Under the pieces are notes generated by a model. It was not told the origin of the DNA. It saw nothing but the letters and a program-made list of their open reading frames with translations, and ran no database searches. The translations under genes were made by a program, and so were the position numbers. This document shows positions 1-64,000 of a DNA stretch of 64,000 nucleotides, in pieces. Numbering within the stretch: the first letter of the stretch is position 1; each line of letters starts with the position of its first letter. Source of the stretch: Borrelia hispanica CRI (GTDB lineage Bacteria > Spirochaetota > Spirochaetia > Borreliales > Borreliaceae); assembly GCF_000500065.1 (NCBI RefSeq), contig NZ_AYOU01000159.1, positions 1 to 64,000 on the forward strand, written 5' to 3'.

Positions 1-807
1 ATCAAAGAGGTTGAAGAGAGACGTGATCAAGATTTGAAAGAATTAGAAAAACAAAGTGAAATTGCAATTATGCGTCTTGAAGAAGAATTTGATAACGAAA
101 TTTCAATGAGAAAAGAGAAATTAAATCAGCTTGATGAGCAGTATAATAAGGAGATCGCGTTCTTGAAACAGGCTCAAAGTAAAGGACAAATATCTGGAGA
201 GGAATTTCAAAGACGCATTAGGACATTAGAGAATGAGCATCAATCTAAAAAACAACAAGAGACCCAAGGAATAACTAATGCAGAAACTTCTAAGAAGGTT
301 GAATTAGAACGTAAACGCAAACTTAAAGATTTAGAAGCAGAACGTATCAAAGCACAAGCTGAGGTTGACAAGGTTAAGGTGTCTAATTGGTCTTGGAATC
401 AAGCTCGTGATTTAGATCGTGCTAATACAGTCTTAGAAGAAATCTTGAAAAGAATATCGAAAGTTAAGTCGGCAAATTCTGTTGAAGAAATTAAACTTGC
501 AAATAAAGGTGCTAGATTTATGACGACAAGGTCAACGTTTATTCCTGGTTCAGGACTTATTACTAGTGAATTTGGTCAAAATGAGCTTGTAAGAGTAACA
601 CCAGCACCAATTGATCAAAATTTGAGAAATTTTGAAGCAAGAATCATCGCAGAAGAAATTAATAGAATACAAAAAAGTGAAGGAAGTAATAAGGGACACG
701 TAATTATCAATAATTATAATTTCAATGGTGATGTTTTGGATGCTGATAAACTTGTTCGAATGTTAAAAGAGAAGGAGCATGCAATTGGTTTTAGAATGTC
801 GGAATAG
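1..807 (+). CDS. Phage tape-measure-like protein, C-terminal part (partial at left edge)
   Basis: The reading frame is open from base 1, so the true start lies outside the window; the TTG at 34 is only the first internal start-like codon. The visible 268 residues are mostly charged coiled coil (Lys/Glu/Arg-rich, about residues 1-140). A mixed region follows with a Ser/Thr/Gly patch, and the end carries a short hydrophilic tail with the motif VIINNYNFNGD followed by an amphipathic helix. A long coiled coil ending in a small domain of the INNYNF type is seen in phage tail tape-measure and minor tail proteins. The assignment is inferred from architecture. The following repeat protein fits a Borrelia phage-derived neighbourhood. 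A generic coiled-coil protein cannot be excluded. Confidence 0.5.
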   Translation: MKEVEERRDQDLKELEKQSEIAIMRLEEEFDNEISMRKEKLNQLDEQYNKEIAFLKQAQSKGQISGEEFQRRIRTLENEHQSKKQQETQGITNAETSKKVELERKRKLKDLEAERIKAQAEVDKVKVSNWSWNQARDLDRANTVLEEILKRISKVKSANSVEEIKLANKGARFMTTRSTFIPGSGLITSEFGQNELVRVTPAPIDQNLRNFEARIIAEEINRIQKSEGSNKGHVIINNYNFNGDVLDADKLVRMLKEKEHAIGFRMSE

Positions 808-927
808 AAAAAATAAAAAATATTTTCAACAATCGATTTTATCTATTGATTTTTTTGGAAAAAGATGTATAATATAAATTGTATTTATAGTAATGTAATT
901 TATTATTTTTACTATTAATACACCCTT

Positions 928-963
928 GAATAAGATCAATAACTTTTGTTGTTGGTCTTATTC
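928..963 (+). terminator. Intrinsic terminator
   Basis: An inverted repeat of about 12 bp (GAATAAGATCAA against TTGGTCTTATTC, one G-T pair) is followed directly by a run of T residues. It lies 120 bases after the tape-measure-like gene and before the Bdr-like gene. Confidence 0.7.
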
Positions 964-1053
964 TTTTTTAAGTGTCTACAATTATAGTAATTCAAGCTTA
1001 TTATGTTACAATTAATTAGAATGTAAAGAGTTAGGGAGTAATAGAGGTTTGAT

Positions 1054-1752
1054 ATGGATGTTGCTGTAACAAAGGAACAATTAATTGATGATAATCCAAT
1101 AAATAAGAGTTCAATTAAATCTGAGAGAGTTAAAAAAGATTATCATAATATACCATTTGATGGTCAGATTATAAGTTATTATGTTCTTGAAGAGAAGTTT
1201 GATCTTCTTCAAGATAGAATGATGGATAATTTTCATTATTTGGATGATAAGATAAATATTCTTAAGATTGATTTAAGTGATAAGATAGATTCTGTTAAGA
1301 ATGATTTAAATGCAAAGATAGATAAACTAGATGCAAAGATAGATTCTGTTAAGAATGATTTAAATGCAAAGATAGATAAACTAGATGCAAAGATAGATTC
1401 TGTTAAGAATGATTTAAATGCAAAGATAGATTCTGTTAAGAATGATTTAAATGCAAAGATAGATGGAGTTGAGAGTAGACTTAATGCTAGAATGGATAAA
1501 CTAGATGCTAGAATGGATAAACTAGATGCTAGAATGGATAAACTAGATGCTAGAATGGATAAATTAGATGAAAAGATAGAGGCTGTTAAGAGTGATGTAG
1601 GACAAATTAATTCTAGATTAACTTTTATTGAAAGTAAGTTAGGATTTAAGGGCCAATTGGTTTCGTCTTTGACAGTTATTGCTACACTTGCTGTTTCATA
1701 TTTTGTAGTACAAATGTTTGTGACTTTAGGAAAGTATTTAGGAATTTCATAG
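1054..1752 (+). CDS. Bdr-like repeat coiled-coil protein with C-terminal membrane anchor
   Basis: This 232-residue protein has a non-repetitive N-terminus (1-76). A repeat region of 11-residue units (KIDSVKNDLNA, four copies) mixed with 7-residue units (KIDKLDA, RMDKLDA) runs over about 77-172. One hydrophobic segment lies near residues 205-227. The repeats give an uninterrupted heptad/hendecad coiled coil, and the C-terminal helix should anchor it in a membrane. Coiled-coil repeats plus a C-terminal anchor match the Borrelia direct repeat (Bdr) proteins of phage-related plasmids. The N-terminus is not one I recognise from classical Bdr proteins, so I call it Bdr-like. The start follows an AGGGAG-type site. 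Confidence 0.6.
   Translation: MDVAVTKEQLIDDNPINKSSIKSERVKKDYHNIPFDGQIISYYVLEEKFDLLQDRMMDNFHYLDDKINILKIDLSDKIDSVKNDLNAKIDKLDAKIDSVKNDLNAKIDKLDAKIDSVKNDLNAKIDSVKNDLNAKIDGVESRLNARMDKLDARMDKLDARMDKLDARMDKLDEKIEAVKSDVGQINSRLTFIESKLGFKGQLVSSLTVIATLAVSYFVVQMFVTLGKYLGIS
1282..1569 (+). repeat. In-frame 33-nt and 21-nt coding repeats
   Basis: The region holds four 33-nt units encoding KIDSVKNDLNA, two interspersed 21-nt units encoding KIDKLDA and four 21-nt units encoding RMDKLDA. Units are identical or nearly so at DNA level, so copy number probably changes by slippage or unequal recombination while the frame is kept. Confidence 0.9.
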
Positions 1753-1941
1753 TATGTGATACTTTTAATAAAAGTCATAATTTTTTTGATATTAATACTT
1801 CAATATTAATCTTGATTAAGTACTAATCTTTGGTTCTCTTTTATCAAAAAATTAAAAAGAATACTCCACCTATAATTTCTATGAAATTTAGGTGGAGATG
1901 AATTTGCAACGCAAGTTAAATATTATAAAATAACAAAACAT

Positions 1942-3075
1942 ATGGGTGCTAATAAAGCTTATAAGTACAGAATATATCCTAACACTAATCAAAAGAAATA
2001 CTTTTCAAAAGTATTTGGATGCGTAAGATTTTTGTATAACAAAATGTTAAGTGATAAGAAAGACTATTATGAAAAGAATAAGAAAAGTATTAGCGTTAAT
2101 CCAAGTAATTATAAAAATGAATTTCCATTTTTAAAGGAAGTTGATAGTTTAGCTCTTTGTAGCGCATGGATTGATTTAAATTTTGCGTATAGTAATTTTT
2201 TTAGAGAAATTAAAAAAGGAAATAGAACACAAGGATTTCCTAAATATAAAAGTAAGAAAAATAGACAAACCTTTAGAACTAATAATCAAAAAAACTCAAT
2301 AAGAATAGAAAATGATTATATAAAGCTACCTAAAATAGGATTTGTAAAATTGGCTCTACATAGGAAAATTAAAAGCAATGAAGTTATTAAAAATGTAGTA
2401 GTAGAAAAAGATACTGATGATAAATATTACATTTCAGTAGCAGTTGAGTGCTTAGATGTTAAAAATAACGATAAAACTAAATTCAATAAAAAAGAGATAG
2501 TTGGTATTGATATGAGTATGAGGCATTTTCTAGTAAGTAGTGAAGGTGAGAAAATCAATCATCCTAAATATTTACTAAAAAATGAACGTAAACTTAAGAA
2601 ATGCCAAAGAAAACTATCAAAAAAACAAAAGGGCTCTAGGAATAGAGCTAAATCTAGATTAAGAGTTGCCAAGTTGCATAGGAAAATTTCAAATCAAAGA
2701 AAAGATTTTTTACATAAATTATCTTATTATTTTGTAGCTAATTATAAAAATATAGTAATAGAAAGCCTATCAATTAAAAGTATGCAAAAAGGAATGTTTG
2801 GCAAAAGTGTTAATGATTTAGGATGGCATGAGTTTGTAAGACAATTATCGTATAAATCAGAGTGGTACGGAGCCTATTTACATAAAGTTGATAGATATTT
2901 TCCATCAAGCAAGCTATGCAACAATTGCGGTATTAAAAATACAACTCTAAAATTAAGTGATATTAGGTGGAGTTGTAGGAGTTGTAACACTTTGCACGAT
3001 AGAGATATAAATGCAGCTCTAAATCTTAAAGCTTATTATTATAAGGAAATAAAAGCTAAGGCAGGAACTGCCTGA
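1942..3075 (+). CDS. tnpB: TnpB, RNA-guided nuclease of an IS605-type element (copy 1)
   Basis: This 377-residue protein has the OrfB helix-turn-helix type N-terminus, a basic middle region (about 220-255) and a split RuvC domain. Candidate catalytic residues are D190 (VGIDMS), E274 (IVIESLS) and D355 (HDRDINAAL). A zinc ribbon is formed by C326, C329, C345 and C348. TnpB proteins cut DNA next to a TAM using an omega-RNA from the element's right end. All three acidic residues and all four cysteines are present, so the enzyme looks intact. It differs from copy 2 by a modest number of residues, including a clustered change after SYKSEW. The ATG at 1942 is shared by both copies. Confidence 0.9.
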   Translation: MGANKAYKYRIYPNTNQKKYFSKVFGCVRFLYNKMLSDKKDYYEKNKKSISVNPSNYKNEFPFLKEVDSLALCSAWIDLNFAYSNFFREIKKGNRTQGFPKYKSKKNRQTFRTNNQKNSIRIENDYIKLPKIGFVKLALHRKIKSNEVIKNVVVEKDTDDKYYISVAVECLDVKNNDKTKFNKKEIVGIDMSMRHFLVSSEGEKINHPKYLLKNERKLKKCQRKLSKKQKGSRNRAKSRLRVAKLHRKISNQRKDFLHKLSYYFVANYKNIVIESLSIKSMQKGMFGKSVNDLGWHEFVRQLSYKSEWYGAYLHKVDRYFPSSKLCNNCGIKNTTLKLSDIRWSCRSCNTLHDRDINAALNLKAYYYKEIKAKAGTA

Positions 3076-3192
3076 AGTAAAGCTTGTGGACTATGCTCTA
3101 GTGGATGACCGTTCTTATAGAACCTAAAAAGCTATCATGGGATGAAACAAGAAGCTATTTCTATAATCTTTGATTTAGAAATAGCAGTTCAC
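3050..3192 (+). ncRNA. Putative omega-RNA (reRNA) scaffold of TnpB copy 1
   Basis: In the IS605 group the TnpB guide RNA spans the 3' end of tnpB to the right end of the element, with the guide copied from the flanking DNA. Here a 117-base non-coding right end follows the stop codon, carries a 10-bp hairpin (3154-3185), and is almost identical in the second copy. The expected guide begins at 3193 with AATCTATATTTAAAATAT. The 5' limit is a guess. Confidence 0.5.
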
Positions 3193-3396
3193 AATCTATA
3201 TTTAAAATATGTTGAACTTTTGGTTTTGATCGAATTACACAATAGCTGTTGATATATTATCCATTTTAGTTTTTGTAAATTTTTTATTTTTAGTTTTATT
3301 TTGATTTTATTGTTATAAACTTTTCTTATTTACAAGCTAATTTTTAACTTTGGATTATAGAAAAATGTGAAATTACAAATTTATTTGGAGGTAAAA
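3076..3396. other. Intergenic: IS right end and upstream region of the next gene
   Basis: The first 117 bases are the IS right end. The remaining 200 are AT-rich with no open frame of note and should carry the promoter of the gene at 3397. I see no distinct hairpin outside the IS end. Confidence 0.6.
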
Positions 3397-4389
3397 ATGG
3401 GATTTATTAATAAGATTGGTATTTTAAATATTTTTATATTTTTAAATGTTTTGCCATTTAGTTATCAATTTTGTGGTGCTATGGTATTAGGTGATTTTTC
3501 TCCTAATAATAAAATCTGTGATTTAATTGGTTCTGTTTTTAAAAGTGCAACAACTACTGGTGCAGATAGTATGGTGATATCGTCTGTTATCAATTTTGGC
3601 TTTAAAATTAAAGAGGCAATTTATTATTTGGGTAGTGATGATGTTGCAGAAGTAATTTTAGGTGTTGGTGTTAATACGAATAGAGAAGTTGTGGGTTCTG
3701 ATATTTTAGGTATGCAAGATGAAAATGGTACTTTTAATTTTAAAGATTCTGGAACAAATATTGATGAAGTTATTATTGAGAAGAGTAATTTTACTGATAA
3801 TCAAAATTTAGATGTAATGCAAGATTCTAATGGTTTTGAGCCTGGACTTGTTAAGGAAACGCAGAATAATACTATTTTGGATGCAAAAGATCCTTCTCTC
3901 AGCAAGGATTTAAGTGATGATGCAAATGATACCGATGAGAGTTTTAGGAATATATCTGATAATATTGTTAAATTTAGTAGTAGAGTTGATAAATTTTTGG
4001 GTTGGATGAGAGATGATTCTGTTAAGTGGAAAGAGCTGATAACATTGATGCAAAAATTTTATAATAGAAAGAGACAAGAAATTAGAAAGAAAATGGCAGG
4101 TTGGCATTTAAGAGAACCTTTTTTTGTAGATCAAAATAAAGGTACAGTACATCTTTGTGATAGTTATGTTGTAGATATGAAAGGTGATAATGTTAAAATC
4201 TTTTTAGATGATTATTCTGAAGAAAATTCTAGTGATTGGAGTTGGGCTTGTATTAGATTCTTTGCAAGAGAATTTTTATTTGCATTAACTACATTTGGTA
4301 ATAATTATGATAAGATTTATGAACATTTGAAAAATTTTTTTGAAGGAAGTATTTTAGAGAGTACATTAAAAGATTCTTTTAAAAAATAA
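3397..4389 (+). CDS. Exported protein of unknown function
   Basis: The ATG at 3397 is chosen because GGAGGT stands just upstream; an earlier GTG in frame has no such site. The 330-residue product has a hydrophobic N-terminal segment (about 5-25) ending near Cys26, but YQFC is a poor lipobox, so ordinary signal peptidase processing is as likely. The middle is Asp/Asn/Ser-rich. The last 130 residues are more structured, with aromatic and basic residues, two cysteines and an SDWSWACIRFF segment. I recognise no family. It sits alone between IS copy 1 and a lipoprotein gene, with a terminator-like hairpin after it. Confidence 0.7.
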   Translation: MGFINKIGILNIFIFLNVLPFSYQFCGAMVLGDFSPNNKICDLIGSVFKSATTTGADSMVISSVINFGFKIKEAIYYLGSDDVAEVILGVGVNTNREVVGSDILGMQDENGTFNFKDSGTNIDEVIIEKSNFTDNQNLDVMQDSNGFEPGLVKETQNNTILDAKDPSLSKDLSDDANDTDESFRNISDNIVKFSSRVDKFLGWMRDDSVKWKELITLMQKFYNRKRQEIRKKMAGWHLREPFFVDQNKGTVHLCDSYVVDMKGDNVKIFLDDYSEENSSDWSWACIRFFAREFLFALTTFGNNYDKIYEHLKNFFEGSILESTLKDSFKK

Positions 4390-4479
4390 GATTATTGATG
4401 TGGGTTATTGTAAATCCTGCTTTTGATACTTAGGTTGATTATATAGTGTTATTATTTTAAAAATTGATATTTGTCATTT

Positions 4480-4523
4480 AAAGGGTTATCTTTAAGTTTA
4501 TAAAAATTTTAAGATAATCCTTT
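4480..4523 (+). terminator. Probable intrinsic terminator
   Basis: AAAGGGTTATCTT pairs with AAGATAATCCTTT (one G-T pair), and the AT-rich loop can extend the stem. A TATTATTTATTTT tract follows. It lies 90 bases after the exported-protein gene. Confidence 0.6.
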
Positions 4524-4643
4524 TATTATTTATTTTCCTTGTTTTAAGGTATCTAATGATTTTTGAGAGAATTGCTTTGTAAATTTCATTTATTGCTGTA
4601 TATTTTTATTTCAATGTCTATAAATCTTTTAAGGAGGTTAGAT

Positions 4644-6680
4644 ATGAGGCATTTTGGTATTATTGTTTTATGTTTAAGTATCTCTATATTTGGTTGTAAA
4701 TTTTATGATATTGGAGATCAAAAATCATTATGGAATGATAATACTGGGCGTGCTCAAGATGTTAGGGATTTTTTTTCATCTGATGTTGGCAAAATGAATA
4801 GTGATATTGTTGGTATGAAATTTGATGATAAGAGGGCAAATAGAGGTGATATAGGTAAGGTGCAAGATAGTTCTCTTAATGGAGTTGTTGGAAAAAGTAA
4901 AGGGGATGATAAGAAGGAAAAGGTAGATGAAAATGCGGAAGGGAGAGTAGCTGGTAATCAAGATGTATCACCAGTAGCTGATGGTCAAAAAAGAGATGAA
5001 CAAAAGGGTTCTGATGAGCAAGTAGCATCAGTTGGTGAACAGCAAAAAGTGAATGTTGAGCAAAAAATACAAGATGGTAATCAAGGTGTAGAAGCTAGAG
5101 AAGAAGGTAAAGAAGTATTAAGTAGTGAAGGTCAAAATTTAAATGGTGCTGATAATAGTTCTGTTGATAGTTCTGATAGTAGCGGTTCTAATGGTGAATC
5201 TGGTGGTGGTGTTGGTTCTGGTACTTTATTGGGAAGTGCTGATGTGCAAGGTTCAGAAGTTGTTTCTAGTGAACAGCAAAATCAGGTACAAGAACAAATT
5301 CAACCTCAGACGCAAAGTCAGAATGATTTAACTGCTGATTTGGGAACTGATGCTCTAGAAACTAATGCTTTAGAAAAATTAAGTTTAAGTAGTGCAGAAG
5401 ATGGGTCTAGAAAGGTGTTATCTGTAAGTACGCCTGAAGTTACATCTAATTTGGGTCTTCAAGATAATTCTATATCTATTGATAATGTTAAGGATAAACA
5501 TGAAGATGTTAAAGATGTTAATTTGGATTCTTCTTTAATAGATAATAAAGTAACAGAAGGTATTGTATCTGGTGGGAGTTTATATCCTAATTTGGTTTCT
5601 CAGTCTAGTATGCTTGATAGTAATATGGTTGAGCAGGAGAGAAAGGTTAATGTTCCTACGTCTAATATTCCTGTTGTTAAGGAGAGTAAGTCTGTTGTGT
5701 CTTTGGCACAAACATCAGATTCTAAGGTACGAGATATAGAAGTTAAAAAAGAACAAGTTTCAACTTCTAAAACACCAACTTCTAAAACACAAGTTGTAAA
5801 AACACAAAGTAATGTTAAAGCCGATAGTAATTCTAAGGTTGCAGATGAATCTTTGGGTAAATCTGTTTCAGTATCAGGAAATAAAGTTGTTGATAATGTT
5901 GTTGATGGAATTGTTCATGGAATTGGCGATGGAGTTGGAGCTGTTATTAGTAAAGCAGATACTTTAGTGACAGCTGCTGTACAAGGTGCAGAAGCTGCTA
6001 TTGGTGCTATTCACGATGCTGGAACTTTTGTTATAGATACTCTTCAAAATATGGGTTCTAGTATGCTTGTTGGCATTGATCCTAGTTCTTATGTTTCAAA
6101 TTCAGGAAATGGCATGTATTTGGGTTTAACTTCTAGTGAATCACAGGCACTTGCTCGTTTAGAGGAATATTTAAAGAGTGCTATTAAAGTTAATGGAAGA
6201 AAAGAGGAGCAGAGTAAATTAGAAGATGGTCATAAAAAGTTATTTGATTGGTTAAAGAAAAATGATTCTAATTTTTTAAAACGAAAAGAATTGGTACGAG
6301 CTATTGAGGAAATATATCAGTTTATTAGAGATAGAAGTTCTTATTCTTTTGAGCTTCGAAATTGGGCTGAAAATATTATTTGGGATATGAGAGCGAGAAA
6401 TATTATTTTTGATATTAATATTGAAGATCAGTTAAATAACGATGAGATTGATATTTTAATAAGAAATACTCTTAGATCTGATAAATATAGAGGAACTATT
6501 GTAAGTTTGTTATTTCAGGCACTAGCCGATACTCTTTATGATAGTGTTGGGGATAATTATAAATCTGAATCACAGATATTTGAAGATTTAAAAGATGCAT
6601 TTTCTGATAGTTCTCCTAAAGGAGCAAATGTTAGAGAATTAAAGTCTATAATTGAGTCTAGGACACAAATTGTGGATTAA
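4644..6680 (+). CDS. Large surface lipoprotein with low-complexity stalk
   Basis: The start at ATG 4644 has AAGGAGG directly upstream; the in-frame codons before it have none. The 678-residue product has a signal peptide ending in SIFGC (lipidated Cys18). A long hydrophilic region rich in Ser, Asp, Gln, Val and Lys (about 60-420) has no obvious fold. A Gly/Ala-rich segment (about 425-480) precedes a helical C-terminal domain (about 490-678). That domain recurs in the lipoprotein at 22217-23497: both begin with a DE/SE-rich helix (SSESQALARLEEYL against SDDERKMFNFVEKHL) and end with an ADTL-containing helix and a Ser/Pro-rich turn. The layout suggests a lipid-anchored stalk displaying a globular head. 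Function is unknown. Confidence 0.75.
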   Translation: MRHFGIIVLCLSISIFGCKFYDIGDQKSLWNDNTGRAQDVRDFFSSDVGKMNSDIVGMKFDDKRANRGDIGKVQDSSLNGVVGKSKGDDKKEKVDENAEGRVAGNQDVSPVADGQKRDEQKGSDEQVASVGEQQKVNVEQKIQDGNQGVEAREEGKEVLSSEGQNLNGADNSSVDSSDSSGSNGESGGGVGSGTLLGSADVQGSEVVSSEQQNQVQEQIQPQTQSQNDLTADLGTDALETNALEKLSLSSAEDGSRKVLSVSTPEVTSNLGLQDNSISIDNVKDKHEDVKDVNLDSSLIDNKVTEGIVSGGSLYPNLVSQSSMLDSNMVEQERKVNVPTSNIPVVKESKSVVSLAQTSDSKVRDIEVKKEQVSTSKTPTSKTQVVKTQSNVKADSNSKVADESLGKSVSVSGNKVVDNVVDGIVHGIGDGVGAVISKADTLVTAAVQGAEAAIGAIHDAGTFVIDTLQNMGSSMLVGIDPSSYVSNSGNGMYLGLTSSESQALARLEEYLKSAIKVNGRKEEQSKLEDGHKKLFDWLKKNDSNFLKRKELVRAIEEIYQFIRDRSSYSFELRNWAENIIWDMRARNIIFDINIEDQLNNDEIDILIRNTLRSDKYRGTIVSLLFQALADTLYDSVGDNYKSESQIFEDLKDAFSDSSPKGANVRELKSIIESRTQIVD

Positions 6681-6816
6681 TATTTAAGATTGTATATTAT
6701 TATAATTGATAAGCATATAATAAAAATTTACCCTGTAATATAAGGATTTGCCTAAAATTTTAATATTAGGTAGGTTCTTATCTTTATTTATTCTATTTTA
6801 TTTGAAATTAAATGAG

Positions 6817-6847
6817 AATCTCCATCTTATATAACTAAATGGAGATT
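6817..6847. terminator. Bidirectional-looking terminator between convergent genes
   Basis: AATCTCCAT (6817-6825) pairs with ATGGAGATT (6839-6847), followed by TTATTTT. The same stem recurs at 19483-19509 and, with one change, at 14766-14800. It separates the plus-strand gene ending at 6680 from the minus-strand gene ending at 6928. Confidence 0.65.
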
Positions 6848-6927
6848 TTATTTTCGTATTATATTTATTAAATCTTCTAAAAGTTGCTTAAGAGCAAATT
6901 GTTAGTAGTTTTGTTTTATATTTAAAG

Positions 6928-8016
6928 TTATGGATTAGTTGTACCATCTTTTTGATCCTGTGGATTTTGTGTTGCAGGTTGTGAATTTTTAATCTTTTCT
7001 GCTTGATCTTTAATTTTTTGCAATTCGTCATTAGGGTTGGTATTTGCAATAGATTTTTGTATCTCATCAAAAGGCTTTTGAATAAAAATAGAGTTGTGAA
7101 ATATAGCTAAATAATTGTTAACATAAGCAATTTTTCTTTGAGATTCTATTTGTTCTGCTTTTTTCTTATCTTGGATTTGTGTTTCGAGTATCTTTATCTC
7201 TGCGTAAAGTTCCATTGCTTTTGCAAGATGTTTTACCATTTCTCTAGTTTTCTGTAGCTTGATATGTGCTAGAAATTGAATAAATTTTTCATTTGGATAA
7301 TAATAATAAACAGTCGTTTTGAAAAGACCTTCTAACAGCATTAACGCTGTCTTTTCCTTGAAAGTTAGATTTTGTATTATGTCTTTTACAACAGTTATAA
7401 AAAGGTATAATTGGTCTTGTATTTCTTTGATATTATTAGCTGATATTTTTTTAATATCATGTCTTATGGCATCATTAGATGAATTTTCAACAATAGCTTT
7501 TGCAATCTCTTTCTGGTAATTATTTATTTTGCTTGTTACTTGAGTTTCGAGATTTTTTATTGTTTTCTGGGTCCACAACTGTGAGTGAAAATAATTATCT
7601 TTTATCTTGTTAATTTGATTAATTTGATAGTCTATGTTTTTTTTGATTTTTAATATTTTTATTATATTTTTAAGCATTGTCTCAATTTGTTTTTGATCTA
7701 AATCTTTGGTCAATTCATTAATTTTTGCCTCTGCATCAATTTTGCGACCTTGACTTGTATCTTGATTTAAGGCTTCTTTTATAAAATTTAATGCTTCCTC
7801 AATGTCTTGAGGCTCTATAGTATCAATGTTTATAACATAATTAGGTTGTTGGGGTTGTGATATAATCGTTCTTCTCTCTTTTGGAGTTCCTTCGAATTCT
7901 GTTAGAGTTGACATTAAATTTTCCTTGGTATTGGTACTAGTAGTTTGTGGACTTGTTTGTGTTTTACAGCTTATTAAAAAGCATAAAGCCATAAATATTT
8001 TTAGTGTTTTTTGCAT
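6928..8016 (-). CDS. BTA121-repeat surface lipoprotein, two units (most divergent member)
   Basis: The 362-residue product begins at an ATG preceded by GGAGAATATTT. The signal peptide ends in FLISC (Cys17). A short Thr/Ser/Pro linker leads to two helical units of about 140 residues (about 70-210 and 225-345). Each shows the array pattern: EALxF helix, KIxEL helix, QxxxMLxNI helix, NNYxxxI helix and a closing IKxIxDQ helix. It is the downstream-most and most divergent member of the array. The tail is rich in Gln, Asn and Pro. It is a predicted surface lipoprotein; its binding partner is unknown. Confidence 0.75.
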   Translation of the reverse strand: MQKTLKIFMALCFLISCKTQTSPQTTSTNTKENLMSTLTEFEGTPKERRTIISQPQQPNYVINIDTIEPQDIEEALNFIKEALNQDTSQGRKIDAEAKINELTKDLDQKQIETMLKNIIKILKIKKNIDYQINQINKIKDNYFHSQLWTQKTIKNLETQVTSKINNYQKEIAKAIVENSSNDAIRHDIKKISANNIKEIQDQLYLFITVVKDIIQNLTFKEKTALMLLEGLFKTTVYYYYPNEKFIQFLAHIKLQKTREMVKHLAKAMELYAEIKILETQIQDKKKAEQIESQRKIAYVNNYLAIFHNSIFIQKPFDEIQKSIANTNPNDELQKIKDQAEKIKNSQPATQNPQDQKDGTTNP

Positions 8017-8176
8017 AAATATTCTCCGTTATAAATATCGTTAAATTTTTTGAATGTGTTTTATGGTATATCACAATTAGGAATATATAACAATATTTAT
8101 ATTTAAATAATTTATATTATTTCTAATTTATAACTTAACTTAAAAAGTTTATTTAAATTTACTTTTGCATTAAAAG

Positions 8177-9727
8177 TTATCTATTTCTTTCATGCTGAAA
8201 AAATTGCTCTTTGTGAACTTGGTTTGCTTGATTGAATGTTTCTTTAATTTTGTGGAAATGGACATTTTGAAAGTTTTGTTTAATAGTATCTAAAGGAAGT
8301 GTACCATTACCAAAAGCTGTTCTCATTGATTGTTCTAGATCCTTGAAGGCTTTTTGTAGAGCAGATTTTAATTTGGATTTTTGTGAAGTACTTGTACTCT
8401 TAGAAGTTATTATAGTTACTGTATAGTTTATCATATTAAATTCTTCTGTAAAATGTGTAAGCAGGTATTTAGCTTTGTCTAAATGTATATTTAATATAAA
8501 TCTGTTAAATGTATCATGTGTGTAAGTGTTTCCTTCCGGAAAAATTTCTTTTAAGTAGGTTATTGCATTATAATATTTATCATAATCTCCAGGAAGATGT
8601 GCTTTTATTCTATTTTGAACATCAATAGCTCGTTTTATTTCATCTTTTATTTCTGTAATGTTTGTGATAGGTATGTTTTGAATGTTGATTTTTGCAATGT
8701 CAAAAGACTCATGATTAGCAGCTATTTTGATAGCTATTTTGTAATTATTTATTTCTTCTTTGATGCGATCTTTTGATTCATTTATCTGGTATGTATCGTC
8801 ATATAATATATTGATGTTGGTTTTTAAATTTTCTATCTCTTCTAATGCTTTTACAGTATTTACTACCATTTCTTTAATTTGTTGCTCTCCTAAATAGTTT
8901 ATAAATTTATTAATTTGAGTATTTGTATAGATTTTATTTATGTCTATGATTGTATCTTGTAGTGCTGTTGCAGTATTTACTACCATTTCTTTAATTTGTG
9001 GCTCTCTTAGAGATTTTATACATTTATTCATTCTATTATATATATAGGTTGTGTTATATTCAGTTCTATTTGTATTTTGTAGAGTTTCTGTTATAAACTT
9101 TAATGCCTCTCTTTCTTTGGGATCTAGATTGTTTTTTATAGCTTCTGCATTCGTGTTGATAATTTCATTTTGAGCATCAACAGCTTGTTTTGCTTCATCT
9201 TTGATTTTTATAATTTTAGTGATAGGTATATTTTGGATGTTGATTTTTGCAATGTCAAAAGAGTCATGATCAGCAGCTATTTTAATAGCTATTTTGTAAT
9301 TATTTATTTCTTCTTCTAATTTGTCATTTAATTTTTTTGTTAATGACATTTTGATAGGTGTTGCCATATTGTCATAATCATCATTTAGTATTTTGATATT
9401 GTCTTTTATGTTTTTTTTGATTTCTAATAGTTTGATAATGTTTGTAACCATTTCATTAATTTGTTGTGAGTTAAAATGTATTATAAACTCATTAATTCTT
9501 TCATCTGTATAAATTTTGATATTGTTGGCTATAGTATTGTTTGTTAAGACATTTATTAAAAAAATTAATGCTTCATTTACATCAAGATTAAGTTTTTTTG
9601 TTGTTGCTTTAGCTTTTGTGTTTAGCATCATTGAATCGGAGTTAGTTATATTATCTGGTTTATTTCCTTGTGTATTACAGCTTATAAGTAAACATAAAAT
9701 AACTAGTGACTTTAACCATTTTTGCAT
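8177..9727 (-). CDS. BTA121-repeat surface lipoprotein, three units with an internal duplication
   Basis: The 516-residue product has signal peptide and lipobox CLLISC, then about 25 linker residues. Three helical units cover roughly 46-185, 203-365 and 370-515. The second unit is longer because the segment ending IKEMVVNT plus the following helix occurs twice in succession (about residues 235-290). The first unit is coded by DNA identical over 308 bases to part of the gene at 12878-14674. The ribosome site is weak (GAGAAGAAAAG). Confidence 0.8.
   Translation of the reverse strand: MQKWLKSLVILCLLISCNTQGNKPDNITNSDSMMLNTKAKATTKKLNLDVNEALIFLINVLTNNTIANNIKIYTDERINEFIIHFNSQQINEMVTNIIKLLEIKKNIKDNIKILNDDYDNMATPIKMSLTKKLNDKLEEEINNYKIAIKIAADHDSFDIAKINIQNIPITKIIKIKDEAKQAVDAQNEIINTNAEAIKNNLDPKEREALKFITETLQNTNRTEYNTTYIYNRMNKCIKSLREPQIKEMVVNTATALQDTIIDINKIYTNTQINKFINYLGEQQIKEMVVNTVKALEEIENLKTNINILYDDTYQINESKDRIKEEINNYKIAIKIAANHESFDIAKINIQNIPITNITEIKDEIKRAIDVQNRIKAHLPGDYDKYYNAITYLKEIFPEGNTYTHDTFNRFILNIHLDKAKYLLTHFTEEFNMINYTVTIITSKSTSTSQKSKLKSALQKAFKDLEQSMRTAFGNGTLPLDTIKQNFQNVHFHKIKETFNQANQVHKEQFFQHERNR
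9216..9523. repeat. 308-bp exact repeat, copy A (within the gene at 8177-9727)
   Basis: Read base by base against 14166-14473, with an offset of 4950, the two stretches agree at every position. They differ immediately outside at both ends. Both encode the first helical unit of their gene. Confidence 0.9.
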
Positions 9728-9872
9728 GAATATCTTTTCTTCTCAATCTTATTTGTGTGTAACACATTTACCATAATATCATAGATGAACAAACATTCCA
9801 AATTTATAGAGTGACGATATAAGACAATTGTTTATTTTATTGAAACAAAGAATATTGATTTTTAAGTATTTG
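9728..9872. repeat. Intergenic spacer duplicated at 11292-11451
   Basis: This spacer, beginning next to the start codon with GAATATCTTTTCTTCTCAAT, is closely repeated before the next gene, including a TGTGTAACACATT segment and a run near GAAACAAA. The second copy is slightly longer. It probably carries the promoter of each minus-strand gene and shows that gene plus spacer was the duplicated unit. Confidence 0.75.
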
Positions 9873-11291
9873 TTATGGAGATTGATTTTTGAGTATTTGT
9901 TTTGCGTGAGCTTTTATTTCTTCAAATTTGTGAAAATGGATATTTTTGAAGTTTTGTTTAATAGTATCTAAAGGAAGTGTACCATTGCCAAAAGCTATTC
10001 TCATTGATTGTTGTAGATCGTTGAAGACTTTTTGTAGAGCAAATTTTAATTTAGATCTTTGTGAAGTATTTTTAATATGGCGAATTAGATTTTCTGTATC
10101 GTCTATATTATTAAATTCTTTTGTAAAATGTGTAATCAGGTATTTAGCTTTATCTACGTGTATATTTAATATAAATCTGTTAAATGTATCATATGTGTAA
10201 GCGTTTCCTTCTGAAAAAATTTCCTTTAAGTAAAATATTGCATCTTCATATTGCCAATCAGGGCCAGGAAGATGTGCTGTTATTGTATTTTGAACATCAA
10301 TAGCGCGTTTTGTTTCATCTTTTATTTCTGTAATGTTGGTGATAGGTAAGTTTTGAATATTGATTTTTACAGTATTAAAAGACTCATGATTAGCAGCTCT
10401 TTTAATAGCTATTTTGTAATTATTTATTTCTTCTTCTAATTTGTGAGATAATTCATAAGAGTGATTTTTCTGGCTCATATGGACAATCATTTTAATATTT
10501 ATTATTGCCTTTTCTTTTGCGTCTAATGCTTTTACAGTATTTGCGACCATTTCTTTAATTTGTTGCTCTCTTAAATGGTTTATAAATTTAGCAAGTTTAT
10601 TACGTGTATAGATTGTGTTATTTGTGTTTATAGTTGTATCTTCTAGTGTTGTTTCTATAAACCATAATGCATTTCTTACTTTGGGATCTAGATCGTTTCT
10701 TATAATTTGTGCATTTGTGATCAGTGTAATTTCATTTTTTAAATCAACAGCGCTTTTTGATTCATCTTTGATTTCTATAATTTTAGTGATAGGTATGTTT
10801 TGAATGTTGATTTTTGCAACATCAAAAGAGTCATAATCAGCAGCTCTTTTAATAGCTATTGTGTAATTGTTTATTTCTTCTTCTAATTTGTCATTTAATT
10901 GATTTATTAATGATATTTTGGTATGTGTTGGCATATGGTTATCATCATTTAGTATTTTGATATTGTCTTTTATAATTTTTTTGCTTTCTAGTACTTTTAT
11001 TATATTTTTAGTCATTTCGTTCATTTGTTGTGGGGTAAGATACAGTATAAATGCATTAATTTTTTCATTTGTATAAATTTTGATATTGTTGGCTATAGTA
11101 TTGTCTGTTAAAACATTTATTAAAAAAATTAATGCTTCATTTGCATCAAAATTGAGTTTTTTTGTTGTTGTTTTGGCTTTTATGTTTAGCATCATTGAAC
11201 TGAAGTTAGTTATATTGGTTGGTTTATTTCCTTGTGTATTACAGCTTATAAGTGAACATAAAATAATTATTGACTTTAACCATTTTTGCAT
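9873..11291 (-). CDS. BTA121-repeat surface lipoprotein, three units
   Basis: This 472-residue lipoprotein (CSLISC lipobox) has three helical units at about 45-185, 200-345 and 350-470. The first unit carries the NEALIFLINVL start; the third starts with EDAIFYLKEIF and ends KAHAKQILKNQSP, shared with the next gene. The 5' coding region is nearly identical to that of the gene at 11452-12867. The DNA downstream of the stop is again duplicated spacer. Confidence 0.8.
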   Translation of the reverse strand: MQKWLKSIIILCSLISCNTQGNKPTNITNFSSMMLNIKAKTTTKKLNFDANEALIFLINVLTDNTIANNIKIYTNEKINAFILYLTPQQMNEMTKNIIKVLESKKIIKDNIKILNDDNHMPTHTKISLINQLNDKLEEEINNYTIAIKRAADYDSFDVAKINIQNIPITKIIEIKDESKSAVDLKNEITLITNAQIIRNDLDPKVRNALWFIETTLEDTTINTNNTIYTRNKLAKFINHLREQQIKEMVANTVKALDAKEKAIINIKMIVHMSQKNHSYELSHKLEEEINNYKIAIKRAANHESFNTVKINIQNLPITNITEIKDETKRAIDVQNTITAHLPGPDWQYEDAIFYLKEIFSEGNAYTYDTFNRFILNIHVDKAKYLITHFTKEFNNIDDTENLIRHIKNTSQRSKLKFALQKVFNDLQQSMRIAFGNGTLPLDTIKQNFKNIHFHKFEEIKAHAKQILKNQSP

Positions 11292-11451
11292 GAATATCTT
11301 TTCTTCTCAATCTTATTGTGTGTAACACATTTCATTATGGTATCATAGATGAGCAAACACTTCAAATTTATTTATTTATTTATTAGAGATTGACGATATA
11401 GGGTAATTATTTATTTTATTGAAACAAATAATATTGCTTTTTAAGCATTTG
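11292..11451. repeat. Intergenic spacer, second copy of 9728-9872
   Basis: The sequence matches the 9728-9872 spacer along most of its length, with small insertions such as a short ATTT-repeat tract. See that entry. Confidence 0.7.
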
Positions 11452-12867
11452 TTATGGAGATTGATTTTTGAGTATTTGTTCTGCTTGAGCTTTTATTTCT
11501 ACAAATTTGTGAAAAGAGATATTTTTAAAGTTTTGTTTAATAGTGTCCAAAGGAATTGTACCGTTGCTAAAAGCTGTTCTCATTGATTTTTGTAGATCTT
11601 TGTGGGCTTCTTGTAGATCATCATTTAATTTAGATTTTTGTGAAGTATCATTAATATAACTTATAACATTGTTTTCTGTATTGGATATGTTGAAAAATTC
11701 TTTTGCAAGATGTGTAAGCATATCTTTAGTTTTATCTAAACCTATATTTAATATAAAGCTGTTAAACTTATCATATGTGTAATCATTTCCTTCTGGCAAA
11801 ATTTTGGTTAAATAAATTAATGCATATGCATACTTTTCATTATTGTCAGGAAGATATGCTGTTATTGTATTTTGAACATCAACAGCTCGTTTTGCTTCAT
11901 CTTTTATTTCTATAATCTTGGTGATAGGTGTGTTTTGAATGTTGATTTTTGCAATATCAAAAGATTCGTGATCAGCAGCTTTTCTAATAGCTATTTTATA
12001 ATTATTTATTTCTTCTTCTAATTGCTTACTTAATTCAGCTTTCTGTTGTTTATAGTCATGTAGTATTTTGATGTTGGCTTTTGCATTTTCTATCTCTTCT
12101 AATACTTTTACAGTATTTGCGACCATTTCTTTAATTTGTTGCTCTTTTAAATAGTTTATAAATTTATTAATTTGAGTATCTGTATAGATTGTGTTATTTG
12201 TGTTTATAGTTGTATCTTTTAGAGTTTTTGTTATAAGCTTTAATGCTTCTTTTGCGCTAGGATCTAACTTTGCTTTTATAGCTTTTGCATTCGTGTTGAT
12301 AATTTCATTTTGAGCATCAACAGCCCTTTTTGCTTCATCTTTTATTTCTATAATATTAGTGATAGGTATATTTTGAATATTGATTTTTGAAATATCAAAA
12401 GACTCATGATCAGCAGCTATTCTAATAGCTATTTTGTAATTATTTATTTCTTCTTCTAATTTGTCATTTAATTTTTTTGTTAATGACATTTTGAGATTTG
12501 CTGGTATATTGTTATTATTATCATTTATTATTTTGATATTGTCTTTTATATTTTTTTTGATTTTTAATACTTTTATAATGTTTGTAACCATTTCATTAAT
12601 TTGTTGTGAGTTAAAATGTATTATAAACTCATTAATTCTTTCATCTGTATAAGTTTTGATATTGTTGGCTATAGTATTGTCTGTTAAGACATTTATTAAA
12701 AAAATTAATGCTTCATTTGCATCAAAATTGAGTTTTTTTGTTGTTGTTTTGGCTTTTATGTTTAGCATCATTGAACTGAAGTTAGTTATATTGGTTGGTT
12801 TATTTCCTTGTGTATTACAGCTTATAAGTGAACATAAAATAACTGTTATTTTAATCATTTTTTTCAT
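11452..12867 (-). CDS. BTA121-repeat surface lipoprotein, three units
   Basis: The start is set at 12867, giving MKKMIKITVILCSLISC. The frame stays open upstream, but that part overlaps the previous gene and lacks a signal peptide. The 471-residue product has three units (about 45-185, 200-345, 350-470). Its signal peptide start differs from the MQKWLK start of its siblings, yet the sequence from CSLISCNTQGNKP onward is the same as in the gene at 9873-11291. Only 10 bases separate it from the upstream gene, against about 150 in the neighbouring gaps, so the two are probably co-transcribed. Confidence 0.75.
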   Translation of the reverse strand: MKKMIKITVILCSLISCNTQGNKPTNITNFSSMMLNIKAKTTTKKLNFDANEALIFLINVLTDNTIANNIKTYTDERINEFIIHFNSQQINEMVTNIIKVLKIKKNIKDNIKIINDNNNNIPANLKMSLTKKLNDKLEEEINNYKIAIRIAADHESFDISKINIQNIPITNIIEIKDEAKRAVDAQNEIINTNAKAIKAKLDPSAKEALKLITKTLKDTTINTNNTIYTDTQINKFINYLKEQQIKEMVANTVKVLEEIENAKANIKILHDYKQQKAELSKQLEEEINNYKIAIRKAADHESFDIAKINIQNTPITKIIEIKDEAKRAVDVQNTITAYLPDNNEKYAYALIYLTKILPEGNDYTYDKFNSFILNIGLDKTKDMLTHLAKEFFNISNTENNVISYINDTSQKSKLNDDLQEAHKDLQKSMRTAFSNGTIPLDTIKQNFKNISFHKFVEIKAQAEQILKNQSP

Positions 12868-12877
12868 CAATATCTTT

Positions 12878-14674
12878 TTATAATTTTTTTGCTTGGGCAT
12901 GGATTTCTGTAAATTTGTGAAAATGGACATTTTTAAAGTTTTGTTTAATAGTGTCCAAAGGAAGTGTACCGTTACCAAAAGCTATTCTAATTGATTTTTG
13001 TAAATCTTTTAGGGCTTCTTGTAGATCATCATTTAATTTAGATTTTTTTACAGTATCCTTAATATGAGTAATTATTCCTTTTATATTTTCTATCTTAGAA
13101 AATTCTTTTGAAAGATGTGTAATGAGGTATTTAGCTTTATCTACATGTATATTTAATATAAATTTGTTAAATGTATCATGTGTGTGAGTGTTTCTTTCTG
13201 GAAAAATTTCTTTTAAGTAAGTTATTACATAATAATATCCCCAATAATTGCCAGGAAGATTTTTTATTATATTTTGAACATCAACAGCTCGTTTTGATTC
13301 ATCTTTGATTTCTATAATCTTGGTGATAGGTGTGTTTTGAATATTGATTTTCGCAACATCAAAGGAGTCATAATCAGCAGCTCTTCTGATAGCTATTTTG
13401 TAATTATTTATTGCTTCTTTGAGTCGATCTCTTGATTCATTTGCATAGTGTTTATCGTAATATAATATATCGATGTTATTTTTTGAATTTTCTATCTCTT
13501 CTAATGCTTTTACAGTATTTGCGACCATTTCTTTAATTTGTTGCTCTCCTAAATAGTTTATAAATTTATTAATTTTATTATCTGTATAAGTTGTGTTATA
13601 TTCAGCTCTATTTATATCTTGTAGAGTTTCTGTTATAAACTTTAATGCCTCTCTTTCTTTGGGATCTAGATTGGCTTTTATATCTCCTGTATGCATGTTG
13701 ATCATAATTGAATTTTGATTTTCAATAGCCTGTTTTGCTTTGCTTTTAATTTTTGAAAATTTACTAGGGACTATGTTTTTAATTTTTTGTTTAATATCAT
13801 CAAAGGAGAGTGTATTATTGCTAACAGTTTTAATAAGTAAGTTTTGTAAATTTGTGTCTGCATCGTCTATTTCATTATTAAGTTCAGTTTTTGTTATATC
13901 AGAATGTATTTGAGAAATGTAGTTTAATACGTCTTGTTTGTTGATAAGTTCTTCTGTTATGTTTGTAAGCATGTCTCTAGTTTCATCTAGGTTTAGGTAT
14001 AATATAAGTTTATTAAAATTGTCATGTTGATCAGTAGTGTTTTCTTTTGTTAAGTGGTATTGTAAGTAATGAAATGCATTTTGTTCATGATTACTAGGGA
14101 GATGTGCTGCTATTGTATTTTGAACATTAACAGTTTGTTTTACTTTATCTTTTATTTCTATAATATTAGTGATAGGTATATTTTGGATGTTGATTTTTGC
14201 AATGTCAAAAGAGTCATGATCAGCAGCTATTTTAATAGCTATTTTGTAATTATTTATTTCTTCTTCTAATTTGTCATTTAATTTTTTTGTTAATGACATT
14301 TTGATAGGTGTTGCCATATTGTCATAATCATCATTTAGTATTTTGATATTGTCTTTTATGTTTTTTTTGATTTCTAATAGTTTGATAATGTTTGTAACCA
14401 TTTCATTAATTTGTTGTGAGTTAAAATGTATTATAAACTCATTAATTCTTTCATCTGTATAAATTTTGATATTATTGGCTACAGTATTGTCTGTTAAAAC
14501 ATTTATTAAAAAAATTAATGCTTCATTTGCATCAAGATTAAGTTTTTCTTTTGTTTTAGTTTTTGAGTTTAGCATCATTGAATTGAAGTGAGTTTTATTA
14601 GATGGTTTATTTCCTTGTGTATTACAGCTTATAAGTGAACATAAAATAACTATTGACTTTAACCATTTTTGCAT
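12878..14674 (-). CDS. BTA121-repeat surface lipoprotein, four units
   Basis: This 598-residue protein has signal peptide MQKWLKSIVILCSLISC, with the lipid cysteine in CNTQGNKP. Four helical units lie at about 45-185, 190-335, 340-480 and 485-598. The second, with YLQYHLTKEN and FSKIKSKAKQAI, is not found in the three-unit siblings. The C-terminus stops at HAQAKKL instead of the KQILKNQSP ending of the siblings, so the last few residues appear lost. Together with the 10-base gap to the next gene, this suggests a deletion joining two genes. Confidence 0.8.
   Translation of the reverse strand: MQKWLKSIVILCSLISCNTQGNKPSNKTHFNSMMLNSKTKTKEKLNLDANEALIFLINVLTDNTVANNIKIYTDERINEFIIHFNSQQINEMVTNIIKLLEIKKNIKDNIKILNDDYDNMATPIKMSLTKKLNDKLEEEINNYKIAIKIAADHDSFDIAKINIQNIPITNIIEIKDKVKQTVNVQNTIAAHLPSNHEQNAFHYLQYHLTKENTTDQHDNFNKLILYLNLDETRDMLTNITEELINKQDVLNYISQIHSDITKTELNNEIDDADTNLQNLLIKTVSNNTLSFDDIKQKIKNIVPSKFSKIKSKAKQAIENQNSIMINMHTGDIKANLDPKEREALKFITETLQDINRAEYNTTYTDNKINKFINYLGEQQIKEMVANTVKALEEIENSKNNIDILYYDKHYANESRDRLKEAINNYKIAIRRAADYDSFDVAKINIQNTPITKIIEIKDESKRAVDVQNIIKNLPGNYWGYYYVITYLKEIFPERNTHTHDTFNKFILNIHVDKAKYLITHLSKEFSKIENIKGIITHIKDTVKKSKLNDDLQEALKDLQKSIRIAFGNGTLPLDTIKQNFKNVHFHKFTEIHAQAKKL
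14166..14473. repeat. 308-bp exact repeat, copy B (within the gene at 12878-14674)
   Basis: Identical to 9216-9523; see that entry. Confidence 0.9.
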
Positions 14675-14765
14675 AAATATTCTCTCATCTTTAAAATTTA
14701 TTTTATTATATACTATACCAAAGTTTATTTAAAATTTGGTTGAATATAAATTTAATTAGATAATT

Positions 14766-14800
14766 AAAATCCCCATTTTATATAATCATGTGGGGATTTT
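14766..14800. terminator. Terminator after the gene at 14879-16681
   Basis: AAAATCCCCA (14766-14775) pairs with TGGGGATTTT (14791-14800). The stem is flanked by T-rich DNA on both strands, so it could work in either direction. It ends the minus-strand gene stopping at 14879. Confidence 0.75.
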
Positions 14801-14878
14801 AATTTTACATTGTGCCAATTGGATATGCTTATAGATTTGCTTTTGGCAATTTTAAGCATATTTATCAGATAGTATGTG

Positions 14879-16681
14879 TTATCCAGATTGACTTCTATAA
14901 ATTTGGAGTGCTTGCTCATCGATCTTTTTAAATCTATCAAAAGAAATTGCTTGGAGTTTGTGATTAATATTATTAAAAGAAGGCTTATTATTTTGAAAGA
15001 TATTTCTAATTGACTTTTTTAAGACTTGATGGGCGTTTTCTAATTCAGTTTTTAACCTGTCTTTTTTGTTTCGATCTCTTATATGGTTAATATATATTTT
15101 TGTATATCCTATTGCTTTTATTTTTTTTGCAAAAGGTATAATTAGTTCTTTGGTTTTCTCTGGACCTATTTGCAATATAAATTGATTAAATTCATCATGT
15201 CTAGAATTGTTTTGTTCTGCTACGGCGTTTTTTAAGTAATTGAATGTATTTTGAGCATACTCATCATAAGGAGTTATATGATCTACTATTGTATTTTGAA
15301 CTTCTGCAGCCCTTCTTATTTCTACAATATAAGTAATAGGTATGTTTTGGATATTAATTTTTGCAAGATCATAAGACATATAATTAGCAGCTTCTTTAAT
15401 ATCTTGTTGATAATTTTTTATTTCTTCATTTAATTGTTTGTTTAATTGAATTTTTTGTGGATTATTATCATTGATTCTTTGAATATTTATCTCTGCCTTT
15501 TCTATTTCTTCTAATGCTTTTACAACATTTTCTACCATTTCGCTAATTTGTTGTTCTCCTAAATATATTATCAAGTTATCAGTTTCTTCACTTGTATAAG
15601 TTTTTTGATATGGGTATATTTTTTCGTTTTGTAGGATGTCTATTATAAATTCTAATGCTCTTTTTTGTTGAGCATCTAGTAATTTTGTTATTGCAAATAG
15701 AGAGCCTTGATTATCTATGGCCTGTTTTGCTTTGTTTTTAATTGCTATAAAGTTATTAGGAGGAATTTTTTTAATGTTTTGTTTAGCAACATGGGGAGAA
15801 GGTATACAATAATTAAAGGCTATTTTAAGTAAGTCTTTGAAATTTTTGTCAATGTTTTCTATTTCATTGTTTAAGTTAGTTTTTTGTGTAGTATCATTAA
15901 TTTGAGCAATATAATTTATTGCATTTATTTTGTGTGTCAGTTCCATTACAATATTTGTAAGCATGTCTTTAATTTCATCTAGAACAAGATTTGATATTAA
16001 GCAATTAAATTGCTTGTGTGTATAAGCATTGTTTTCTGTTAAAGCATTTCGCAAGTAGCGTAATGCATTTTTATGATCGCTATTGAGGGCATTTTCTTTT
16101 GTTTGAGCATCTATGGCTTGTGTTGCTTCATTTTGTATGTTTATTATTCCAATAATATCAATAGTTGCGTTTTGAGTGTCGTCTTTTGTAATATCAAAAG
16201 ATTTGTAATTAACAGCATTTTTAATAATGACTTTATGTTTATTTATTTCTTTTTCCAATCGATTTTTTAATTCAGTTTTATGTGGATTATTGTCGTTAAT
16301 TTCTTGAATTTTGATTTCTGCGTTTTTGATGGCTTTTAATACTTGGTTAATATTTCCTACCATTTCTTTAATTTTTGGTGTTCCTAAATATATTATCATG
16401 TCATTAATTTTTTGATCTGTATGAATTTCAATGTTTTTGGCTATGGTATCATCTTGTAAAATATCTATCATAAAATCTAATGTTTCATTTTCTTCAATAG
16501 TTAGATGTTTTGTTATTTTTTGAGCTTCTGTATTTAGTATTGTTTTTGACTTTCTTTTTGTTCGTGTTGTTTGTATTAAATCCTGGTCATCTTTGTCTTT
16601 ATCAAGAGTGGGAGTTTTAGTTTGTTGATTGCAGCTTGTGATTAAATAAGAAATAATTAGCAACAGTAGTAGTTTTTGCAT
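14879..16681 (-). CDS. BTA121-repeat surface lipoprotein, four units
   Basis: The start at 16681 is chosen for the upstream GGAGGATATTT and for a clean signal peptide, MQKLLLLLIISYLITSC; the longer frame from 16747 has no signal sequence at its start. The 600-residue product has four units (about 58-200, 205-345, 350-485, 490-600). It belongs to a second sub-group (MQKLLLL leader, YLFM upstream context) with the gene at 16864-17883. A terminator follows, so it is probably its own transcription unit. Confidence 0.8.
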   Translation of the reverse strand: MQKLLLLLIISYLITSCNQQTKTPTLDKDKDDQDLIQTTRTKRKSKTILNTEAQKITKHLTIEENETLDFMIDILQDDTIAKNIEIHTDQKINDMIIYLGTPKIKEMVGNINQVLKAIKNAEIKIQEINDNNPHKTELKNRLEKEINKHKVIIKNAVNYKSFDITKDDTQNATIDIIGIINIQNEATQAIDAQTKENALNSDHKNALRYLRNALTENNAYTHKQFNCLISNLVLDEIKDMLTNIVMELTHKINAINYIAQINDTTQKTNLNNEIENIDKNFKDLLKIAFNYCIPSPHVAKQNIKKIPPNNFIAIKNKAKQAIDNQGSLFAITKLLDAQQKRALEFIIDILQNEKIYPYQKTYTSEETDNLIIYLGEQQISEMVENVVKALEEIEKAEINIQRINDNNPQKIQLNKQLNEEIKNYQQDIKEAANYMSYDLAKINIQNIPITYIVEIRRAAEVQNTIVDHITPYDEYAQNTFNYLKNAVAEQNNSRHDEFNQFILQIGPEKTKELIIPFAKKIKAIGYTKIYINHIRDRNKKDRLKTELENAHQVLKKSIRNIFQNNKPSFNNINHKLQAISFDRFKKIDEQALQIYRSQSG

Positions 16682-16792
16682 AAATAAATATCCTCCTGTT
16701 TTTAAACGCATTTTATTTTGTGCGCAGTATCCAACAATATATAACATTATTTTTAATTTAAAATTTTAAAAAACTTATTTTGGTTAAATAAA

Positions 16793-16835
16793 AAACTTTA
16801 ATTTTAATCTATAATCATAGCTAAAATTAAAGTTT
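16793..16835. terminator. AT-rich hairpin after the gene at 16864-17883
   Basis: AAACTTTAATTTTA (16793-16806) is perfectly complementary to TAAAATTAAAGTTT (16822-16835), a 14-bp stem with a 15-base loop. It lies 30 bases beyond the stop of the minus-strand gene. The low GC content makes its strength uncertain. Confidence 0.5.
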
Positions 16836-16863
16836 GGAAAATTTTACACTTAAATAAATATAT

Positions 16864-17883
16864 TTAAAAATCGATCTTAACGGAGCTATAATCGATTTTC
16901 ATGGGGGTAGATGTTAATAGTCTGTTGAAAATTTTTTTTGCCTCAGTTTCTATTTGCTCAAATTCATCTAGATAAGAAACATTATTAATGTTTTGCTCAA
17001 TAATATTAAAATCATCATGCTCAAAAGCTTCTCTTAGTGATTTTTTGAAATCTGTGTGAATTTTTGATAGTTGATTATTTAAGCTAGTTTTTTGTGTTTC
17101 ATCTTTTATTATACCAGCTCTTCTTGCTGCACTTTCTGCATAGATAATATGTTTTCTAAGGTTTGTAAGTATGCTTGAGGTTTTGTTTACCCCTGTTTCT
17201 AATAAGAATTTATTAAATTTATCATATTTATCATACTTATCATATTCATTAATGTTTTCATTTATTATAGCTTTTATTAAGTAATTTAATGATCTATGTT
17301 CATACTCCTCAAGCTTTTTTATTATTTTTTCTTGAGTATCTACAGCTCGTTTTACTTTTTTTTGCATGTCTATAATTTCAGTAATAGGTGTGTTTTGAAT
17401 ATTGATTTTTGCAATATCAAAAAATTCTTGATTGGCAGCTCGTTTAAGGGCTATTTTGTAATTATTTATTTCATATTTTAATTGCTCAATTAATACATTT
17501 TTGTTTAGATTATTTACATTTATTTCTTGAATTTTGGCTTCTATATTTTTTATTATTTTTAATGCTAGTACAATATTTATAACCATATCTTTAATTTTTT
17601 TTGTTCCTAAATGTAGGATGAAATTATTAATTTCCTCATCTGTGTAGATGCTGATGTTTGGTTCTATAGTGTCATTATTTAGAATGTTTGTTAAAAAGAT
17701 TAGTGCTTCCTGTGTGTCAAGAGGCAGTTGTTTTGTTATATTTGCAACTTCTTCATTGATTTTTGTTTGATCTTTTGCTGGTAGAGTTAATCTGGAATCT
17801 TTATTATTGGTATTTTGTCCTGCTTGTGGATTACAGCTCATTAGTAAGTATGAAATAATTGGTAAAAGTAATAATTTTTGCAT
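16864..17883 (-). CDS. BTA121-repeat surface lipoprotein, two units
   Basis: The start at 17883 follows GGAGGATACTT and gives the leader MQKLLLLPIISYLLMSC. The 339-residue product has two units (about 45-190 and 200-325). The second unit contains a short coding repeat, EYDKYDKYDK, from three near-identical 9-base steps at about 17218-17248. It ends VKIDF, unlike the other members. Confidence 0.8.
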   Translation of the reverse strand: MQKLLLLPIISYLLMSCNPQAGQNTNNKDSRLTLPAKDQTKINEEVANITKQLPLDTQEALIFLTNILNNDTIEPNISIYTDEEINNFILHLGTKKIKDMVINIVLALKIIKNIEAKIQEINVNNLNKNVLIEQLKYEINNYKIALKRAANQEFFDIAKINIQNTPITEIIDMQKKVKRAVDTQEKIIKKLEEYEHRSLNYLIKAIINENINEYDKYDKYDKFNKFLLETGVNKTSSILTNLRKHIIYAESAARRAGIIKDETQKTSLNNQLSKIHTDFKKSLREAFEHDDFNIIEQNINNVSYLDEFEQIETEAKKIFNRLLTSTPMKIDYSSVKIDF

Positions 17884-17961
17884 AAATAAGTATCCTCCAG
17901 TTTTAAAATTATTTTTGTGTTTGATACTTGAAATATACATCAATATTTTTTTTAATAAAAA

Positions 17962-17988
17962 AAATATATCAAAAAAATTGATATATTT
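17962..17988. terminator. AT-only hairpin after the gene at 18063-19259
   Basis: AAATATATC pairs perfectly with GATATATTT across a 9-base loop. It lies 75 bases beyond the minus-strand stop. It is weak and made almost only of A and T. Confidence 0.35.
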
Positions 17989-18062
17989 AAAATAATCTAA
18001 TCAATTTTTTAAGTCTATAATGGTAATTACTATTAATTTAATAATAATAAATTTGTATTTTG

Positions 18063-19259
18063 TTATTTATATAATTGGTTTTTGATAGCACGTATTGCTT
18101 TCTGTTTTATTTTGTCAAATCCATCAAAAGAGATGTTTTTGATATTTTGTATAATAACATCAGGAGAAATTGTGCTGTTGCCAAAAGCTTCTAAAAGCAA
18201 TCTTTTGTAATCTTTTTTGATTAATTCTAAGTAAGCAGCCAAACTATTTTTGACGTTTTTATCATTAATGAGTTTCTTAGTGTAGTATGTTGCAGCTTTT
18301 GCTTTATTAAATTCTTTTACAATATTTGTAAGCATATCTTTAACTTTATCTATTCCTAGATATAATATAAATTGATTAAATTGGTCATATGTATAATGTT
18401 TATTAGAGGTTTTGTGATTTATTTTTTGTAAAGGTTCTACTAAGGAAAATAATGTACAAAGTTCATTATCAGTTAGATTTAAAGATATCCCTTGAACATC
18501 AATAGCTCGTTTTGCTTCATTTTGTATATTTGTAATTTCAGTTAGATTAATAGATGTGTTTTGAATATTGGTCTTTATAGTATCGAAAGATTCTTGATTT
18601 GCAGCTCGTTTAAGGGTTATTTTATAATTATTTATTTCATCTTTTAATCTATTATTTAGTTCAGTTTTTTGTTTTTTATAATCATAGATCTTTTTTATAT
18701 TGCTTTCTGTATTTTCTATAAATTTTAGTGCTTGTTGAATATTTGCAATCATTTTTTTAATTTGTTGTGGTTTTAAATATGTTATAAAATCATTAATTTC
18801 CTTATTAGTATAAGTTTTGTTATCTTTGACTATATTATTGTCTTTTAAAGTTTCTGTTAAAAAATTTAATGCTTCATTTTCTTTTGAATTTAGTTGTGCT
18901 ATTAAATTTGATATAAAATCTGGTGTTGAAGATTGAGTGTCTGCAATTTGTTTTGCAGTGATCTTATGAATATTTTTGTTTGCAATATTTTGGTTATCAA
19001 ATTTTTTTACAATATTTGTAAAAGTATATTTAGTTTTTTTTGGAGTTGTATTTAATATTAATTTATGAAATTGACTATTTGTATTATAAGTGTTGTTTGT
19101 TATTTGGTCTTTGTTTGTTGTTTGTGGTTTTGCTGTTGGTATTTGTGTTTGTTTTAAATGATAATCATTGTTGGATGTGGCAGTTTTTGTATTCTTTTGG
19201 GGATTATTACAGCTTATTAGTAAATATGAAATAATAAATAATATTAACCATTTTTGCAT
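18063..19259 (-). CDS. BTA121-repeat surface lipoprotein, two units plus a truncated first unit
   Basis: The start ATG at 19259 follows GCGAGGATGC. The 398-residue product has signal peptide MQKWLILFIISYLLISC. A half unit (about 50-115, with FHKLILNTTPKKT as the middle helix) precedes two complete units (about 120-260 and 265-395). The half unit lacks the first and last helices, so it looks like a deletion remnant. IS copy 2 lies upstream of this gene, between it and the next array member. Confidence 0.8.
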   Translation of the reverse strand: MQKWLILFIISYLLISCNNPQKNTKTATSNNDYHLKQTQIPTAKPQTTNKDQITNNTYNTNSQFHKLILNTTPKKTKYTFTNIVKKFDNQNIANKNIHKITAKQIADTQSSTPDFISNLIAQLNSKENEALNFLTETLKDNNIVKDNKTYTNKEINDFITYLKPQQIKKMIANIQQALKFIENTESNIKKIYDYKKQKTELNNRLKDEINNYKITLKRAANQESFDTIKTNIQNTSINLTEITNIQNEAKRAIDVQGISLNLTDNELCTLFSLVEPLQKINHKTSNKHYTYDQFNQFILYLGIDKVKDMLTNIVKEFNKAKAATYYTKKLINDKNVKNSLAAYLELIKKDYKRLLLEAFGNSTISPDVIIQNIKNISFDGFDKIKQKAIRAIKNQLYK

Positions 19260-19613
19260 GATGCATCCTCGCTTTTAATTTATTTTATCATGTGTAGAAA
19301 TATTCAAGATATATATAAATGTAAAATATAATTTATGTATTGTTTTTTAGTTTGATTTTTAAGTCGGGTAATCAAAAAGATTACAAATTTAAACAGTTGT
19401 TTGAGCAGTGTGATTTTCTTTTTTTAGACTTGATTAGTTTATTTAGAGTTTGTTTTAGATTTAATTAAATATGAATTAATATTAATCTCCATCGTATATT
19501 GATGGAGATTGTTTATCAAAAAATTAAAAAGAATACTCCACCTATAATTTCTATGAAATTTAGGTGGAGATGAATTTGCAACGCAAGTTAAATATTATAA
19601 AATAACAAAACAT
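19260..19613. other. Intergenic: upstream of the minus-strand gene, hairpin and IS copy 2 left end
   Basis: It holds the upstream region of the gene starting at 19259, a hairpin at 19483-19509, and from 19512 the left end of IS copy 2. No open frame of note is seen. Confidence 0.6.
19483..19509. terminator. Hairpin directly beside IS copy 2
   Basis: AATCTCCAT (19483-19491) pairs with ATGGAGATT (19501-19509). It is the same stem as at 6817-6847. The IS sequence begins two bases later, so the element inserted next to this hairpin. It probably terminated the minus-strand gene at 20931-21920 before the insertion. Confidence 0.55.
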
Positions 19614-20747
19614 ATGGGTGCTAATAAAGCTTATAAGTACAGAATATATCCTAACACTAATCAAAAGAAATACTTTTCAAAAGTATTTGGATGCGTAAGA
19701 TTTTTGTATAACAAAATGTTAAGTGATAAGAAAGATTATTATGAAAAAAATAAGAAAAGTCTTAGTGTTAATCCAAGTAATTATAAAAATGAATTTCCAT
19801 TCTTAAAGGAAGTTGATAGTTTGGCTCTTTGTAGCGCATGGATTGACTTAAATTCTGCGTATAGTAATTTTTTTAGAGAAATTAAAAAAGGAAATAGAAC
19901 ACAAGGATTTCCTAAATATAAAAGTAAGAAAAATAGACAAACCTTTAGAACTAATAATCAAAAAAACTCAATAAGAATAGAAAATGATTATATAAAGCTA
20001 CCTAAAATAGGATTTGTAAAATTAGCTCTACATAGGAATATTAAAAGCAATGAACTTATTAAAAATGTAGTAGTAGAAAAAGATACTGATGATAAATATT
20101 ATATTTCAGTAGCAGTTGAGTGCTTAGATGTTAAAAATAACGATAAAACTAAATGCAATAAAAAAGAGATAGTTGGTATTGATATGAGCATGAGGCATTT
20201 TTTAGTAAGTAGTGGGGGTGAGAAAATCAATCATCCCAAATGTTTACTAAAAAATGAACGTAAATTCAAGAAATGCCAAAGAAAACTATCAAAAAAACAA
20301 AAGGGCTCTAGGAATAGAGCTAAATCTAGATTAAGAGTTGCCAAGTTGCATAGGAAAATTTCAAATCAAAGAAAAGATTTTTTACATAAATTATCTTATT
20401 ATTTTGTAGCTAATTATAAAAATATAGCAATAGAAAACTTATCAATTAAAGGCATGCAAAAAGGAATGTTTGGCAAAAGTGTTAATGATTTAGGATGGCA
20501 TGAGTTTGTAAGACAATTATCATATAAATCAGAGTGGTCTAAATCTTATTTGCATAAAGTTGATAGATATTTTCCATCAAGCAAGCTATGCAACAATTGC
20601 GGTATTAAAAATACAACTCTGAAATTAAGTGATACTAGGTGGACTTGTAGCGGTTGTAATATTTTGCATGATAGAGATATAAATGCAGCTCTAAATCTTA
20701 AAGCTTATTATTATAAGGAAATAAAAACTAAGGCAGGAACTGCCTGA
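19614..20747 (+). CDS. tnpB: TnpB, RNA-guided nuclease of an IS605-type element (copy 2)
   Basis: The protein is 377 residues, the same length as copy 1. The RuvC residues are kept (VGIDMS, IAIENLS, HDRDINAAL), as is the zinc ribbon, here with a CSGC second pair instead of CRSC. Most differences are single substitutions. The stretch after SYKSEW (SKSYLHKV against YGAYLHKV in copy 1) differs at many neighbouring bases, which suggests exchange with a third copy. Nothing indicates inactivation. Confidence 0.9.
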   Translation: MGANKAYKYRIYPNTNQKKYFSKVFGCVRFLYNKMLSDKKDYYEKNKKSLSVNPSNYKNEFPFLKEVDSLALCSAWIDLNSAYSNFFREIKKGNRTQGFPKYKSKKNRQTFRTNNQKNSIRIENDYIKLPKIGFVKLALHRNIKSNELIKNVVVEKDTDDKYYISVAVECLDVKNNDKTKCNKKEIVGIDMSMRHFLVSSGGEKINHPKCLLKNERKFKKCQRKLSKKQKGSRNRAKSRLRVAKLHRKISNQRKDFLHKLSYYFVANYKNIAIENLSIKGMQKGMFGKSVNDLGWHEFVRQLSYKSEWSKSYLHKVDRYFPSSKLCNNCGIKNTTLKLSDTRWTCSGCNILHDRDINAALNLKAYYYKEIKTKAGTA

Positions 20748-20864
20748 AGTAAAGCTTGTGGACTATGCTCTAGTGGATGACCGTTCTTGTAGAACCTAAA
20801 AAGCTATCATGGGATGAAACAAGAAGCTATTTCTATAATCTTTGATTTAGAAATAGCAGTTCAC
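20722..20864 (+). ncRNA. Putative omega-RNA scaffold of TnpB copy 2
   Basis: The right end is almost identical to copy 1, including the 10-bp hairpin at 20826-20857. The guide would start at 20865 with TTTAATTTTGTACTATAT, different from the guide of copy 1. The 5' limit is not known. Confidence 0.5.
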
Positions 20865-20930
20865 TTTAATTTTGTACTATATGTATAGCTTTGCTAAATC
20901 TTGCTAAGCATGATTTTTATTGGTTTTTAT

Positions 20931-21920
20931 TCATTTGGTTTCTTTGTTTTGCTCTTTTAAAATATCTTCTGCCTGTTTTTGAAGTGCTTTAATTTTATCT
21001 AAGTCAGAAGGAAGTTGCATCAAATTTGCCTCAATTTGATCAAAGTCAAGATTGCCACTAGAAATAGCGTTTGCAATTGCTTGGCGTGAATATATAGCAT
21101 GTAAGCATAGTTGCGTATATATTTTATTTTGTTGACTCTCATCAGTAATTTGTAAAATCGTTTTTTTTGCACTTGCTTCAGCTTTCATATCTATTGCCAA
21201 TTTTGCAAATATGGCTTTTATTTTGTCTGCTTTCCTATCTAATATAAACTTGTTGAATTGGTCATATGTGCAAGCTTTTTGATGGTTTATTACATATATT
21301 AGTACTATATGATATGAAGCCCATGCATTTTTGTCGTCTTTTTTTGCTCTGTCGTACATTCTTTGAACCTCTAGAGCTCGGTTTACCTCATCATATATTT
21401 TTTTTATTTCATCATTATCGATAAGTGTGTTTTGGATATTAATTTTTGCAATATCAAAAGAATCTTGATTAGCAGCTTTTTTAATATCTTCTGCATATTT
21501 ATTTATTATTTCATCTAGTCGTTCATTTAGCTCTTGTCTGTGGGAGAAATACCTAACTTTTTTAAATCTGTGATATGTCTCTTTTTTTTCTTTTGATACT
21601 TTTGTATTTGTTTCTTTTAATATTTTTATAATATTTGCAATCATCTCTCTAATTTGTTTTGCATCCAAATGTATTATAAAGTCATTAATTTGTTTGATTG
21701 TGTAAGCTTTGTGGTCCTTAGCTATTTTTTTATTGTATAAAGCATTGATTACAAACATTAATGCTTCATTCTCTTCAGGATTTAGTTTTTGTATTATTTT
21801 TTGAGCTTCTTGATTAAATGTTATTTCTGATTCTATATTAACCTCAACCCTTTGTCTTGTTTTAAGATCGCAGTTTGTTAATAAGCATAAAATAATAAAT
21901 ATTTGTAATAATTTTTGCAT
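20931..21920 (-). CDS. BTA121-repeat surface lipoprotein, two units
   Basis: The ATG at 21920 is preferred over the in-frame ATG at 21926 because GGAG then stands at a normal distance. The 329-residue product has leader MQKLLQIFIILCLLTNC, with TNC an acceptable lipobox. Units lie at about 30-190 and 195-325, the first with a longer, Lys/Tyr-rich middle loop (KKETYHRFKKVRYF). It is the upstream-most array member, separated from the others by IS copy 2. Confidence 0.75.
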   Translation of the reverse strand: MQKLLQIFIILCLLTNCDLKTRQRVEVNIESEITFNQEAQKIIQKLNPEENEALMFVINALYNKKIAKDHKAYTIKQINDFIIHLDAKQIREMIANIIKILKETNTKVSKEKKETYHRFKKVRYFSHRQELNERLDEIINKYAEDIKKAANQDSFDIAKINIQNTLIDNDEIKKIYDEVNRALEVQRMYDRAKKDDKNAWASYHIVLIYVINHQKACTYDQFNKFILDRKADKIKAIFAKLAIDMKAEASAKKTILQITDESQQNKIYTQLCLHAIYSRQAIANAISSGNLDFDQIEANLMQLPSDLDKIKALQKQAEDILKEQNKETK

Positions 21921-22216
21921 AAACATTCTCCATTTATTTAAACGTATTTTTAAAAACTAACATAATTAAAGGAATATAACAATATTGTTTTAATTATATT
22001 GGAATAAAAATATAAATATTTTTATCTGTCTTTGTTATTGGAATTAATTAAAATGTAGAGCATGTTTGGGTGAGGTAAACGGTTTCAAAATAATTGTTAT
22101 AGGAGATTGCTTACAATCATTTTTTATATATTTATTATTTAAATTTTAATTTATTGGTGTATATTTGTTAGACTTGTTATTTAAAAATTTATTTAACTTA
22201 TGTAAGGAGGAAAATA

Positions 22217-23497
22217 ATGAAGGTTCATAAAATTTTTATTACTCTCTTAATCATCTTATCATTTGGTTGTGATTTGACTGGACTTCTTGGTGAAGATGCT
22301 GAAGGGAAAGATAGGTTGCAAACTATTATTGAAGGTGCAGAACGTTTCTTGGGTGATCTTGTCGAGGAACATGTTGAATATGAATATTATTATGTTGATG
22401 ATCAGGGTAATTATTTTGATGAACATGGTAATGTTGTTGTTCTAAAGGAAGATGGTACTTTTGTTTATAAAGATAAAGATGTTGTTATTGGTGCTGAAGG
22501 TAAAGGCTCAATTTCTGTTAATGTTGATAGAGATGGTAAGATTGGTGTTTCTGTTGATGGTGAGGCAATGGTTGTTGATCTTGATGGTGCTAAGAAGTTG
22601 GTTGCTGATGTTAAGGCAGAGGTTTTTGGTAAGCCAGGTGAGGTGCAAGGAGATTTAGTTGCTAAGGTATCAGAGGTTGTTGCTAAGGGTTCAGACTTTA
22701 AATCTTTGGTTGCTAAATTAGAAGGAGATGTTAAGGGTGACATTAAACAAATAGTTGCTGCTCCTGTTGTGAAAACCAGAAAACCTGTTTCTGTTTTTGC
22801 TAAGCAAAATACATATAAAAAGCCTACAAATTATTCTGGACAAAAAATGAGTAGTGCGCCACGTACTAAAGTTTACTGTCAATCTTATACTCTTCGTCCA
22901 GGAGAGAGAGCTACAAAAGTGTATATTTCTGATGATGAGAGAAAGATGTTTAATTTTGTAGAAAAACATCTTAAAGATGTTATTGCGCTTATAGATAAAA
23001 ATTCCTATTCTAGTGGACTTAAAAGCCGTCAAGATTATAAAGATAAAATTAAAACAAAATATGAAAAATTAATGCGTATGTCAAAAGAAGATACTATTGC
23101 TGGTGATATGAGAATACTGGAACTTGGACGCGCTGTGAAAAAATTTTATGACTTTATGAAAGACAATGCTGCAAATTCTGCAGAAGTTAAATCTTTAATT
23201 GAGCTTGGCGTAAAAGATAAAAGTGATATTTTAGAGAAAGCCGGAATTAAATTTTCTAGTGATATTAAAAATTATGATCATGTTGCAGCTTTGATTGATC
23301 TTGCTCTTTGTGATAAGAGTTATTCTAGTTCTATAAGAGTATTCTTTGAAAATGTGGCAGATACTTTGTGGTACCATAATTATGCTTCTGATGAGGTTAC
23401 ACTTATGCAAGAGTTAATATGGGATATGGAATCCAAATTTCACTCTTCTAATAGTCCTGATTTGGCTCAACTAAAACAAGGTATTCTTTCAAGATAA
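22217..23497 (+). CDS. Surface lipoprotein sharing its C-terminal domain with the 4644-6680 product
   Basis: The ATG follows AAGGAGG. The 426-residue product has signal peptide MKVHKIFITLLIILSFGC. An acidic segment (about 45-125) has alternating Asp/Gly turns (YYVDDQGNYFDEHGN, VDRDGKIGVSVDGE). A Lys/Val-rich segment (about 125-170) and a basic linker lead to the helical C-terminal domain (about 235-426), shared with the large lipoprotein at 4644-6680. It stands alone, facing away from the minus-strand array, with its own strong terminator. Confidence 0.8.
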   Translation: MKVHKIFITLLIILSFGCDLTGLLGEDAEGKDRLQTIIEGAERFLGDLVEEHVEYEYYYVDDQGNYFDEHGNVVVLKEDGTFVYKDKDVVIGAEGKGSISVNVDRDGKIGVSVDGEAMVVDLDGAKKLVADVKAEVFGKPGEVQGDLVAKVSEVVAKGSDFKSLVAKLEGDVKGDIKQIVAAPVVKTRKPVSVFAKQNTYKKPTNYSGQKMSSAPRTKVYCQSYTLRPGERATKVYISDDERKMFNFVEKHLKDVIALIDKNSYSSGLKSRQDYKDKIKTKYEKLMRMSKEDTIAGDMRILELGRAVKKFYDFMKDNAANSAEVKSLIELGVKDKSDILEKAGIKFSSDIKNYDHVAALIDLALCDKSYSSSIRVFFENVADTLWYHNYASDEVTLMQELIWDMESKFHSSNSPDLAQLKQGILSR

Positions 23498-23559
23498 TAA
23501 ATAAGAGCAGTTATTTTATTTATTGTTTAGATTTATAAAATATTTATGAATTTAATTAC

Positions 23560-23589
23560 TTACCTTAAGACCCAAAGGTCTTAAGGTAA
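23560..23589 (+). terminator. Strong intrinsic terminator
   Basis: TTACCTTAAGACC pairs perfectly with GGTCTTAAGGTAA around a 4-base loop, followed by ATTTATTTAT. It ends the lipoprotein gene at 22217-23497 and separates it from the phage block. Confidence 0.8.
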
Positions 23590-23768
23590 ATTTATTTATA
23601 CATTTTGATAATGTTTATTACTGATATAAAGTTTATTTTAAATTTTATTTTAAATCTTAAATAAATTAAGATTTAAAGAATAGATATATGTGTATAATTA
23701 TTTATAAAATTGATTGATATTTTTGATATTTAATTTACAAAGTTAAATATTGATGATATAATTAATTT

Positions 23769-24980
23769 ATGATATTTAAAAAAACTATGAATGATTTTGA
23801 ACATGCTTTATTTAAAAGATATGCAATAGATCCATTAAAGCTTTATAAATATTCGTTATTCTTTAGGAATTATATAGAAAATTCAGCAGAAGATGCATTG
23901 AAGTGTGGAATTAAATTAGAATCTTTGAAAGATTCTCTTGATTATAGTAGTTTGCAATTTTTAAATTTAGAACTCTCAAATGCACTTCTTGAGGCAATTA
24001 TAAGTTATAGATTTAATGGTGCTGGATATATTTTAATTAGACCTAAAGATTTGTATGAAGATTTAAGTAAAAGTGTTAATGATGAATTGCCATTTGGATT
24101 TAAGTATTTAGATTATAATCGAATAAAAGATGATCACAATAGTGATTATTTAAAGTATTTTCAAGATGATGGTACTTTTATTATTGTGCATAAAAGTAGA
24201 GTTATAATTTATGAGAATTTTGATTATGTATTGAGTGAGCATACACCAGTCTACACTCAAAGTTTACTTTTAGATATTTGCTTGTTAGAACAGATATATA
24301 CAGAAATAGAAAAACGTATTGGGCAATATAATTTTTTATTTTACAAGGATGAACAATTGGTTGGTCTTATGGATGCTTTACAGGATGCTAAGAATCAGAT
24401 AAGTCATTTTAGTAGTAAGGGCAGAGGTTTATTTTCTACATTTTTTAAAAATGATGATAATCAAAAAAATTTGGAAACAGTCGATTTTGAGCTTAGTCGT
24501 GTTATTGAGCGATTAAAGAGTGGATTGAGTAATGATGGAGTATTTTATAGTGCTGATGAGGGAGCAAGTTTGCAGGTTATAAAATATGATCTCTCATTTT
24601 TAAAGGATGCATTTGAACTTGTAAAAGCAAAAATAGGTGCTGATAGCAAAGAACCATTGACTAGAAATTTTAATGAGCAGGTAAAGGGCTTGGGGAGTGA
24701 TGGTAAGGGAGATAGGACTAACTATATTGACTTTTTACATACCGTTCAGGAAGCAGTAGCACTCTCAGTTAATATTAAGCTTAATAAGTATTACAGGCTT
24801 AATATGTGTTTTAATGATCTAATTGTACTTAGTGATAAAGAAAGATTGGAAGAAGATATGATGTTTCTTGATGTTTATTCTAAGTATCTAGATATTGTAA
24901 GATCAAATTCTTTAAGTGATGATGAGATAGAAGTATTAAATAGTAAATTACATTTTAATTTTAGGAGGTTTAGTAAATGA
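23769..24980 (+). CDS. Phage portal-like protein
   Basis: This 403-residue protein begins the phage structural block. It has the features of DUF1073-type portal proteins: an N-terminal helical region with a YRFNGAGYILIRP strand (about 77-89), a mid-region of short strands and helices, a long helix bundle and a helical C-terminal tail. Portals form the ring through which DNA enters the head and to which the tail attaches. The assignment rests on general similarity and on its place before scaffold-like and capsid-like genes. The start has no clear ribosome site; an in-frame ATG at residue 9 is possible. Confidence 0.55.
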   Translation: MIFKKTMNDFEHALFKRYAIDPLKLYKYSLFFRNYIENSAEDALKCGIKLESLKDSLDYSSLQFLNLELSNALLEAIISYRFNGAGYILIRPKDLYEDLSKSVNDELPFGFKYLDYNRIKDDHNSDYLKYFQDDGTFIIVHKSRVIIYENFDYVLSEHTPVYTQSLLLDICLLEQIYTEIEKRIGQYNFLFYKDEQLVGLMDALQDAKNQISHFSSKGRGLFSTFFKNDDNQKNLETVDFELSRVIERLKSGLSNDGVFYSADEGASLQVIKYDLSFLKDAFELVKAKIGADSKEPLTRNFNEQVKGLGSDGKGDRTNYIDFLHTVQEAVALSVNIKLNKYYRLNMCFNDLIVLSDKERLEEDMMFLDVYSKYLDIVRSNSLSDDEIEVLNSKLHFNFRRFSK

Positions 24981-25537
24981 TAAAGGCTTCTGGTGTTAAT
25001 CTAAAAGATGACCTTGAAGATGGTGATAAAAATGTTGATGTAAATCAAGATTTAAATATTGATAATAAACTTAATAATAAATTTGAGCATAATATCAATA
25101 ATGATATTAATAATAATGAATTGTTAACTAGAGCTGTTTGGATTACTAGGCTTGCTGATGATAACTTGAGTTTAAGTTATAATACAAAAGAACTTATTAA
25201 TTCAGGCCATGCACTTGGTGAGGTTTTAGATATTCAAGTGTGTGAACTCATTAAAAAGTATGTTGATGAGAAGCAAATATTGGCAGTTGCAGGTAGTCTT
25301 GATGTTTTAAATTTAAATAGTCAAATTAAAGATATATTGCTAAGGCTTGCAAGTGTAAATATTGATTCATTTAAAAATAGTAATAATTCATATGGTCTTA
25401 TGACTTTTACTAAAGGCAATGTTCAGGAGGTGTTAAATTTAAGAAATACAAGTCATACAATAAAAGATTATAAAGATTTAAGACAGGCAATGCTTAATGA
25501 GTGGATGCAAATTAGGCAAGATTTTTATAATGTTTAA
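24977..25537 (+). CDS. Phage head-associated protein, possible scaffold (DUF1357-like)
   Basis: It overlaps the portal gene by four bases (ATGA), with AGGAGG upstream, so the two are translationally coupled. The 186-residue product has an Asn/Asp-rich disordered N-terminus (1-45) and a helical remainder. Small acidic helical proteins between portal and capsid genes are often scaffolds. From memory, cp32-type phages have a DUF1357 protein here; the match was not verified. Confidence 0.45.
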   Translation: MIKASGVNLKDDLEDGDKNVDVNQDLNIDNKLNNKFEHNINNDINNNELLTRAVWITRLADDNLSLSYNTKELINSGHALGEVLDIQVCELIKKYVDEKQILAVAGSLDVLNLNSQIKDILLRLASVNIDSFKNSNNSYGLMTFTKGNVQEVLNLRNTSHTIKDYKDLRQAMLNEWMQIRQDFYNV

Positions 25538-25592
25538 ATCTTTAAGTTAATTTAATTTAAGTTTGGTATAAATTTAAAATAGGAGAGTATTT

Positions 25593-26186
25593 ATGGCAGA
25601 TAAGAGTGCATTAGAGGCCAGTGTAGAGAGACTTACTAGGGAAAAAGATAGACTTGAGAGTGAACTTGCATCTTTAAAATTGGGCAAGCAATCAGAAGTT
25701 TTAAAGCGACTAAAAGATCATACCACATATCCAGCAGTTTTTGATAGGGAGGTTCAGTTTGGATCTCGAGATATTTATTTTGCTCATAGAGGGGGCTTGC
25801 AGTATTCTTTGGCAGATAAATTTGAAAATTATCAGGATATTGGGTTTTGCTATAAACGTGGAGTTAAGCTTGTTGTTCAAAATGGTATGTCGACTTGCGT
25901 GACACGTGGTGGTGGAAATGATCTTTATGGAATTTGCATAGATTATGATGATTTGACACGAACAGCAACAGTCATCTCAATTGCAAATAGTTTTGAATGT
26001 ATTTTGTTGTCAGATATGAATGTTAAGGCTGGTGATAAATTGGTTTTTGATGATATGGGAGTACTTTCAAAGGTAAAGACCAATGGTACTTATATGCAAG
26101 CTTTGGCTTTAAGTGATGCTTTAGAGTTTAAAGATAAGTCAGGATTTTATGGTGCAAAGGTAATGCTTATCAATAAGCCTTTGTAA
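25593..26186 (+). CDS. DUF228-like phage virion protein
   Basis: This 197-residue protein has a short N-terminal coiled coil (about 5-35). A beta-rich domain with many Gly and aromatic residues follows (RGGLQYSLADKF, GIGFCYKRGV-like strands, TRGGGNDLYG, NVKAGDKLVFDD). This agrees with the DUF228 family of Borrelia phage-like plasmids. The fold resembles small head-decoration proteins, and its place between scaffold-like and capsid-like genes supports a virion role. The ribosome site is AGGAGAG. Confidence 0.55.
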   Translation: MADKSALEASVERLTREKDRLESELASLKLGKQSEVLKRLKDHTTYPAVFDREVQFGSRDIYFAHRGGLQYSLADKFENYQDIGFCYKRGVKLVVQNGMSTCVTRGGGNDLYGICIDYDDLTRTATVISIANSFECILLSDMNVKAGDKLVFDDMGVLSKVKTNGTYMQALALSDALEFKDKSGFYGAKVMLINKPL

Positions 26187-26282
26187 ACAAATAATATGGT
26201 AATTTAAATAGTAATTGAATTAATAATTCAATTTTAAAAATAAATTTGAAAAAATTAGTTAAAATTAAGGAGATATTAAACA

Positions 26283-27206
26283 TTGAGTGAAAGTTTATTT
26301 AATAATGAAGAATTTATAAATACTCTTAGAGATTCTCTTTTTGTTGATAGGCCAATCCCTGAATATTATCATTTTTTTGATAATGAACAAATAGAAACTA
26401 GTGATGCATCACTTACAAGTGAGCGAGTTATTAAATGGAATTCTAGTATTGTGGATTTGCCAACACTTAAGGTAAATGATTTTAGTACGGTTGCTACTAT
26501 TAAGTTTAAAAGGCAAGTTGTTCTTGTTAATTATTTACCTTTTCAATATGCATTTACATATTATGCACCTGATGGCAGATTGGATATTCAAGCAGTTAAT
26601 AATATTAATATGAGAGAAGGACTTAGGTATTCCTTATCACAAATACATAAACTTTTAAGTTCACATTATTTAAGGGGTGGTTTGTGTTTTTCTGGTTCTA
26701 AAGAGCGAACACTTTTGGTTGATGATTCTAATAGAGAAACTATGTATGGATTACTTAATATTCCAGGGCAAATAGATAAAAATATTAAAGTTACTAAAGC
26801 TTCTGATTTAATAAAGGCTTGTAATGATGAGATTGGTAATATTAATGTAGAAGATGAGCGAGGAGTGCCTTTTAGAGTACTTACAACTCCGAAAATTAAA
26901 GCGATATTGCTTGAGAGATTGAGTAATAATAATTATTCATATAAAGATGTGTTGTTTGATTCTCTAAGAGCAATAAATAATGATGCTGATATTGAGCTTG
27001 AGACTACCAATTTATTGGATGATGAGATGTTAATTTATCCAAGAAGTTCTAAGCTTTTATTGCTAAAAGATGGACATCCTCCGATTTTAAATGCATATAC
27101 ACAAATGTCAAGTAGTAATTTTAGAACTAGTTTTTTGGATTTTTCTATTGGAAGCATTCTTGCAAGTGAAAAATCAATACTTAGATTTAAGATAAGTTGG
27201 ACATAA
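26283..27206 (+). CDS. Probable major capsid protein
   Basis: The 307-residue product starts at a TTG preceded by AAGGAG. It has the size and layout of an encapsulin/HK97-like capsid protein. There is an N-terminal arm, a central region with FKRQVVLVNYLPFQYAF-like strands, a long helix followed by a loop, and a C-terminal part with LLDDEMLIYPRSSKLLLL and a closing strand. The call is based on size, position after portal and DUF228-like genes, and this layout; no diagnostic motif is seen. Confidence 0.45.
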   Translation: MSESLFNNEEFINTLRDSLFVDRPIPEYYHFFDNEQIETSDASLTSERVIKWNSSIVDLPTLKVNDFSTVATIKFKRQVVLVNYLPFQYAFTYYAPDGRLDIQAVNNINMREGLRYSLSQIHKLLSSHYLRGGLCFSGSKERTLLVDDSNRETMYGLLNIPGQIDKNIKVTKASDLIKACNDEIGNINVEDERGVPFRVLTTPKIKAILLERLSNNNYSYKDVLFDSLRAINNDADIELETTNLLDDEMLIYPRSSKLLLLKDGHPPILNAYTQMSSSNFRTSFLDFSIGSILASEKSILRFKISWT

Positions 27207-27208
27207 TA

Positions 27209-27601
27209 ATGGATCGTAATGAGGATTTAGATAAGATTTATTCTAAGATATTGAATTTACTTATGATTAAGAGTTTAGATTTTAATTTTGAAGAATTTAA
27301 TTTGTATATAGGGTTACTTGAAGATGTTTTACTGAGCAGAGGTTTAGGACTTAAAGATTTAAATTCAAGTAATGTTTTTTTGCTTATTTATTACTTTATT
27401 GGATGTGAACTTAAAAAGCGAGGAAAACTTTTATATTTTGATTTGGGTAAAATTAAGTCTGAGAGATTAGGTGAAATATCAGTTGAGTATTTTGATGATG
27501 CATTGCGTGGTGAAGTTTTGGTTAATGATTTTTGTTCTGCTTTTAACAATCTTGTAGAAGATATTAAGACTAATAAAAAAGTTTTAATAGGGGTTGTATG
27601 A
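27209..27601 (+). CDS. Phage head-tail connector-like protein
   Basis: Two starts are possible: ATG 27197, inside the capsid-like gene, and ATG 27209, just after its stop. I chose the second, giving 130 residues. The product is helical and acidic, of the size of head-completion or connector proteins, and lies at that place in the gene order. No specific motif was recognised. Confidence 0.45.
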   Translation: MDRNEDLDKIYSKILNLLMIKSLDFNFEEFNLYIGLLEDVLLSRGLGLKDLNSSNVFLLIYYFIGCELKKRGKLLYFDLGKIKSERLGEISVEYFDDALRGEVLVNDFCSAFNNLVEDIKTNKKVLIGVV

Positions 27602-27972
27602 TGGATGCTATTAATTTAGCCATAGTTCGTAATATTAAAAGGTATACACAACCGATGTTTTTATTTAAAAAAAATTTAATTAAAAATAAGATCAATTCTT
27701 CTTATGAAATTAAGATTGATAAAACAACTCCTATTAAATTTGATGGAGTGTTTTTACCAAGTGGTGAGAGTAATATTGAGCTTTTTGGTTCTAATATATT
27801 TGTTAAAGAAATTCATGCAAAGACTTATACTTTAGATGTTCTTGATTTTAATGCAGGAGAGCAATTATTAGTGGGTAATGATCTTATGGAAATTTTAAGT
27901 GTAAGTAGGCATTTAAATTTTTGTTTAAATCAAAGATTTAGATATATTGTTTTGATGCTTAGAAAACTTTAA
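27598..27972 (+). CDS. Phage virion protein, possible head-tail joining protein
   Basis: The start overlaps the previous stop (ATGATGG), so the two are coupled. The 124-residue product is mostly strand-like, with a PSGESNIELFG turn and basic ends. This is compatible with a small neck or joining protein. No family is recognised with confidence. Confidence 0.4.
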   Translation: MMDAINLAIVRNIKRYTQPMFLFKKNLIKNKINSSYEIKIDKTTPIKFDGVFLPSGESNIELFGSNIFVKEIHAKTYTLDVLDFNAGEQLLVGNDLMEILSVSRHLNFCLNQRFRYIVLMLRKL

Positions 27973-28004
27973 CTTAAATTTTTACGTTTATTTGGAGAAT
28001 ATTT

Positions 28005-28553
28005 GTGTTACTTAGTTTATATGAATCTCAAACTTTTTTAGTAAAAATATTGTTTGAGTTTAAAGATTATTTAAAGAAACATTCTTTTAAAGTGAAGATT
28101 ATAAATTCTTATAATCCTTTATATTTAAATGATCTAGAAATTAGTGGATCTTATCTTTTAGTAATAAGGCCAGAAGGTTTTGATTCTTTGGATGTTAGAG
28201 ATTTTAGAAGTGGCAGTTTTTATGAGAATGTTAATGAGTTTGGATTTAAATTTATACTTTTCTTTTTAGGATTTGTAGGAGAGGTTGGAGAACTTAAGAT
28301 ATATGTTGGGTTGCATACTATTTATGAATATTTTTTAGAATTTTTGCATGATAATGCATTTGAATTTAAGTTTTTAAAACCAAATCTTTTAGAAAATGAA
28401 TATGATTTGTCTTTGAATTATTATTTAAAATCCACAAGTGATTTAATAAATGGAGGGTTTGTTAAGACTTCTTGTAATGGATTAAAAGGTGTTTTGGGAC
28501 TTAGTCAAAATTACAGGGCAAATATACAAATTGTTGAAAATAAAATAGATTAA
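28005..28553 (+). CDS. Phage neck/tail-completion-like protein (DUF764-like)
   Basis: The GTG start at 28005 follows GGAGAATATTT. The 182-residue product alternates helix and strand, and is rich in Phe, Leu and Tyr. Its position directly before the sheath-like gene fits a tail-completion or tail-terminator protein. From memory, Borrelia cp32 plasmids encode DUF764 at the same place; this was not verified. Confidence 0.4.
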   Translation: MLLSLYESQTFLVKILFEFKDYLKKHSFKVKIINSYNPLYLNDLEISGSYLLVIRPEGFDSLDVRDFRSGSFYENVNEFGFKFILFFLGFVGEVGELKIYVGLHTIYEYFLEFLHDNAFEFKFLKPNLLENEYDLSLNYYLKSTSDLINGGFVKTSCNGLKGVLGLSQNYRANIQIVENKID

Positions 28554-28600
28554 AAAAAATAAATTAAACTTAAAAGTTAAATTTAAAAATAGGAGATAAT

Positions 28601-29677
28601 ATGCCGCAAGATACAATTAATGTCAATTTAATTGAAGATAAAGTGAAGTTGAATAATATTGGTTATTATAATCCTTTGCTTATTTATAAGAGTGATGTTT
28701 TAGAAAAAGGGCATTTTGTTTTAACTAGTGGAAGCTTTAGAGATTTTTTAACTTCTATGAGTGTAAGAGATGATGTTAAAACAGATGTAGAGAAGGTTAA
28801 ATTAGCTGCCGAGCAGATTGAGTTTTTAATAAAGAGTAGCAATGATTTTTTTAATGAGGAGGGGCTTAGGTCTTTTGATTTTTATATTTACGAAAATATA
28901 GACGATGTAGTTCAGTTTTTAAAGCAAAATATACATGCAGTTGTTATATTTGTTGCTACTTTAGAAGAAAATTTTGGGACAGAATGGAATATGATTAAAA
29001 GTCTGATTAAATTTGTAGTATTCTCAACAAATCTTAATAGGCTGCCTGAATTTTTGGAAGTGTTACCAGTAAGCCAGAGGGATGGTGTTGTTTTGGTTTA
29101 TGATAATGGTGCTGATAATTTACATCTTAAATTTGCAGCTAAATATTTATATGAGGCTGGCATGTTTCATTCTGTGAATCCTTATGGAATTACATTACGG
29201 GCAAACCCAATTTATGATGCAACTTTAATTAATAATTTAAGACGTCATAATATTAATTTTTATTCGCTTTTAAATGAAACCGGTAGGGATGGTGTTTTGG
29301 CATTTAAGGAAGCAGTAGATTGCTCATCAATGCCAATTGATGAGGCATTCACTTATTACCTTTTGAAGAATGAATCAACACATGAACTTATTCGTATTTG
29401 GAATCGAAATCATAGGCAAAATAGTAAGCTTAGTGAATTAAAATTTGCTGATGGGAAACCCAATGCTTATACGGCAGGACTTGAGTGTTTATTTAAAGAA
29501 TTTAAAGAGAGGGGACTTATTGTGTCTTTTGGTGATATTAAGTTTGGACTTAAGAGAGATAATGTTTTGGGTTTAGATTTGTCTATTCGTGTTAAATATA
29601 ATGATAGTTTTAAGAGCGTTGTGTTAAACATAAGTAGTGATGATATTAATGATTATTTAAGACGGGAGGTTGATTGA
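28601..29677 (+). CDS. Contractile tail sheath-like protein
   Basis: The ATG follows AGGAGATA. This 358-residue protein starts INVNLIEDKV, as in DUF3383-type sheath proteins. Later it has an AGMFHSVNPYGITLRANPI segment (about 190-208) followed by a helix, an NINFYSLLN strand, and a C-terminal region (LKFADGKPNAYTAG, RGLIVSFGDIKFG) closing on strands. The sheath polymerises around the tail tube and contracts on attachment. The tube-like gene follows with coupled translation, supporting the pair. Borrelia annotations call this family DUF787. Confidence 0.6.
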   Translation: MPQDTINVNLIEDKVKLNNIGYYNPLLIYKSDVLEKGHFVLTSGSFRDFLTSMSVRDDVKTDVEKVKLAAEQIEFLIKSSNDFFNEEGLRSFDFYIYENIDDVVQFLKQNIHAVVIFVATLEENFGTEWNMIKSLIKFVVFSTNLNRLPEFLEVLPVSQRDGVVLVYDNGADNLHLKFAAKYLYEAGMFHSVNPYGITLRANPIYDATLINNLRRHNINFYSLLNETGRDGVLAFKEAVDCSSMPIDEAFTYYLLKNESTHELIRIWNRNHRQNSKLSELKFADGKPNAYTAGLECLFKEFKERGLIVSFGDIKFGLKRDNVLGLDLSIRVKYNDSFKSVVLNISSDDINDYLRREVD

Positions 29678-30096
29678 TGAAGGATTATTATTCATTAGAT
29701 TTAGTGTTCTTTAGTTTCTCAGGTGTGCTTATTGATAGGGGCAAATTGCAATATTCAACTTCTCCAAATGTTATGGCAACTGCCAGTACTGAGGAGCGAA
29801 ATGTTCCAATTCCAAGTTTTAGAGATCCTAGAACTATTATTCACATATTTAATTTAGAGATTACCAAAGGATCATTTGATTATAAGGTCTTAACTAAACT
29901 TAGTAATGAGCAATTTTATGGTTCTAGCTATAAGAGAGACAAATTAAAATCATTGGTTTTTAATGATCAAATGGGACTTAAGATTATTTCTAATAGTGCA
30001 TTTTTTTCTGAAATTCCAAGTAGAACTTATGCAAGTGGCAGTGATACTGTAAATTTTGTAATTCATGCAATTAATTGTGAAGTTGAAAGGAGGTGA
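29677..30096 (+). CDS. Tail tube-like protein (DUF1463-like)
   Basis: The ATG at 29677 overlaps the sheath stop (TGATG), with GGGAGGT upstream. The 139-residue product is strand-rich, with NVMATASTEERNVPIPSF followed by FNLEITKGSFDYKVLTKL, which resembles tube proteins of contractile phages. Size and position right after the sheath fit the tube. Confidence 0.55.
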   Translation: MKDYYSLDLVFFSFSGVLIDRGKLQYSTSPNVMATASTEERNVPIPSFRDPRTIIHIFNLEITKGSFDYKVLTKLSNEQFYGSSYKRDKLKSLVFNDQMGLKIISNSAFFSEIPSRTYASGSDTVNFVIHAINCEVERR

Positions 30097-30099
30097 TTA

Positions 30100-30522
30100 G
30101 TGAGATATAAACTTAAGATTTTAACTAAACATAAAACTTATGAATATGTTGTAAGAGATATTCCTATGTATGATTGGGATTCTATTTTAGGTTTTGATTC
30201 AAGTCAAGAAACTTTAAGACGAGAATTAAATAATTTATCTACTTTGAAAAAAGTAAGCTCTTTAATGATATCTGCATCTTTTTTTGATGAATTTTATGAC
30301 ATTATTAATGATAATAAAGAGCATTCATTTTTGTATAAATATCCACTTCCTACTATTTTGTTTGCTATTGAGTATTCTTTAGTTGAAAAAATATCAGGAT
30401 TGCAAAAGCCTAGTTTGGTTTATATTGAGAGTTTTCAAGATTCTGATGGGACTTTTGTTAAGTATTCGTATATTGATGAGAGGTGGAATTATGATGATTT
30501 GGTATTAAGAGAAGTTGGTTAG
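30100..30522 (+). CDS. Tail assembly chaperone-like protein (DUF1473-like)
   Basis: The GTG at 30100 uses an AGGAGGT that overlaps the end of the tube gene. The 140-residue product has a short N-terminal strand pair and a mixed helical rest. Its position between tube and tape-measure candidates is that of tail assembly chaperones. No motif is diagnostic. Confidence 0.45.
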   Translation: MRYKLKILTKHKTYEYVVRDIPMYDWDSILGFDSSQETLRRELNNLSTLKKVSSLMISASFFDEFYDIINDNKEHSFLYKYPLPTILFAIEYSLVEKISGLQKPSLVYIESFQDSDGTFVKYSYIDERWNYDDLVLREVG

Positions 30523-30547
30523 GTTTAAAAAAATTTAAGGAAAATTT

Positions 30548-30766
30548 ATGAATCGTAGTGAAATTTTAAATGAATATTTAAATTATTTAAAGTATTTAAG
30601 AAGTGAAACTTGTAAGTATTATTTCCCCGTTTTAATGGAGGTTTGTACATTTAACGATGTTAAGAAGTTTAAATATGATGAACTTATGGAAATTAACAAA
30701 ATTGCTAATTTTAAACTTAAGAAAGAAGTGTATGAAAAATTTTTGGTTTCAAAGTTATTAGGTTAG
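30548..30766 (+). CDS. Small phage tail protein (DUF1322-like)
   Basis: This 72-residue, Lys/Tyr-rich helical protein follows AAGGAAAATTT. It lies directly before the tape-measure candidate, where phages often have a second small chaperone made by frameshift or as a separate gene. I see no slippery site, so here it seems to be a separate gene. Confidence 0.5.
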   Translation: MNRSEILNEYLNYLKYLRSETCKYYFPVLMEVCTFNDVKKFKYDELMEINKIANFKLKKEVYEKFLVSKLLG

Positions 30767-30778
30767 TGGGAGATTTTT

Positions 30779-32245
30779 ATGAGTTTGGGCATTGATGCTA
30801 CAAAGAAAGATTTAACCTATCTTTCTAATTTTAATATTGAGTTAGATGAGTATTTAAAATCAAAATTTAAATCAAAGTTTATGGGTAGTAATGATTTTTT
30901 TAAAAAACAAATAGCTTCTCTTTTTTCTGTATCTAACTCTAATGATTTTAAATCTAAAGATTTTGGTAAAGTCTTTGCCAAAGATTTTGGTGATGATTTT
31001 ATAAGTTATTTGCCCAAATTATCAGAACCTAAATTAGCAAATATTGATTTTGACTTAATTGAGGCACCAAAATCTATGCAAAATTTAAATTTTAAAGATT
31101 TAAATATGAAAACTTTTAGGTCTAGAGAAAAGAATGATAATCAAGAAAATAATTTTAATTTAATTAAACCTTTAGTTTCAAATTCTTTTTTAATACCTTT
31201 AGTACCTATGGAGTCTAATGACTTACATGATAATTTGCCGCGCTTAAATTCAAATGTAGATTTGATTTCAAATTCAAGTATAAAGTCAAATATGTTATAT
31301 TCAGATATTTTTAAATATTTAAATGTAAATGCAGCTTCTAAGACACGTTTAAATATGGTTCCTGGTGATTTTGATTTTAAAACCAAAGGTGGTTCTGTGT
31401 TGGGAATTAATGATGTGACTTATAATAAATCTGAAACTCAAAAAATCAAAAGCATGCTTGCAAGTACGGGTAAATTTGATACTCAGGTGGATATTAATGA
31501 TTTTATTCGCAAAACGGCTGGTTTTAAATCTCTATTGTCTAATGATCAACAACAAAATATAACAAATATGCCCAAGATGTTTTTTGAAATGATTAATTTG
31601 GCAAGTAATTTTAAGGGTAAACAGCAACCAAAAGATAATGATAATGCTGTTTCTGTTATTTATAAATTATTTAATGATGGTATTTTGTCTCCTCTTAAGA
31701 ATCAATTAATAAAAAGTTTTGCTACTATTAAAGAAAAGAAAACAGATTATATCAAAAGTTCTCTTAGTAATTCCCTTGGAGAACCTTTGGGAGGTGCAGT
31801 TTCAGATCTTTTCTCTACTTTGATGTCACAATTTGGTACGAAATTAGATGTAATATTAAAAGATTTCAATTTAAAAAAAATTATTGGTTGGGACAGCTAT
31901 GAAGAGAAATCTGAAGATGCAGAGCAAGATGGAGTAGATAAAACCAGTTTAAAAACAGAACCAGAAGCTAATTTGGAAACCAATTTAGACTTGGATAATT
32001 TAAGACTTAATGATGTTTGTAATGATTTAAATGTGATTTTGACAGAAATTAGAGATTCAATAAAGCAGGTTTGTGGTATGGATTTCGAGAGGAGTGTTGT
32101 AGATCCTTTAAGTGTTTATTTTAACAATGTTGAGAATGCTATTAATGCTTTATCAGATGCAATAACCCGTAATTCTCAAGGTGGGTCTTTTGGGGGTAAT
32201 ATAAATGATATTAAGATTGGTAATGCAATCTCGCGTATCCCTTAA
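30779..32245 (+). CDS. Tape-measure candidate of the tail block (DUF759-like)
   Basis: This 488-residue protein is the longest of the block. It has a Phe/Lys/Asp-rich, poorly ordered N-terminal half, helical segments in the middle (about 240-370, with LSNSLGEPLGGAVSDLFSTLMS), an acidic linker and a final helical part ending in a Gly-rich turn (SQGGSFGGN). It has no clear membrane segments and is short for a tape measure, implying a short tail if it fills that role. The assignment rests on position between chaperone-like and hub genes. Confidence 0.45.
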   Translation: MSLGIDATKKDLTYLSNFNIELDEYLKSKFKSKFMGSNDFFKKQIASLFSVSNSNDFKSKDFGKVFAKDFGDDFISYLPKLSEPKLANIDFDLIEAPKSMQNLNFKDLNMKTFRSREKNDNQENNFNLIKPLVSNSFLIPLVPMESNDLHDNLPRLNSNVDLISNSSIKSNMLYSDIFKYLNVNAASKTRLNMVPGDFDFKTKGGSVLGINDVTYNKSETQKIKSMLASTGKFDTQVDINDFIRKTAGFKSLLSNDQQQNITNMPKMFFEMINLASNFKGKQQPKDNDNAVSVIYKLFNDGILSPLKNQLIKSFATIKEKKTDYIKSSLSNSLGEPLGGAVSDLFSTLMSQFGTKLDVILKDFNLKKIIGWDSYEEKSEDAEQDGVDKTSLKTEPEANLETNLDLDNLRLNDVCNDLNVILTEIRDSIKQVCGMDFERSVVDPLSVYFNNVENAINALSDAITRNSQGGSFGGNINDIKIGNAISRIP

Positions 32246-32289
32246 AATCTTATTTATTTTATTTTATTTTATTTATGAGGATATTTAAT

Positions 32290-32856
32290 ATGATAGATAA
32301 AAAAAATATAACATCAATGATTTTGGATATTGTAAATCATGTTTTAAGTCTCTCAGTTTCATCTAATTTTATTGTCCTTTTTCCTCGTCCCGATTTTAAG
32401 GGATTTGTGTATGTGCCACAGTTGTTTTTTATATTTCCAAAATCAAAACCAACCGAGGAGAGTTTTAGCAATGCCAGTAGTGAACAGGGAACTGTTAATG
32501 TTAATTTAAAAGAAGGTGAGGTTTTAAGTTATAATGTTGTGTCAAATCCAGAGATAATTAATGTTTCTAATGGCATTTTGTCTTCTATACATGATAAGTT
32601 TTTGATTGAACATTTAAAAAAGACATCTTATGCAAATAGTGTTTTAGAGTTTAATGTTAATTTTGTTAAAGTGCACTTTAGAGAAAGATTTAAGATGGGT
32701 TTTTATTATTCTGTTTATGGTCCTATGATTGGATTTCATGAATTGACTATTATTAATTCTTTAAAATTTAGAGATACTGCATTCATTGAAGAGATTAATG
32801 TTAGTTTGCAAATTAAAATATTAAAAACTTTTAATTTTTCTACTTATAAAGGTTAA
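32290..32856 (+). CDS. Phage tail/baseplate protein (DUF792-like)
   Basis: The ATG at 32290 is preferred to the one at 32275 because GAGGAT then stands at a proper distance. The 188-residue product has an N-terminal helix and several strands (FIVLFPRPDFKGFVYVPQLFF). A strand-rich protein between tape measure and hub would fit a tail distal or LysM-type adaptor protein, but no motif confirms this. Confidence 0.45.
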   Translation: MIDKKNITSMILDIVNHVLSLSVSSNFIVLFPRPDFKGFVYVPQLFFIFPKSKPTEESFSNASSEQGTVNVNLKEGEVLSYNVVSNPEIINVSNGILSSIHDKFLIEHLKKTSYANSVLEFNVNFVKVHFRERFKMGFYYSVYGPMIGFHELTIINSLKFRDTAFIEEINVSLQIKILKTFNFSTYKG

Positions 32857-32900
32857 AATATAATTATATAATATAATTATATTTATTTAGGAGAATGTTT

Positions 32901-34022
32901 ATGGTTAAATTTAGGTATATTGTATTTTTATTCATTTTATTTTCAAATCTTAATTCAGTTGTAAGTCCATCATCACCTTTAGTTAGACCTTTTGATTTTG
33001 GTAGTTGGAATTTTGAGCGGGATATTGAGGAAGCTTATGAGGCAAGTTATGAAGTTGTAGATGGTATTTTGGTAAATGTTGATGATTCAAATAAAAATGT
33101 TAAAGCAAAGCATATTTTATCTAGAATATTAGAGCTTGAAGGTTATTACAAATGTCTTGTGAATGTGATACGAGATAATATTTTTTTACAAGTAGAAGAT
33201 GAGTTTTTAAGAGAATATGGTCAATATTTTGATGATGATGTTTTTACAGAAACTGATAATAGGTTTAAACAATTGATAGAAATTCCTATGGAAGATGCAT
33301 TTGGTATGTATAGACATAGGGTTTTAACTTTTAGTAATAAAACTTGGATTAAAAATCCAGACTATACCAAGTTATTTATTAGATTGCAACTTAAAGAGAT
33401 TGAGTTTGTTGAAGATTATATTAAACAAAGACTTGGTATTAAATTGGGTTCAAATGGTCAGAAGATAAATCATCAATTAAATGATCAAAGATATGGTAAT
33501 AATTCTATGGAAAATGAATATGATGATGCTGCGCAGGAAAGAAGAGGTGCGGTAGTGCCAGGTTATGATCGTGGAAGTCGTCCTGTAAGTAGAGGGCAAA
33601 GACCAAATTATGATCGTGGAAGTCGTCCTGTAAGTAGAGGGCAAAGGCCAAATTATGATCGTGAAAATTACTCTGGAAATAGAGGCCAAAGACCAAATTA
33701 TGATCGTGAAAATTACTCTGCAAATAGAGGGCAAAGACCAAATTATGATCGTGAAAGTCGTGTGCAACAATCTGTTCCAAGACAAGAAATGCCAAGATCT
33801 GTTGTTTCAAGACAATCGAGTGGAAGACCAAATGTTTCAGGGTCAAAAGTTGTAAAACCAAGTAGTATTAAGAGAGGAAATCTTAGACCAAGTAGCATAA
33901 GACCTAGCCTTAGAAGACCTGGTAGTGATATTAGACCAAATTTTGTAAGACCTGTTGTAAGGCCACTTGGTGAGAAACCTGTGACTTATAAGAGAGGCAG
34001 TAAAGATAGTGGTGATGAGTAA
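32901..34022 (+). CDS. Secreted protein with Arg/Pro/Gln-rich 15-residue repeats
   Basis: The ATG at 32901 has AGGAG at the right distance; an ATG at 32895 is too close to it. The 373-residue product has a signal peptide (about 1-23, VKFRYIVFLFILFSNLNSVVS) without lipobox, and an acidic helical domain (about 30-185). A strongly basic C-terminal half begins with four to five copies of NYDRGSRPVSRGQRP-type repeats and continues with RP/SR-rich sequence to the end. An exported, bipolar (acidic then basic) protein is unexpected inside a phage tail block. It could be a surface protein or carry a peptidoglycan- or nucleic-acid-binding tail. No function is claimed. Confidence 0.65.
   Translation: MVKFRYIVFLFILFSNLNSVVSPSSPLVRPFDFGSWNFERDIEEAYEASYEVVDGILVNVDDSNKNVKAKHILSRILELEGYYKCLVNVIRDNIFLQVEDEFLREYGQYFDDDVFTETDNRFKQLIEIPMEDAFGMYRHRVLTFSNKTWIKNPDYTKLFIRLQLKEIEFVEDYIKQRLGIKLGSNGQKINHQLNDQRYGNNSMENEYDDAAQERRGAVVPGYDRGSRPVSRGQRPNYDRGSRPVSRGQRPNYDRENYSGNRGQRPNYDRENYSANRGQRPNYDRESRVQQSVPRQEMPRSVVSRQSSGRPNVSGSKVVKPSSIKRGNLRPSSIRPSLRRPGSDIRPNFVRPVVRPLGEKPVTYKRGSKDSGDE
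33564..33743 (+). repeat. Four in-frame 45-nt coding repeats
   Basis: Units begin at 33564, 33609, 33654 and 33699, with a fifth partial unit from 33744. Each starts TATGATCGTG and encodes YDRxxxxxxRGQRPN. Units 1 and 2 are nearly identical, as are units 3 and 4. Confidence 0.9.
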
Positions 34023-34166
34023 TGTCAATCTGGTGATTGATTTGGATATTAAATTTTTTAGTTAAATTTAATTTTTAATTTTGTAGGTCTTTGTAAATAT
34101 TGATTTTAATTGGAGAGTGATTATAGGTTGTAATTGAAGATTTTGATTGCAATAATAAGGAATTGT

Positions 34167-35078
34167 ATGTTGTTATTTCAGTATGACTTTAAAATGGAGT
34201 TTTATAGTAATGATGTTGCGTTTGGAGATCAAAGACCTAAATTGGTAGTAGAGACAAAAAATGGAGTGCCTGTTGTTAATATTTTAATTAGTAATGAATA
34301 TTCTTATGTGGGTTCTTTGCAGTGGAAAAAAGCACAAATTAGATTGTTTAATGTACCTTTGAATTTTGGCAAATCTTTAGGACAGGGAGATATTGTTAGA
34401 ATATATTATAAAAAGTTTTCTAGTGATGATGATTTAGGTTATAAATTTATTATTTCTGGATATTTGGGTGCGCCTGTTGATTTTGAGTGTCATAATGGTG
34501 ATTTTATTTTTCAATATGAAGTTTATCTTTTATCTCAAGATACGTTTTTCAATAAAAAACTTGATGTTAAAGATTATACTGGTAAATCTCTTAAAGATGC
34601 AATTAATTTGGCATGTCCAGGTCAAGCAATTATTTATATGAGTGAACAAGATATGGAGAGCATCATATATCAGAGTTTTTATGTCTCTACTTTAAAAGAA
34701 TTTATAGAAAGACTTATTGGGAAATATGTTCAATTAATTTTTGTTGATATTGGGGATTTAGATTATAAAATTGATACTAAATTTGTATTTATTAATTTTA
34801 ATGGATTTAGCAGTAATCAAAATTATAAAAAACTTGAAAATTTTGTGCCTCTCTCTAGTCCACAAAGAGAGGTTAGGTTTGTGGGCAAATCTACTATTAA
34901 TTTTTGGAATGCTACACTTCTCTTTACAGATAAAATTAAGGTCGGAGATCCGTTTCAATTTGTTGATAGGTATGGAAATATTGTTAAGACTATTGTTCAA
35001 AGAACCAGTGCTGAATTAAATAATGTAGGTAAGTGTGTATTAAGGTTAAGTCTTTATGACGAATCTAATGTTTTATAG
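34167..35078 (+). CDS. Tail hub protein, gp27-like (DUF693-like)
   Basis: The ATG at 34167 has AAGG at a good distance; the upstream TTG frame lacks a site. The 303-residue product has the strand-rich pattern of baseplate hub proteins: an N-terminal SLQWKKAQIRLFNVP strand with a GDIVRIYYKKF turn, a second barrel, a helical insertion (FYVSTLKEFIERLIGKY) and a final barrel with KIKVGDPFQFVDRYG. Hubs form the trimer on which the spike sits, and the spike-like gene follows, supporting this call. Confidence 0.55.
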   Translation: MLLFQYDFKMEFYSNDVAFGDQRPKLVVETKNGVPVVNILISNEYSYVGSLQWKKAQIRLFNVPLNFGKSLGQGDIVRIYYKKFSSDDDLGYKFIISGYLGAPVDFECHNGDFIFQYEVYLLSQDTFFNKKLDVKDYTGKSLKDAINLACPGQAIIYMSEQDMESIIYQSFYVSTLKEFIERLIGKYVQLIFVDIGDLDYKIDTKFVFINFNGFSSNQNYKKLENFVPLSSPQREVRFVGKSTINFWNATLLFTDKIKVGDPFQFVDRYGNIVKTIVQRTSAELNNVGKCVLRLSLYDESNVL

Positions 35079-35111
35079 GTATTTATAATTTATATTTTAT
35101 AGGTAGGATTT

Positions 35112-35729
35112 ATGCAAAGCAATTATGAAATTTCAAGAAGACTTGGGAATTTGAGTGAAGATTTGGCATTTGAGGATGCTAAGAGATATTTGCAAGATAA
35201 TGTATTTATCTGTAGGATTGGGATTGTTAAGGAATTTGATTTTGAAAAACAAGAGGGAATTGTTGTAATTGAAGAATATGAAGATTTAAATATTATAAGT
35301 CGTAATATTTCAAATTTAAAACTTGAGCTTGTAGAAGGTGATAGGGTGGTTTTGCTTCAAAGCAGTATAAATATTTTTAATGAAAATGATAATAATTATT
35401 TTGATAAGCATTATTTTTATATTTTAAATGCTCTAACTCTTAGAAATGTGGGAATAAGTGTAGAAAAATTTAAAATTGATACAAGAGAACTTGATATTAC
35501 TAGTGAAGATTCTTCTTTGAATTTAAAGAACATAACTTGTGACGGTGAACATTCCAAAATTTCTCTTAAGTCTTTGGTTATTGAAGCTGGTAATATTGAA
35601 CTTAAAGGTAATGTGTATATTAATGGCAGATTGTTTGAAAGTCATACACATTCTTCTGGAACCATAACTTATATAAATGCCAGTGGAGCTCCTACTCTTG
35701 CAAGTGGCAGTACTGCAGGTGTATCTTGA
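35112..35729 (+). CDS. Central tail spike, gp45/gpV-like, with HxH tip motif (DUF777-like)
   Basis: The 205-residue product follows GGTAGGATTT. An N-terminal OB-like region (about 28-90, with GIVKEFDFEKQEGIVVIEEY and LVEGDRVVLLQ) leads to a repetitive strand region (about 110-170, LNLKNITCDGEHSKISLKS, LVIEAGNIELKGNVYINGR). The tip segment is FESHTHSS, with His178 and His180. In contractile phages such spikes form a trimeric beta-helix whose HxH residues bind iron at the tip. All elements are visible here, so the spike looks intact. It is the last gene of the block. Confidence 0.65.
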   Translation: MQSNYEISRRLGNLSEDLAFEDAKRYLQDNVFICRIGIVKEFDFEKQEGIVVIEEYEDLNIISRNISNLKLELVEGDRVVLLQSSINIFNENDNNYFDKHYFYILNALTLRNVGISVEKFKIDTRELDITSEDSSLNLKNITCDGEHSKISLKSLVIEAGNIELKGNVYINGRLFESHTHSSGTITYINASGAPTLASGSTAGVS

Positions 35730-35857
35730 GTATTATAATTAATATTAATTGAATCTTATATTTTATATATTGAAGTTTAATTAATTAATTTTATTAATTT
35801 TTATTAAAATTGATATTAATGAGATATCTTTTTCAATTAGAAGGAGATATTAAAAAT

Positions 35858-36463
35858 ATGAAAGTTCTTGGTAATTTGCTCTTGTTTTTTGTTTTATTTT
35901 TTTGTTGTAAAGATGAAGAGTATTCTGGTAATTTTGATTTAATGTATGATTCTGATGATGTTGCTTTTCATGATATTATTGATAGTGATTTTGATATTGG
36001 TGTTAATTTTGATAATGCTTCATTAGAAAAGTTAATTTCAGATTTTGAGCTATCAAATGAAGAAAAACAGGCAGTTAGATTTTTAAGGAGTGCATTGACA
36101 GATTCTACTATTTTGGATGATATGTCTCATATGCGTACTTATAGTGATGATGAGTTTTATGAATTTTTAGTTATTCTTAATGCTGATAAGGTAAAAGAGG
36201 CAGTTGCTGATATAGTTTTGACATTAAAAGTTAGAGATGAAATACTTGATGCTATATATGAATTTGCAGATGGGAATCCTAGAAAAGATACATTTGAAAT
36301 ACAACTTAATGTAAAGGAAAAAGAATATCTAAAAACTTTAAAAGTTGCTTGTTGTGTTGATAGTGGTTATAATGGGGCTTATTTGGCGCTTAAATTGGCC
36401 AATCATTCAGGGATATTTGCGTCATTAAAGAGGCAGGTGTATGATGTTTTGCATGCGTATTAG
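35858..36463 (+). CDS. BTA121-repeat lipoprotein with a single unit
   Basis: The ATG at 35858 follows AAGGAGATATT. The 201-residue product has a signal peptide ending FFCC, an acidic linker (SDDVAFHDIIDSDFD) and one helical unit (about 55-195). The unit matches the minus-strand array unit: EKQAVRFLRSALTD, TYSDDEFYEFLVIL, DKVKEAVADIVLTL, then the YLKTLKVA helix. It is a detached member on the other side of the phage block. Confidence 0.7.
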   Translation: MKVLGNLLLFFVLFFCCKDEEYSGNFDLMYDSDDVAFHDIIDSDFDIGVNFDNASLEKLISDFELSNEEKQAVRFLRSALTDSTILDDMSHMRTYSDDEFYEFLVILNADKVKEAVADIVLTLKVRDEILDAIYEFADGNPRKDTFEIQLNVKEKEYLKTLKVACCVDSGYNGAYLALKLANHSGIFASLKRQVYDVLHAY

Positions 36464-36508
36464 TTTGGATATTTACTTTTAAAGTTTTTAAAAACCGTTG
36501 ATATTTAA

Positions 36509-36535
36509 AATCTGATCATTAGGAATGATCAGATT
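36509..36535. terminator. Bidirectional terminator between convergent genes
   Basis: AATCTGATCATT pairs perfectly with AATGATCAGATT around a 3-base loop. It overlaps the stop codon of the minus-strand gene at 36534 and lies 45 bases after the plus-strand stop. Confidence 0.7.
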
Positions 36536-37364
36536 AATCAACAGGTGCTCTGAATTGATTGTTTGCCTCTTTTATGTTAGGATGCTTTTTTATAACTGAT
36601 TTTAAAAATTCGTTAAACATTATGCTGTCTAGAAGTATTGATTTAGTGGTTGTTGTGTGATTAAGTGTGTCTTTGGTTGTTATTTCTGCTTCCATAAAGC
36701 TCCAAGTACCATTTTGGTACTGACTCCCAAATGCATTTATTAAGTCTTTTCCACCATCTGGGTAGAGCATATTTATTGTTCCATAAAGATATGCTTTTTT
36801 ATAACCTTGGTCTTTAACTGCTTTATTTACTTGAGTGGCCACCCGATTTCTAAGATTTTGCATGGAACCTTTTTCAAAATCCAGATTTAAATTTGGGCGA
36901 CATTTTAATTTAAATGAAATTATTTCAATATAATCAACCAGGCTTGCAAATAATATTAAAGGCATAACATATTGGGTATATTTATCATGGCTTTTAATTG
37001 GTGCTACTATATATGTGTAATGCAATTTACCTTGAAATAGTTTTGATTCTTGTTGTGTATCTGTTTCAATAATTTTTTGAAAATTGTTTTTTATCCAAGT
37101 AATTTTGCAGTTGTCTTTATAAAAAGGCCACCACGAATGAGGTGTTACTTGTAAGCATACATCTAAAATTCCTTCTTCTATTTGTAATTGTGCTGATTGA
37201 TATTGATTTATATTTTCTTTAGAGTCTATGTTTCCTGGAGTTCTTTTGTTTTTAAATTTATTATATGTAGGTTGAATAAATCGTTTCTGTTGTTTTTCTA
37301 AGTTGTTATCTTTTTGGACATTGCATGATACGATGGCTAATAATATTATTATAATTCTTATCAC
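36534..37364 (-). CDS. S2/P23-like surface lipoprotein
   Basis: The GTG start at 37364 follows GGGGG. The 276-residue product has signal peptide MIRIIIILLAIVSC. A globular region follows with CKITWIKNNF (about 91-100), YTYIVAPIKSHDKYTQYVMPLILFAS-type strands (about 120-150), GYKKAYLYGTIN and a C-terminal IMFNEFLKSVIKKHP helix. The upstream neighbour on the same strand has the same pattern, so they are paralogues. The pattern recalls the Borrelia S2/P23 lipoproteins, from memory only. Surface exposure is inferred. Confidence 0.6.
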   Translation of the reverse strand: MIRIIIILLAIVSCNVQKDNNLEKQQKRFIQPTYNKFKNKRTPGNIDSKENINQYQSAQLQIEEGILDVCLQVTPHSWWPFYKDNCKITWIKNNFQKIIETDTQQESKLFQGKLHYTYIVAPIKSHDKYTQYVMPLILFASLVDYIEIISFKLKCRPNLNLDFEKGSMQNLRNRVATQVNKAVKDQGYKKAYLYGTINMLYPDGGKDLINAFGSQYQNGTWSFMEAEITTKDTLNHTTTTKSILLDSIMFNEFLKSVIKKHPNIKEANNQFRAPVD

Positions 37365-37408
37365 TTTTTTTTACCCCCTTTAACTATTTGGTTTTTTAAA
37401 TTTTATAT

Positions 37409-37439
37409 TTGATACAGTGGTTTTTTTAATTAGTATAAT
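37409..37439 (+). promoter_or_regulatory. Possible promoter for the small open frame
   Basis: TTGATA (37409-37414) and TATAAT (37434-37439) are 19 bases apart. In such AT-rich DNA a chance match is quite possible. Confidence 0.3.
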
Positions 37440-37519
37440 ATAAATTATATCAATAAAAATTTTTTTCATTGTTTAAGTATATTAAATATTATGAATTGAA
37501 ACTTAAATTAAGGGTCAGT

Positions 37520-37606
37520 ATGATTTATTTTTTTAAAAAAAATGTTGAGAATTGTGTATCTAGGGTTATTGGCTTTTGTTTGAGGTTGTTTAATAAGTCT
37601 GAGTAA
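37520..37606 (+). CDS. Possible 28-residue peptide
   Basis: ATG at 37520 with AGGG upstream; the frame ends with a stop whose last base begins a terminator hairpin. The peptide starts MIYFFKKN, has a hydrophobic centre (VIGFCLRLF) and a charged end. Support comes from its position between a promoter-like sequence and a terminator in an otherwise silent gap; no similarity is known. The RNA could matter more than the peptide. Confidence 0.3.
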   Translation: MIYFFKKNVENCVSRVIGFCLRLFNKSE

Positions 37607-37657
37607 TTCTACAATTAATAAAAAATTACTGAGAATCTTAAGTATTAATTGTAGAAT
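37606..37657 (+). terminator. Plus-strand intrinsic terminator
   Basis: ATTCTACAATTAATA pairs perfectly with TATTAATTGTAGAAT, followed by a run of T residues on the plus strand only. No plus-strand gene other than the 28-codon frame precedes it. Confidence 0.6.
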
Positions 37658-37668
37658 TTTTTATATTT

Positions 37669-38505
37669 TTAGTTGTTAATGGGAACTTGGAATTTGGTAT
37701 TTGTAGTAGTTGTGCCTGGATATTTATTTATTACTGTTTTTATAAATTCATTAAATAATTTCCCATCAAGCAGTATATTATATGTTGATTCTTGATTGTT
37801 TTTCTTGTCTTTTACTTTAATTTCTGCCTTCATGAAATCCCATTTTCCGTTTTTGTATAGAGATTTAAAAGCAGATATCAACTCTTCTCCACCAGTTGGA
37901 GCTATTGCGTTTAGTATTCCATAAGGGTATACATTTTTATATCCCTCTTCAGATGATTTTTCTACTTTTGGTATTCCTTGAAGAAAACCGCCTAAAACAT
38001 TTTTATTATTAAAGTTTAGGTTTTGATGGTCTTTTAAATTAAATGATGTAACTTCAATATTTTCGTCCATACTTTCAAATAGGATTAAAGGCATAACGTA
38101 TGTGCTGTAATCATTATTGTATTTGATAGGCGATACTGAATATGAATACCTAAGTTTGTCCTTAAGAGCTTCTAGTACCTTTTTATCCTGGTCAACAATT
38201 TCTTTGGCTTTAATTTTCATCCAAGTAATATAACATTTGGGTTTTGGGCAGCTACACCAGAACCAACAACTTATGCACATGCATTGTTCTTTTTGCCCTT
38301 CAAGCACTTCAAATGTGGTTTGTTCTTCTGCAACAACTTCTTCTTTTTGTAAATCTTTTAATTTATTATGATCGTATTTATTTATAATATTACTTAATGC
38401 TTGATCAAATTGAGCTTTTGAGTAATCTGTTTTATCATCTAAAAAACAAGATGCTATAGATAATAATATTATAAATAAAGGTAGTAAAATAATTATTTTT
38501 TTCAA
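37669..38505 (-). CDS. S2/P23-like surface lipoprotein with a six-cysteine cluster
   Basis: The ATG at 38505 follows GGGAGGATT. The 278-residue product has signal peptide MKKIIILLPLFIILLSIASC. Residues 75-91 hold six cysteines (C75, C77, C80, C84, C86, C91) in a Trp/Pro-containing stretch, directly before the YITWMKIKAK segment that aligns with CKITWIKN of the paralogue. The rest follows the paralogue: YSVSPIKYNNDYSTYVMPLILFES, GYKNVYPYGILN, LFNEFIKTVINKYPG. The paralogue keeps only two of these cysteines, so the cluster could form extra disulfides or bind metal. Confidence 0.6.
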   Translation of the reverse strand: MKKIIILLPLFIILLSIASCFLDDKTDYSKAQFDQALSNIINKYDHNKLKDLQKEEVVAEEQTTFEVLEGQKEQCMCISCWFWCSCPKPKCYITWMKIKAKEIVDQDKKVLEALKDKLRYSYSVSPIKYNNDYSTYVMPLILFESMDENIEVTSFNLKDHQNLNFNNKNVLGGFLQGIPKVEKSSEEGYKNVYPYGILNAIAPTGGEELISAFKSLYKNGKWDFMKAEIKVKDKKNNQESTYNILLDGKLFNEFIKTVINKYPGTTTTNTKFQVPINN

Positions 38506-38954
38506 TTTTTAATCCTCCCAAAATTTGCATTGTATCATAAAAACATGTTTTTATAGCAATTTTATTATTTTGAAATTTAATTTATAACTTATATGTTATT
38601 ATTTACAAGTTTATTCTTATCTTAATTGTGTATAAATTAAATATGCGTTTTTGGGCAAAATAGCTTGTTTAATATTGAATAGTTTTGTGTTAACATTTAT
38701 CTATTAATTTTTACTTTAATTCTTATTTTGATTTTGTCAAAGTAGTGGTTAAGTTTTTTATAAATAGTTAAGGTGTTTGAGGTGTATTATGGTATTTAAA
38801 GGTAAGATAAACTATTGTATGATGGGTGATTCGTAAAGTGTTTGCAGAGTCATTATATTAGTTTTTTTGATATTTTGATATTTGTTTTTGTGACTTTGAT
38901 ACGCAGACGATAATTTATTTTTTGAAAAAATTTTTAATTAAGTAGGATGGTTTT
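38506..38954. other. Divergent intergenic region upstream of thyX
   Basis: These 449 bases lie between two divergent genes. No open frame of note and no clear hairpin are seen. A TTGTCA (38734-38739) and TATAAA (38759-38764) pair, 19 bases apart, could be the thyX promoter. I found no NrdR-box-like sequence. Confidence 0.4.
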
Positions 38955-39773
38955 ATGCACGATCATGTAGATGCAGCAGAAGAGATATTGGACAGAGAAT
39001 ATAAAGTATTAGATAAAGGGTTCTTAAGGCTTATTGATTATATGGGCAGTGATGAGAGAATAGTTAATTCTGCTAGAGTTTCTTATAGAGATTCTAAAGC
39101 AAAAAGAGATAATGCCGGTCTGATTGATTATTTAATCAGGAATGAGCATACAAGTCCTTTTGAGCAAGTGGTTTTTACTTTTCATGTTAAAGCTCCAATA
39201 TTTGTTGCAAGGCAGTGGATGAGACATAGAACTTCAAGAATTAATGAAGTCTCAGGACGTTATAGTCTTATGAGAGAAGAGTTTTATGTGCCTTTAAGAG
39301 AAGATGTTAAGACACAAAGTTTGCTAAATAAACAGGGTAGATCGGATGAGGAGATTGACATTAATGTTGCTATATCTTTTTTAGATGGTCTTAATGAGAG
39401 TTATAAAAATGCTTATAAAATTTATGATGATATGATTAAAAAAGATGTCTCCAGGGAGCTTGCAAGAATAACTTTGCCTTTAAGTTTATATACCGAATGG
39501 TATTGGCAGATTGATCTTAATAATTTGTTTCGTTTCATTAAACTAAGATCATCAAGCCATGCACAAAAAGAGATAAGAGAATATGCTAATGTTTTGTTGG
39601 ATATTGTTAATTTGGTGGTACCATTGGCAACTAGTAGTTTTAAAAAGCATATTTTAGGAGGTGTAATGCTTTCAAGTGAAGAGGTATGTGAGATTAGAAA
39701 GGCATTAGATTTAACAAAACTTAATTTATCACAAAAAAGTTTAGATAGGTTGAAAGAAAAACTCAATTTATAG
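38955..39773 (+). CDS. thyX: Flavin-dependent thymidylate synthase ThyX
   Basis: This 272-residue protein makes dTMP from dUMP using methylenetetrahydrofolate, FAD and NADPH. The ThyX motif RHRX7S is exact: R90-H91-R92, then seven residues, then S100 (RHRTSRINEVSGRYS). The segment before it, HTSPFEQVVFTFHVKAPIF, and the later ELARITLPLSLYTEWYWQIDLNNLFRFIKLR are also typical; the latter holds the dUMP-binding arginines of the family. The length is normal. It leads a cluster of deoxynucleotide genes. From memory, Lyme Borrelia carry thyX on lp54 and relapsing-fever species on the megaplasmid. Confidence 0.95.
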   Translation: MHDHVDAAEEILDREYKVLDKGFLRLIDYMGSDERIVNSARVSYRDSKAKRDNAGLIDYLIRNEHTSPFEQVVFTFHVKAPIFVARQWMRHRTSRINEVSGRYSLMREEFYVPLREDVKTQSLLNKQGRSDEEIDINVAISFLDGLNESYKNAYKIYDDMIKKDVSRELARITLPLSLYTEWYWQIDLNNLFRFIKLRSSSHAQKEIREYANVLLDIVNLVVPLATSSFKKHILGGVMLSSEEVCEIRKALDLTKLNLSQKSLDRLKEKLNL

Positions 39774-39848
39774 TTAATTTGGTTATAATATTTATGAATT
39801 ATTTTTTTATAAGTATTGTAATCTTTACAAAGAGGTGAGTATATTTTA

Positions 39849-40214
39849 GTGGTTTATGCTTCAAAAACAGGAAATATAGGGCGTTTTATCTCAAAGACAG
39901 GACTTAGCAATACTTTTCGTATTGTTACAGGTGATGAGATTGTTGAGGAACCTTATGTTTTACTTACTTATACTATTGCATTTGGAAAAGTTCCATCTGA
40001 AGTTGATAAATTTTTAGAGCATAATTTTGAATTTATGATTGGTGTTGCTGGTAGTGGAAATAAAAATTGGGGTGATTCATTTTGCAATGCTGTTAATTTA
40101 ATAAAAGATAAATATGGTGTTCCTGAAGTGTTAAAATTTGAATTATCTGGAACATCACATGATGTTAAGAATTTTATGGAAAGGATTAATGATGAGGCAC
40201 TTAGAGTTAAATAA
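39849..40214 (+). CDS. nrdI: NrdI, flavodoxin-like activator of class Ib ribonucleotide reductase
   Basis: The GTG at 39849 starts this 121-residue protein. The FMN-phosphate loop YASKTGNIGRF lies at residues 3-13, as in NrdI. FGKVPSEVDKFL and VAGSGNKNWGDSFCNAV (about 68-84) are the further flavin-side loops, with the typical GNxNWGxxF motif. NrdI supplies superoxide to load the dimanganese-tyrosyl radical of NrdF. It is 75 bases after thyX and overlaps the start of nrdE. Confidence 0.9.
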   Translation: MVYASKTGNIGRFISKTGLSNTFRIVTGDEIVEEPYVLLTYTIAFGKVPSEVDKFLEHNFEFMIGVAGSGNKNWGDSFCNAVNLIKDKYGVPEVLKFELSGTSHDVKNFMERINDEALRVK

Positions 40215-42261
40215 TGAGATGATGGTTTTAAGAGACGGGTTTTATAGGTTAGAGAAAGATCTTGAGGCTTTGAGTGTTTTTTTGGAAGAAATTAAAAGTA
40301 AATCTTTAAAATTTAAAAATCCAAATGAAAGGATGCATTATTTGATTGATAACAATTTATATGAAGATTTTTATCAAAAATATTCTGAAGATCAAATACT
40401 TGCAATCTATAAAGCTGTTGAGGGAGAGGAATTTAAATTTAAGTCTTATATGAGTGCTTCAAAATTTTATAAGGATTATGCACTTAAAGTAAAAGATACT
40501 TATCTTGAGTCTTATGAAGATAGAATTATTGCAGTGAGTTTGTTTCTTGCTGATGGATGTTTTGATTTTGCATTGAGACTTGCTTTAGATATGATAAAGC
40601 AGCGATATCAGCCTGCAACTCCCACTTTTTTAAATGCTGGTAAGTGTGTTAGAGGTGAACTTGTATCTTGTTTTTTATTAGAGGTGGGTGATTCATTAAA
40701 TAGCATTACTTTTAATATTTCTTCTGCTATGCAGCTTTCTAAAATTGGTGGGGGTGTTGCTTTAAATCTTTCAAATATTAGAGCTAGGGGTGAAGAGATA
40801 CGGGGAATTTGTAATGTTGCAAAAGGTGTTATTCCTGTTATGAAGCTTTTAGAAGATGGGTTTAATTATGCAGATCAGATGGGGCAGAGAAAGGGTGCTG
40901 GTGCTGTATATTTAAATATTTTTCATTATGATATAGAAGATTTTTTAGATACAAAAAAGATTAATGCTGATGAGAAGAGTCGTGTTCAGACATTGTCATT
41001 GGGAGTAATAATTCCAGATAAATTTTTTGAACTTGCAAAGCAAGATAAAAATTATTATGCATTAGCCCCATATTCAGTTTATAAAGAGACTGGGCTTGTG
41101 ATGAATGAGATTGATTTTGATAAAGATTATGATTTACTTGCAAGTAATCCTCGTATTATAAAAAAAGAAATATCGGCTAGAGATATGCTTGTTCGTATTG
41201 CAAAGCTTCAGTTTGAATCAGGATACCCTTATATTATGTATCAAACTTCATGTAATTTAAATCATCCATTAAAAGAGGTTGGACGTGTTAAGATGTCTAA
41301 TCTTTGTACAGAAATTTTTCAGATTCAAACACCTTCTATTATTGGCAATTATGGTGAGGGGGATGTTATTGGATATGATGTTAGTTGTATTTTGGGTTCA
41401 TTAAATATTGTTAATGTAATTAATAGTGATTTGGAATTTACTGTTGACTTGGCTATGAGAGCTTTGACATCTGTTGTTGACAAGGCTTGTATTAATAATG
41501 CTCCAAGTGTACGTAAAGCTAATGATGATTATCGTGCTGTTGGTCTTGGTGTTATGAATTTGCATGGTTTTTTAATTAAAAATAAAATTCCTTATGAGAG
41601 TGATGAGGCTTTGGATTTTGTTCGCACATTTTTTATGTTGTTAAATTTTTATTCTCTAAAGAGCAGCATGAATATAGCAAAAGAGAGAAATTCTGTTTTT
41701 AAAGATTTTAAACAGAGTGAATATTATAATGGTAATTATTTTAATATGTATCTTAATGAAGATTTCTCTCCAAGAAGTGAAGTTGTAAGGGAAATATTTG
41801 GCTGTCTTAAAATTCCTTCTAAGAGTGATTGGAACAATTTGAAAGGAGATATTCAACGATATGGACTTTACCATGCTTATAGATTAGCTGTAGCTCCAAC
41901 TCAGAGTATATCTTATATTCAGAATGCAACAACATCTCTTATGCCTATTGTTGAGCCTGTTGAGGCTAGAGTTTATGGAAATTCTACAACTTATTATCCA
42001 ATGCCATATCTTAGCAGAGAAAATGCTATTTTCTTTAAGTCTGCATATTATATGGATATGAGAAAATTAATTGATCTTGTAAGTGAAGCACAAAGACATG
42101 TTGATCAAGGAATTAGTACTTTGCTTTATGTTACAAATGAAACTAGTACTAGAGAACTTGTAAAACTTTATATTTATGCAAAGAATAAGGGGCTTAAAAG
42201 CTTGTATTATACGCGTAATAAAAATCTCTCAGTAAATGAGTGTATTCTTTGTGCAATATAG
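40192..42261 (+). CDS. nrdE: NrdE, class Ib ribonucleoside-diphosphate reductase large subunit
   Basis: The start is set at ATG 40192, inside the nrdI end, because AAGGATT stands upstream and the product then begins MRHLELNNEMM, matching the conserved LNNE start of NrdE. An ATG at 40219 would lose this. The 689-residue enzyme reduces NDPs. Visible sites are the first redox cysteine in ELVSCFLLEV (C160), the radical cysteine in NLCTEIF, the partner cysteine in DVSCILGSLNI, the PTQSISYIQNATTSLMP loop, and the C-terminal CILC pair that passes electrons to the active site. No N-terminal ATP cone is present, as expected for class Ib. Confidence 0.95.
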   Translation: MRHLELNNEMMVLRDGFYRLEKDLEALSVFLEEIKSKSLKFKNPNERMHYLIDNNLYEDFYQKYSEDQILAIYKAVEGEEFKFKSYMSASKFYKDYALKVKDTYLESYEDRIIAVSLFLADGCFDFALRLALDMIKQRYQPATPTFLNAGKCVRGELVSCFLLEVGDSLNSITFNISSAMQLSKIGGGVALNLSNIRARGEEIRGICNVAKGVIPVMKLLEDGFNYADQMGQRKGAGAVYLNIFHYDIEDFLDTKKINADEKSRVQTLSLGVIIPDKFFELAKQDKNYYALAPYSVYKETGLVMNEIDFDKDYDLLASNPRIIKKEISARDMLVRIAKLQFESGYPYIMYQTSCNLNHPLKEVGRVKMSNLCTEIFQIQTPSIIGNYGEGDVIGYDVSCILGSLNIVNVINSDLEFTVDLAMRALTSVVDKACINNAPSVRKANDDYRAVGLGVMNLHGFLIKNKIPYESDEALDFVRTFFMLLNFYSLKSSMNIAKERNSVFKDFKQSEYYNGNYFNMYLNEDFSPRSEVVREIFGCLKIPSKSDWNNLKGDIQRYGLYHAYRLAVAPTQSISYIQNATTSLMPIVEPVEARVYGNSTTYYPMPYLSRENAIFFKSAYYMDMRKLIDLVSEAQRHVDQGISTLLYVTNETSTRELVKLYIYAKNKGLKSLYYTRNKNLSVNECILCAI

Positions 42262-42306
42262 ATGTTTAACTTTTTAAGTGTACTTTTAAGTTGAGGAGTA
42301 TTATTA

Positions 42307-43272
42307 ATGAGAAAGAATAGAGAAGCCATAAATTGGAATAGGCTTAATAATGGCTATACTAAGATGTTTTGGGATCAAAATATAAGACAATTTTGGGTAG
42401 ATGAGGAGATTCCAATCTCTGATGATAAGTTGGTTTGGAATACATTGTCTGTTGATGAGAGAGATGTTTATGAAAAAGTTTTAGGTGGGCTTACATTATT
42501 AGACACAGAACAAGGTTCTGTTGGTATGCCACGTATAGCTTTAGCTATAGATAATCTAGATTATAAGCCAATTCTTGGATTTATGGGTGCTATGGAGCAT
42601 ATGCATGCTAAGAGCTATAGTAGCATTTTCTCAAGTCTTTCTAATATCGATCGCATAGATTATATATTTGATTGGGTTAAAACTTATAGAAATTATCAAG
42701 AAAAGTTAGAATTGATTTTGGATAAATATAATAACATACACGATAGAATGAGTTTATATCAAGCATTGTGTACTTCCGTATTTCTTGAGACATTTTTATT
42801 TTATTCAGGCTTTTTTTATCCATTGTATCTTGCAGGACAAGGTAAGATGGTTAATAGTGGTGAGATTATTAATTTAATATTGCGTGATGAATCTGTTCAT
42901 GGTGTATTTGTGGGTCTTTTGGCTCAAGAAGAATTTGATAAAATGACAATGAAAGAACAAGCGCTTGCATATAAAGAGGTGTCATTAATTTTAGAAAAAC
43001 TTTATTCTCTTGAGAGAGAATATACTAAAGAGCTTTATTCTTGTGTGGGACTTGAATCTGCTGTTGATGTTTTTGTAAGGTATAATGCTGATAAAGCATT
43101 GATGAATTTGGGTTTTGATACTAAATTTAATATTAAAGATACTGATGTTAATCCTTTGGTTTTAAATGGTCTTAGAACTGACACTAAAACCCATGATTTT
43201 TTCTCTACTAAAGGTAATGGTTATATAAAGCCCATGCGTGTTGAGCCTTTGCATGATGATGATTTTATGTGA
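42307..43272 (+). CDS. nrdF: NrdF, class Ib ribonucleotide reductase radical subunit
   Basis: This 321-residue protein carries the metal ligands D66 (LLDTEQG), E97 and H100 (AMEHMH), E161 (FLETFLFYSG), E195 and H198 (DESVH). The radical tyrosine is Y104 (AKSYSSIF). These line up closely with the E. coli NrdF numbering. The C-terminal tail ends DDDF plus Met, typical of the part that docks on NrdE. It lies 45 bases after nrdE and ends the operon. No NrdH is seen in the window, so the electron donor must come from elsewhere. Confidence 0.95.
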   Translation: MRKNREAINWNRLNNGYTKMFWDQNIRQFWVDEEIPISDDKLVWNTLSVDERDVYEKVLGGLTLLDTEQGSVGMPRIALAIDNLDYKPILGFMGAMEHMHAKSYSSIFSSLSNIDRIDYIFDWVKTYRNYQEKLELILDKYNNIHDRMSLYQALCTSVFLETFLFYSGFFYPLYLAGQGKMVNSGEIINLILRDESVHGVFVGLLAQEEFDKMTMKEQALAYKEVSLILEKLYSLEREYTKELYSCVGLESAVDVFVRYNADKALMNLGFDTKFNIKDTDVNPLVLNGLRTDTKTHDFFSTKGNGYIKPMRVEPLHDDDFM

Positions 43273-43292
43273 ATATTTTGATGATTCTATTG

Positions 43293-43320
43293 ATTGTTTA
43301 TATGAGTTTATATAAACAAT
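43293..43320 (+). terminator. Terminator of the thyX-nrd operon
   Basis: ATTGTTTATAT pairs perfectly with ATATAAACAAT around a 6-base loop, with a TGCTTATTTTTT tract downstream. It lies 20 bases after the nrdF stop. Confidence 0.7.
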
Positions 43321-43493
43321 TGCTTATTTTTTAAGGTTTTTGAATTTATTTTATTTTTTTCAATAGATTTAGCAATTTTTTTATTTTTCTGTCATTAAAA
43401 ATCTCTTTAAAATGTTGTTTTTTTAAAGTTTTATTAATATATTAAAAAATAACAGCATTATATTTTATTTTTTAATAATATTTTAAAATTAAA

Positions 43494-43524
43494 TTGATTT
43501 ATCAATATAATTTTATTATATAAT
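43494..43524 (+). promoter_or_regulatory. Possible promoter of the first array gene
   Basis: TTGATT (43494-43499) and TATATAAT (43517-43524). The stretch TTATATAATAATA with a following TATTAA is shared with the region before the gene at 53764, at a similar distance from the start codon (80-85 bases). Confidence 0.4.
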
Positions 43525-43603
43525 AATAGATATTAATATTGAATAATATTTTAAGTAATATTAATGTTTATATTTTAATTGATCTTGGGGAAGGGGGATT
43601 TTT

Positions 43604-44293
43604 TTGAAAAGAATGGCTTTAATGTTTAGTATGTGTGTTATGTCCCTTATTTTTGTTATATTAGCTTGTGATCCAATGGTGTTTATTAAAGAGATGGAGT
43701 CAAGGGATAGGGCTTATGCAATTTTGAAAGACACTGTATTGACATATAAAAAAAGAGTTATTAGTTTATTTGATGATTTTCAAAAATTAGGTTATGAATT
43801 TAATATTCCTTTTGAGAAATTTATTCCAGTTTTTTCTCTTCCAGATTCTCGTAATAATGTTTATGCTGCTTTTGAGTATGATGTTGCATCTCTAGAGAGA
43901 TTGGTCAAGATTTGTGAAAAGTTTAATATCACTTCTGATATGACAGATGCAGATACAAAACTTATTTATGATTTGTTGTATCTTTTAAAAGAGATTGCAG
44001 AGCCAATTGATGAAATCATTAATGTACATCTGCGAGATGAATATTTAAGTAGAATTAGCACCACTAGGAGTGCAAGTTCTATTTCTGTAATTACCGTTGC
44101 TTTACGAGATTCAATAACTAAGGAGAGAGAACTTTTATTTAAGATTAAGGAACGAATATTGGCAATAGACCCAGCTGCTATAAAGCAAGTGATTGCGATA
44201 CAGATAAGAGATATTCTTTATGATGGAAATATTAATGCAAATATTCGTTTTATAAAAGAAATGGCTAGAAGAATTTCAAGAGCAGTTAGATGA
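43604..44293 (+). CDS. CRASP-1/PFam54-like lipoprotein
   Basis: The TTG start at 43604 follows AAGGGGG. The 229-residue product has lipobox VILAC (Cys22). It shows the array pattern: a YKKRVISLFDDF helix, the FNIPFEKFIPVF motif, the NNVYAAFEYDVASLERL motif (array consensus IYASLGYDVxxIxxL), a YDLLYLLKEIAEPID helix, an LRDEYLSRI helix and a terminal helical pair. The IYASLGYDV-like helix and overall helical layout recall the Borrelia CRASP-1/P35 (PFam54) surface proteins, some of which bind complement factor H. Ligand binding cannot be read from sequence. Confidence 0.65.
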   Translation: MKRMALMFSMCVMSLIFVILACDPMVFIKEMESRDRAYAILKDTVLTYKKRVISLFDDFQKLGYEFNIPFEKFIPVFSLPDSRNNVYAAFEYDVASLERLVKICEKFNITSDMTDADTKLIYDLLYLLKEIAEPIDEIINVHLRDEYLSRISTTRSASSISVITVALRDSITKERELLFKIKERILAIDPAAIKQVIAIQIRDILYDGNINANIRFIKEMARRISRAVR

Positions 44294-44619
44294 TTTTAAT
44301 TTGAATATTAAGAAAATTTAACTCTTTGATGTTTTATAAAGTCCTTTCAAGCACATGAGTGTGTGATTGAAGTACTTTGTCCTTTACTTTGTTGTTCTCC
44401 TTTAGTTTATATATGCCTAGAAGCATACTAGAATTTGTATCTTTTAGGTATTTTTTTAGATATATTGTTTCAGAATTCACATTCTAATTTTTTTCAAATT
44501 TTTTGTTCGTAAATATTGCAAAAATGTAATTTTTATTGTATAAAATATATTATCAAAATATAATGATTCTTATTTGAGATTCAAGGATTTTGAGAAATTT
44601 TTAAAAGGTGAGAAATTAT
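44294..44619. other. Intergenic region without a clear gene
   Basis: 326 AT-rich bases. An imperfect hairpin around TTCAAGCACA and TGTGTGATTGAA (about 44345-44370) is the only structure I see; a promoter for the next gene is expected near TATAAAATATATT. Confidence 0.4.
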
Positions 44620-45384
44620 ATGAGAAAAAGTAATTTTATATTTTATGTGTTGTTGTTTGCTGTTATGTCTTGTAATTTAGATTCTAAAGTTGATTTAAGT
44701 CAGCTACAGGCTTCTTTGAAAACTTTAATGCCTCAAGATGATGGTTTTGTTGAGGATGATAAAAATTTAAATGATTTTAAAGTTTTATTACAAGAATATA
44801 AAGCTAAAGTTAAAGATGCAAAAGATAAGTTTGAAAAATCTGAGCATAAATTTGATTTTTGTAATAAAGTAGTTGAAGGTTTAGAGATAGAAAATGAGTT
44901 TAATGATGATTATGTTTATGCGGCAGTGGGTTATAATGTTGATGTTTTAAAACATATAGATGCTATTGTAAAGAAGTTTGATGCAGCATTTGTTCCTAAG
45001 CAAAATGTTGCTCAGAATGATGATAAAGATGATGATAAAAAGTATTTAATATCTGTTCATTTGTTATTAGATAATCTAAATTCAGATGCAAGATTTTTGA
45101 ATTATTTTGTAAAGAAAAATTTTAGTGATGAGAATTTAGATAAACTTGCAAAAATAGAGGATGTTGAGAAATTTACTTCTTCTTTAAGGGAGTTTTTAGA
45201 TTCAAAAGAAAAATTAATGTCTGCTCAAAATAAGCATATATTAGAGATTGATTTAAATAGCAGTAATGATGAAATTTTAGATCAATTGAATAAGATTAAT
45301 GCTGGAAATTTTGTTGATAAAAATGAAGTTGAACGTTTTTTAGATAATGGGCAATATATTGAGGATGTCGTAAAAAATTTATAA
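44620..45384 (+). CDS. CRASP-1/PFam54-like lipoprotein, Lys/Asp-rich
   Basis: The start at ATG 44620 is preferred over the GTG at 44608 because AAGGTG precedes it and the signal peptide then starts MRKSNFIFYVLLFAVMSC (Cys18). The 254-residue product has DDYVYAAVGYNVDVLKHI as the array motif. The IPF motif is replaced by FDFCNKVVEGLEI and a Lys/Asp-rich loop (QNDDKDDDKK) is inserted, so it is a divergent member. A strong terminator follows immediately. Confidence 0.65.
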   Translation: MRKSNFIFYVLLFAVMSCNLDSKVDLSQLQASLKTLMPQDDGFVEDDKNLNDFKVLLQEYKAKVKDAKDKFEKSEHKFDFCNKVVEGLEIENEFNDDYVYAAVGYNVDVLKHIDAIVKKFDAAFVPKQNVAQNDDKDDDKKYLISVHLLLDNLNSDARFLNYFVKKNFSDENLDKLAKIEDVEKFTSSLREFLDSKEKLMSAQNKHILEIDLNSSNDEILDQLNKINAGNFVDKNEVERFLDNGQYIEDVVKNL

Positions 45385-45411
45385 ATTAAAGGACCTTTAT
45401 GGTCCTTTAAT
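45385..45411 (+). terminator. Intrinsic terminator
   Basis: ATTAAAGGACC pairs perfectly with GGTCCTTTAAT around a 5-base loop, starting one base after the stop codon at 45384. Confidence 0.8.
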
Positions 45412-45530
45412 TGTTATTAAAGGTATAAGTGTATGTGTAAGTACAGTTTTGAATTAGATAATGTGTATTTTATAAATATTTTTTTGTTTTTTTGATGCAT
45501 ATGACTTGAATTTGGAAAAGGAGAATATTT

Positions 45531-46250
45531 ATGAGAATAGTTTTTATTTTGTGTGTGCTCTTGAGCATATTTTCTTGCTATTCAGGGGATTTTGGACAAG
45601 TTGAGACTTTAACTAAGTTTGAAGTTGTTTTAAGAGAGCCTATCTATAGTCAGTTGTCGGATAAGGTGGCTAAGTATAAAATGTCATTAGCTGATAAAGG
45701 GATTAAGTTTCAAAAGGCTGATTATCAATTTGATATTCCTTTTTTTAAAGTATCTGCAGCTTTTGATAGTGAAAATGGAGATATACAAGATAGTATTTAT
45801 GCAAGCCTTGGGTATGATTTTGGTGTTATTAAGATAGTAGAGATGTTATTTAGTAAATTGCGATTAGAAGATCCTCCTGCTGAGAATGAGGATACTGCTG
45901 TTGCTATTTATTTGTTGGATCTCTTAAAGGATACTACAGATTCAGTTAAAATAATATTGAATGAGTATTTAAATGAGGCGTTTTTTGCAAGACTTGGAAG
46001 GAGCAAAAAGGGGATAAATATTGTTTCTAAGATTGAATTGCTCTTGGATGATGTAATGAAGATGAGAAGGGATGTGATTTTAAAGATTATAAAATCGATG
46101 AATAAGATTCAATCAGAAATAAATAATGATCCAGATATACTCAGTAAACTTAGTGATATTTTTGACGAAAATGGAGATATTAAACGATCAGTTAATCTGA
46201 TAAGTAATATATCTAATCAAATTGAAACATTGTCTAGTCAATTTGCTTAA
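45531..46250 (+). CDS. CRASP-1/PFam54-like lipoprotein
   Basis: AAAGGAGAATATTT precedes the ATG. The 239-residue product has lipobox SIFSC (Cys16) with almost no linker. It shows FDIPFFKVSAAF, then DSIYASLGYDFGVIKIVEML, an AIYLLDLLKDTTDSVK helix, a YLNEAFFARL helix, and the RRDVILKIIKSMNKI and QIETLSSQ final helices. A typical compact array member. Confidence 0.7.
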   Translation: MRIVFILCVLLSIFSCYSGDFGQVETLTKFEVVLREPIYSQLSDKVAKYKMSLADKGIKFQKADYQFDIPFFKVSAAFDSENGDIQDSIYASLGYDFGVIKIVEMLFSKLRLEDPPAENEDTAVAIYLLDLLKDTTDSVKIILNEYLNEAFFARLGRSKKGINIVSKIELLLDDVMKMRRDVILKIIKSMNKIQSEINNDPDILSKLSDIFDENGDIKRSVNLISNISNQIETLSSQFA

Positions 46251-46442
46251 ATTGAGTTTAGATATTTATTAACAATATTTAATTTTTAAAATTAATTTAA
46301 TCATATTTATATAATTATATTGATTAATATAATAGTTGTGTTATAATTTTTAATTGTCGAATTCCAATAATTCTTGGAGTTTTAAAAGATTGGTTAATAG
46401 AATATTGATTTTTTTAATTATTTTAAATAAAGGAGATATAGC

Positions 46443-47255
46443 GTGCAAAAAATGGGATTTAATGTTTTTAGTATTGTTGTTGCTTTAGGTTTGATATCTT
46501 GTAACCATTCAGATAGGACTGGTCTTGCAGGAGGAGAAGGAGGGGGGGGATATAGTTCTGATTGCAAGAGCAGTCTTCCTTTAAATGAATTGTTTGGCTC
46601 TGTTCATGGTGCAGGTTCTAAGAAAGGTTTTTCTGGAATATCAGACATATTATTGATATTAGAAAATTATAAAATGGATGATAGAAATCGCAAATTAAAT
46701 TTGAAGAGGCTAGTTAAAAATATAGATGTTTTCAAATTTCCTTTTCATAAAATGCCTTTATTAAAAGATAGTATAGCTACACGTGATAATGTTATTGCTG
46801 CCTTGCAATATAAACGTAAACTTTTATATTCTTTGATAGATATATTAAAGATATTCAATTTAGATGATTCTAGTTCAAATGAAGCAATGCTTGCAAACAA
46901 CTTTGTATTGCTTTTAGAGAAAGTATCAGATCTGACTTTGCAATTGATTTATGAAGATTTTGATGGAGCTTGCTTAGACAAACTTAAGAATTCTACAGAC
47001 CGAGAATTAGTTTTTGTTATTTATAATCGTTTGATGAGTATTATGAAAATAAGAAAACTGCTTTTAAATTCATTTGAATTTATTATTAATGATCTTGTAG
47101 AAAATATGGAAAGTCTTAAAACTAAGTCTGTAGATAAAGAGTATGTTTTAAATACATTTAATAAACTTGTTGGAAGTGATAACGTACTTTTGAGTGTTTT
47201 TGAAGGTATGCAAGATCGTGTACGAAATCTTCGAGGTTTGTTAAAGGCCCTTTAA
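46443..47255 (+). CDS. CRASP-1/PFam54-like lipoprotein with Gly-rich linker
   Basis: The GTG at 46443 follows AAAGGAGATATA. The 270-residue product has lipobox GLISC (Cys20), followed by a Gly-rich stretch (TGLAGGEGGGGY) reminiscent of the collagen-like linkers further downstream. The domain has FKFPFHKMPLLKD and DNVIAALQYKRKLLYSL in place of the usual motif, then the LYEDFDGACLDKL and MKIRKLLLNSFEF helices. It is related most closely to the product of 52632-53426. Confidence 0.65.
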   Translation: MQKMGFNVFSIVVALGLISCNHSDRTGLAGGEGGGGYSSDCKSSLPLNELFGSVHGAGSKKGFSGISDILLILENYKMDDRNRKLNLKRLVKNIDVFKFPFHKMPLLKDSIATRDNVIAALQYKRKLLYSLIDILKIFNLDDSSSNEAMLANNFVLLLEKVSDLTLQLIYEDFDGACLDKLKNSTDRELVFVIYNRLMSIMKIRKLLLNSFEFIINDLVENMESLKTKSVDKEYVLNTFNKLVGSDNVLLSVFEGMQDRVRNLRGLLKAL

Positions 47256-48076
47256 GTATTAAATTCAATATTGAAATAAATAGAAATTTGTTTATTATAA
47301 ACAATTTATATTCTCTTTTGTGTTTTGCAATGCAGCTTACTTTAACTTATGTTATTGTGGTTGCATTTTTTACATATGTATTGTTTATTTTGGTTTTGTT
47401 GTGAGATAGATATTTGTGTATGAAATTATAATTTTCTTAAATTAATTTAATTATTTGTATATAAACATTATTTATTAGTATAATTATTGTTAATAGAAAT
47501 AAACATTAATTTTTTATAAAAGGAGGTATATTTAAAAAGTCATATTTTAATATCTTTGTTATTTGGTTGATTATATTGATTACAAGTTATAAATTTAGGT
47601 GATTTAATTTTTAAATAAAATGCTTTCATTAGTAAATAGGTAGTTATATACCACAATATTATTCAAATTTTGTATAACTTGATGAATATTTAGCAATATT
47701 TAAGGTTTTCTTTAAATATAAACCTTACTAATTAATTCAACTTGATTTTTTGTTTCTCTTTTACATAATAAAAAATGTTATAAAGTTTTCTGTGGTAATG
47801 GTTGTTGGGTTATTAGAAAATATTTAGATAAAGAATTGACAATTTACAAATAAATAAGGAAGAAATTTATTTTCATAATAGATAGAAGTTTTTTATTTTT
47901 ATCTTGAGTGTTTTTATTTGGTTTAGGAATTGTATTAGTGTTTTTGTATTTTATTACTTAAAGATAAGTGTTTTTAAGTAATCATATTTATATATGATAG
48001 AAATATTGATTTGCATGCATAGCGTATAAATAAGGCTTGTGTAATAAATTTATTTTTAATTTTTTAGGGAGAATGT
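47256..48076. other. 821-bp gap with a decayed lipoprotein start
   Basis: No intact gene is seen. An A/T hairpin (TTGTTTA with TAAACAA, 47288-47304) may end the previous gene. A perfect ribosome site with a broken leader sequence lies at 47521-47602 (separate entry). TAAGGTTT (47701-47708) pairs with AAACCTTA (47720-47727). The rest is AT-rich with stops in all frames. Confidence 0.55.
47521..47602 (+). pseudogene. Remnant of a lipoprotein gene start
   Basis: AGGAGGTATAT at 47521 is followed by a frame reading FKKSYFNIFVIWLIILITSY and then, four codons on, a stop at 47600. This is a lipoprotein signal peptide in which the start codon is TTT and the lipobox cysteine (TSC expected) is Tyr. One base change each would restore both. 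No CRASP-like domain remains downstream. Confidence 0.55.
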
Positions 48077-48973
48077 ATGAAAAATTTTAGCATGACATTG
48101 GTATGTGTATTATGTTTATTATTGATTTTGTTCATAATGTTTGGTTGGGATACAGGAGTTAAGTATCATTCAGAATTTCAGAGAGAATTAGAACGTTCAG
48201 GAATACGTCCCCTAAATCCAGGCGAGATAAAAGATTCATCTATCGAAGATGAAATTTCAAAATATGAGAGATCAACTGTGCAAGATGATAGCGATGAGAT
48301 TTTGGATAATGAAAATTTGTTATCAGAGGTGCCAGATTCTTATAAAACTAGGGAACAAGCTTATGATGAACTTGAAAATAAAGTTAGAGAGCTTAAGAAT
48401 GAGTTTTTAGATAGAAGTTTACGTTTTGCTAGTGGTAAGCATCAATTTAGTATGCCTTTTTTTGAACGATTTGCTAAATTTGATGGTGATGATAAAAAGG
48501 ATATCGTTTATGCATCTTTGGGGTATGATGTTGATGTTATTAGAAAATTAGAAACGCTGATAAATAAGGTAGATCCAAATGTTCCATCTTATTTAAGTAG
48601 GCTAGATAAGGGAATTGCTTCTGGGTTATTGGATGTTTTATATAATGTTACTTATTATGTTAGAGAAGTTGTGATAAATAATCATTTAAATTTGTTTAAT
48701 TTAGGTAATATTAAGACTAGTAGTTTAATAACAGCAGATGATATTGCTTCTATTAATGTTTTTATTGATACATTAATGCATATGAGGAGAAATTTAACAT
48801 TGAAATTGGGTAGATATATTGTATTAGCAGAATCAAAAACAGATAAATTGGAGATGGAAGCTGTACTTAGAAAAATTATTGAGCAAAATGGAGATATTAG
48901 GAGATTAATTGCAAAAATAATGTTTATTTCACAATCAATTGGAAATTTGGTTAATGTGCAAACTAATCCTTAA
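48077..48973 (+). CDS. CRASP-1/PFam54-like protein without lipobox cysteine
   Basis: The ATG at 48077 follows AGGGAGAATGT. The 298-residue product begins MKNFSMTLVCVLCLLLILFIMFGWDTG, a leader in which Trp24 stands where the cysteine should be; it may be a membrane anchor. An acidic linker (about 30-95) leads to a normal domain: FSMPFFERFAKFDG, DIVYASLGYDVDVIRKLETL, ASGLLDVLYNVTYYV, MRRNLTLKLG. The domain is intact, so only the anchor mode seems changed. Confidence 0.65.
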   Translation: MKNFSMTLVCVLCLLLILFIMFGWDTGVKYHSEFQRELERSGIRPLNPGEIKDSSIEDEISKYERSTVQDDSDEILDNENLLSEVPDSYKTREQAYDELENKVRELKNEFLDRSLRFASGKHQFSMPFFERFAKFDGDDKKDIVYASLGYDVDVIRKLETLINKVDPNVPSYLSRLDKGIASGLLDVLYNVTYYVREVVINNHLNLFNLGNIKTSSLITADDIASINVFIDTLMHMRRNLTLKLGRYIVLAESKTDKLEMEAVLRKIIEQNGDIRRLIAKIMFISQSIGNLVNVQTNP

Positions 48974-49164
48974 TATTTTAATAATAGCAGTATTTTAAGA
49001 AAAAGTCGTAGAGTATTTACTTTAAATGCAGCATCTTGTATAGGAATTTTGATTTTGTTATTATGATTTAATTTTTACTTGAGTTAAATATATTAGTTGT
49101 AGTAGTATTATTTTGTTTAACTTTTATGTAAGTGTTGCTTTATTATTATAAAAAAGGGGAATAT

Positions 49165-49932
49165 ATGAAGAGAGTTATTATGGTGTTTTTAAAGGTGAAT
49201 ATTGTATTTTTGTTTTTAATGATATTCATATCTTGTGTATCAGAATATGGGGGATTCTTAGATTCAGACGCAAGAAAAGTTTATAAGGCTTTTAAAAATA
49301 AGGTTGAGAATTATAGAATAACATTTTTATCAAGATCTGATAGTCTTATCAATTTTATTGATTCAAAAATTTCTTTTTTCTCTGATGATAAAGAAGCTTA
49401 TTCAGATAAATTATTGTACTTTGATGAAGATACTACCAAACGTATTATTGTTGCTACATTGGGAGATGATGTGGGAGTTGTTCAAAGACTTATAGATATA
49501 TTATCCACATTAGATTTACGTTTTAATAAGGATGTTGGTAATTTTAATGATGATGATGTTAATGTTGCTATTAGTTTTTTAAAAGAATTGGAATATGTTA
49601 CAAAATACGGAATTATATTGTTAAATAGGCATTTAAGCAACGCAAATTTAGCTAAAATTAAAGACTATTTTAAGTTTGAAGAAGGTTTAGTGACTTTTAT
49701 TAATAATATTATGTTTCATTTAGATTATTTTATGAAGGCAAGGGAAGAGTTAATCTCAGATATTAAGCATTTTGTTAATGAGGCAGCTGCAAGAAGAGGT
49801 GATAAATTGATGATGGTAAGTTATTTAAAGAGTTTAGTTTATGATGGTATTTTGTCAAATAAAATTTTGATTGGCATTGTAGATAATGTATTGAAAATTG
49901 AAGACAAACTGAATGAGATATTGAAATCATAA
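49165..49932 (+). CDS. CRASP-1/PFam54-like lipoprotein
   Basis: The ATG at 49165 follows GGGGAATAT; the earlier in-frame ATG at 49132 has no site. The 255-residue product has lipobox IFISC (Cys24). The motif is RIIVATLGDDVGVVQRLIDIL, with Asp in place of Tyr; it is preceded by a variant IPF segment (FIDSKISFFSDD) and followed by FLKELEYVTKYGIILLNRHL and KAREELISDIKHF. A standard member with a slightly altered core. Confidence 0.65.
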   Translation: MKRVIMVFLKVNIVFLFLMIFISCVSEYGGFLDSDARKVYKAFKNKVENYRITFLSRSDSLINFIDSKISFFSDDKEAYSDKLLYFDEDTTKRIIVATLGDDVGVVQRLIDILSTLDLRFNKDVGNFNDDDVNVAISFLKELEYVTKYGIILLNRHLSNANLAKIKDYFKFEEGLVTFINNIMFHLDYFMKAREELISDIKHFVNEAAARRGDKLMMVSYLKSLVYDGILSNKILIGIVDNVLKIEDKLNEILKS

Positions 49933-50119
49933 TTTTAATTTGAAAAATTTTATTTTTTAAAGTCAATTCCATTTTATGTTTAATATAAACTTAATAGTAA
50001 AAAATTTTTTTCAATAAATTAGTTATATTGTTATTATATTGTATTGTTTTTACAATGTGATTGATAGTATAATGTATGCGTTCTAATAATAGATAGCTTG
50101 CACAAAGGAGTAGAAATAT

Positions 50120-50728
50120 ATGGATTTAAGGGAGCAAAATTTTGATGAGCTTAAAGGAATATTGATTGGTTTTAGAGAAGAACTTGAGAATGAACGTTAT
50201 GCATTTATGTCTAAACAGTCTCAATTGGATATTAATTTTAAGGGGGTATTAGATGATATTATTTATTATCAATCAGATAGAGATAAAATTTATACTATGT
50301 TAGGATATGATGTTGAAATTATTGGTAGATTAGGTGTGATTTTTAGTAAATTGAATTTTAAACATGTCTATGATAGAGACACAAGACTTGTTATGAATTT
50401 ATTAAATGGTTTAATGCGAGTCGCACATTCAATTCAGACTCTCTTTAAAGATATTTTTAATCAAACGAAATTGGATTTGCTTCAGTTAAGAGATGTTGAG
50501 GATATTAAAAAAATTGTTATTTATCTAGAACAGTTTATAGAAATAATAAAAGATTTGATGTTGCAAGTTAAGGCTATCATTGTGTCTGTTGCATCAAAAA
50601 TTAATGAAGATAGCATATTAAAAGAGTTGAGTAGAGTGGTTGCTAAGTTAGATTCAAAATTTAATAAAGGTGTTCGTAATATTCATTATCTTTTATTTGA
50701 TATTATAGAGTTAGTTGATTTTTTGTAA
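50120..50728 (+). CDS. CRASP-1/PFam54-like protein without signal peptide
   Basis: AAGGAG stands 11 bases before the ATG. The 202-residue product starts MDLREQNFDELKGIL, directly at the first domain helix, with no hydrophobic leader. The domain is complete: INFKGVLDDIIYY, DKIYTMLGYDVEIIGRLGVIF, VMNLLNGLMRVAHSI, a KIVIYLEQFIEII helix and a final helix. The upstream DNA shows no signal peptide in any frame. It is closely related to the next gene, which lacks a leader too. The protein should be cytoplasmic unless exported by another path. Confidence 0.65.
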   Translation: MDLREQNFDELKGILIGFREELENERYAFMSKQSQLDINFKGVLDDIIYYQSDRDKIYTMLGYDVEIIGRLGVIFSKLNFKHVYDRDTRLVMNLLNGLMRVAHSIQTLFKDIFNQTKLDLLQLRDVEDIKKIVIYLEQFIEIIKDLMLQVKAIIVSVASKINEDSILKELSRVVAKLDSKFNKGVRNIHYLLFDIIELVDFL

Positions 50729-50902
50729 AAGTAGTAAATTAAAATGATATTGGATATTGTATTTTTTGTTTTGAATATGAAATTAAAAAATTTTAAATAA
50801 TATTTGTTTGTTAATTCAATTTAATTAATTGATGTTTATGTAATGTATACTGTAAGTAGTGTGTATTTATGTTGGTAAATAGTGTTATGAAAGGAGTAAT
50901 GT

Positions 50903-51508
50903 ATGGATGAAATGAAATCTTCTTTTGGTATTTTAAGTAACGTATTGATGAAATTTAAGCAAGAGCTTGAAAGTGATCGCGTTGCATTTTTTGCCAAAGA
51001 AGAGAGGATAAGTATTAATTTTAAAGGGGTTTTAAATGACATTTATTATCCTTCAGATTTGGATGAGGTTTATGAAGCATTAAGATATGATGTTGAGATT
51101 ATTCTTAGTTTGGGCAGAGTGTTTCAAATATTGAATTTTAAGAATATGGGGGACAGAGATACAAGAATTATTACTAATTTGCTAAATGGTTTAATGTACA
51201 TTGCTCATTCAATCCAAATTTTTTTTGAAGATGTTTTAAGTAAAGCTAAATTAGAAATGCTTAAATTTAGAGATGAAGATGATCTTAAAAAAATTATTAA
51301 GTATTTAGTTCAATTTATAGATGCTGTTAAAGATTTAATGTCTAAGTTTAGAGATGTTATTGTTGTTATTGCATCAAAGACCAATGAGGATGATATATTA
51401 AATGAACTAGAGAAAGTTATAGCTAGTTCAGATTCAAATTTTAATAAGGAAATGCGCAATATCCATTATATTTTATTTGATATTGTAGAGTTGGTTGATC
51501 TTTTATAG
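50903..51508 (+). CDS. CRASP-1/PFam54-like protein without signal peptide (paralogue of previous)
   Basis: GAAAGGAG precedes the ATG. The 201-residue product shares about the same length and clear similarity with the 50120-50728 product throughout (INFKGVLNDIYYP, DEVYEALRYDVEIILSLGRVF, NLLNGLMYIAHSI, NEDDILNELEKVI). It starts MDEMKSSFGILSNVL with no leader. The pair arose by duplication after the leader was lost, or from a leaderless ancestor. Confidence 0.65.
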   Translation: MDEMKSSFGILSNVLMKFKQELESDRVAFFAKEERISINFKGVLNDIYYPSDLDEVYEALRYDVEIILSLGRVFQILNFKNMGDRDTRIITNLLNGLMYIAHSIQIFFEDVLSKAKLEMLKFRDEDDLKKIIKYLVQFIDAVKDLMSKFRDVIVVIASKTNEDDILNELEKVIASSDSNFNKEMRNIHYILFDIVELVDLL

Positions 51509-51631
51509 TTGGTTTTATGTTTTAAATTTAGGTATTTTTAATCTATATATTTATATATATAGTAATTTGACATGTTGCTATAGATTATATTACTATTTGT
51601 TAAAATATTGATAATATTAGGGGAGAAATTT

Positions 51632-52525
51632 ATGAGAAGGTTTTGTATTTTCTTGTGTGTGTTAAATTTTATTTTAGGGTGCAGATCTGATGCTGTTTTG
51701 AATGATGGAAAGAAGATTAATAATGATAAAGAAGCATTTTCAACATTTGAATTGATTCCATTTTTTAGAAGTTCAGTAAGTAGAGCCTATCATGATTTAG
51801 AATCTCTAGTTTCTTTTTTTAAATTTTTGGTTGATAATGAATATATAAATAGTGGTTTGAGTAAGAGTTCTATTTCTGTTATTGATCAATATAGTAAGTA
51901 TATTGTTAAAGAGTTGTCATGTTATGGTAAGATGTCAACTATTCAAAAGGGATACTTGGAATTTGATACTTATTGTGGTGGGGTTAACAAGAGTCACAAT
52001 ATTTATATGGTTTTAGGATATGATCTTGATTGCATTAATGCATTAAGAGAGATACTTCATACATTAAATGTGGGATTAACCTTTGTTGATATACCTCTCT
52101 CAAAGAGAAATATAGATAATGTGGATGTAAGAATTGCATCTCTTTTATTATTTAATTTAGAGCAACTTGCGTATCATATTGATTTTGTTGTTAATATCTT
52201 TAGTGATGAAGTGTTAGAAAAAATTAAGATGAATAATGAGATTACAGTGGAAAATGTTTCGAGTATTACCAATGTGTTATTATTATTTATGCAATTAAGA
52301 GATGAATTGATAGTGGATTTTAAAAATGTTATAAATAGTGCAGCAAAGTTAAAACGTTACAGAAGGTTGATGGAGGCTGAACTTGGTAAGATTATTAAAG
52401 ATGGAAAGATTAAGAAAAAAATTGCTGATAGTGCTGATTTTGCAAAAACTATTCAAGAATTAGTTATTGCAATTGTTAAGGATTTGCCCAAGGTAGATAT
52501 GTATATAAATGCAAGGAGAATATAA
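51632..52525 (+). CDS. CRASP-1/PFam54-like lipoprotein
   Basis: The ATG at 51632 follows GGGGAGAAATTT. The 297-residue product has lipobox FILGC (Cys17). An N-terminal extension contains a long helix (SVSRAYHDLESLVSFFKFLV), and the IPF motif is replaced by YLEFDTYCGGV, with a second cysteine. HNIYMVLGYDLDCINALREIL carries a third cysteine within the core motif. The helices ASLLLFNLEQLAYHI and MQLRDELIVDFKN are as in the siblings. Confidence 0.65.
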   Translation: MRRFCIFLCVLNFILGCRSDAVLNDGKKINNDKEAFSTFELIPFFRSSVSRAYHDLESLVSFFKFLVDNEYINSGLSKSSISVIDQYSKYIVKELSCYGKMSTIQKGYLEFDTYCGGVNKSHNIYMVLGYDLDCINALREILHTLNVGLTFVDIPLSKRNIDNVDVRIASLLLFNLEQLAYHIDFVVNIFSDEVLEKIKMNNEITVENVSSITNVLLLFMQLRDELIVDFKNVINSAAKLKRYRRLMEAELGKIIKDGKIKKKIADSADFAKTIQELVIAIVKDLPKVDMYINARRI

Positions 52526-52631
52526 TTGTTTATGCAAATATATAATTATTGAATCATTATAATTTTTAAATTTTATTGTTGAAATTTGTGTATATATGTT
52601 TATATATTTATATATGAAAAAGGGAATATTT

Positions 52632-53426
52632 ATGAGAAGAATTAATATTATATTATGTATATTATTCATCTTATCTTGTAGTGAAAAGAATGTTGATAAG
52701 TCAAGTGAAAATGTGAAAGATTCAGATGATAAAGATGTATGTGCTAATTTATCATTTATAAGGCTTGTAGCCATTGAGCCTCGTTATGTGACTTTTTATA
52801 AGATTCATAGGTTAGTCAAAGAGTATAGAGATAAACTTCATGGTAGGACATTTAAATTAAAAGAGGGCGAGTCTAAGCCTGAATTTAAGTTTCCCTTATC
52901 AAAGATATTTCCAGTCTATAGTGATGCAAATTTTATTTTTGAAAGTTTAAACTATAATGTTAAAGCGATTTATGGTTTGGAATATGTGTTTCATGCATTA
53001 ATATTGCCGACCTATAGTAGTATTTTGGGAGATGTGTCGCGTTTGTCTATTTTTTTATCTTATTTAGACGAGAATTCAAAAGTTTTAAAAAGGCTTGTTA
53101 ATGATGATTTTAATGATGAAACTTTAGAGCGACTTAAGACCACGAAGACAGATAGAGAGCTTGCTTTAATTTATTATTATTTAGTTGGTTTTATAAATAA
53201 AAAAGCAAGTTTGGATCGCAATCTTGAAACGATATTAGTTAAGTTGGTAACTGAAGGTGCTGGTAGAGAGGCTGTGTTGCAAATTTTTAATAATAGTATT
53301 GTGAATATTTTTTCAAAATTGCCTGAAGGAGAATTAGTGGTAAGCATACCAAATACTAGACTTATTAGAGATTTTGAAGACCTAAAAAGTGGACCATTAA
53401 CTATAATTAAATGTTTGATTAAATAA
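52632..53426 (+). CDS. CRASP-1/PFam54-like lipoprotein
   Basis: The ATG at 52632 follows AAAGGGAATATTT; the longer frame from 52596 adds a non-leader stretch. The 264-residue product has lipobox FILSC (Cys16), FKFPLSKIFPVYSD, NFIFESLNYNVKAIYGLEYVF, LVNDDFNDETLERLKTTKTDRELALI and a C-terminal helical region. The TDRELxxxxY segment is shared with the product of 46443-47255. Confidence 0.65.
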   Translation: MRRINIILCILFILSCSEKNVDKSSENVKDSDDKDVCANLSFIRLVAIEPRYVTFYKIHRLVKEYRDKLHGRTFKLKEGESKPEFKFPLSKIFPVYSDANFIFESLNYNVKAIYGLEYVFHALILPTYSSILGDVSRLSIFLSYLDENSKVLKRLVNDDFNDETLERLKTTKTDRELALIYYYLVGFINKKASLDRNLETILVKLVTEGAGREAVLQIFNNSIVNIFSKLPEGELVVSIPNTRLIRDFEDLKSGPLTIIKCLIK

Positions 53427-53763
53427 ATATGATGTACTCTTTACTACAGGTATTTTCTTTAATTATCAAACTTATTTAATAACATTTGAAATTTTATAAT
53501 AATAAGTAATCTTTAAGTATTTTGACATGAGAGAGACTATTTTTTGTTTACATGTTGATTAATATTTTAGTTTTTATTTGTCTTAATATTATTAACTTAG
53601 AGTGATTTTGATTCATTTGATAAGAATGTTTGAAAGTTGTGATGCGATTTATAACATTTTCTTGAATAAATATAATTATATTATATAATAATAAGTATTA
53701 AATTGTATTGATATGATTAAATATTGAATTTAAAAATATGTAATCTTAAGGAAGGAGAAGTAT
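53427..53763. other. Intergenic region with promoter-like sequence
   Basis: No gene is seen in these 337 bases. A promoter-like pair lies at 53662-53689. Confidence 0.45.
53662..53689 (+). promoter_or_regulatory. Possible promoter of the gene at 53764
   Basis: TTGAAT (53662-53667) and TATATAAT (53682-53689). The TTATATAATAATA core and the following TATTAA match the stretch before the gene at 43604. Confidence 0.4.
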
Positions 53764-54834
53764 ATGAAAGTATTAGGTTTAATATTTTATTTGTTGTGTG
53801 TAATATATATGAGTTCTTGTAGATATTGGCCTTTAGAGGAGAGAATGGCGAGAGACTTTAACCAAAAAGATGAGGTTGGTGGTACACGTAATTTAAGAAA
53901 TTTGGGTAAATTAAATCAGTCAGCAGTGACAAATCTGTCATTTATAGATTCAGATTTATGGGATGAAATCTTTAATTATCCGGAAGATAGTGTTAAGAAT
54001 AGTGATTATGGGGAGCAAATAGTATTTCCAGAAAATGAATTTGATTTTCCGTTAGATGTAGAAAAACAACAGAGAATAGATGATTTTCAAGTCAATGATG
54101 CTAGAGAGGAGACTAATGATAGAGATGAAATTGATAAAGATAATTTAGAGAAGAGAGACAGGGGTTCTGGAAGTAAAATTTTAGAAGGAAGGGAAGTTGA
54201 ATTTAGAGATAATGTTGAGAATGATGATGGCGATTTGGGTGGTGAGAGAAAAGTTTATGATTATCTTTTGGAGAAAGTACAAACTTATAGTGCAAAGCTT
54301 TTAAATGAACGTGATCACTTTTATTTAACTAAATTATTCTCTAATATTCCTTTTGATAAAATCTCTTCAGATTTTAGTTCTGAGGAAAAGCAGGATAAAG
54401 TTTATGCAGGATTAGGATATAATGTTGGTCTTATTGAAAGATTGGGTACTTTATTTGATAAGTTATTGTTAACAAATATTTCTAATGGAATTTTAGAGGT
54501 CTTTGATGATGTGTTATCAGTTTTAACTGAACTATCACAATATCCCAAAGATTCTTTAGAGCTTTTAAATGAAGAAATTCTGGCAAATATTAGAGAACAA
54601 GATATTGACATTAAGCGTATTAGTGATGCTTTGGATAATATTGTTCAAGTAAAAGAAGAACTTGTTGAGGATATTAGGAATAATATAGAATCGTTGGGCT
54701 CTATTGATGATGAGAGTGAGATAATATCTTTATTAAAAGAGGATTTTGGAAGGGGTAAATATAAGCTGAAAATTAGTGCTTTAAGAGAGGTTGCTATGTT
54801 AATTTCAAATTTGGTTGTAAATATTAAACATTAA
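53764..54834 (+). CDS. CRASP-1/PFam54-like lipoprotein with long acidic linker
   Basis: AAGGAAGGAG precedes the ATG. The 356-residue product has lipobox YMSSC (Cys19) and a linker of about 140 residues rich in Asp, Glu, Asn and Arg. The domain lies at about 165-356: SNIPFDKISSDFSS, DKVYAGLGYNVGLIERLGTLF, VFDDVLSVLTELSQY, VKEELVEDIRNNIESL. The long tether would hold the domain far from the membrane. A strong terminator overlaps its stop codon. Confidence 0.7.
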   Translation: MKVLGLIFYLLCVIYMSSCRYWPLEERMARDFNQKDEVGGTRNLRNLGKLNQSAVTNLSFIDSDLWDEIFNYPEDSVKNSDYGEQIVFPENEFDFPLDVEKQQRIDDFQVNDAREETNDRDEIDKDNLEKRDRGSGSKILEGREVEFRDNVENDDGDLGGERKVYDYLLEKVQTYSAKLLNERDHFYLTKLFSNIPFDKISSDFSSEEKQDKVYAGLGYNVGLIERLGTLFDKLLLTNISNGILEVFDDVLSVLTELSQYPKDSLELLNEEILANIREQDIDIKRISDALDNIVQVKEELVEDIRNNIESLGSIDDESEIISLLKEDFGRGKYKLKISALREVAMLISNLVVNIKH

Positions 54835-54859
54835 ATGGGCTATAAGCCCATTTAATGTT
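54827..54859 (+). terminator. Strong intrinsic terminator overlapping the stop codon
   Basis: AACATTAAATGGGC pairs perfectly with GCCCATTTAATGTT around a 5-base loop, followed by TTTGTTTATT. The stop codon at 54832-54834 lies in the left arm. Confidence 0.85.
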
Positions 54860-55070
54860 TTTGTTTATTATTTTGTTATTTTATTATTTGCGGAATATTA
54901 AAAAATTTTCTTTAGTTTTTTGCATTAAAAGTTATAGTATTCCTTGAATTTTGATGAAATTATGCATAGATTAAATTATTACAATATTATATTGTATATA
55001 AATATATATTATATATCTTATTATATTGGTTACTATATAGTATATTAATTGTAATAGGGAGAAGAAACGT

Positions 55071-55811
55071 ATGAAATTATTTGGTTTATTGACAGGGACT
55101 CTGGTTTATAGTGTGGGAAGTATTGCAAAAAATCGACCTGTTAGAAAGGTATTTGATTTAAAACGTAATACAAGTAGTGGTAATGTACGTGTGCAAGGGT
55201 CTTTTAATATTAGTGATAAAGAGCAGATTTTTTATACTCTAAAGACAAGAGTGATTGCTTACAGAGAAGAAATTAATGGTTTACATTCGCAATTTAATTT
55301 AAGTGAATTGTTGTTAAATATTCCTTTTAAAAAAATCTCACCAGATTTTGCCGATTCGGATAAGCAGTATAAAATTTATTCTAGTTTGGGATATGATATT
55401 GAGATTATTAAACAATTAGGAAATGTATTAAATAAGCTTGATTTTAATAGTCCGCATTTCATTAATATTGATGCTGATGTTGCTTATAAATTATTAAGCT
55501 TTTTAAGTAATATTACAGATTATGCTAAAACACTTGTTAATTATTATTTAAGTGATGAAACTTTACTCCATATTAAATCTAGCAAAGATAAATCGCGAAT
55601 TACTGAGATTTATAATCATTTGGAAGACTTTATTACTTTAAGGGAAAATTGTATGTCTAAAATTAAGTTACAAGTAGCATACTTAGAATCAAAAATTACT
55701 AGAGAGTCCGTATTGACAGGGATGAAGGAAATGGTTGCTTATGAGGGTGAAATTGGGCAGGATATAAATTTAATGAGTAATATTGCAATTACAATTTGGA
55801 GTCTTAGTTAA
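55071..55811 (+). CDS. CRASP-1/PFam54-like protein with non-lipoprotein leader
   Basis: The ATG follows AGGGAGAAGAAACGT. The 246-residue product starts MKLFGLLTGTLVYSVGSIAKN: a short leader with no cysteine, so it is not a lipoprotein; cleavage after SIA is possible. The domain is complete: LNIPFKKISPDFAD, YKIYSSLGYDIEIIKQLGNVL, YKLLSFLSNITDYAKTLV, YLSDETLLHIKSS, LRENCMSKIKLQVAYLESK. Confidence 0.65.
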   Translation: MKLFGLLTGTLVYSVGSIAKNRPVRKVFDLKRNTSSGNVRVQGSFNISDKEQIFYTLKTRVIAYREEINGLHSQFNLSELLLNIPFKKISPDFADSDKQYKIYSSLGYDIEIIKQLGNVLNKLDFNSPHFINIDADVAYKLLSFLSNITDYAKTLVNYYLSDETLLHIKSSKDKSRITEIYNHLEDFITLRENCMSKIKLQVAYLESKITRESVLTGMKEMVAYEGEIGQDINLMSNIAITIWSLS

Positions 55812-56044
55812 AACGTTGGTTTATTGATGTTTAAAATTAAAATTTATTAAATATAATTTATATGTAAATGAATAGTGTGTATATAATAAAGTTTATTTAT
55901 TATTCTATTAATTTTTAATTTTGTTTATTATTATTTAATAATCTCATACTTATTATTTTTTTGTAATATATGTTATATTATAAATGATGCTATATTATAT
56001 TAATTACAATATGATAATAAGCTTAAATAAAAGGGGGGTGATTT

Positions 56045-56929
56045 ATGAGAGTAATGGGAATGTATTTTTTGTTTTGCTTGATTATGATATCTTGTAGTAA
56101 CGATCTTTTAGAGGATTTAAGAAAAAACCCGAAGTTGGAGGGGCAATTGAATGTTGGAGGTAGAGCTGTTTATGTTTTGGGGAAATTGGATAATAGGGGT
56201 AGTGTTGGTAAAGCAGGTAGTACAGTTGATGGGTCAACAAATGGTGGCAGTCCTGGTCCAGTGGAAGTGACGATTAATGGTTCAGAACAAGGCTTAATGG
56301 ATGAGCTTTATAATATGCTTTTAAATAAAACGGCGGGTTATAAAGCTAAACTTGTAGATGAGGCTTCTCAAAGTAATATGTCTCGTAATCCATATAATAT
56401 TCCTTTTAGTAAAATAGATTTACGATATGATGATTTAAAACGACAATCAGATTTTTATGCTGGATTAGGATATGATGTTCAGGCTATTAATGATCTGAGT
56501 TTTATATTCAGTAATTTGAATTTAGAAAAAGAAATGCCCTCGGATGACAGATCTACTAAAGGTAAAAATGATGAGTGGATGCTTGCTTATAACTTGCTTG
56601 TTCTTGTGTGGCAAGTTGGGTATTATTCTGAAAAATTTATGAGTTATTTAGATAGTGCAAGCCTTAATAAATTTTATAGGGATAAAAATAAAGAAAAGCT
56701 TTTGTCAATTAGTAAGTGTTTCGATGAGTTTGTTAAAGTTAGATCTCATGCTGTAGAGACTATAAAAAAAGAATTGGCATTATTAAAATCATTAGTGAAG
56801 AGAGAAGAATTTTTAGATAGAATGAAAGCAACACTTGGTTTAGTTGACGGTTATGAGAACACTATTCAGTCAGTATCTTATGAAATCGTCTCATTAGAAG
56901 GACAATTATTAAGATTGAAGAATAGTTAA
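56045..56929 (+). CDS. CRASP-1/PFam54-like lipoprotein
   Basis: AAAGGGGGGTGATTT precedes the ATG. The 294-residue product has lipobox IMISC (Cys17) and a Gly/Ser/Asn-rich linker (about 35-85, including STVDGSTNGGSPG). The domain reads YNIPFSKIDLRYDD, SDFYAGLGYDVQAINDLSFIF, a loop with Asp/Lys/Glu, MLAYNLLVLVWQVGYYSEKF, VRSHAVETIKKELALLKSL. The Gly-rich linker differs from both the acidic and the collagen-like tethers of other members. Confidence 0.7.
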   Translation: MRVMGMYFLFCLIMISCSNDLLEDLRKNPKLEGQLNVGGRAVYVLGKLDNRGSVGKAGSTVDGSTNGGSPGPVEVTINGSEQGLMDELYNMLLNKTAGYKAKLVDEASQSNMSRNPYNIPFSKIDLRYDDLKRQSDFYAGLGYDVQAINDLSFIFSNLNLEKEMPSDDRSTKGKNDEWMLAYNLLVLVWQVGYYSEKFMSYLDSASLNKFYRDKNKEKLLSISKCFDEFVKVRSHAVETIKKELALLKSLVKREEFLDRMKATLGLVDGYENTIQSVSYEIVSLEGQLLRLKNS

Positions 56930-56936
56930 ATTAAAG

Positions 56937-56975
56937 AAAAATCTTGAGATTTTTAATTGGAATCCCAAGATTTTT
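56937..56975 (+). terminator. Intrinsic terminator
   Basis: AAAAATCTTG pairs with CAAGATTTTT; one mismatch then GATT/AATC extends the stem. It is followed by more T residues and lies just after the stop at 56929. Confidence 0.75.
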
Positions 56976-57131
56976 TTTAAATTTATAATTAAATCTCAAA
57001 TAACAAAAAGTAAAAAAATATTAGCAAAATTTTCTTCTTTTTATATAAATCATTTAGTAAATATCATTATATTGCGTTATATTGAGTGGTAAATATTGGT
57101 TGGTGTAAACGCTAAGGGAAAGGAGAAGTTT

Positions 57132-58175
57132 ATGCAAGGATTGGGTATAATTTTATATGCATTTGGTATGATATCTTGTAAGCAACTTAAATTGTCAGAA
57201 ATTACCAGTTTTTTAGATATGCATCAATCAAAAGATAATTTAAAAAATTATTCACTTGAAAAAACACTTAATCAAACAGATTTAAAGGATCAAAAATCTT
57301 CAGTTTTGGGTGAAGTAAAACTTGAATCAAAAGAGATTGTATCAAAAGACAGCGATTCAACCAAAGTTATTGCAGAATCTCTAGATTTAAGTAAGAAGGT
57401 TTTAGAGAAGGATGTTTCAGATAAAAAAGTTGGGGATAGAGTGTTTGGAGATAATAAATCTGCAAACAATAAAAAGAGTGATGCTAAGAAACTTGAAAGT
57501 AAAAGTAAGTTTAGATCAAATTTAAAGATTGATGGAAAAGTAAAGTTATTAATTCCTAAAAAAACAGCACAAGAAGTGTATGCTGCATTTGAATCTAGAG
57601 TATTAAAGTATAAATCAAAACTTATACATGAACGCAGACGATTTAATCCAAGGCATTATTCGTTAAGTATTCCTTTTAAAAAGGTGTCACCAATTTTTAC
57701 TTCTGCAGAGCAACAAGCAGATATTTATGCTGCTTTGGGGAGTGATGTTAAAGTTATTACGGGACTAGAGAGAATATTAAATAATTTGGATTTAAAAGAT
57801 CCTGCTCTTTATTCTTATGGTGATACAAAAGTTGCAGCTCATTTATTTAATCTATTATTAAATATTTCAAATTATACAAGAAAACTTGTCAATAATCATT
57901 TAAATACTGCAAATTTAGATCGAATTAAGAATAGTAAGAGCGTGGAAGATATAATTGCACTTAATGATCTCTTAGAAAAATTTATGATAGAGAGAGACAA
58001 TGCAGTAAAGATAATTCAAGAACAAATACTCTCATTAGCATCGAAAGATAAAAAAGAAGTGTTGAGTGGGTTAAAACAAACTATTGGGCTTGAGAATAAT
58101 TCTAGTAGAGAGATTCAGCATGCATCTTATTCTATTATAGGAATGGTGACTCGCATAGCATATTTAGTAAAATAA
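57132..58175 (+). CDS. CRASP-1/PFam54-like lipoprotein with Lys/Ser-rich linker
   Basis: The ATG at 57132 follows AAAGGAGAAGTTT; the upstream in-frame ATG at 57096 gives no leader at its start. The 347-residue product has lipobox GMISC (Cys16), a linker of about 120 residues rich in Lys, Ser and Asp, and a domain with LSIPFKKVSPIFTS, ADIYAALGSDVKVITGLERIL, AAHLFNLLLNISNYTRKLV, HLNTANLDRIKNSKS, IERDNAVKIIQEQILSLASK. It is a close relative of the 55071 product in the domain. Confidence 0.7.
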   Translation: MQGLGIILYAFGMISCKQLKLSEITSFLDMHQSKDNLKNYSLEKTLNQTDLKDQKSSVLGEVKLESKEIVSKDSDSTKVIAESLDLSKKVLEKDVSDKKVGDRVFGDNKSANNKKSDAKKLESKSKFRSNLKIDGKVKLLIPKKTAQEVYAAFESRVLKYKSKLIHERRRFNPRHYSLSIPFKKVSPIFTSAEQQADIYAALGSDVKVITGLERILNNLDLKDPALYSYGDTKVAAHLFNLLLNISNYTRKLVNNHLNTANLDRIKNSKSVEDIIALNDLLEKFMIERDNAVKIIQEQILSLASKDKKEVLSGLKQTIGLENNSSREIQHASYSIIGMVTRIAYLVK

Positions 58176-58194
58176 TTTTTCAATATCCTATATA

Positions 58195-58231
58195 AATAAT
58201 GGCTACTTCTAATTTAGAGGTAGCTATTATT
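58195..58231 (+). terminator. Intrinsic terminator
   Basis: AATAATGGCTACTTCT pairs with AGAGGTAGCTATTATT with two G-T pairs, loop of 5, followed by TAATTAAGTTT. It lies 20 bases after the stop at 58175. Confidence 0.7.
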
Positions 58232-58490
58232 TAATTAAGTTTATGAGTAATTTTTATTTATTAAAATTTACAATTAATTATATTTTTTAAAATAAGTATC
58301 CTGTTGTTTGTTTTTTTGATATATATTGTCTTTTGTATTAGATTAATATCTATAAAATTTATTTTTTTAAAGTTTAAATTGATTATTATTTGTGATAATA
58401 CTTTATATTGTAATTAATATTAAAACTTATTAATTATTATAGTATTACTATTATTATTATTATCATGTAATTTTAAAAAAGGAGAATTGT

Positions 58491-58670
58491 GTGAAACAAA
58501 TAGGTGTTTTGTTATTTATAATATGTGTACTGTATGTGTTATGTATACTCAGTATTTTGTCTTGTAAGCAGGATATTGCTGAGAACTTGCAACAAGATGA
58601 CATATTGAGATTAAACAAAATTAATTTAAATTCAACTAACAATAAAAGGCACTCTTATTGGCTATCTTGA
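58491..58670 (+). pseudogene. Truncated lipoprotein gene, 59 codons
   Basis: GTG at 58491 with AAAAGGAG upstream. The frame encodes a long leader ending LSILSC (Cys25), then KQDIAENLQQDDILRLNK and a stop at 58668. It has the leader of a full array member but no CRASP-like domain, and the DNA after the stop holds none. It could be a minimal lipoprotein, but a truncated gene is more likely. Confidence 0.55.
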
Positions 58671-59059
58671 AATTAAAATATAAGACATTTATTTAAATAT
58701 TATAAAGTTTGAAATTCTATTTTGATTTCTATTTTGAGTATATCTATTAATATTTTATTTGTTTATATTGAGAGTCTGATATTAAAGATAGGCTAATTGA
58801 TCATTATGTATATTAATGTAATATATCCCAATTAATTGATTAATCAATTAATTGGGTATTTTAATATTGATTATAGTAAGAAATATGCATAAATATCATT
58901 TAATATATTGTTTTAATTATTTTGATAATTTGTGTTATAATGATTATAAACTAATACTTCTTATTGTTTTAAACTGATTATACTTAGATAATAAGTATTG
59001 ATATATTAATGTTCTATTAATGTATTTTTAGTTATATAGGAGAAGTGAGGAGTGGTTGA
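58671..59059. other. Intergenic region with a 30-bp perfect palindrome
   Basis: 389 bases of AT-rich DNA. The palindrome lies at 58827-58856. A GTTATAAT sequence near 58933-58940 may be the -10 region of the collagen-like lipoprotein operon that follows. Confidence 0.5.
58827..58856. terminator. Perfect 30-bp palindrome, possible terminator
   Basis: The half CCCAATTAATTGATT is followed directly by its reverse complement. In RNA it can fold into a hairpin, followed by TATTTTAA, so it may end the transcript of the truncated gene 160 bases upstream. As DNA it could also be a dyad binding site. Confidence 0.5.
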
Positions 59060-59836
59060 ATGAAATTTATATGTATGATAATGAGTATTACATTTGGTGT
59101 TTTGTTATTTATGGGTTGTGATGCTACAGGCCCTTCAGGTCCAATGGGGCTTGCAGGAGGTGATGGGGTTGATGGGAAACCGGGTAAGGCTGGACGAGGT
59201 GATCTTGCGATTTTGTATATGAATTTTTTTAATCTGAGTAGGTCATATAATGCTAATAAAGAAAAATTTGATCCTGCAGTTAATAATTTTGATGCTGAAG
59301 CTTTTTTTTCTCATAGTGTATTTGAAGATAAATTTTCGGATAGTAATGTTGAGAAAAGACATGATTTTTATGCTAGCTTAAAATATAACATTGAGGATAT
59401 TAAGGTAGTAGAAAAAGTTGTAGAGATATTGGTGAGTAGTAAGGATGAAATAATTAGTAGTAATGCTTTACATCTATTGAATGTTTTAGTTGATAGTGCT
59501 CAATATGTAAAATCAGTTTTGTCTGCATTGGAACTTAATTTGGGTGTATTAAATGAAATCGATGATGTTGCAGGTATTAGCGACCTTAATATTATGTTAA
59601 TGATGATGTGGACGGGGAGAGAAAAGGTAATAGATGATATTAGATTTTTGTTTAGTATGTTAAAGGGACATATCAGTGTTGAAAATCCAAATATGCGTAA
59701 TATTATGGATTCATTAAATGTAATTATTACTAAATCAGGAAATATTTATAAACAAGTTAATTTAGGTTTTGATAGTTTGGCTAGTTTAAAAGATGCAATT
59801 TTAAATAAAATAAGAAATTTAACACTAAGAGTTTAG
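59060..59836 (+). CDS. Collagen-like, CRASP-1/PFam54-like lipoprotein (1 of 3)
   Basis: The 258-residue product has leader MKFICMIMSITFGVLLFMGC (Cys20). Three residues later begins an unbroken run of eight Gly-X-Y triplets (about 24-47: GPS, GPM, GLA, GGD, GVD, GKP, GKA, GRG), then the domain. The domain has NFDAEAFFSHSVFED in place of the IPF motif and HDFYASLKYNIEDIKVVEKVV, then LLNVLVDSAQYVKSVL and TGREKVIDDIRFLFSML. The next gene starts 30 bases on, so three such genes form an operon. The triplets may let the proteins trimerise as a stalk. Confidence 0.75.
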   Translation: MKFICMIMSITFGVLLFMGCDATGPSGPMGLAGGDGVDGKPGKAGRGDLAILYMNFFNLSRSYNANKEKFDPAVNNFDAEAFFSHSVFEDKFSDSNVEKRHDFYASLKYNIEDIKVVEKVVEILVSSKDEIISSNALHLLNVLVDSAQYVKSVLSALELNLGVLNEIDDVAGISDLNIMLMMMWTGREKVIDDIRFLFSMLKGHISVENPNMRNIMDSLNVIITKSGNIYKQVNLGFDSLASLKDAILNKIRNLTLRV

Positions 59837-59866
59837 TTTTTATAGATTCTTAAAATGGGAGTTTTG

Positions 59867-60628
59867 ATGAAAAGAATGTATGTATTAATATGTGTTGTAA
59901 ATTTTTTAGTGATATTGGGATGTGTTGGGCCTACTGGGATACAGGGTCTTAGGGGTCCTGATGGAAGAGATGGAGAGAAGGGACAGGATTATCATGGTGA
60001 TGTTGAATTGTTAATGTCAACCTTTTTAATCCTTAAGAGTTCTTATAATTATAATCTTGGTGATGTTGCAAAAATTAAAGATTCTATTGAAAAGTCTTCT
60101 ATATTTTCACATGTTGTATTTGAGGATAAATTTCAATCAGATAAAAATAAAGATTATATTTGTATTGCAGTAAAGAGTAATGAATTAGTTTTTGAGGATG
60201 TATTGAAGATTTTACGATTATTAGTAGGAGGTCGTAGTTCTACTTCTCAAGATCATAATGTTGCTAAAAAATTTTTGAATGTTCTAATAGATAGTGCCAG
60301 CTATATTGATGAGGTTATAAACTTAGATTTATTTACCCCTGATTTTAACTTAGATAGGTTGCGCAATTTTGACAAGTCTATTGTTTTTGAACTTAATTTT
60401 CTTTTGATAGGAATGTTAGACTTAAGAGAAAGTATTGTTAATGATATTAAAATATTACTTAAAAATCCAAATATTTCAAAATTGGGTTCATCAAGTCCTT
60501 CAAATCTTAAAGTTGAGTTAGCCCCGATTATTGATATTGGTGGTGATATTTATGAAAAAATTTATGGAAATAATTATAGCTTGCAAAGTTTGAAAGATCA
60601 AATTATTAAAATCAATACCAGTGTCTAG
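59867..60628 (+). CDS. Collagen-like, CRASP-1/PFam54-like lipoprotein (2 of 3)
   Basis: The ATG at 59867 has GGGA upstream; an in-frame ATG at 59855 is too close. The 253-residue product has lipobox VILGC (Cys19), one Val, then seven triplets (GPT, GIQ, GLR, GPD, GRD, GEK, GQD), then YHGDVELLM and the domain. The core motif is degenerate here (DYICIAVKSNELVFEDVLKIL), but the KSSIFSHVVFEDKFQSD segment matches the previous protein closely. Confidence 0.75.
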   Translation: MKRMYVLICVVNFLVILGCVGPTGIQGLRGPDGRDGEKGQDYHGDVELLMSTFLILKSSYNYNLGDVAKIKDSIEKSSIFSHVVFEDKFQSDKNKDYICIAVKSNELVFEDVLKILRLLVGGRSSTSQDHNVAKKFLNVLIDSASYIDEVINLDLFTPDFNLDRLRNFDKSIVFELNFLLIGMLDLRESIVNDIKILLKNPNISKLGSSSPSNLKVELAPIIDIGGDIYEKIYGNNYSLQSLKDQIIKINTSV

Positions 60629-60655
60629 TATGTTGAGGATGTAAAAGGGGTTTTT

Positions 60656-61444
60656 ATGAAAAAAATGTATGCAGTAATTTTTATTTTAATGTTGTTAGTA
60701 TTTGGATGTAAAACAGGAGAACGTGGTATAGCTGGATTTCTGGGTCATCATGGTAAAGATGGACTTAGTGGTCATGATGGAAGGAGTGATGTTGAGTTGC
60801 TTAAAGCAAATTACTTCAAATTTAAAAGAATGTGTCATGCCAATTATGAGTCATTTAAGTTACAAAAGAAAGATTTTGATAAAGAAATTCCATTTGACAA
60901 TATTATATTTGATAATGAATTTAAAACTGACAGCCAAAGAAATAGTATTTATGCTAGTTTAGATTATAATGTTGAAGATATTGAGATTTTAAAAAATCTA
61001 ATAGCTAGATTATTGGAATTTATTGATGAGGATAAGAAACAAAATATTAAAGCTTTATTATTTTCTTTAAGAGATATTGACCAATATGTTTCTGATGTTA
61101 TAACAGCAAGTGATGTTGTTATTAATGATTTTAATCTTGCTAATATTAAGAAAGGGAATAATATGGATATTGTTAGTTCACTTAATGCTATGTTTAGTGA
61201 ACTATCATATAGAAGGACAAGTGTAATTAAAGATATTAGAAATATTTTTAGTCGCGTAAAAAAATTTATGGAAGTTGCTTCTGCTGATCGTATATCAAGT
61301 ATTAATGGTAATATAAGGACCATTGGTTCGAATACAGGAATTATTTATAAAAAAATTCATGTGGGTGATGAGAGTCTTTTAGGGCTAAGAAATGATATTA
61401 TAAAAGAATTGGAGGAATTAAAAAGAACATTATGGTTAAAATGA
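60656..61444 (+). CDS. Collagen-like, CRASP-1/PFam54-like lipoprotein (3 of 3)
   Basis: AAAGGGGTTTTT precedes the ATG, 27 bases after the previous stop. The 262-residue product has lipobox LVFGC (Cys18), two residues, then eight triplets (GER, GIA, GFL, GHH, GKD, GLS, GHD, GRS), then DVELLKANYFKFKR. The domain is more typical than in its two neighbours: KEIPFDNIIFDNEFKTD, NSIYASLDYNVEDIEILKNLI, ALLFSLRDIDQYVSDVI, RRTSVIKDIRNIFSRVK. Confidence 0.75.
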   Translation: MKKMYAVIFILMLLVFGCKTGERGIAGFLGHHGKDGLSGHDGRSDVELLKANYFKFKRMCHANYESFKLQKKDFDKEIPFDNIIFDNEFKTDSQRNSIYASLDYNVEDIEILKNLIARLLEFIDEDKKQNIKALLFSLRDIDQYVSDVITASDVVINDFNLANIKKGNNMDIVSSLNAMFSELSYRRTSVIKDIRNIFSRVKKFMEVASADRISSINGNIRTIGSNTGIIYKKIHVGDESLLGLRNDIIKELEELKRTLWLK

Positions 61445-61582
61445 ATTTTAATTATAGTAAATTGTTATTCTTTGATTCTAGATGTATTTATATATTTGGT
61501 ATATTCTCTTTAGAAGTAGTATAATTACATTTAGTGGCTTTTCTATATGAGTTATACGAAATGCTGAGAAGGAGGGTATTTA

Positions 61583-62392
61583 ATGATAAAGATTTACGTA
61601 TTAATTTTTATGTTTTATGCCCTAGATTTATTTTTGGCGTGTAGGGTACATAATGATTCGTCGGATGATGTTGTTGTGATGAATTTTGATGATTTATCAC
61701 AAATTGGCAGCACGTCAGCTCCATCACAATTACCTCCGATTAGAGATAAATATCCTCAAGCAAATGTGGCTTATGATAAATTAATGAAAAGTTTATATGC
61801 TCTTAAGGCTTCTTATAGTGAAAATCGTGATGCTTTTTTGCCAGTTAAATTGCAATTTGACAATGGTATTTTTGGCAGACATAATATGGATTTTAGTGGT
61901 GATGAGTCAAAAGATGATGTTTATAGTAGTTTAAAGTATGATTCTTTGAGTATTGCAAATTTGAAAAAAGTGATAGAAACTTTAATATCTGCTAATCATG
62001 AAGATATTGTTTTAATGTTGTTGTACCGCTTGAGAGCTAGTTCTATCTATATAAGAGAAGTTATAGATGAAAATTATGGAATTTTTAGTCAGGATAATTT
62101 GAGTATGATGCGATGTAGTAATAATATAGCAGGTATTAATTTAATTAAGTCTTATTTGGATGAAATGCTGAAACTGCGAAATACTATTGTGAACGAAATT
62201 AAAAATATGCTAGATGGTGCAGTAGATGTTATAAATGATAATGATAAATTTTTACTTAAGTTAAATTTAGTTACTGATTCTCAAGGATATATTAGAGAAA
62301 TGATTAATGGTTTAAAAAGTCTTAGATATTTAAGAATTGAAGTTGAAAAAGAACTTGATAATTTAAAATTGTATTTATTAATGTCAAAATAA
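61583..62392 (+). CDS. CRASP-1/PFam54-like lipoprotein
   Basis: GAAGGAGG precedes the ATG. The 269-residue product has lipobox LFLAC (Cys20) and a Ser/Pro/Asp-rich linker without triplets. The domain is related to the collagen-like trio: FDNGIFGRHNMDFSGD, DDVYSSLKYDSLSIANLKKVI, LLYRLRASSIYIREVIDENYG, LRNTIVNEIKNMLDGAVDV. A TATAAT at about 61522, 140 bases after the trio, suggests a separate promoter. Confidence 0.7.
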   Translation: MIKIYVLIFMFYALDLFLACRVHNDSSDDVVVMNFDDLSQIGSTSAPSQLPPIRDKYPQANVAYDKLMKSLYALKASYSENRDAFLPVKLQFDNGIFGRHNMDFSGDESKDDVYSSLKYDSLSIANLKKVIETLISANHEDIVLMLLYRLRASSIYIREVIDENYGIFSQDNLSMMRCSNNIAGINLIKSYLDEMLKLRNTIVNEIKNMLDGAVDVINDNDKFLLKLNLVTDSQGYIREMINGLKSLRYLRIEVEKELDNLKLYLLMSK

Positions 62393-62603
62393 TTATTTTT
62401 TTTAATGTTTTTTTAAAGTTATGTATTTGATATTACTCTTTTAGTTAAAAGAGATTAACGCCTTTAATTAAATTAAAAATATTTATTATTATTAATTTAA
62501 TCTTTATTAATTAATAATAATGAAATATAATGTTTCAATGTATTTCATTACATATGTCATGGCATTGTTTTGTAGTATTTCTATATTAAAAGGAGCTATT
62601 TTG

Positions 62604-63473
62604 ATGAAAATAATATGTCGAATATTTTGTATTTTGAGTTGCTTTATGATAATAGGGTGTTCATTTGATGGGCAGTTATCACGTGATGCAAGTGGTGAAA
62701 TTTACCCATATTTGAGGTATGCTAAGGGTAATAAGGGATCTGGTGCTTTATCAAGTTTTGGTGTAGATATAATATTGCAAAAGCAAGGCAATAAAGGTTC
62801 TCTAGCTTATTCTAACTTACTTCAAAGCATTAACAATATCAAAAAGACATTAAAGTTTGATTGTGTGGAGTTTGATGAATCTCAGTTTGATGATATGTTT
62901 CAAGTTTGTTCTTCGTATAGTGATAAAATTAAGTATGATCTAAAAGTTAAAAGAGAAATTTATGCTAGTTTAAATTATGATGTTAATTCTTTAAATAATT
63001 TAAAGACAATAGTAAAAAGTTTGGTAAAGTCGGGTGAAAAGAATGGTTGTGATTTAGTTGTTACTTTACTTAGGTACTTAAGTTTTAGTACTCAATATGT
63101 AAGTGAAATTGTAGATGAGAAAGGGTTTATTTTCAATGTAGCTAATCTAAATATATTGAAAAGTAGAAATAATTTAGATGGTTTAAGAGATCTTAAATCT
63201 AAATTGGATACTGTTTTGTTGCAACATAATGCTTTAGTAAATAAATTAAATGCAATTTTGCAACGTTCAGTGGGAATATATTCTGATGCAGCAGATCCTC
63301 AGAGTAAGGCTAGCGCGATAAGCATTTATCTTAGCAATATGATTAGTAGGGATAGTGATATTTATACTAGGATTTTTGATCCTGTTGATTCTACAGCTGC
63401 TACTGGTGATAGATTAAGTTTACAAAGCTTAAAAGCTGTAATTATGAATAAAGTGAATGAATTGATCAAATAG
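62604..63473 (+). CDS. CRASP-1/PFam54-like lipoprotein
   Basis: The ATG at 62604 follows AAAAGGAGC; the frame is open upstream to 62520 but without a ribosome site. The 289-residue product has lipobox MIIGC (Cys19), a linker with scattered glycines (AKGNKGSGALSSFG) and a domain with FDESQFDDMFQVCS, REIYASLNYDVNSLNNLKTIV, LLRYLSFSTQYVSEIVDEKG and LLQHNALVNKLNAILQR. It groups with the 61583 product. Confidence 0.7.
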   Translation: MKIICRIFCILSCFMIIGCSFDGQLSRDASGEIYPYLRYAKGNKGSGALSSFGVDIILQKQGNKGSLAYSNLLQSINNIKKTLKFDCVEFDESQFDDMFQVCSSYSDKIKYDLKVKREIYASLNYDVNSLNNLKTIVKSLVKSGEKNGCDLVVTLLRYLSFSTQYVSEIVDEKGFIFNVANLNILKSRNNLDGLRDLKSKLDTVLLQHNALVNKLNAILQRSVGIYSDAADPQSKASAISIYLSNMISRDSDIYTRIFDPVDSTAATGDRLSLQSLKAVIMNKVNELIK

Positions 63474-63607
63474 TTTTATATGTATTTTCTTTACTAATTT
63501 AATGTTTAAGTATTTATTGTGTTTATATAAGATTAGTGGGTGTTATTTTGAATGTTAATTTTTTGTTATTAATTTTTTAGTTTTGTTATTCTTGAGTAGA
63601 GAGATGT

Positions 63608-63613
63608 TATAAT
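63608..63613 (+). promoter_or_regulatory. Possible -10 region of the last array gene
   Basis: TATAAT 27 bases before the start codon at 63640, within GTTATAATTA, a form also seen before other array genes (about 46341 and 58934). A TTGTTA lies 19 bases upstream. Confidence 0.35.
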
Positions 63614-63639
63614 TAACTAAGCTTTAATAAGGGGAATAT

Positions 63640-64000
63640 ATGTCAAGAATAGGTATGGGAGTATTTATAATTGTTGCTTTAAATTTGTTCATTAGTTGTT
63701 CAGCTGTTAGAAAAGATAATTTTGGTGATGTACATAAAGTTGTTCTTTCAAAACATTTAGATAATTTTGATCTACTAAATTTAGATTCATATACAACAGA
63801 AGGTTTAGATCTATATAGAGATCTTCCAGTACCAATAACACCTTATGAATCATTAAAAAGAAAAGTTCAAGAATTTAGGATTTCATTAGATGTTGGTTCT
63901 AAAGGTTTTGATAAATCCAAATTTGATGGCATGTTTAATGGTTTTAATAATTATTTTAAAGATGATTATTCTAGAAATTGTGTTTATATTGCTATGAAAT
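63640..64000 (+). CDS. CRASP-1/PFam54-like lipoprotein, partial at right edge
   Basis: AAGGGGAATAT precedes the ATG at 63640, and the frame is open to the end of the window (120 codons). Leader MSRIGMGVFIIVALNLFISC (Cys20), a linker of about 55 residues, then a Tyr-Glu-Ser-Leu-Lys helix, FDKSKFDGMFNGF and RNCVYIAMK, the beginning of the core motif of this array. The array therefore continues beyond the window. Confidence 0.75.
   Translation, partial: MSRIGMGVFIIVALNLFISCSAVRKDNFGDVHKVVLSKHLDNFDLLNLDSYTTEGLDLYRDLPVPITPYESLKRKVQEFRISLDVGSKGFDKSKFDGMFNGFNNYFKDDYSRNCVYIAMK

Follow-up and report, generated by a model that had tools for sequence, protein, structure and literature searches.

PFam54/CRASP proteins are central to the complement resistance of Borrelia and to its life in ticks, and those with solved structures are discussed as monomers or dimers. 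The PFam54_60/CspA-like lipoproteins of Lyme Borreliella (BBA64, BBA66, BBA73 and BBE31) are lipid-anchored and share one helical fold, and PFam54 genes are arrayed both on the lp54-like replicons of Borreliella and on the megaplasmids of relapsing-fever species. The same fold and anchor are found in ChiA-E of B. recurrentis, proteins that inhibit complement and bind plasminogen and for which the crystal structures of ChiA and ChiB display an eight-helix CspA-like fold (PMC13128870). The paper that describes the Chi proteins makes no mention of collagen (PMC13128870). Collagen-like proteins are also known from bacterial surfaces. Scl1 and Scl2 of Streptococcus and Lcl of Legionella carry a Gly-X-Y stalk with a helical or globular head. 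Burkholderia, whose envelope is of the Gram-negative type, has Bucl8, which contains a collagen-like region and is predicted to be an outer-membrane lipoprotein (PMC4565658).

The locus analysed here combines these two known kinds of protein. The window, by which we mean the whole stretch of 64,000 nucleotides that was analysed, belongs to a megaplasmid of relapsing-fever Borrelia; the protein encoded by nrdF, at position 42307, is 98.8% identical to its counterpart on B. recurrentis A1 pl124. A head-to-tail array of lipoprotein-type genes extends from approximately 43600 to 63500, and within it three neighbouring genes, here called A, B and C, encode a collagen-like tract between the lipid anchor and a PFam54-like domain. 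The DNA of this stalk region is 92.5% identical to that of pl124. Like the proteins of Lyme Borreliella and the Chi proteins, the products of A, B and C are predicted to be lipid-anchored and to adopt the same helical fold. The Borreliella proteins differ in having no collagen-like tract: none of 18 Borreliella genomes gave a match to PF01391 at E<=1. ChiA-E lie in a megaplasmid region that is missing from strain A1, in which A, B and C are present. Compared with Scl and Lcl, A, B and C are not LPXTG-anchored, bear a PFam54 head and have just 7-9 triplets. They share with Bucl8 the predicted lipoprotein anchor and the type of envelope, but Bucl8 has an efflux-channel domain and repeats of the single type GAS, and is not part of a surface receptor array (PMC4565658).

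The first-pass annotation had described three adjacent genes 27-30 bases apart, each encoding 7 to 8 unbroken Gly-X-Y triplets near a lipidated cysteine, and the open reading frames agree with this. Gene A (59060..59836, + strand) encodes a signal peptide, the lipobox LFMGC, eight triplets, a GRGD junction and a PFam54-like helical domain; its collagen-like stalk (59129..59200, +) follows the lipobox cysteine as C-DAT-GPS GPM GLA GGD GVD GKP GKA GRG-D. Gene B (59867..60628, +) has the lipobox VILGC, seven triplets plus one broken triplet (YHG), and the helical domain, its stalk (59927..59989, +) reading C-V-GPT GIQ GLR GPD GRD GEK GQD-YHGD. Gene C (60656..61444, +) has the lipobox LVFGC, eight triplets and the helical domain, with the stalk (60716..60787, +) reading C-KT-GER GIA GFL GHH GKD GLS GHD GRS-D. 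All three products begin with a signal peptide. In each the run is unbroken, starts at most five residues from the lipid cysteine and is followed by a domain of about 215 residues.

The A-B junction (59837..59866, +) is 30 bp long and the B-C junction (60629..60655, +) is 27 bp, with an RBS-like GGGAG ahead of the ATG of B and GGGG ahead of that of C. The start of B is likely the ATG at 59867, which has GGGAG upstream; B might instead begin at 59855, which would lengthen it and reduce the A-B gap to 9 bp. Scans for promoters and terminators found promoter-like sites to be no commoner than in shuffled sequence. The next array gene (61583..62392, +), 138 bp beyond C, has an acidic, non-collagen tether and a domain of the same superfamily. 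At its end, just ahead of the first helix (window 59195-59209), the stalk of A bears (G)RGD in all orthologues. RGD occurs at the same place in B of the American species and of one further genome (G008), and C has GRSD; RGD here could be an integrin motif or a mere helix cap.

Composition cannot explain these runs. Shuffling the whole protein 20,000 times never produced a Gly-X-Y run of more than five triplets from A, B or C, and when the 32 post-cysteine residues were shuffled 200,000 times the observed run was reached eight times for A, five times for B and never for C. Elsewhere in the window's array, the runs of the other 16 genes are 1-4 triplets long. The array-wide count that the first-pass annotation proposed covered 244 array ORFs from 12 genomes or records and was bimodal, with runs of 1-3 in 198 ORFs and of 8-38 in 44; a run of four and a run of five occurred in one ORF each. 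Sibling genes do use other tethers at the stalk position, as stated earlier, and these tethers show no Gly-X-Y periodicity. The Pfam Collagen model (PF01391) scored the window copies at 13.6-17.2 bits (B 16.5, C 17.2), below its curated cut-off of 27.2 bits. One further gene, at 46443, had been put forward as a short, degenerate Gly-rich version of the stalk. We rejected this candidate and regard it as ordinary Gly-rich sequence, because its run is only four triplets long, its orthologue in B. recurrentis has the sequence TGLAEGGGRYSS, and the domain falls elsewhere in the tree.

Comparison between species separates the glycines from their neighbours. For this comparison, the end of the stalk served to align 12 orthologues of A, 11 of B and 11 of C. 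None of the 22 glycine columns of the stalks varied, a figure to be read with the caution that the glycine run itself was used to place each sequence in the alignment. Between pairs of sequences, residues differed in 0 of 1287 comparisons at the G position; the figure was 51-63% for X and 55-73% for Y, and the third codon bases of the glycines differed in 49-61% of the pairwise comparisons. In the domains of these proteins, invariance extended to only 4 of the 24 glycines present in the window copies. The residues at X and Y are those of a collagen-like sequence. Collagens are expected to carry Pro, Leu, Phe and Glu at X, and Arg, Met and Thr at Y. In the short stalks, the X-over-Y counts were 65:17 for Pro, 42:8 for Leu, 17:0 for Phe and 12:3 for Glu, while the Y-over-X counts were 46:18 for Arg, 15:0 for Met and 11:0 for Thr; these counts pool related sequences, so that p-values would overstate their independence. 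Since glycine is invariant while X and Y diverge and the third bases of its codons vary, the alignments point to purifying selection on glycine alone, which is the signature of a triple helix. Together with the collagen-type X and Y residues, this suggests that the structure requires glycine in each third position, and a triple helix is the best-supported reading of that requirement.

Homologues without the glycine periodicity would have spoken against the collagen-like stalk, as the first-pass annotation pointed out, yet every A, B and C orthologue is periodic, and stalk length hardly varies between species (approximately 7-9 triplets). The last stalk glycine is absent from every B orthologue and kept in C. 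Losses were confined to side copies: the tandem copy of A that B. hermsii and B. nietonii carry, a B. coriaceae protein of group D (described below), and a broken D gene of B. fainii. The A duplicate lies directly upstream of A (L005 16624-17487 in B. hermsii, L009 11196-12071 in B. nietonii) and carries the decayed tract GASGETSGSAGTEGNVEEPGKKAGRGD, a natural example of a lost stalk.

The assignment of the head to the CRASP/PFam54-like family, as first proposed, relies on profile, structure and tree. Direct scores were low, since PF05714 (PFam54_60; curated cut-off 27 bits) gave 18.3 bits for A, 19.9 for C and no match for B, while the neighbouring gene at 62598 passes with 73.7. When a profile of A, B and C was compared with one of the array members above that cut-off, HHalign returned a probability of 99.8% and an E-value of 1.2e-28, the 241 aligned columns including the signal peptide. 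A search of PDB sequences with the domain recovered no PFam54 chain at E<=1, and its collagen matches were due to the stalk alone, so that a fold search was needed. AlphaFold2 models (pLDDT around 83), built from window and B. recurrentis sequences only, had BBA64 as the top PDB match for C (pLDDT 83.5 overall; Foldseek probability 1.00, TM 0.58 by target) and BBE31 for A (Foldseek probability 1.00, TM up to 0.73 by target), with modest Foldseek E-values of about 1e-2. Together with their place inside the array tree, these predictions indicate that A, B and C belong to the PFam54 family and fold. The stalk had a pLDDT below 50 in the monomer models, as expected for a single chain, and such models are uninformative on oligomers. 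The Chi proteins, PFam54_60 members encoded on the same replicon, offer, by analogy, a family precedent for function and are not evidence that A, B and C act alike.

The array was gathered from B. recurrentis, B. hermsii, B. turicatae, B. coriaceae, B. fainii, B. nietonii, B. parkeri, B. venezuelensis, B. puertoricensis and two further genomes, and a tree was built from the domain alone, with the stalk columns excluded. It displayed the orthologous groups A (99/92), B (100/97), C (98/91) and D (97/93), with B and C as sisters. One branch holds 45 stalk-bearing proteins together with three stalk-less relatives (support 79/80 in the careful tree, 95 in FastTree). Stalk presence needs three state changes on this tree, most simply one gain and two losses, although at a support of 79/80 a single origin is unproven. 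A, B and C adjoin in the same order in 11 relapsing-fever Borrelia genomes or records, bearing out the three-gene cluster seen in the window. The gaps, measured with a simple start-choice rule, are 9-45 bp between A and B and 26-53 bp between B and C, whereas most other array neighbours are 103-1263 bp apart. This spacing suggests that the three genes are probably co-expressed as a single operon.

In the American species examined, C is followed by genes of the D group, the intact members of which have 9-38 triplets. There are 9 and 11 triplets in B. hermsii, 9, 11 and 38 in B. nietonii, 18 and 18 in B. puertoricensis, and 23, 29 and 35 in B. venezuelensis, B. turicatae and B. parkeri, respectively; the B. 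coriaceae member has none. No D gene occupies the position after C in the window lineage, in B. recurrentis or in the two further genomes, which is why the gene at 61583 directly follows C here. The African B. fainii keeps nine triplets in A and is missing B and C. Its D gene (L008 9631-11480) is split into two annotated pieces, with the stalk down to five triplets.

The D members with at least 18 triplets that were tested scored 36-65 bits on Pfam Collagen, and the 11-triplet members 21-22. Several D proteins are labelled 'collagen-like protein' in the NCBI annotation. The D group goes beyond what the first-pass annotation had observed, as does a separate collagen-like lipoprotein that consists almost wholly of Gly-X-Y, with about 50 triplets (GEK/GPA repeats) following the lipobox, and has no PFam54 domain. 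The latter (L043 1399-1932 (+), L046 1306-1890 (-); B. turcica lp129 NZ_CP028885 114308-114835) sits beside guaA in B. turcica and in another Borrelia genome (G010). On the NCBI models for Scl and Lcl, the tracts of D and of the B. turcica type reached 44-95 bits, far under the family cut-offs of 325-500.

A tblastn search with A and C matched 15 relapsing-fever Borrelia records. Records of the megaplasmid type from B. miyamotoi, B. anserina, B. turcica and from reptile isolates, present in the collection searched, gave no match. C was matched in 9 of 18 Borrelia genomes, one of them by a weak 25-bit domain match only. A search for related loci with C alone returned B. recurrentis only, and none was found among the viral contigs searched.

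We consider it reasonably probable, from the sequence features above, that the tract forms a triple helix close to the membrane, a stalk that brings the chains together as trimers and projects the PFam54 domains of A, B and C. The tether of an array lipoprotein would thus have become a short collagen-like triple helix. A triple helix rises by about 0.86 nm per triplet, so that three lipid-anchored chains winding 7-9 triplets together would lift the head by about 7 nm. Carried on this stalk, three helical domains of the PFam54 type would stand clear of the membrane as a multivalent, surface-exposed head. The D proteins would represent the same module lengthened to as many as 38 triplets, or about 30 nm, and these long paralogues (18-38 triplets), which lie just after C and score as collagen, support the stalk reading. 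A ligand of host or tick origin may be bound, and complement would be the first candidate given the family. Seven or eight triplets are a small number for a helix that lacks hydroxyproline, and such a helix alone would probably be unstable at 37 C; anchoring of the three chains in the membrane by lipid should favour an otherwise marginal helix. The Burkholderia study cautions that a triple helix may fail to form when the tract is short (PMC4565658), and BBA73 and ChiA, relatives of known structure, have been suggested to form dimers, not trimers (PMC13128870). With 7 K/R-G-D/E charge pairs against the 5.9 expected from triplet shuffles, no significant enrichment was seen.

A short hydroxyproline-free helix would be more stable at tick temperature (around 22 C) than at 37 C, and assembly may therefore be temperature-dependent. 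In an array study of B. turicatae, with probes for only 112 of 155 ORFs, bta022-bta042 were up-regulated at 22 C compared with mouse blood (PMC4741519). Counting back from nrdF (bta048), A-D would correspond to approximately bta026-031, inside the up-regulated block, which makes a role at tick temperature plausible.

The same features could be those of a single-chain spacer, a flexible or polyproline-II-like tether without a triple helix that plays the same part as the tethers of its siblings. The siblings do have acidic or Lys/Ser-rich tethers at that place, the Gly-X-Y tract is short, and the pLDDT of the stalk is compatible with such a tether. However, a flexible tether needs no glycine at exactly each third residue, the 22 of 22 invariant glycines amid diverging neighbours have no parallel in the sibling tethers, and paralogues of 18-38 triplets would be hard to account for, so that we think this explanation improbable. 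Mutation alone could also generate periodicity, through neutral slippage of a 9-bp DNA repeat. The near-identical GPQ units of the D stalks were probably lengthened in this manner. For A, B and C, slippage is scarcely credible and was rejected: their units are not DNA repeats, their glycine codons differ, X and Y diverge and their lengths are near-constant. Mimicry of host collagen or C1q, in which the stalk would serve mainly as a ligand for integrins, C1r/C1s or collagen receptors, recalls the adhesins Scl and Lcl, which the D and B. turcica-type tracts resemble, and RGD at the stalk end of A is shared by all orthologues. This RGD is located at a predicted helix start, outside any known exposed loop. 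Moreover, the X and Y residues of A, B and C vary freely between species, leaving no fixed receptor motif, and the stalk is membrane-proximal, all of which makes mimicry very unlikely.

The triple-helical reading leaves room for a variant in which A, B and C each supply one chain to a mixed ABC molecule. In C1q, three chains (A, B and C) from three genes have equal collagen stalks and globular heads; C1q is eukaryotic and hydroxylated, with a far longer helix and unrelated heads, and the likeness goes no further. A heterotrimer would explain why three adjacent genes with equal-length stalks are retained together. The three distinct orthologous groups, with fixed order and tight spacing in 11 genomes or records, are in line with it, as are stalks of approximately 7-9 triplets in A, B and C where D varies from 9 to 38, and the final glycine that distinguishes C from all B orthologues. 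Nevertheless, B. fainii has A and neither B nor C, and charge-pair counts display no consistent preference for ABC over AAA, BBB or CCC. If A, B and C did co-assemble, they would constitute a natural heterotrimeric bacterial collagen, whereas a review describes prokaryotic collagen-like proteins as homotrimers (PMC8968730). We regard the heterotrimer as unlikely. Its stricter form, an obligate ABC helix that forms at the temperature of the tick and loosens at that of the mammal, thereby switching the valency of the PFam54 heads, is decidedly doubtful.

We found no PMC paper on collagen-like stalks in this array, in a literature search that covered few subscription journals, which agrees, within that scope, with the earlier remark that such a stalk was not known in PFam54-like proteins. 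The tract itself is already recorded by software, as NCBI labels some relatives 'collagen-like protein'. The one 'collagen-like protein' named in another paper comes from B. parkeri, where its gene belongs to block D of the megaplasmid and not to CRASP block A (PMC10580987). If the triple-helical stalk is correct, its conservation implies that relapsing-fever species, unlike Lyme species, present PFam54 domains in a multivalent, stand-off manner, and spirochetes would join the organisms with selected collagen-like surface proteins.

Further features of the window were recorded. Two short array members of approximately 200 amino acids (50120-50728 and 50903-51508) have neither signal peptide nor lipobox and have orthologues in other species; from their sequences, they are possibly non-exported PFam54-like proteins. 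Two other array members (48077-48973 and 55071-55811) have a hydrophobic N-terminus with no lipobox cysteine at the expected place, and are conserved in other species. Near-identical TnpB-like RNA-guided endonuclease ORFs (1942-3075 and 19614-20747) bracket a block of minus-strand lipoprotein genes, and a protein with tandem PNYDRENYSGNRGQR-type repeats (33400-33800, ORF 32895-34022) is encoded among phage-like genes.
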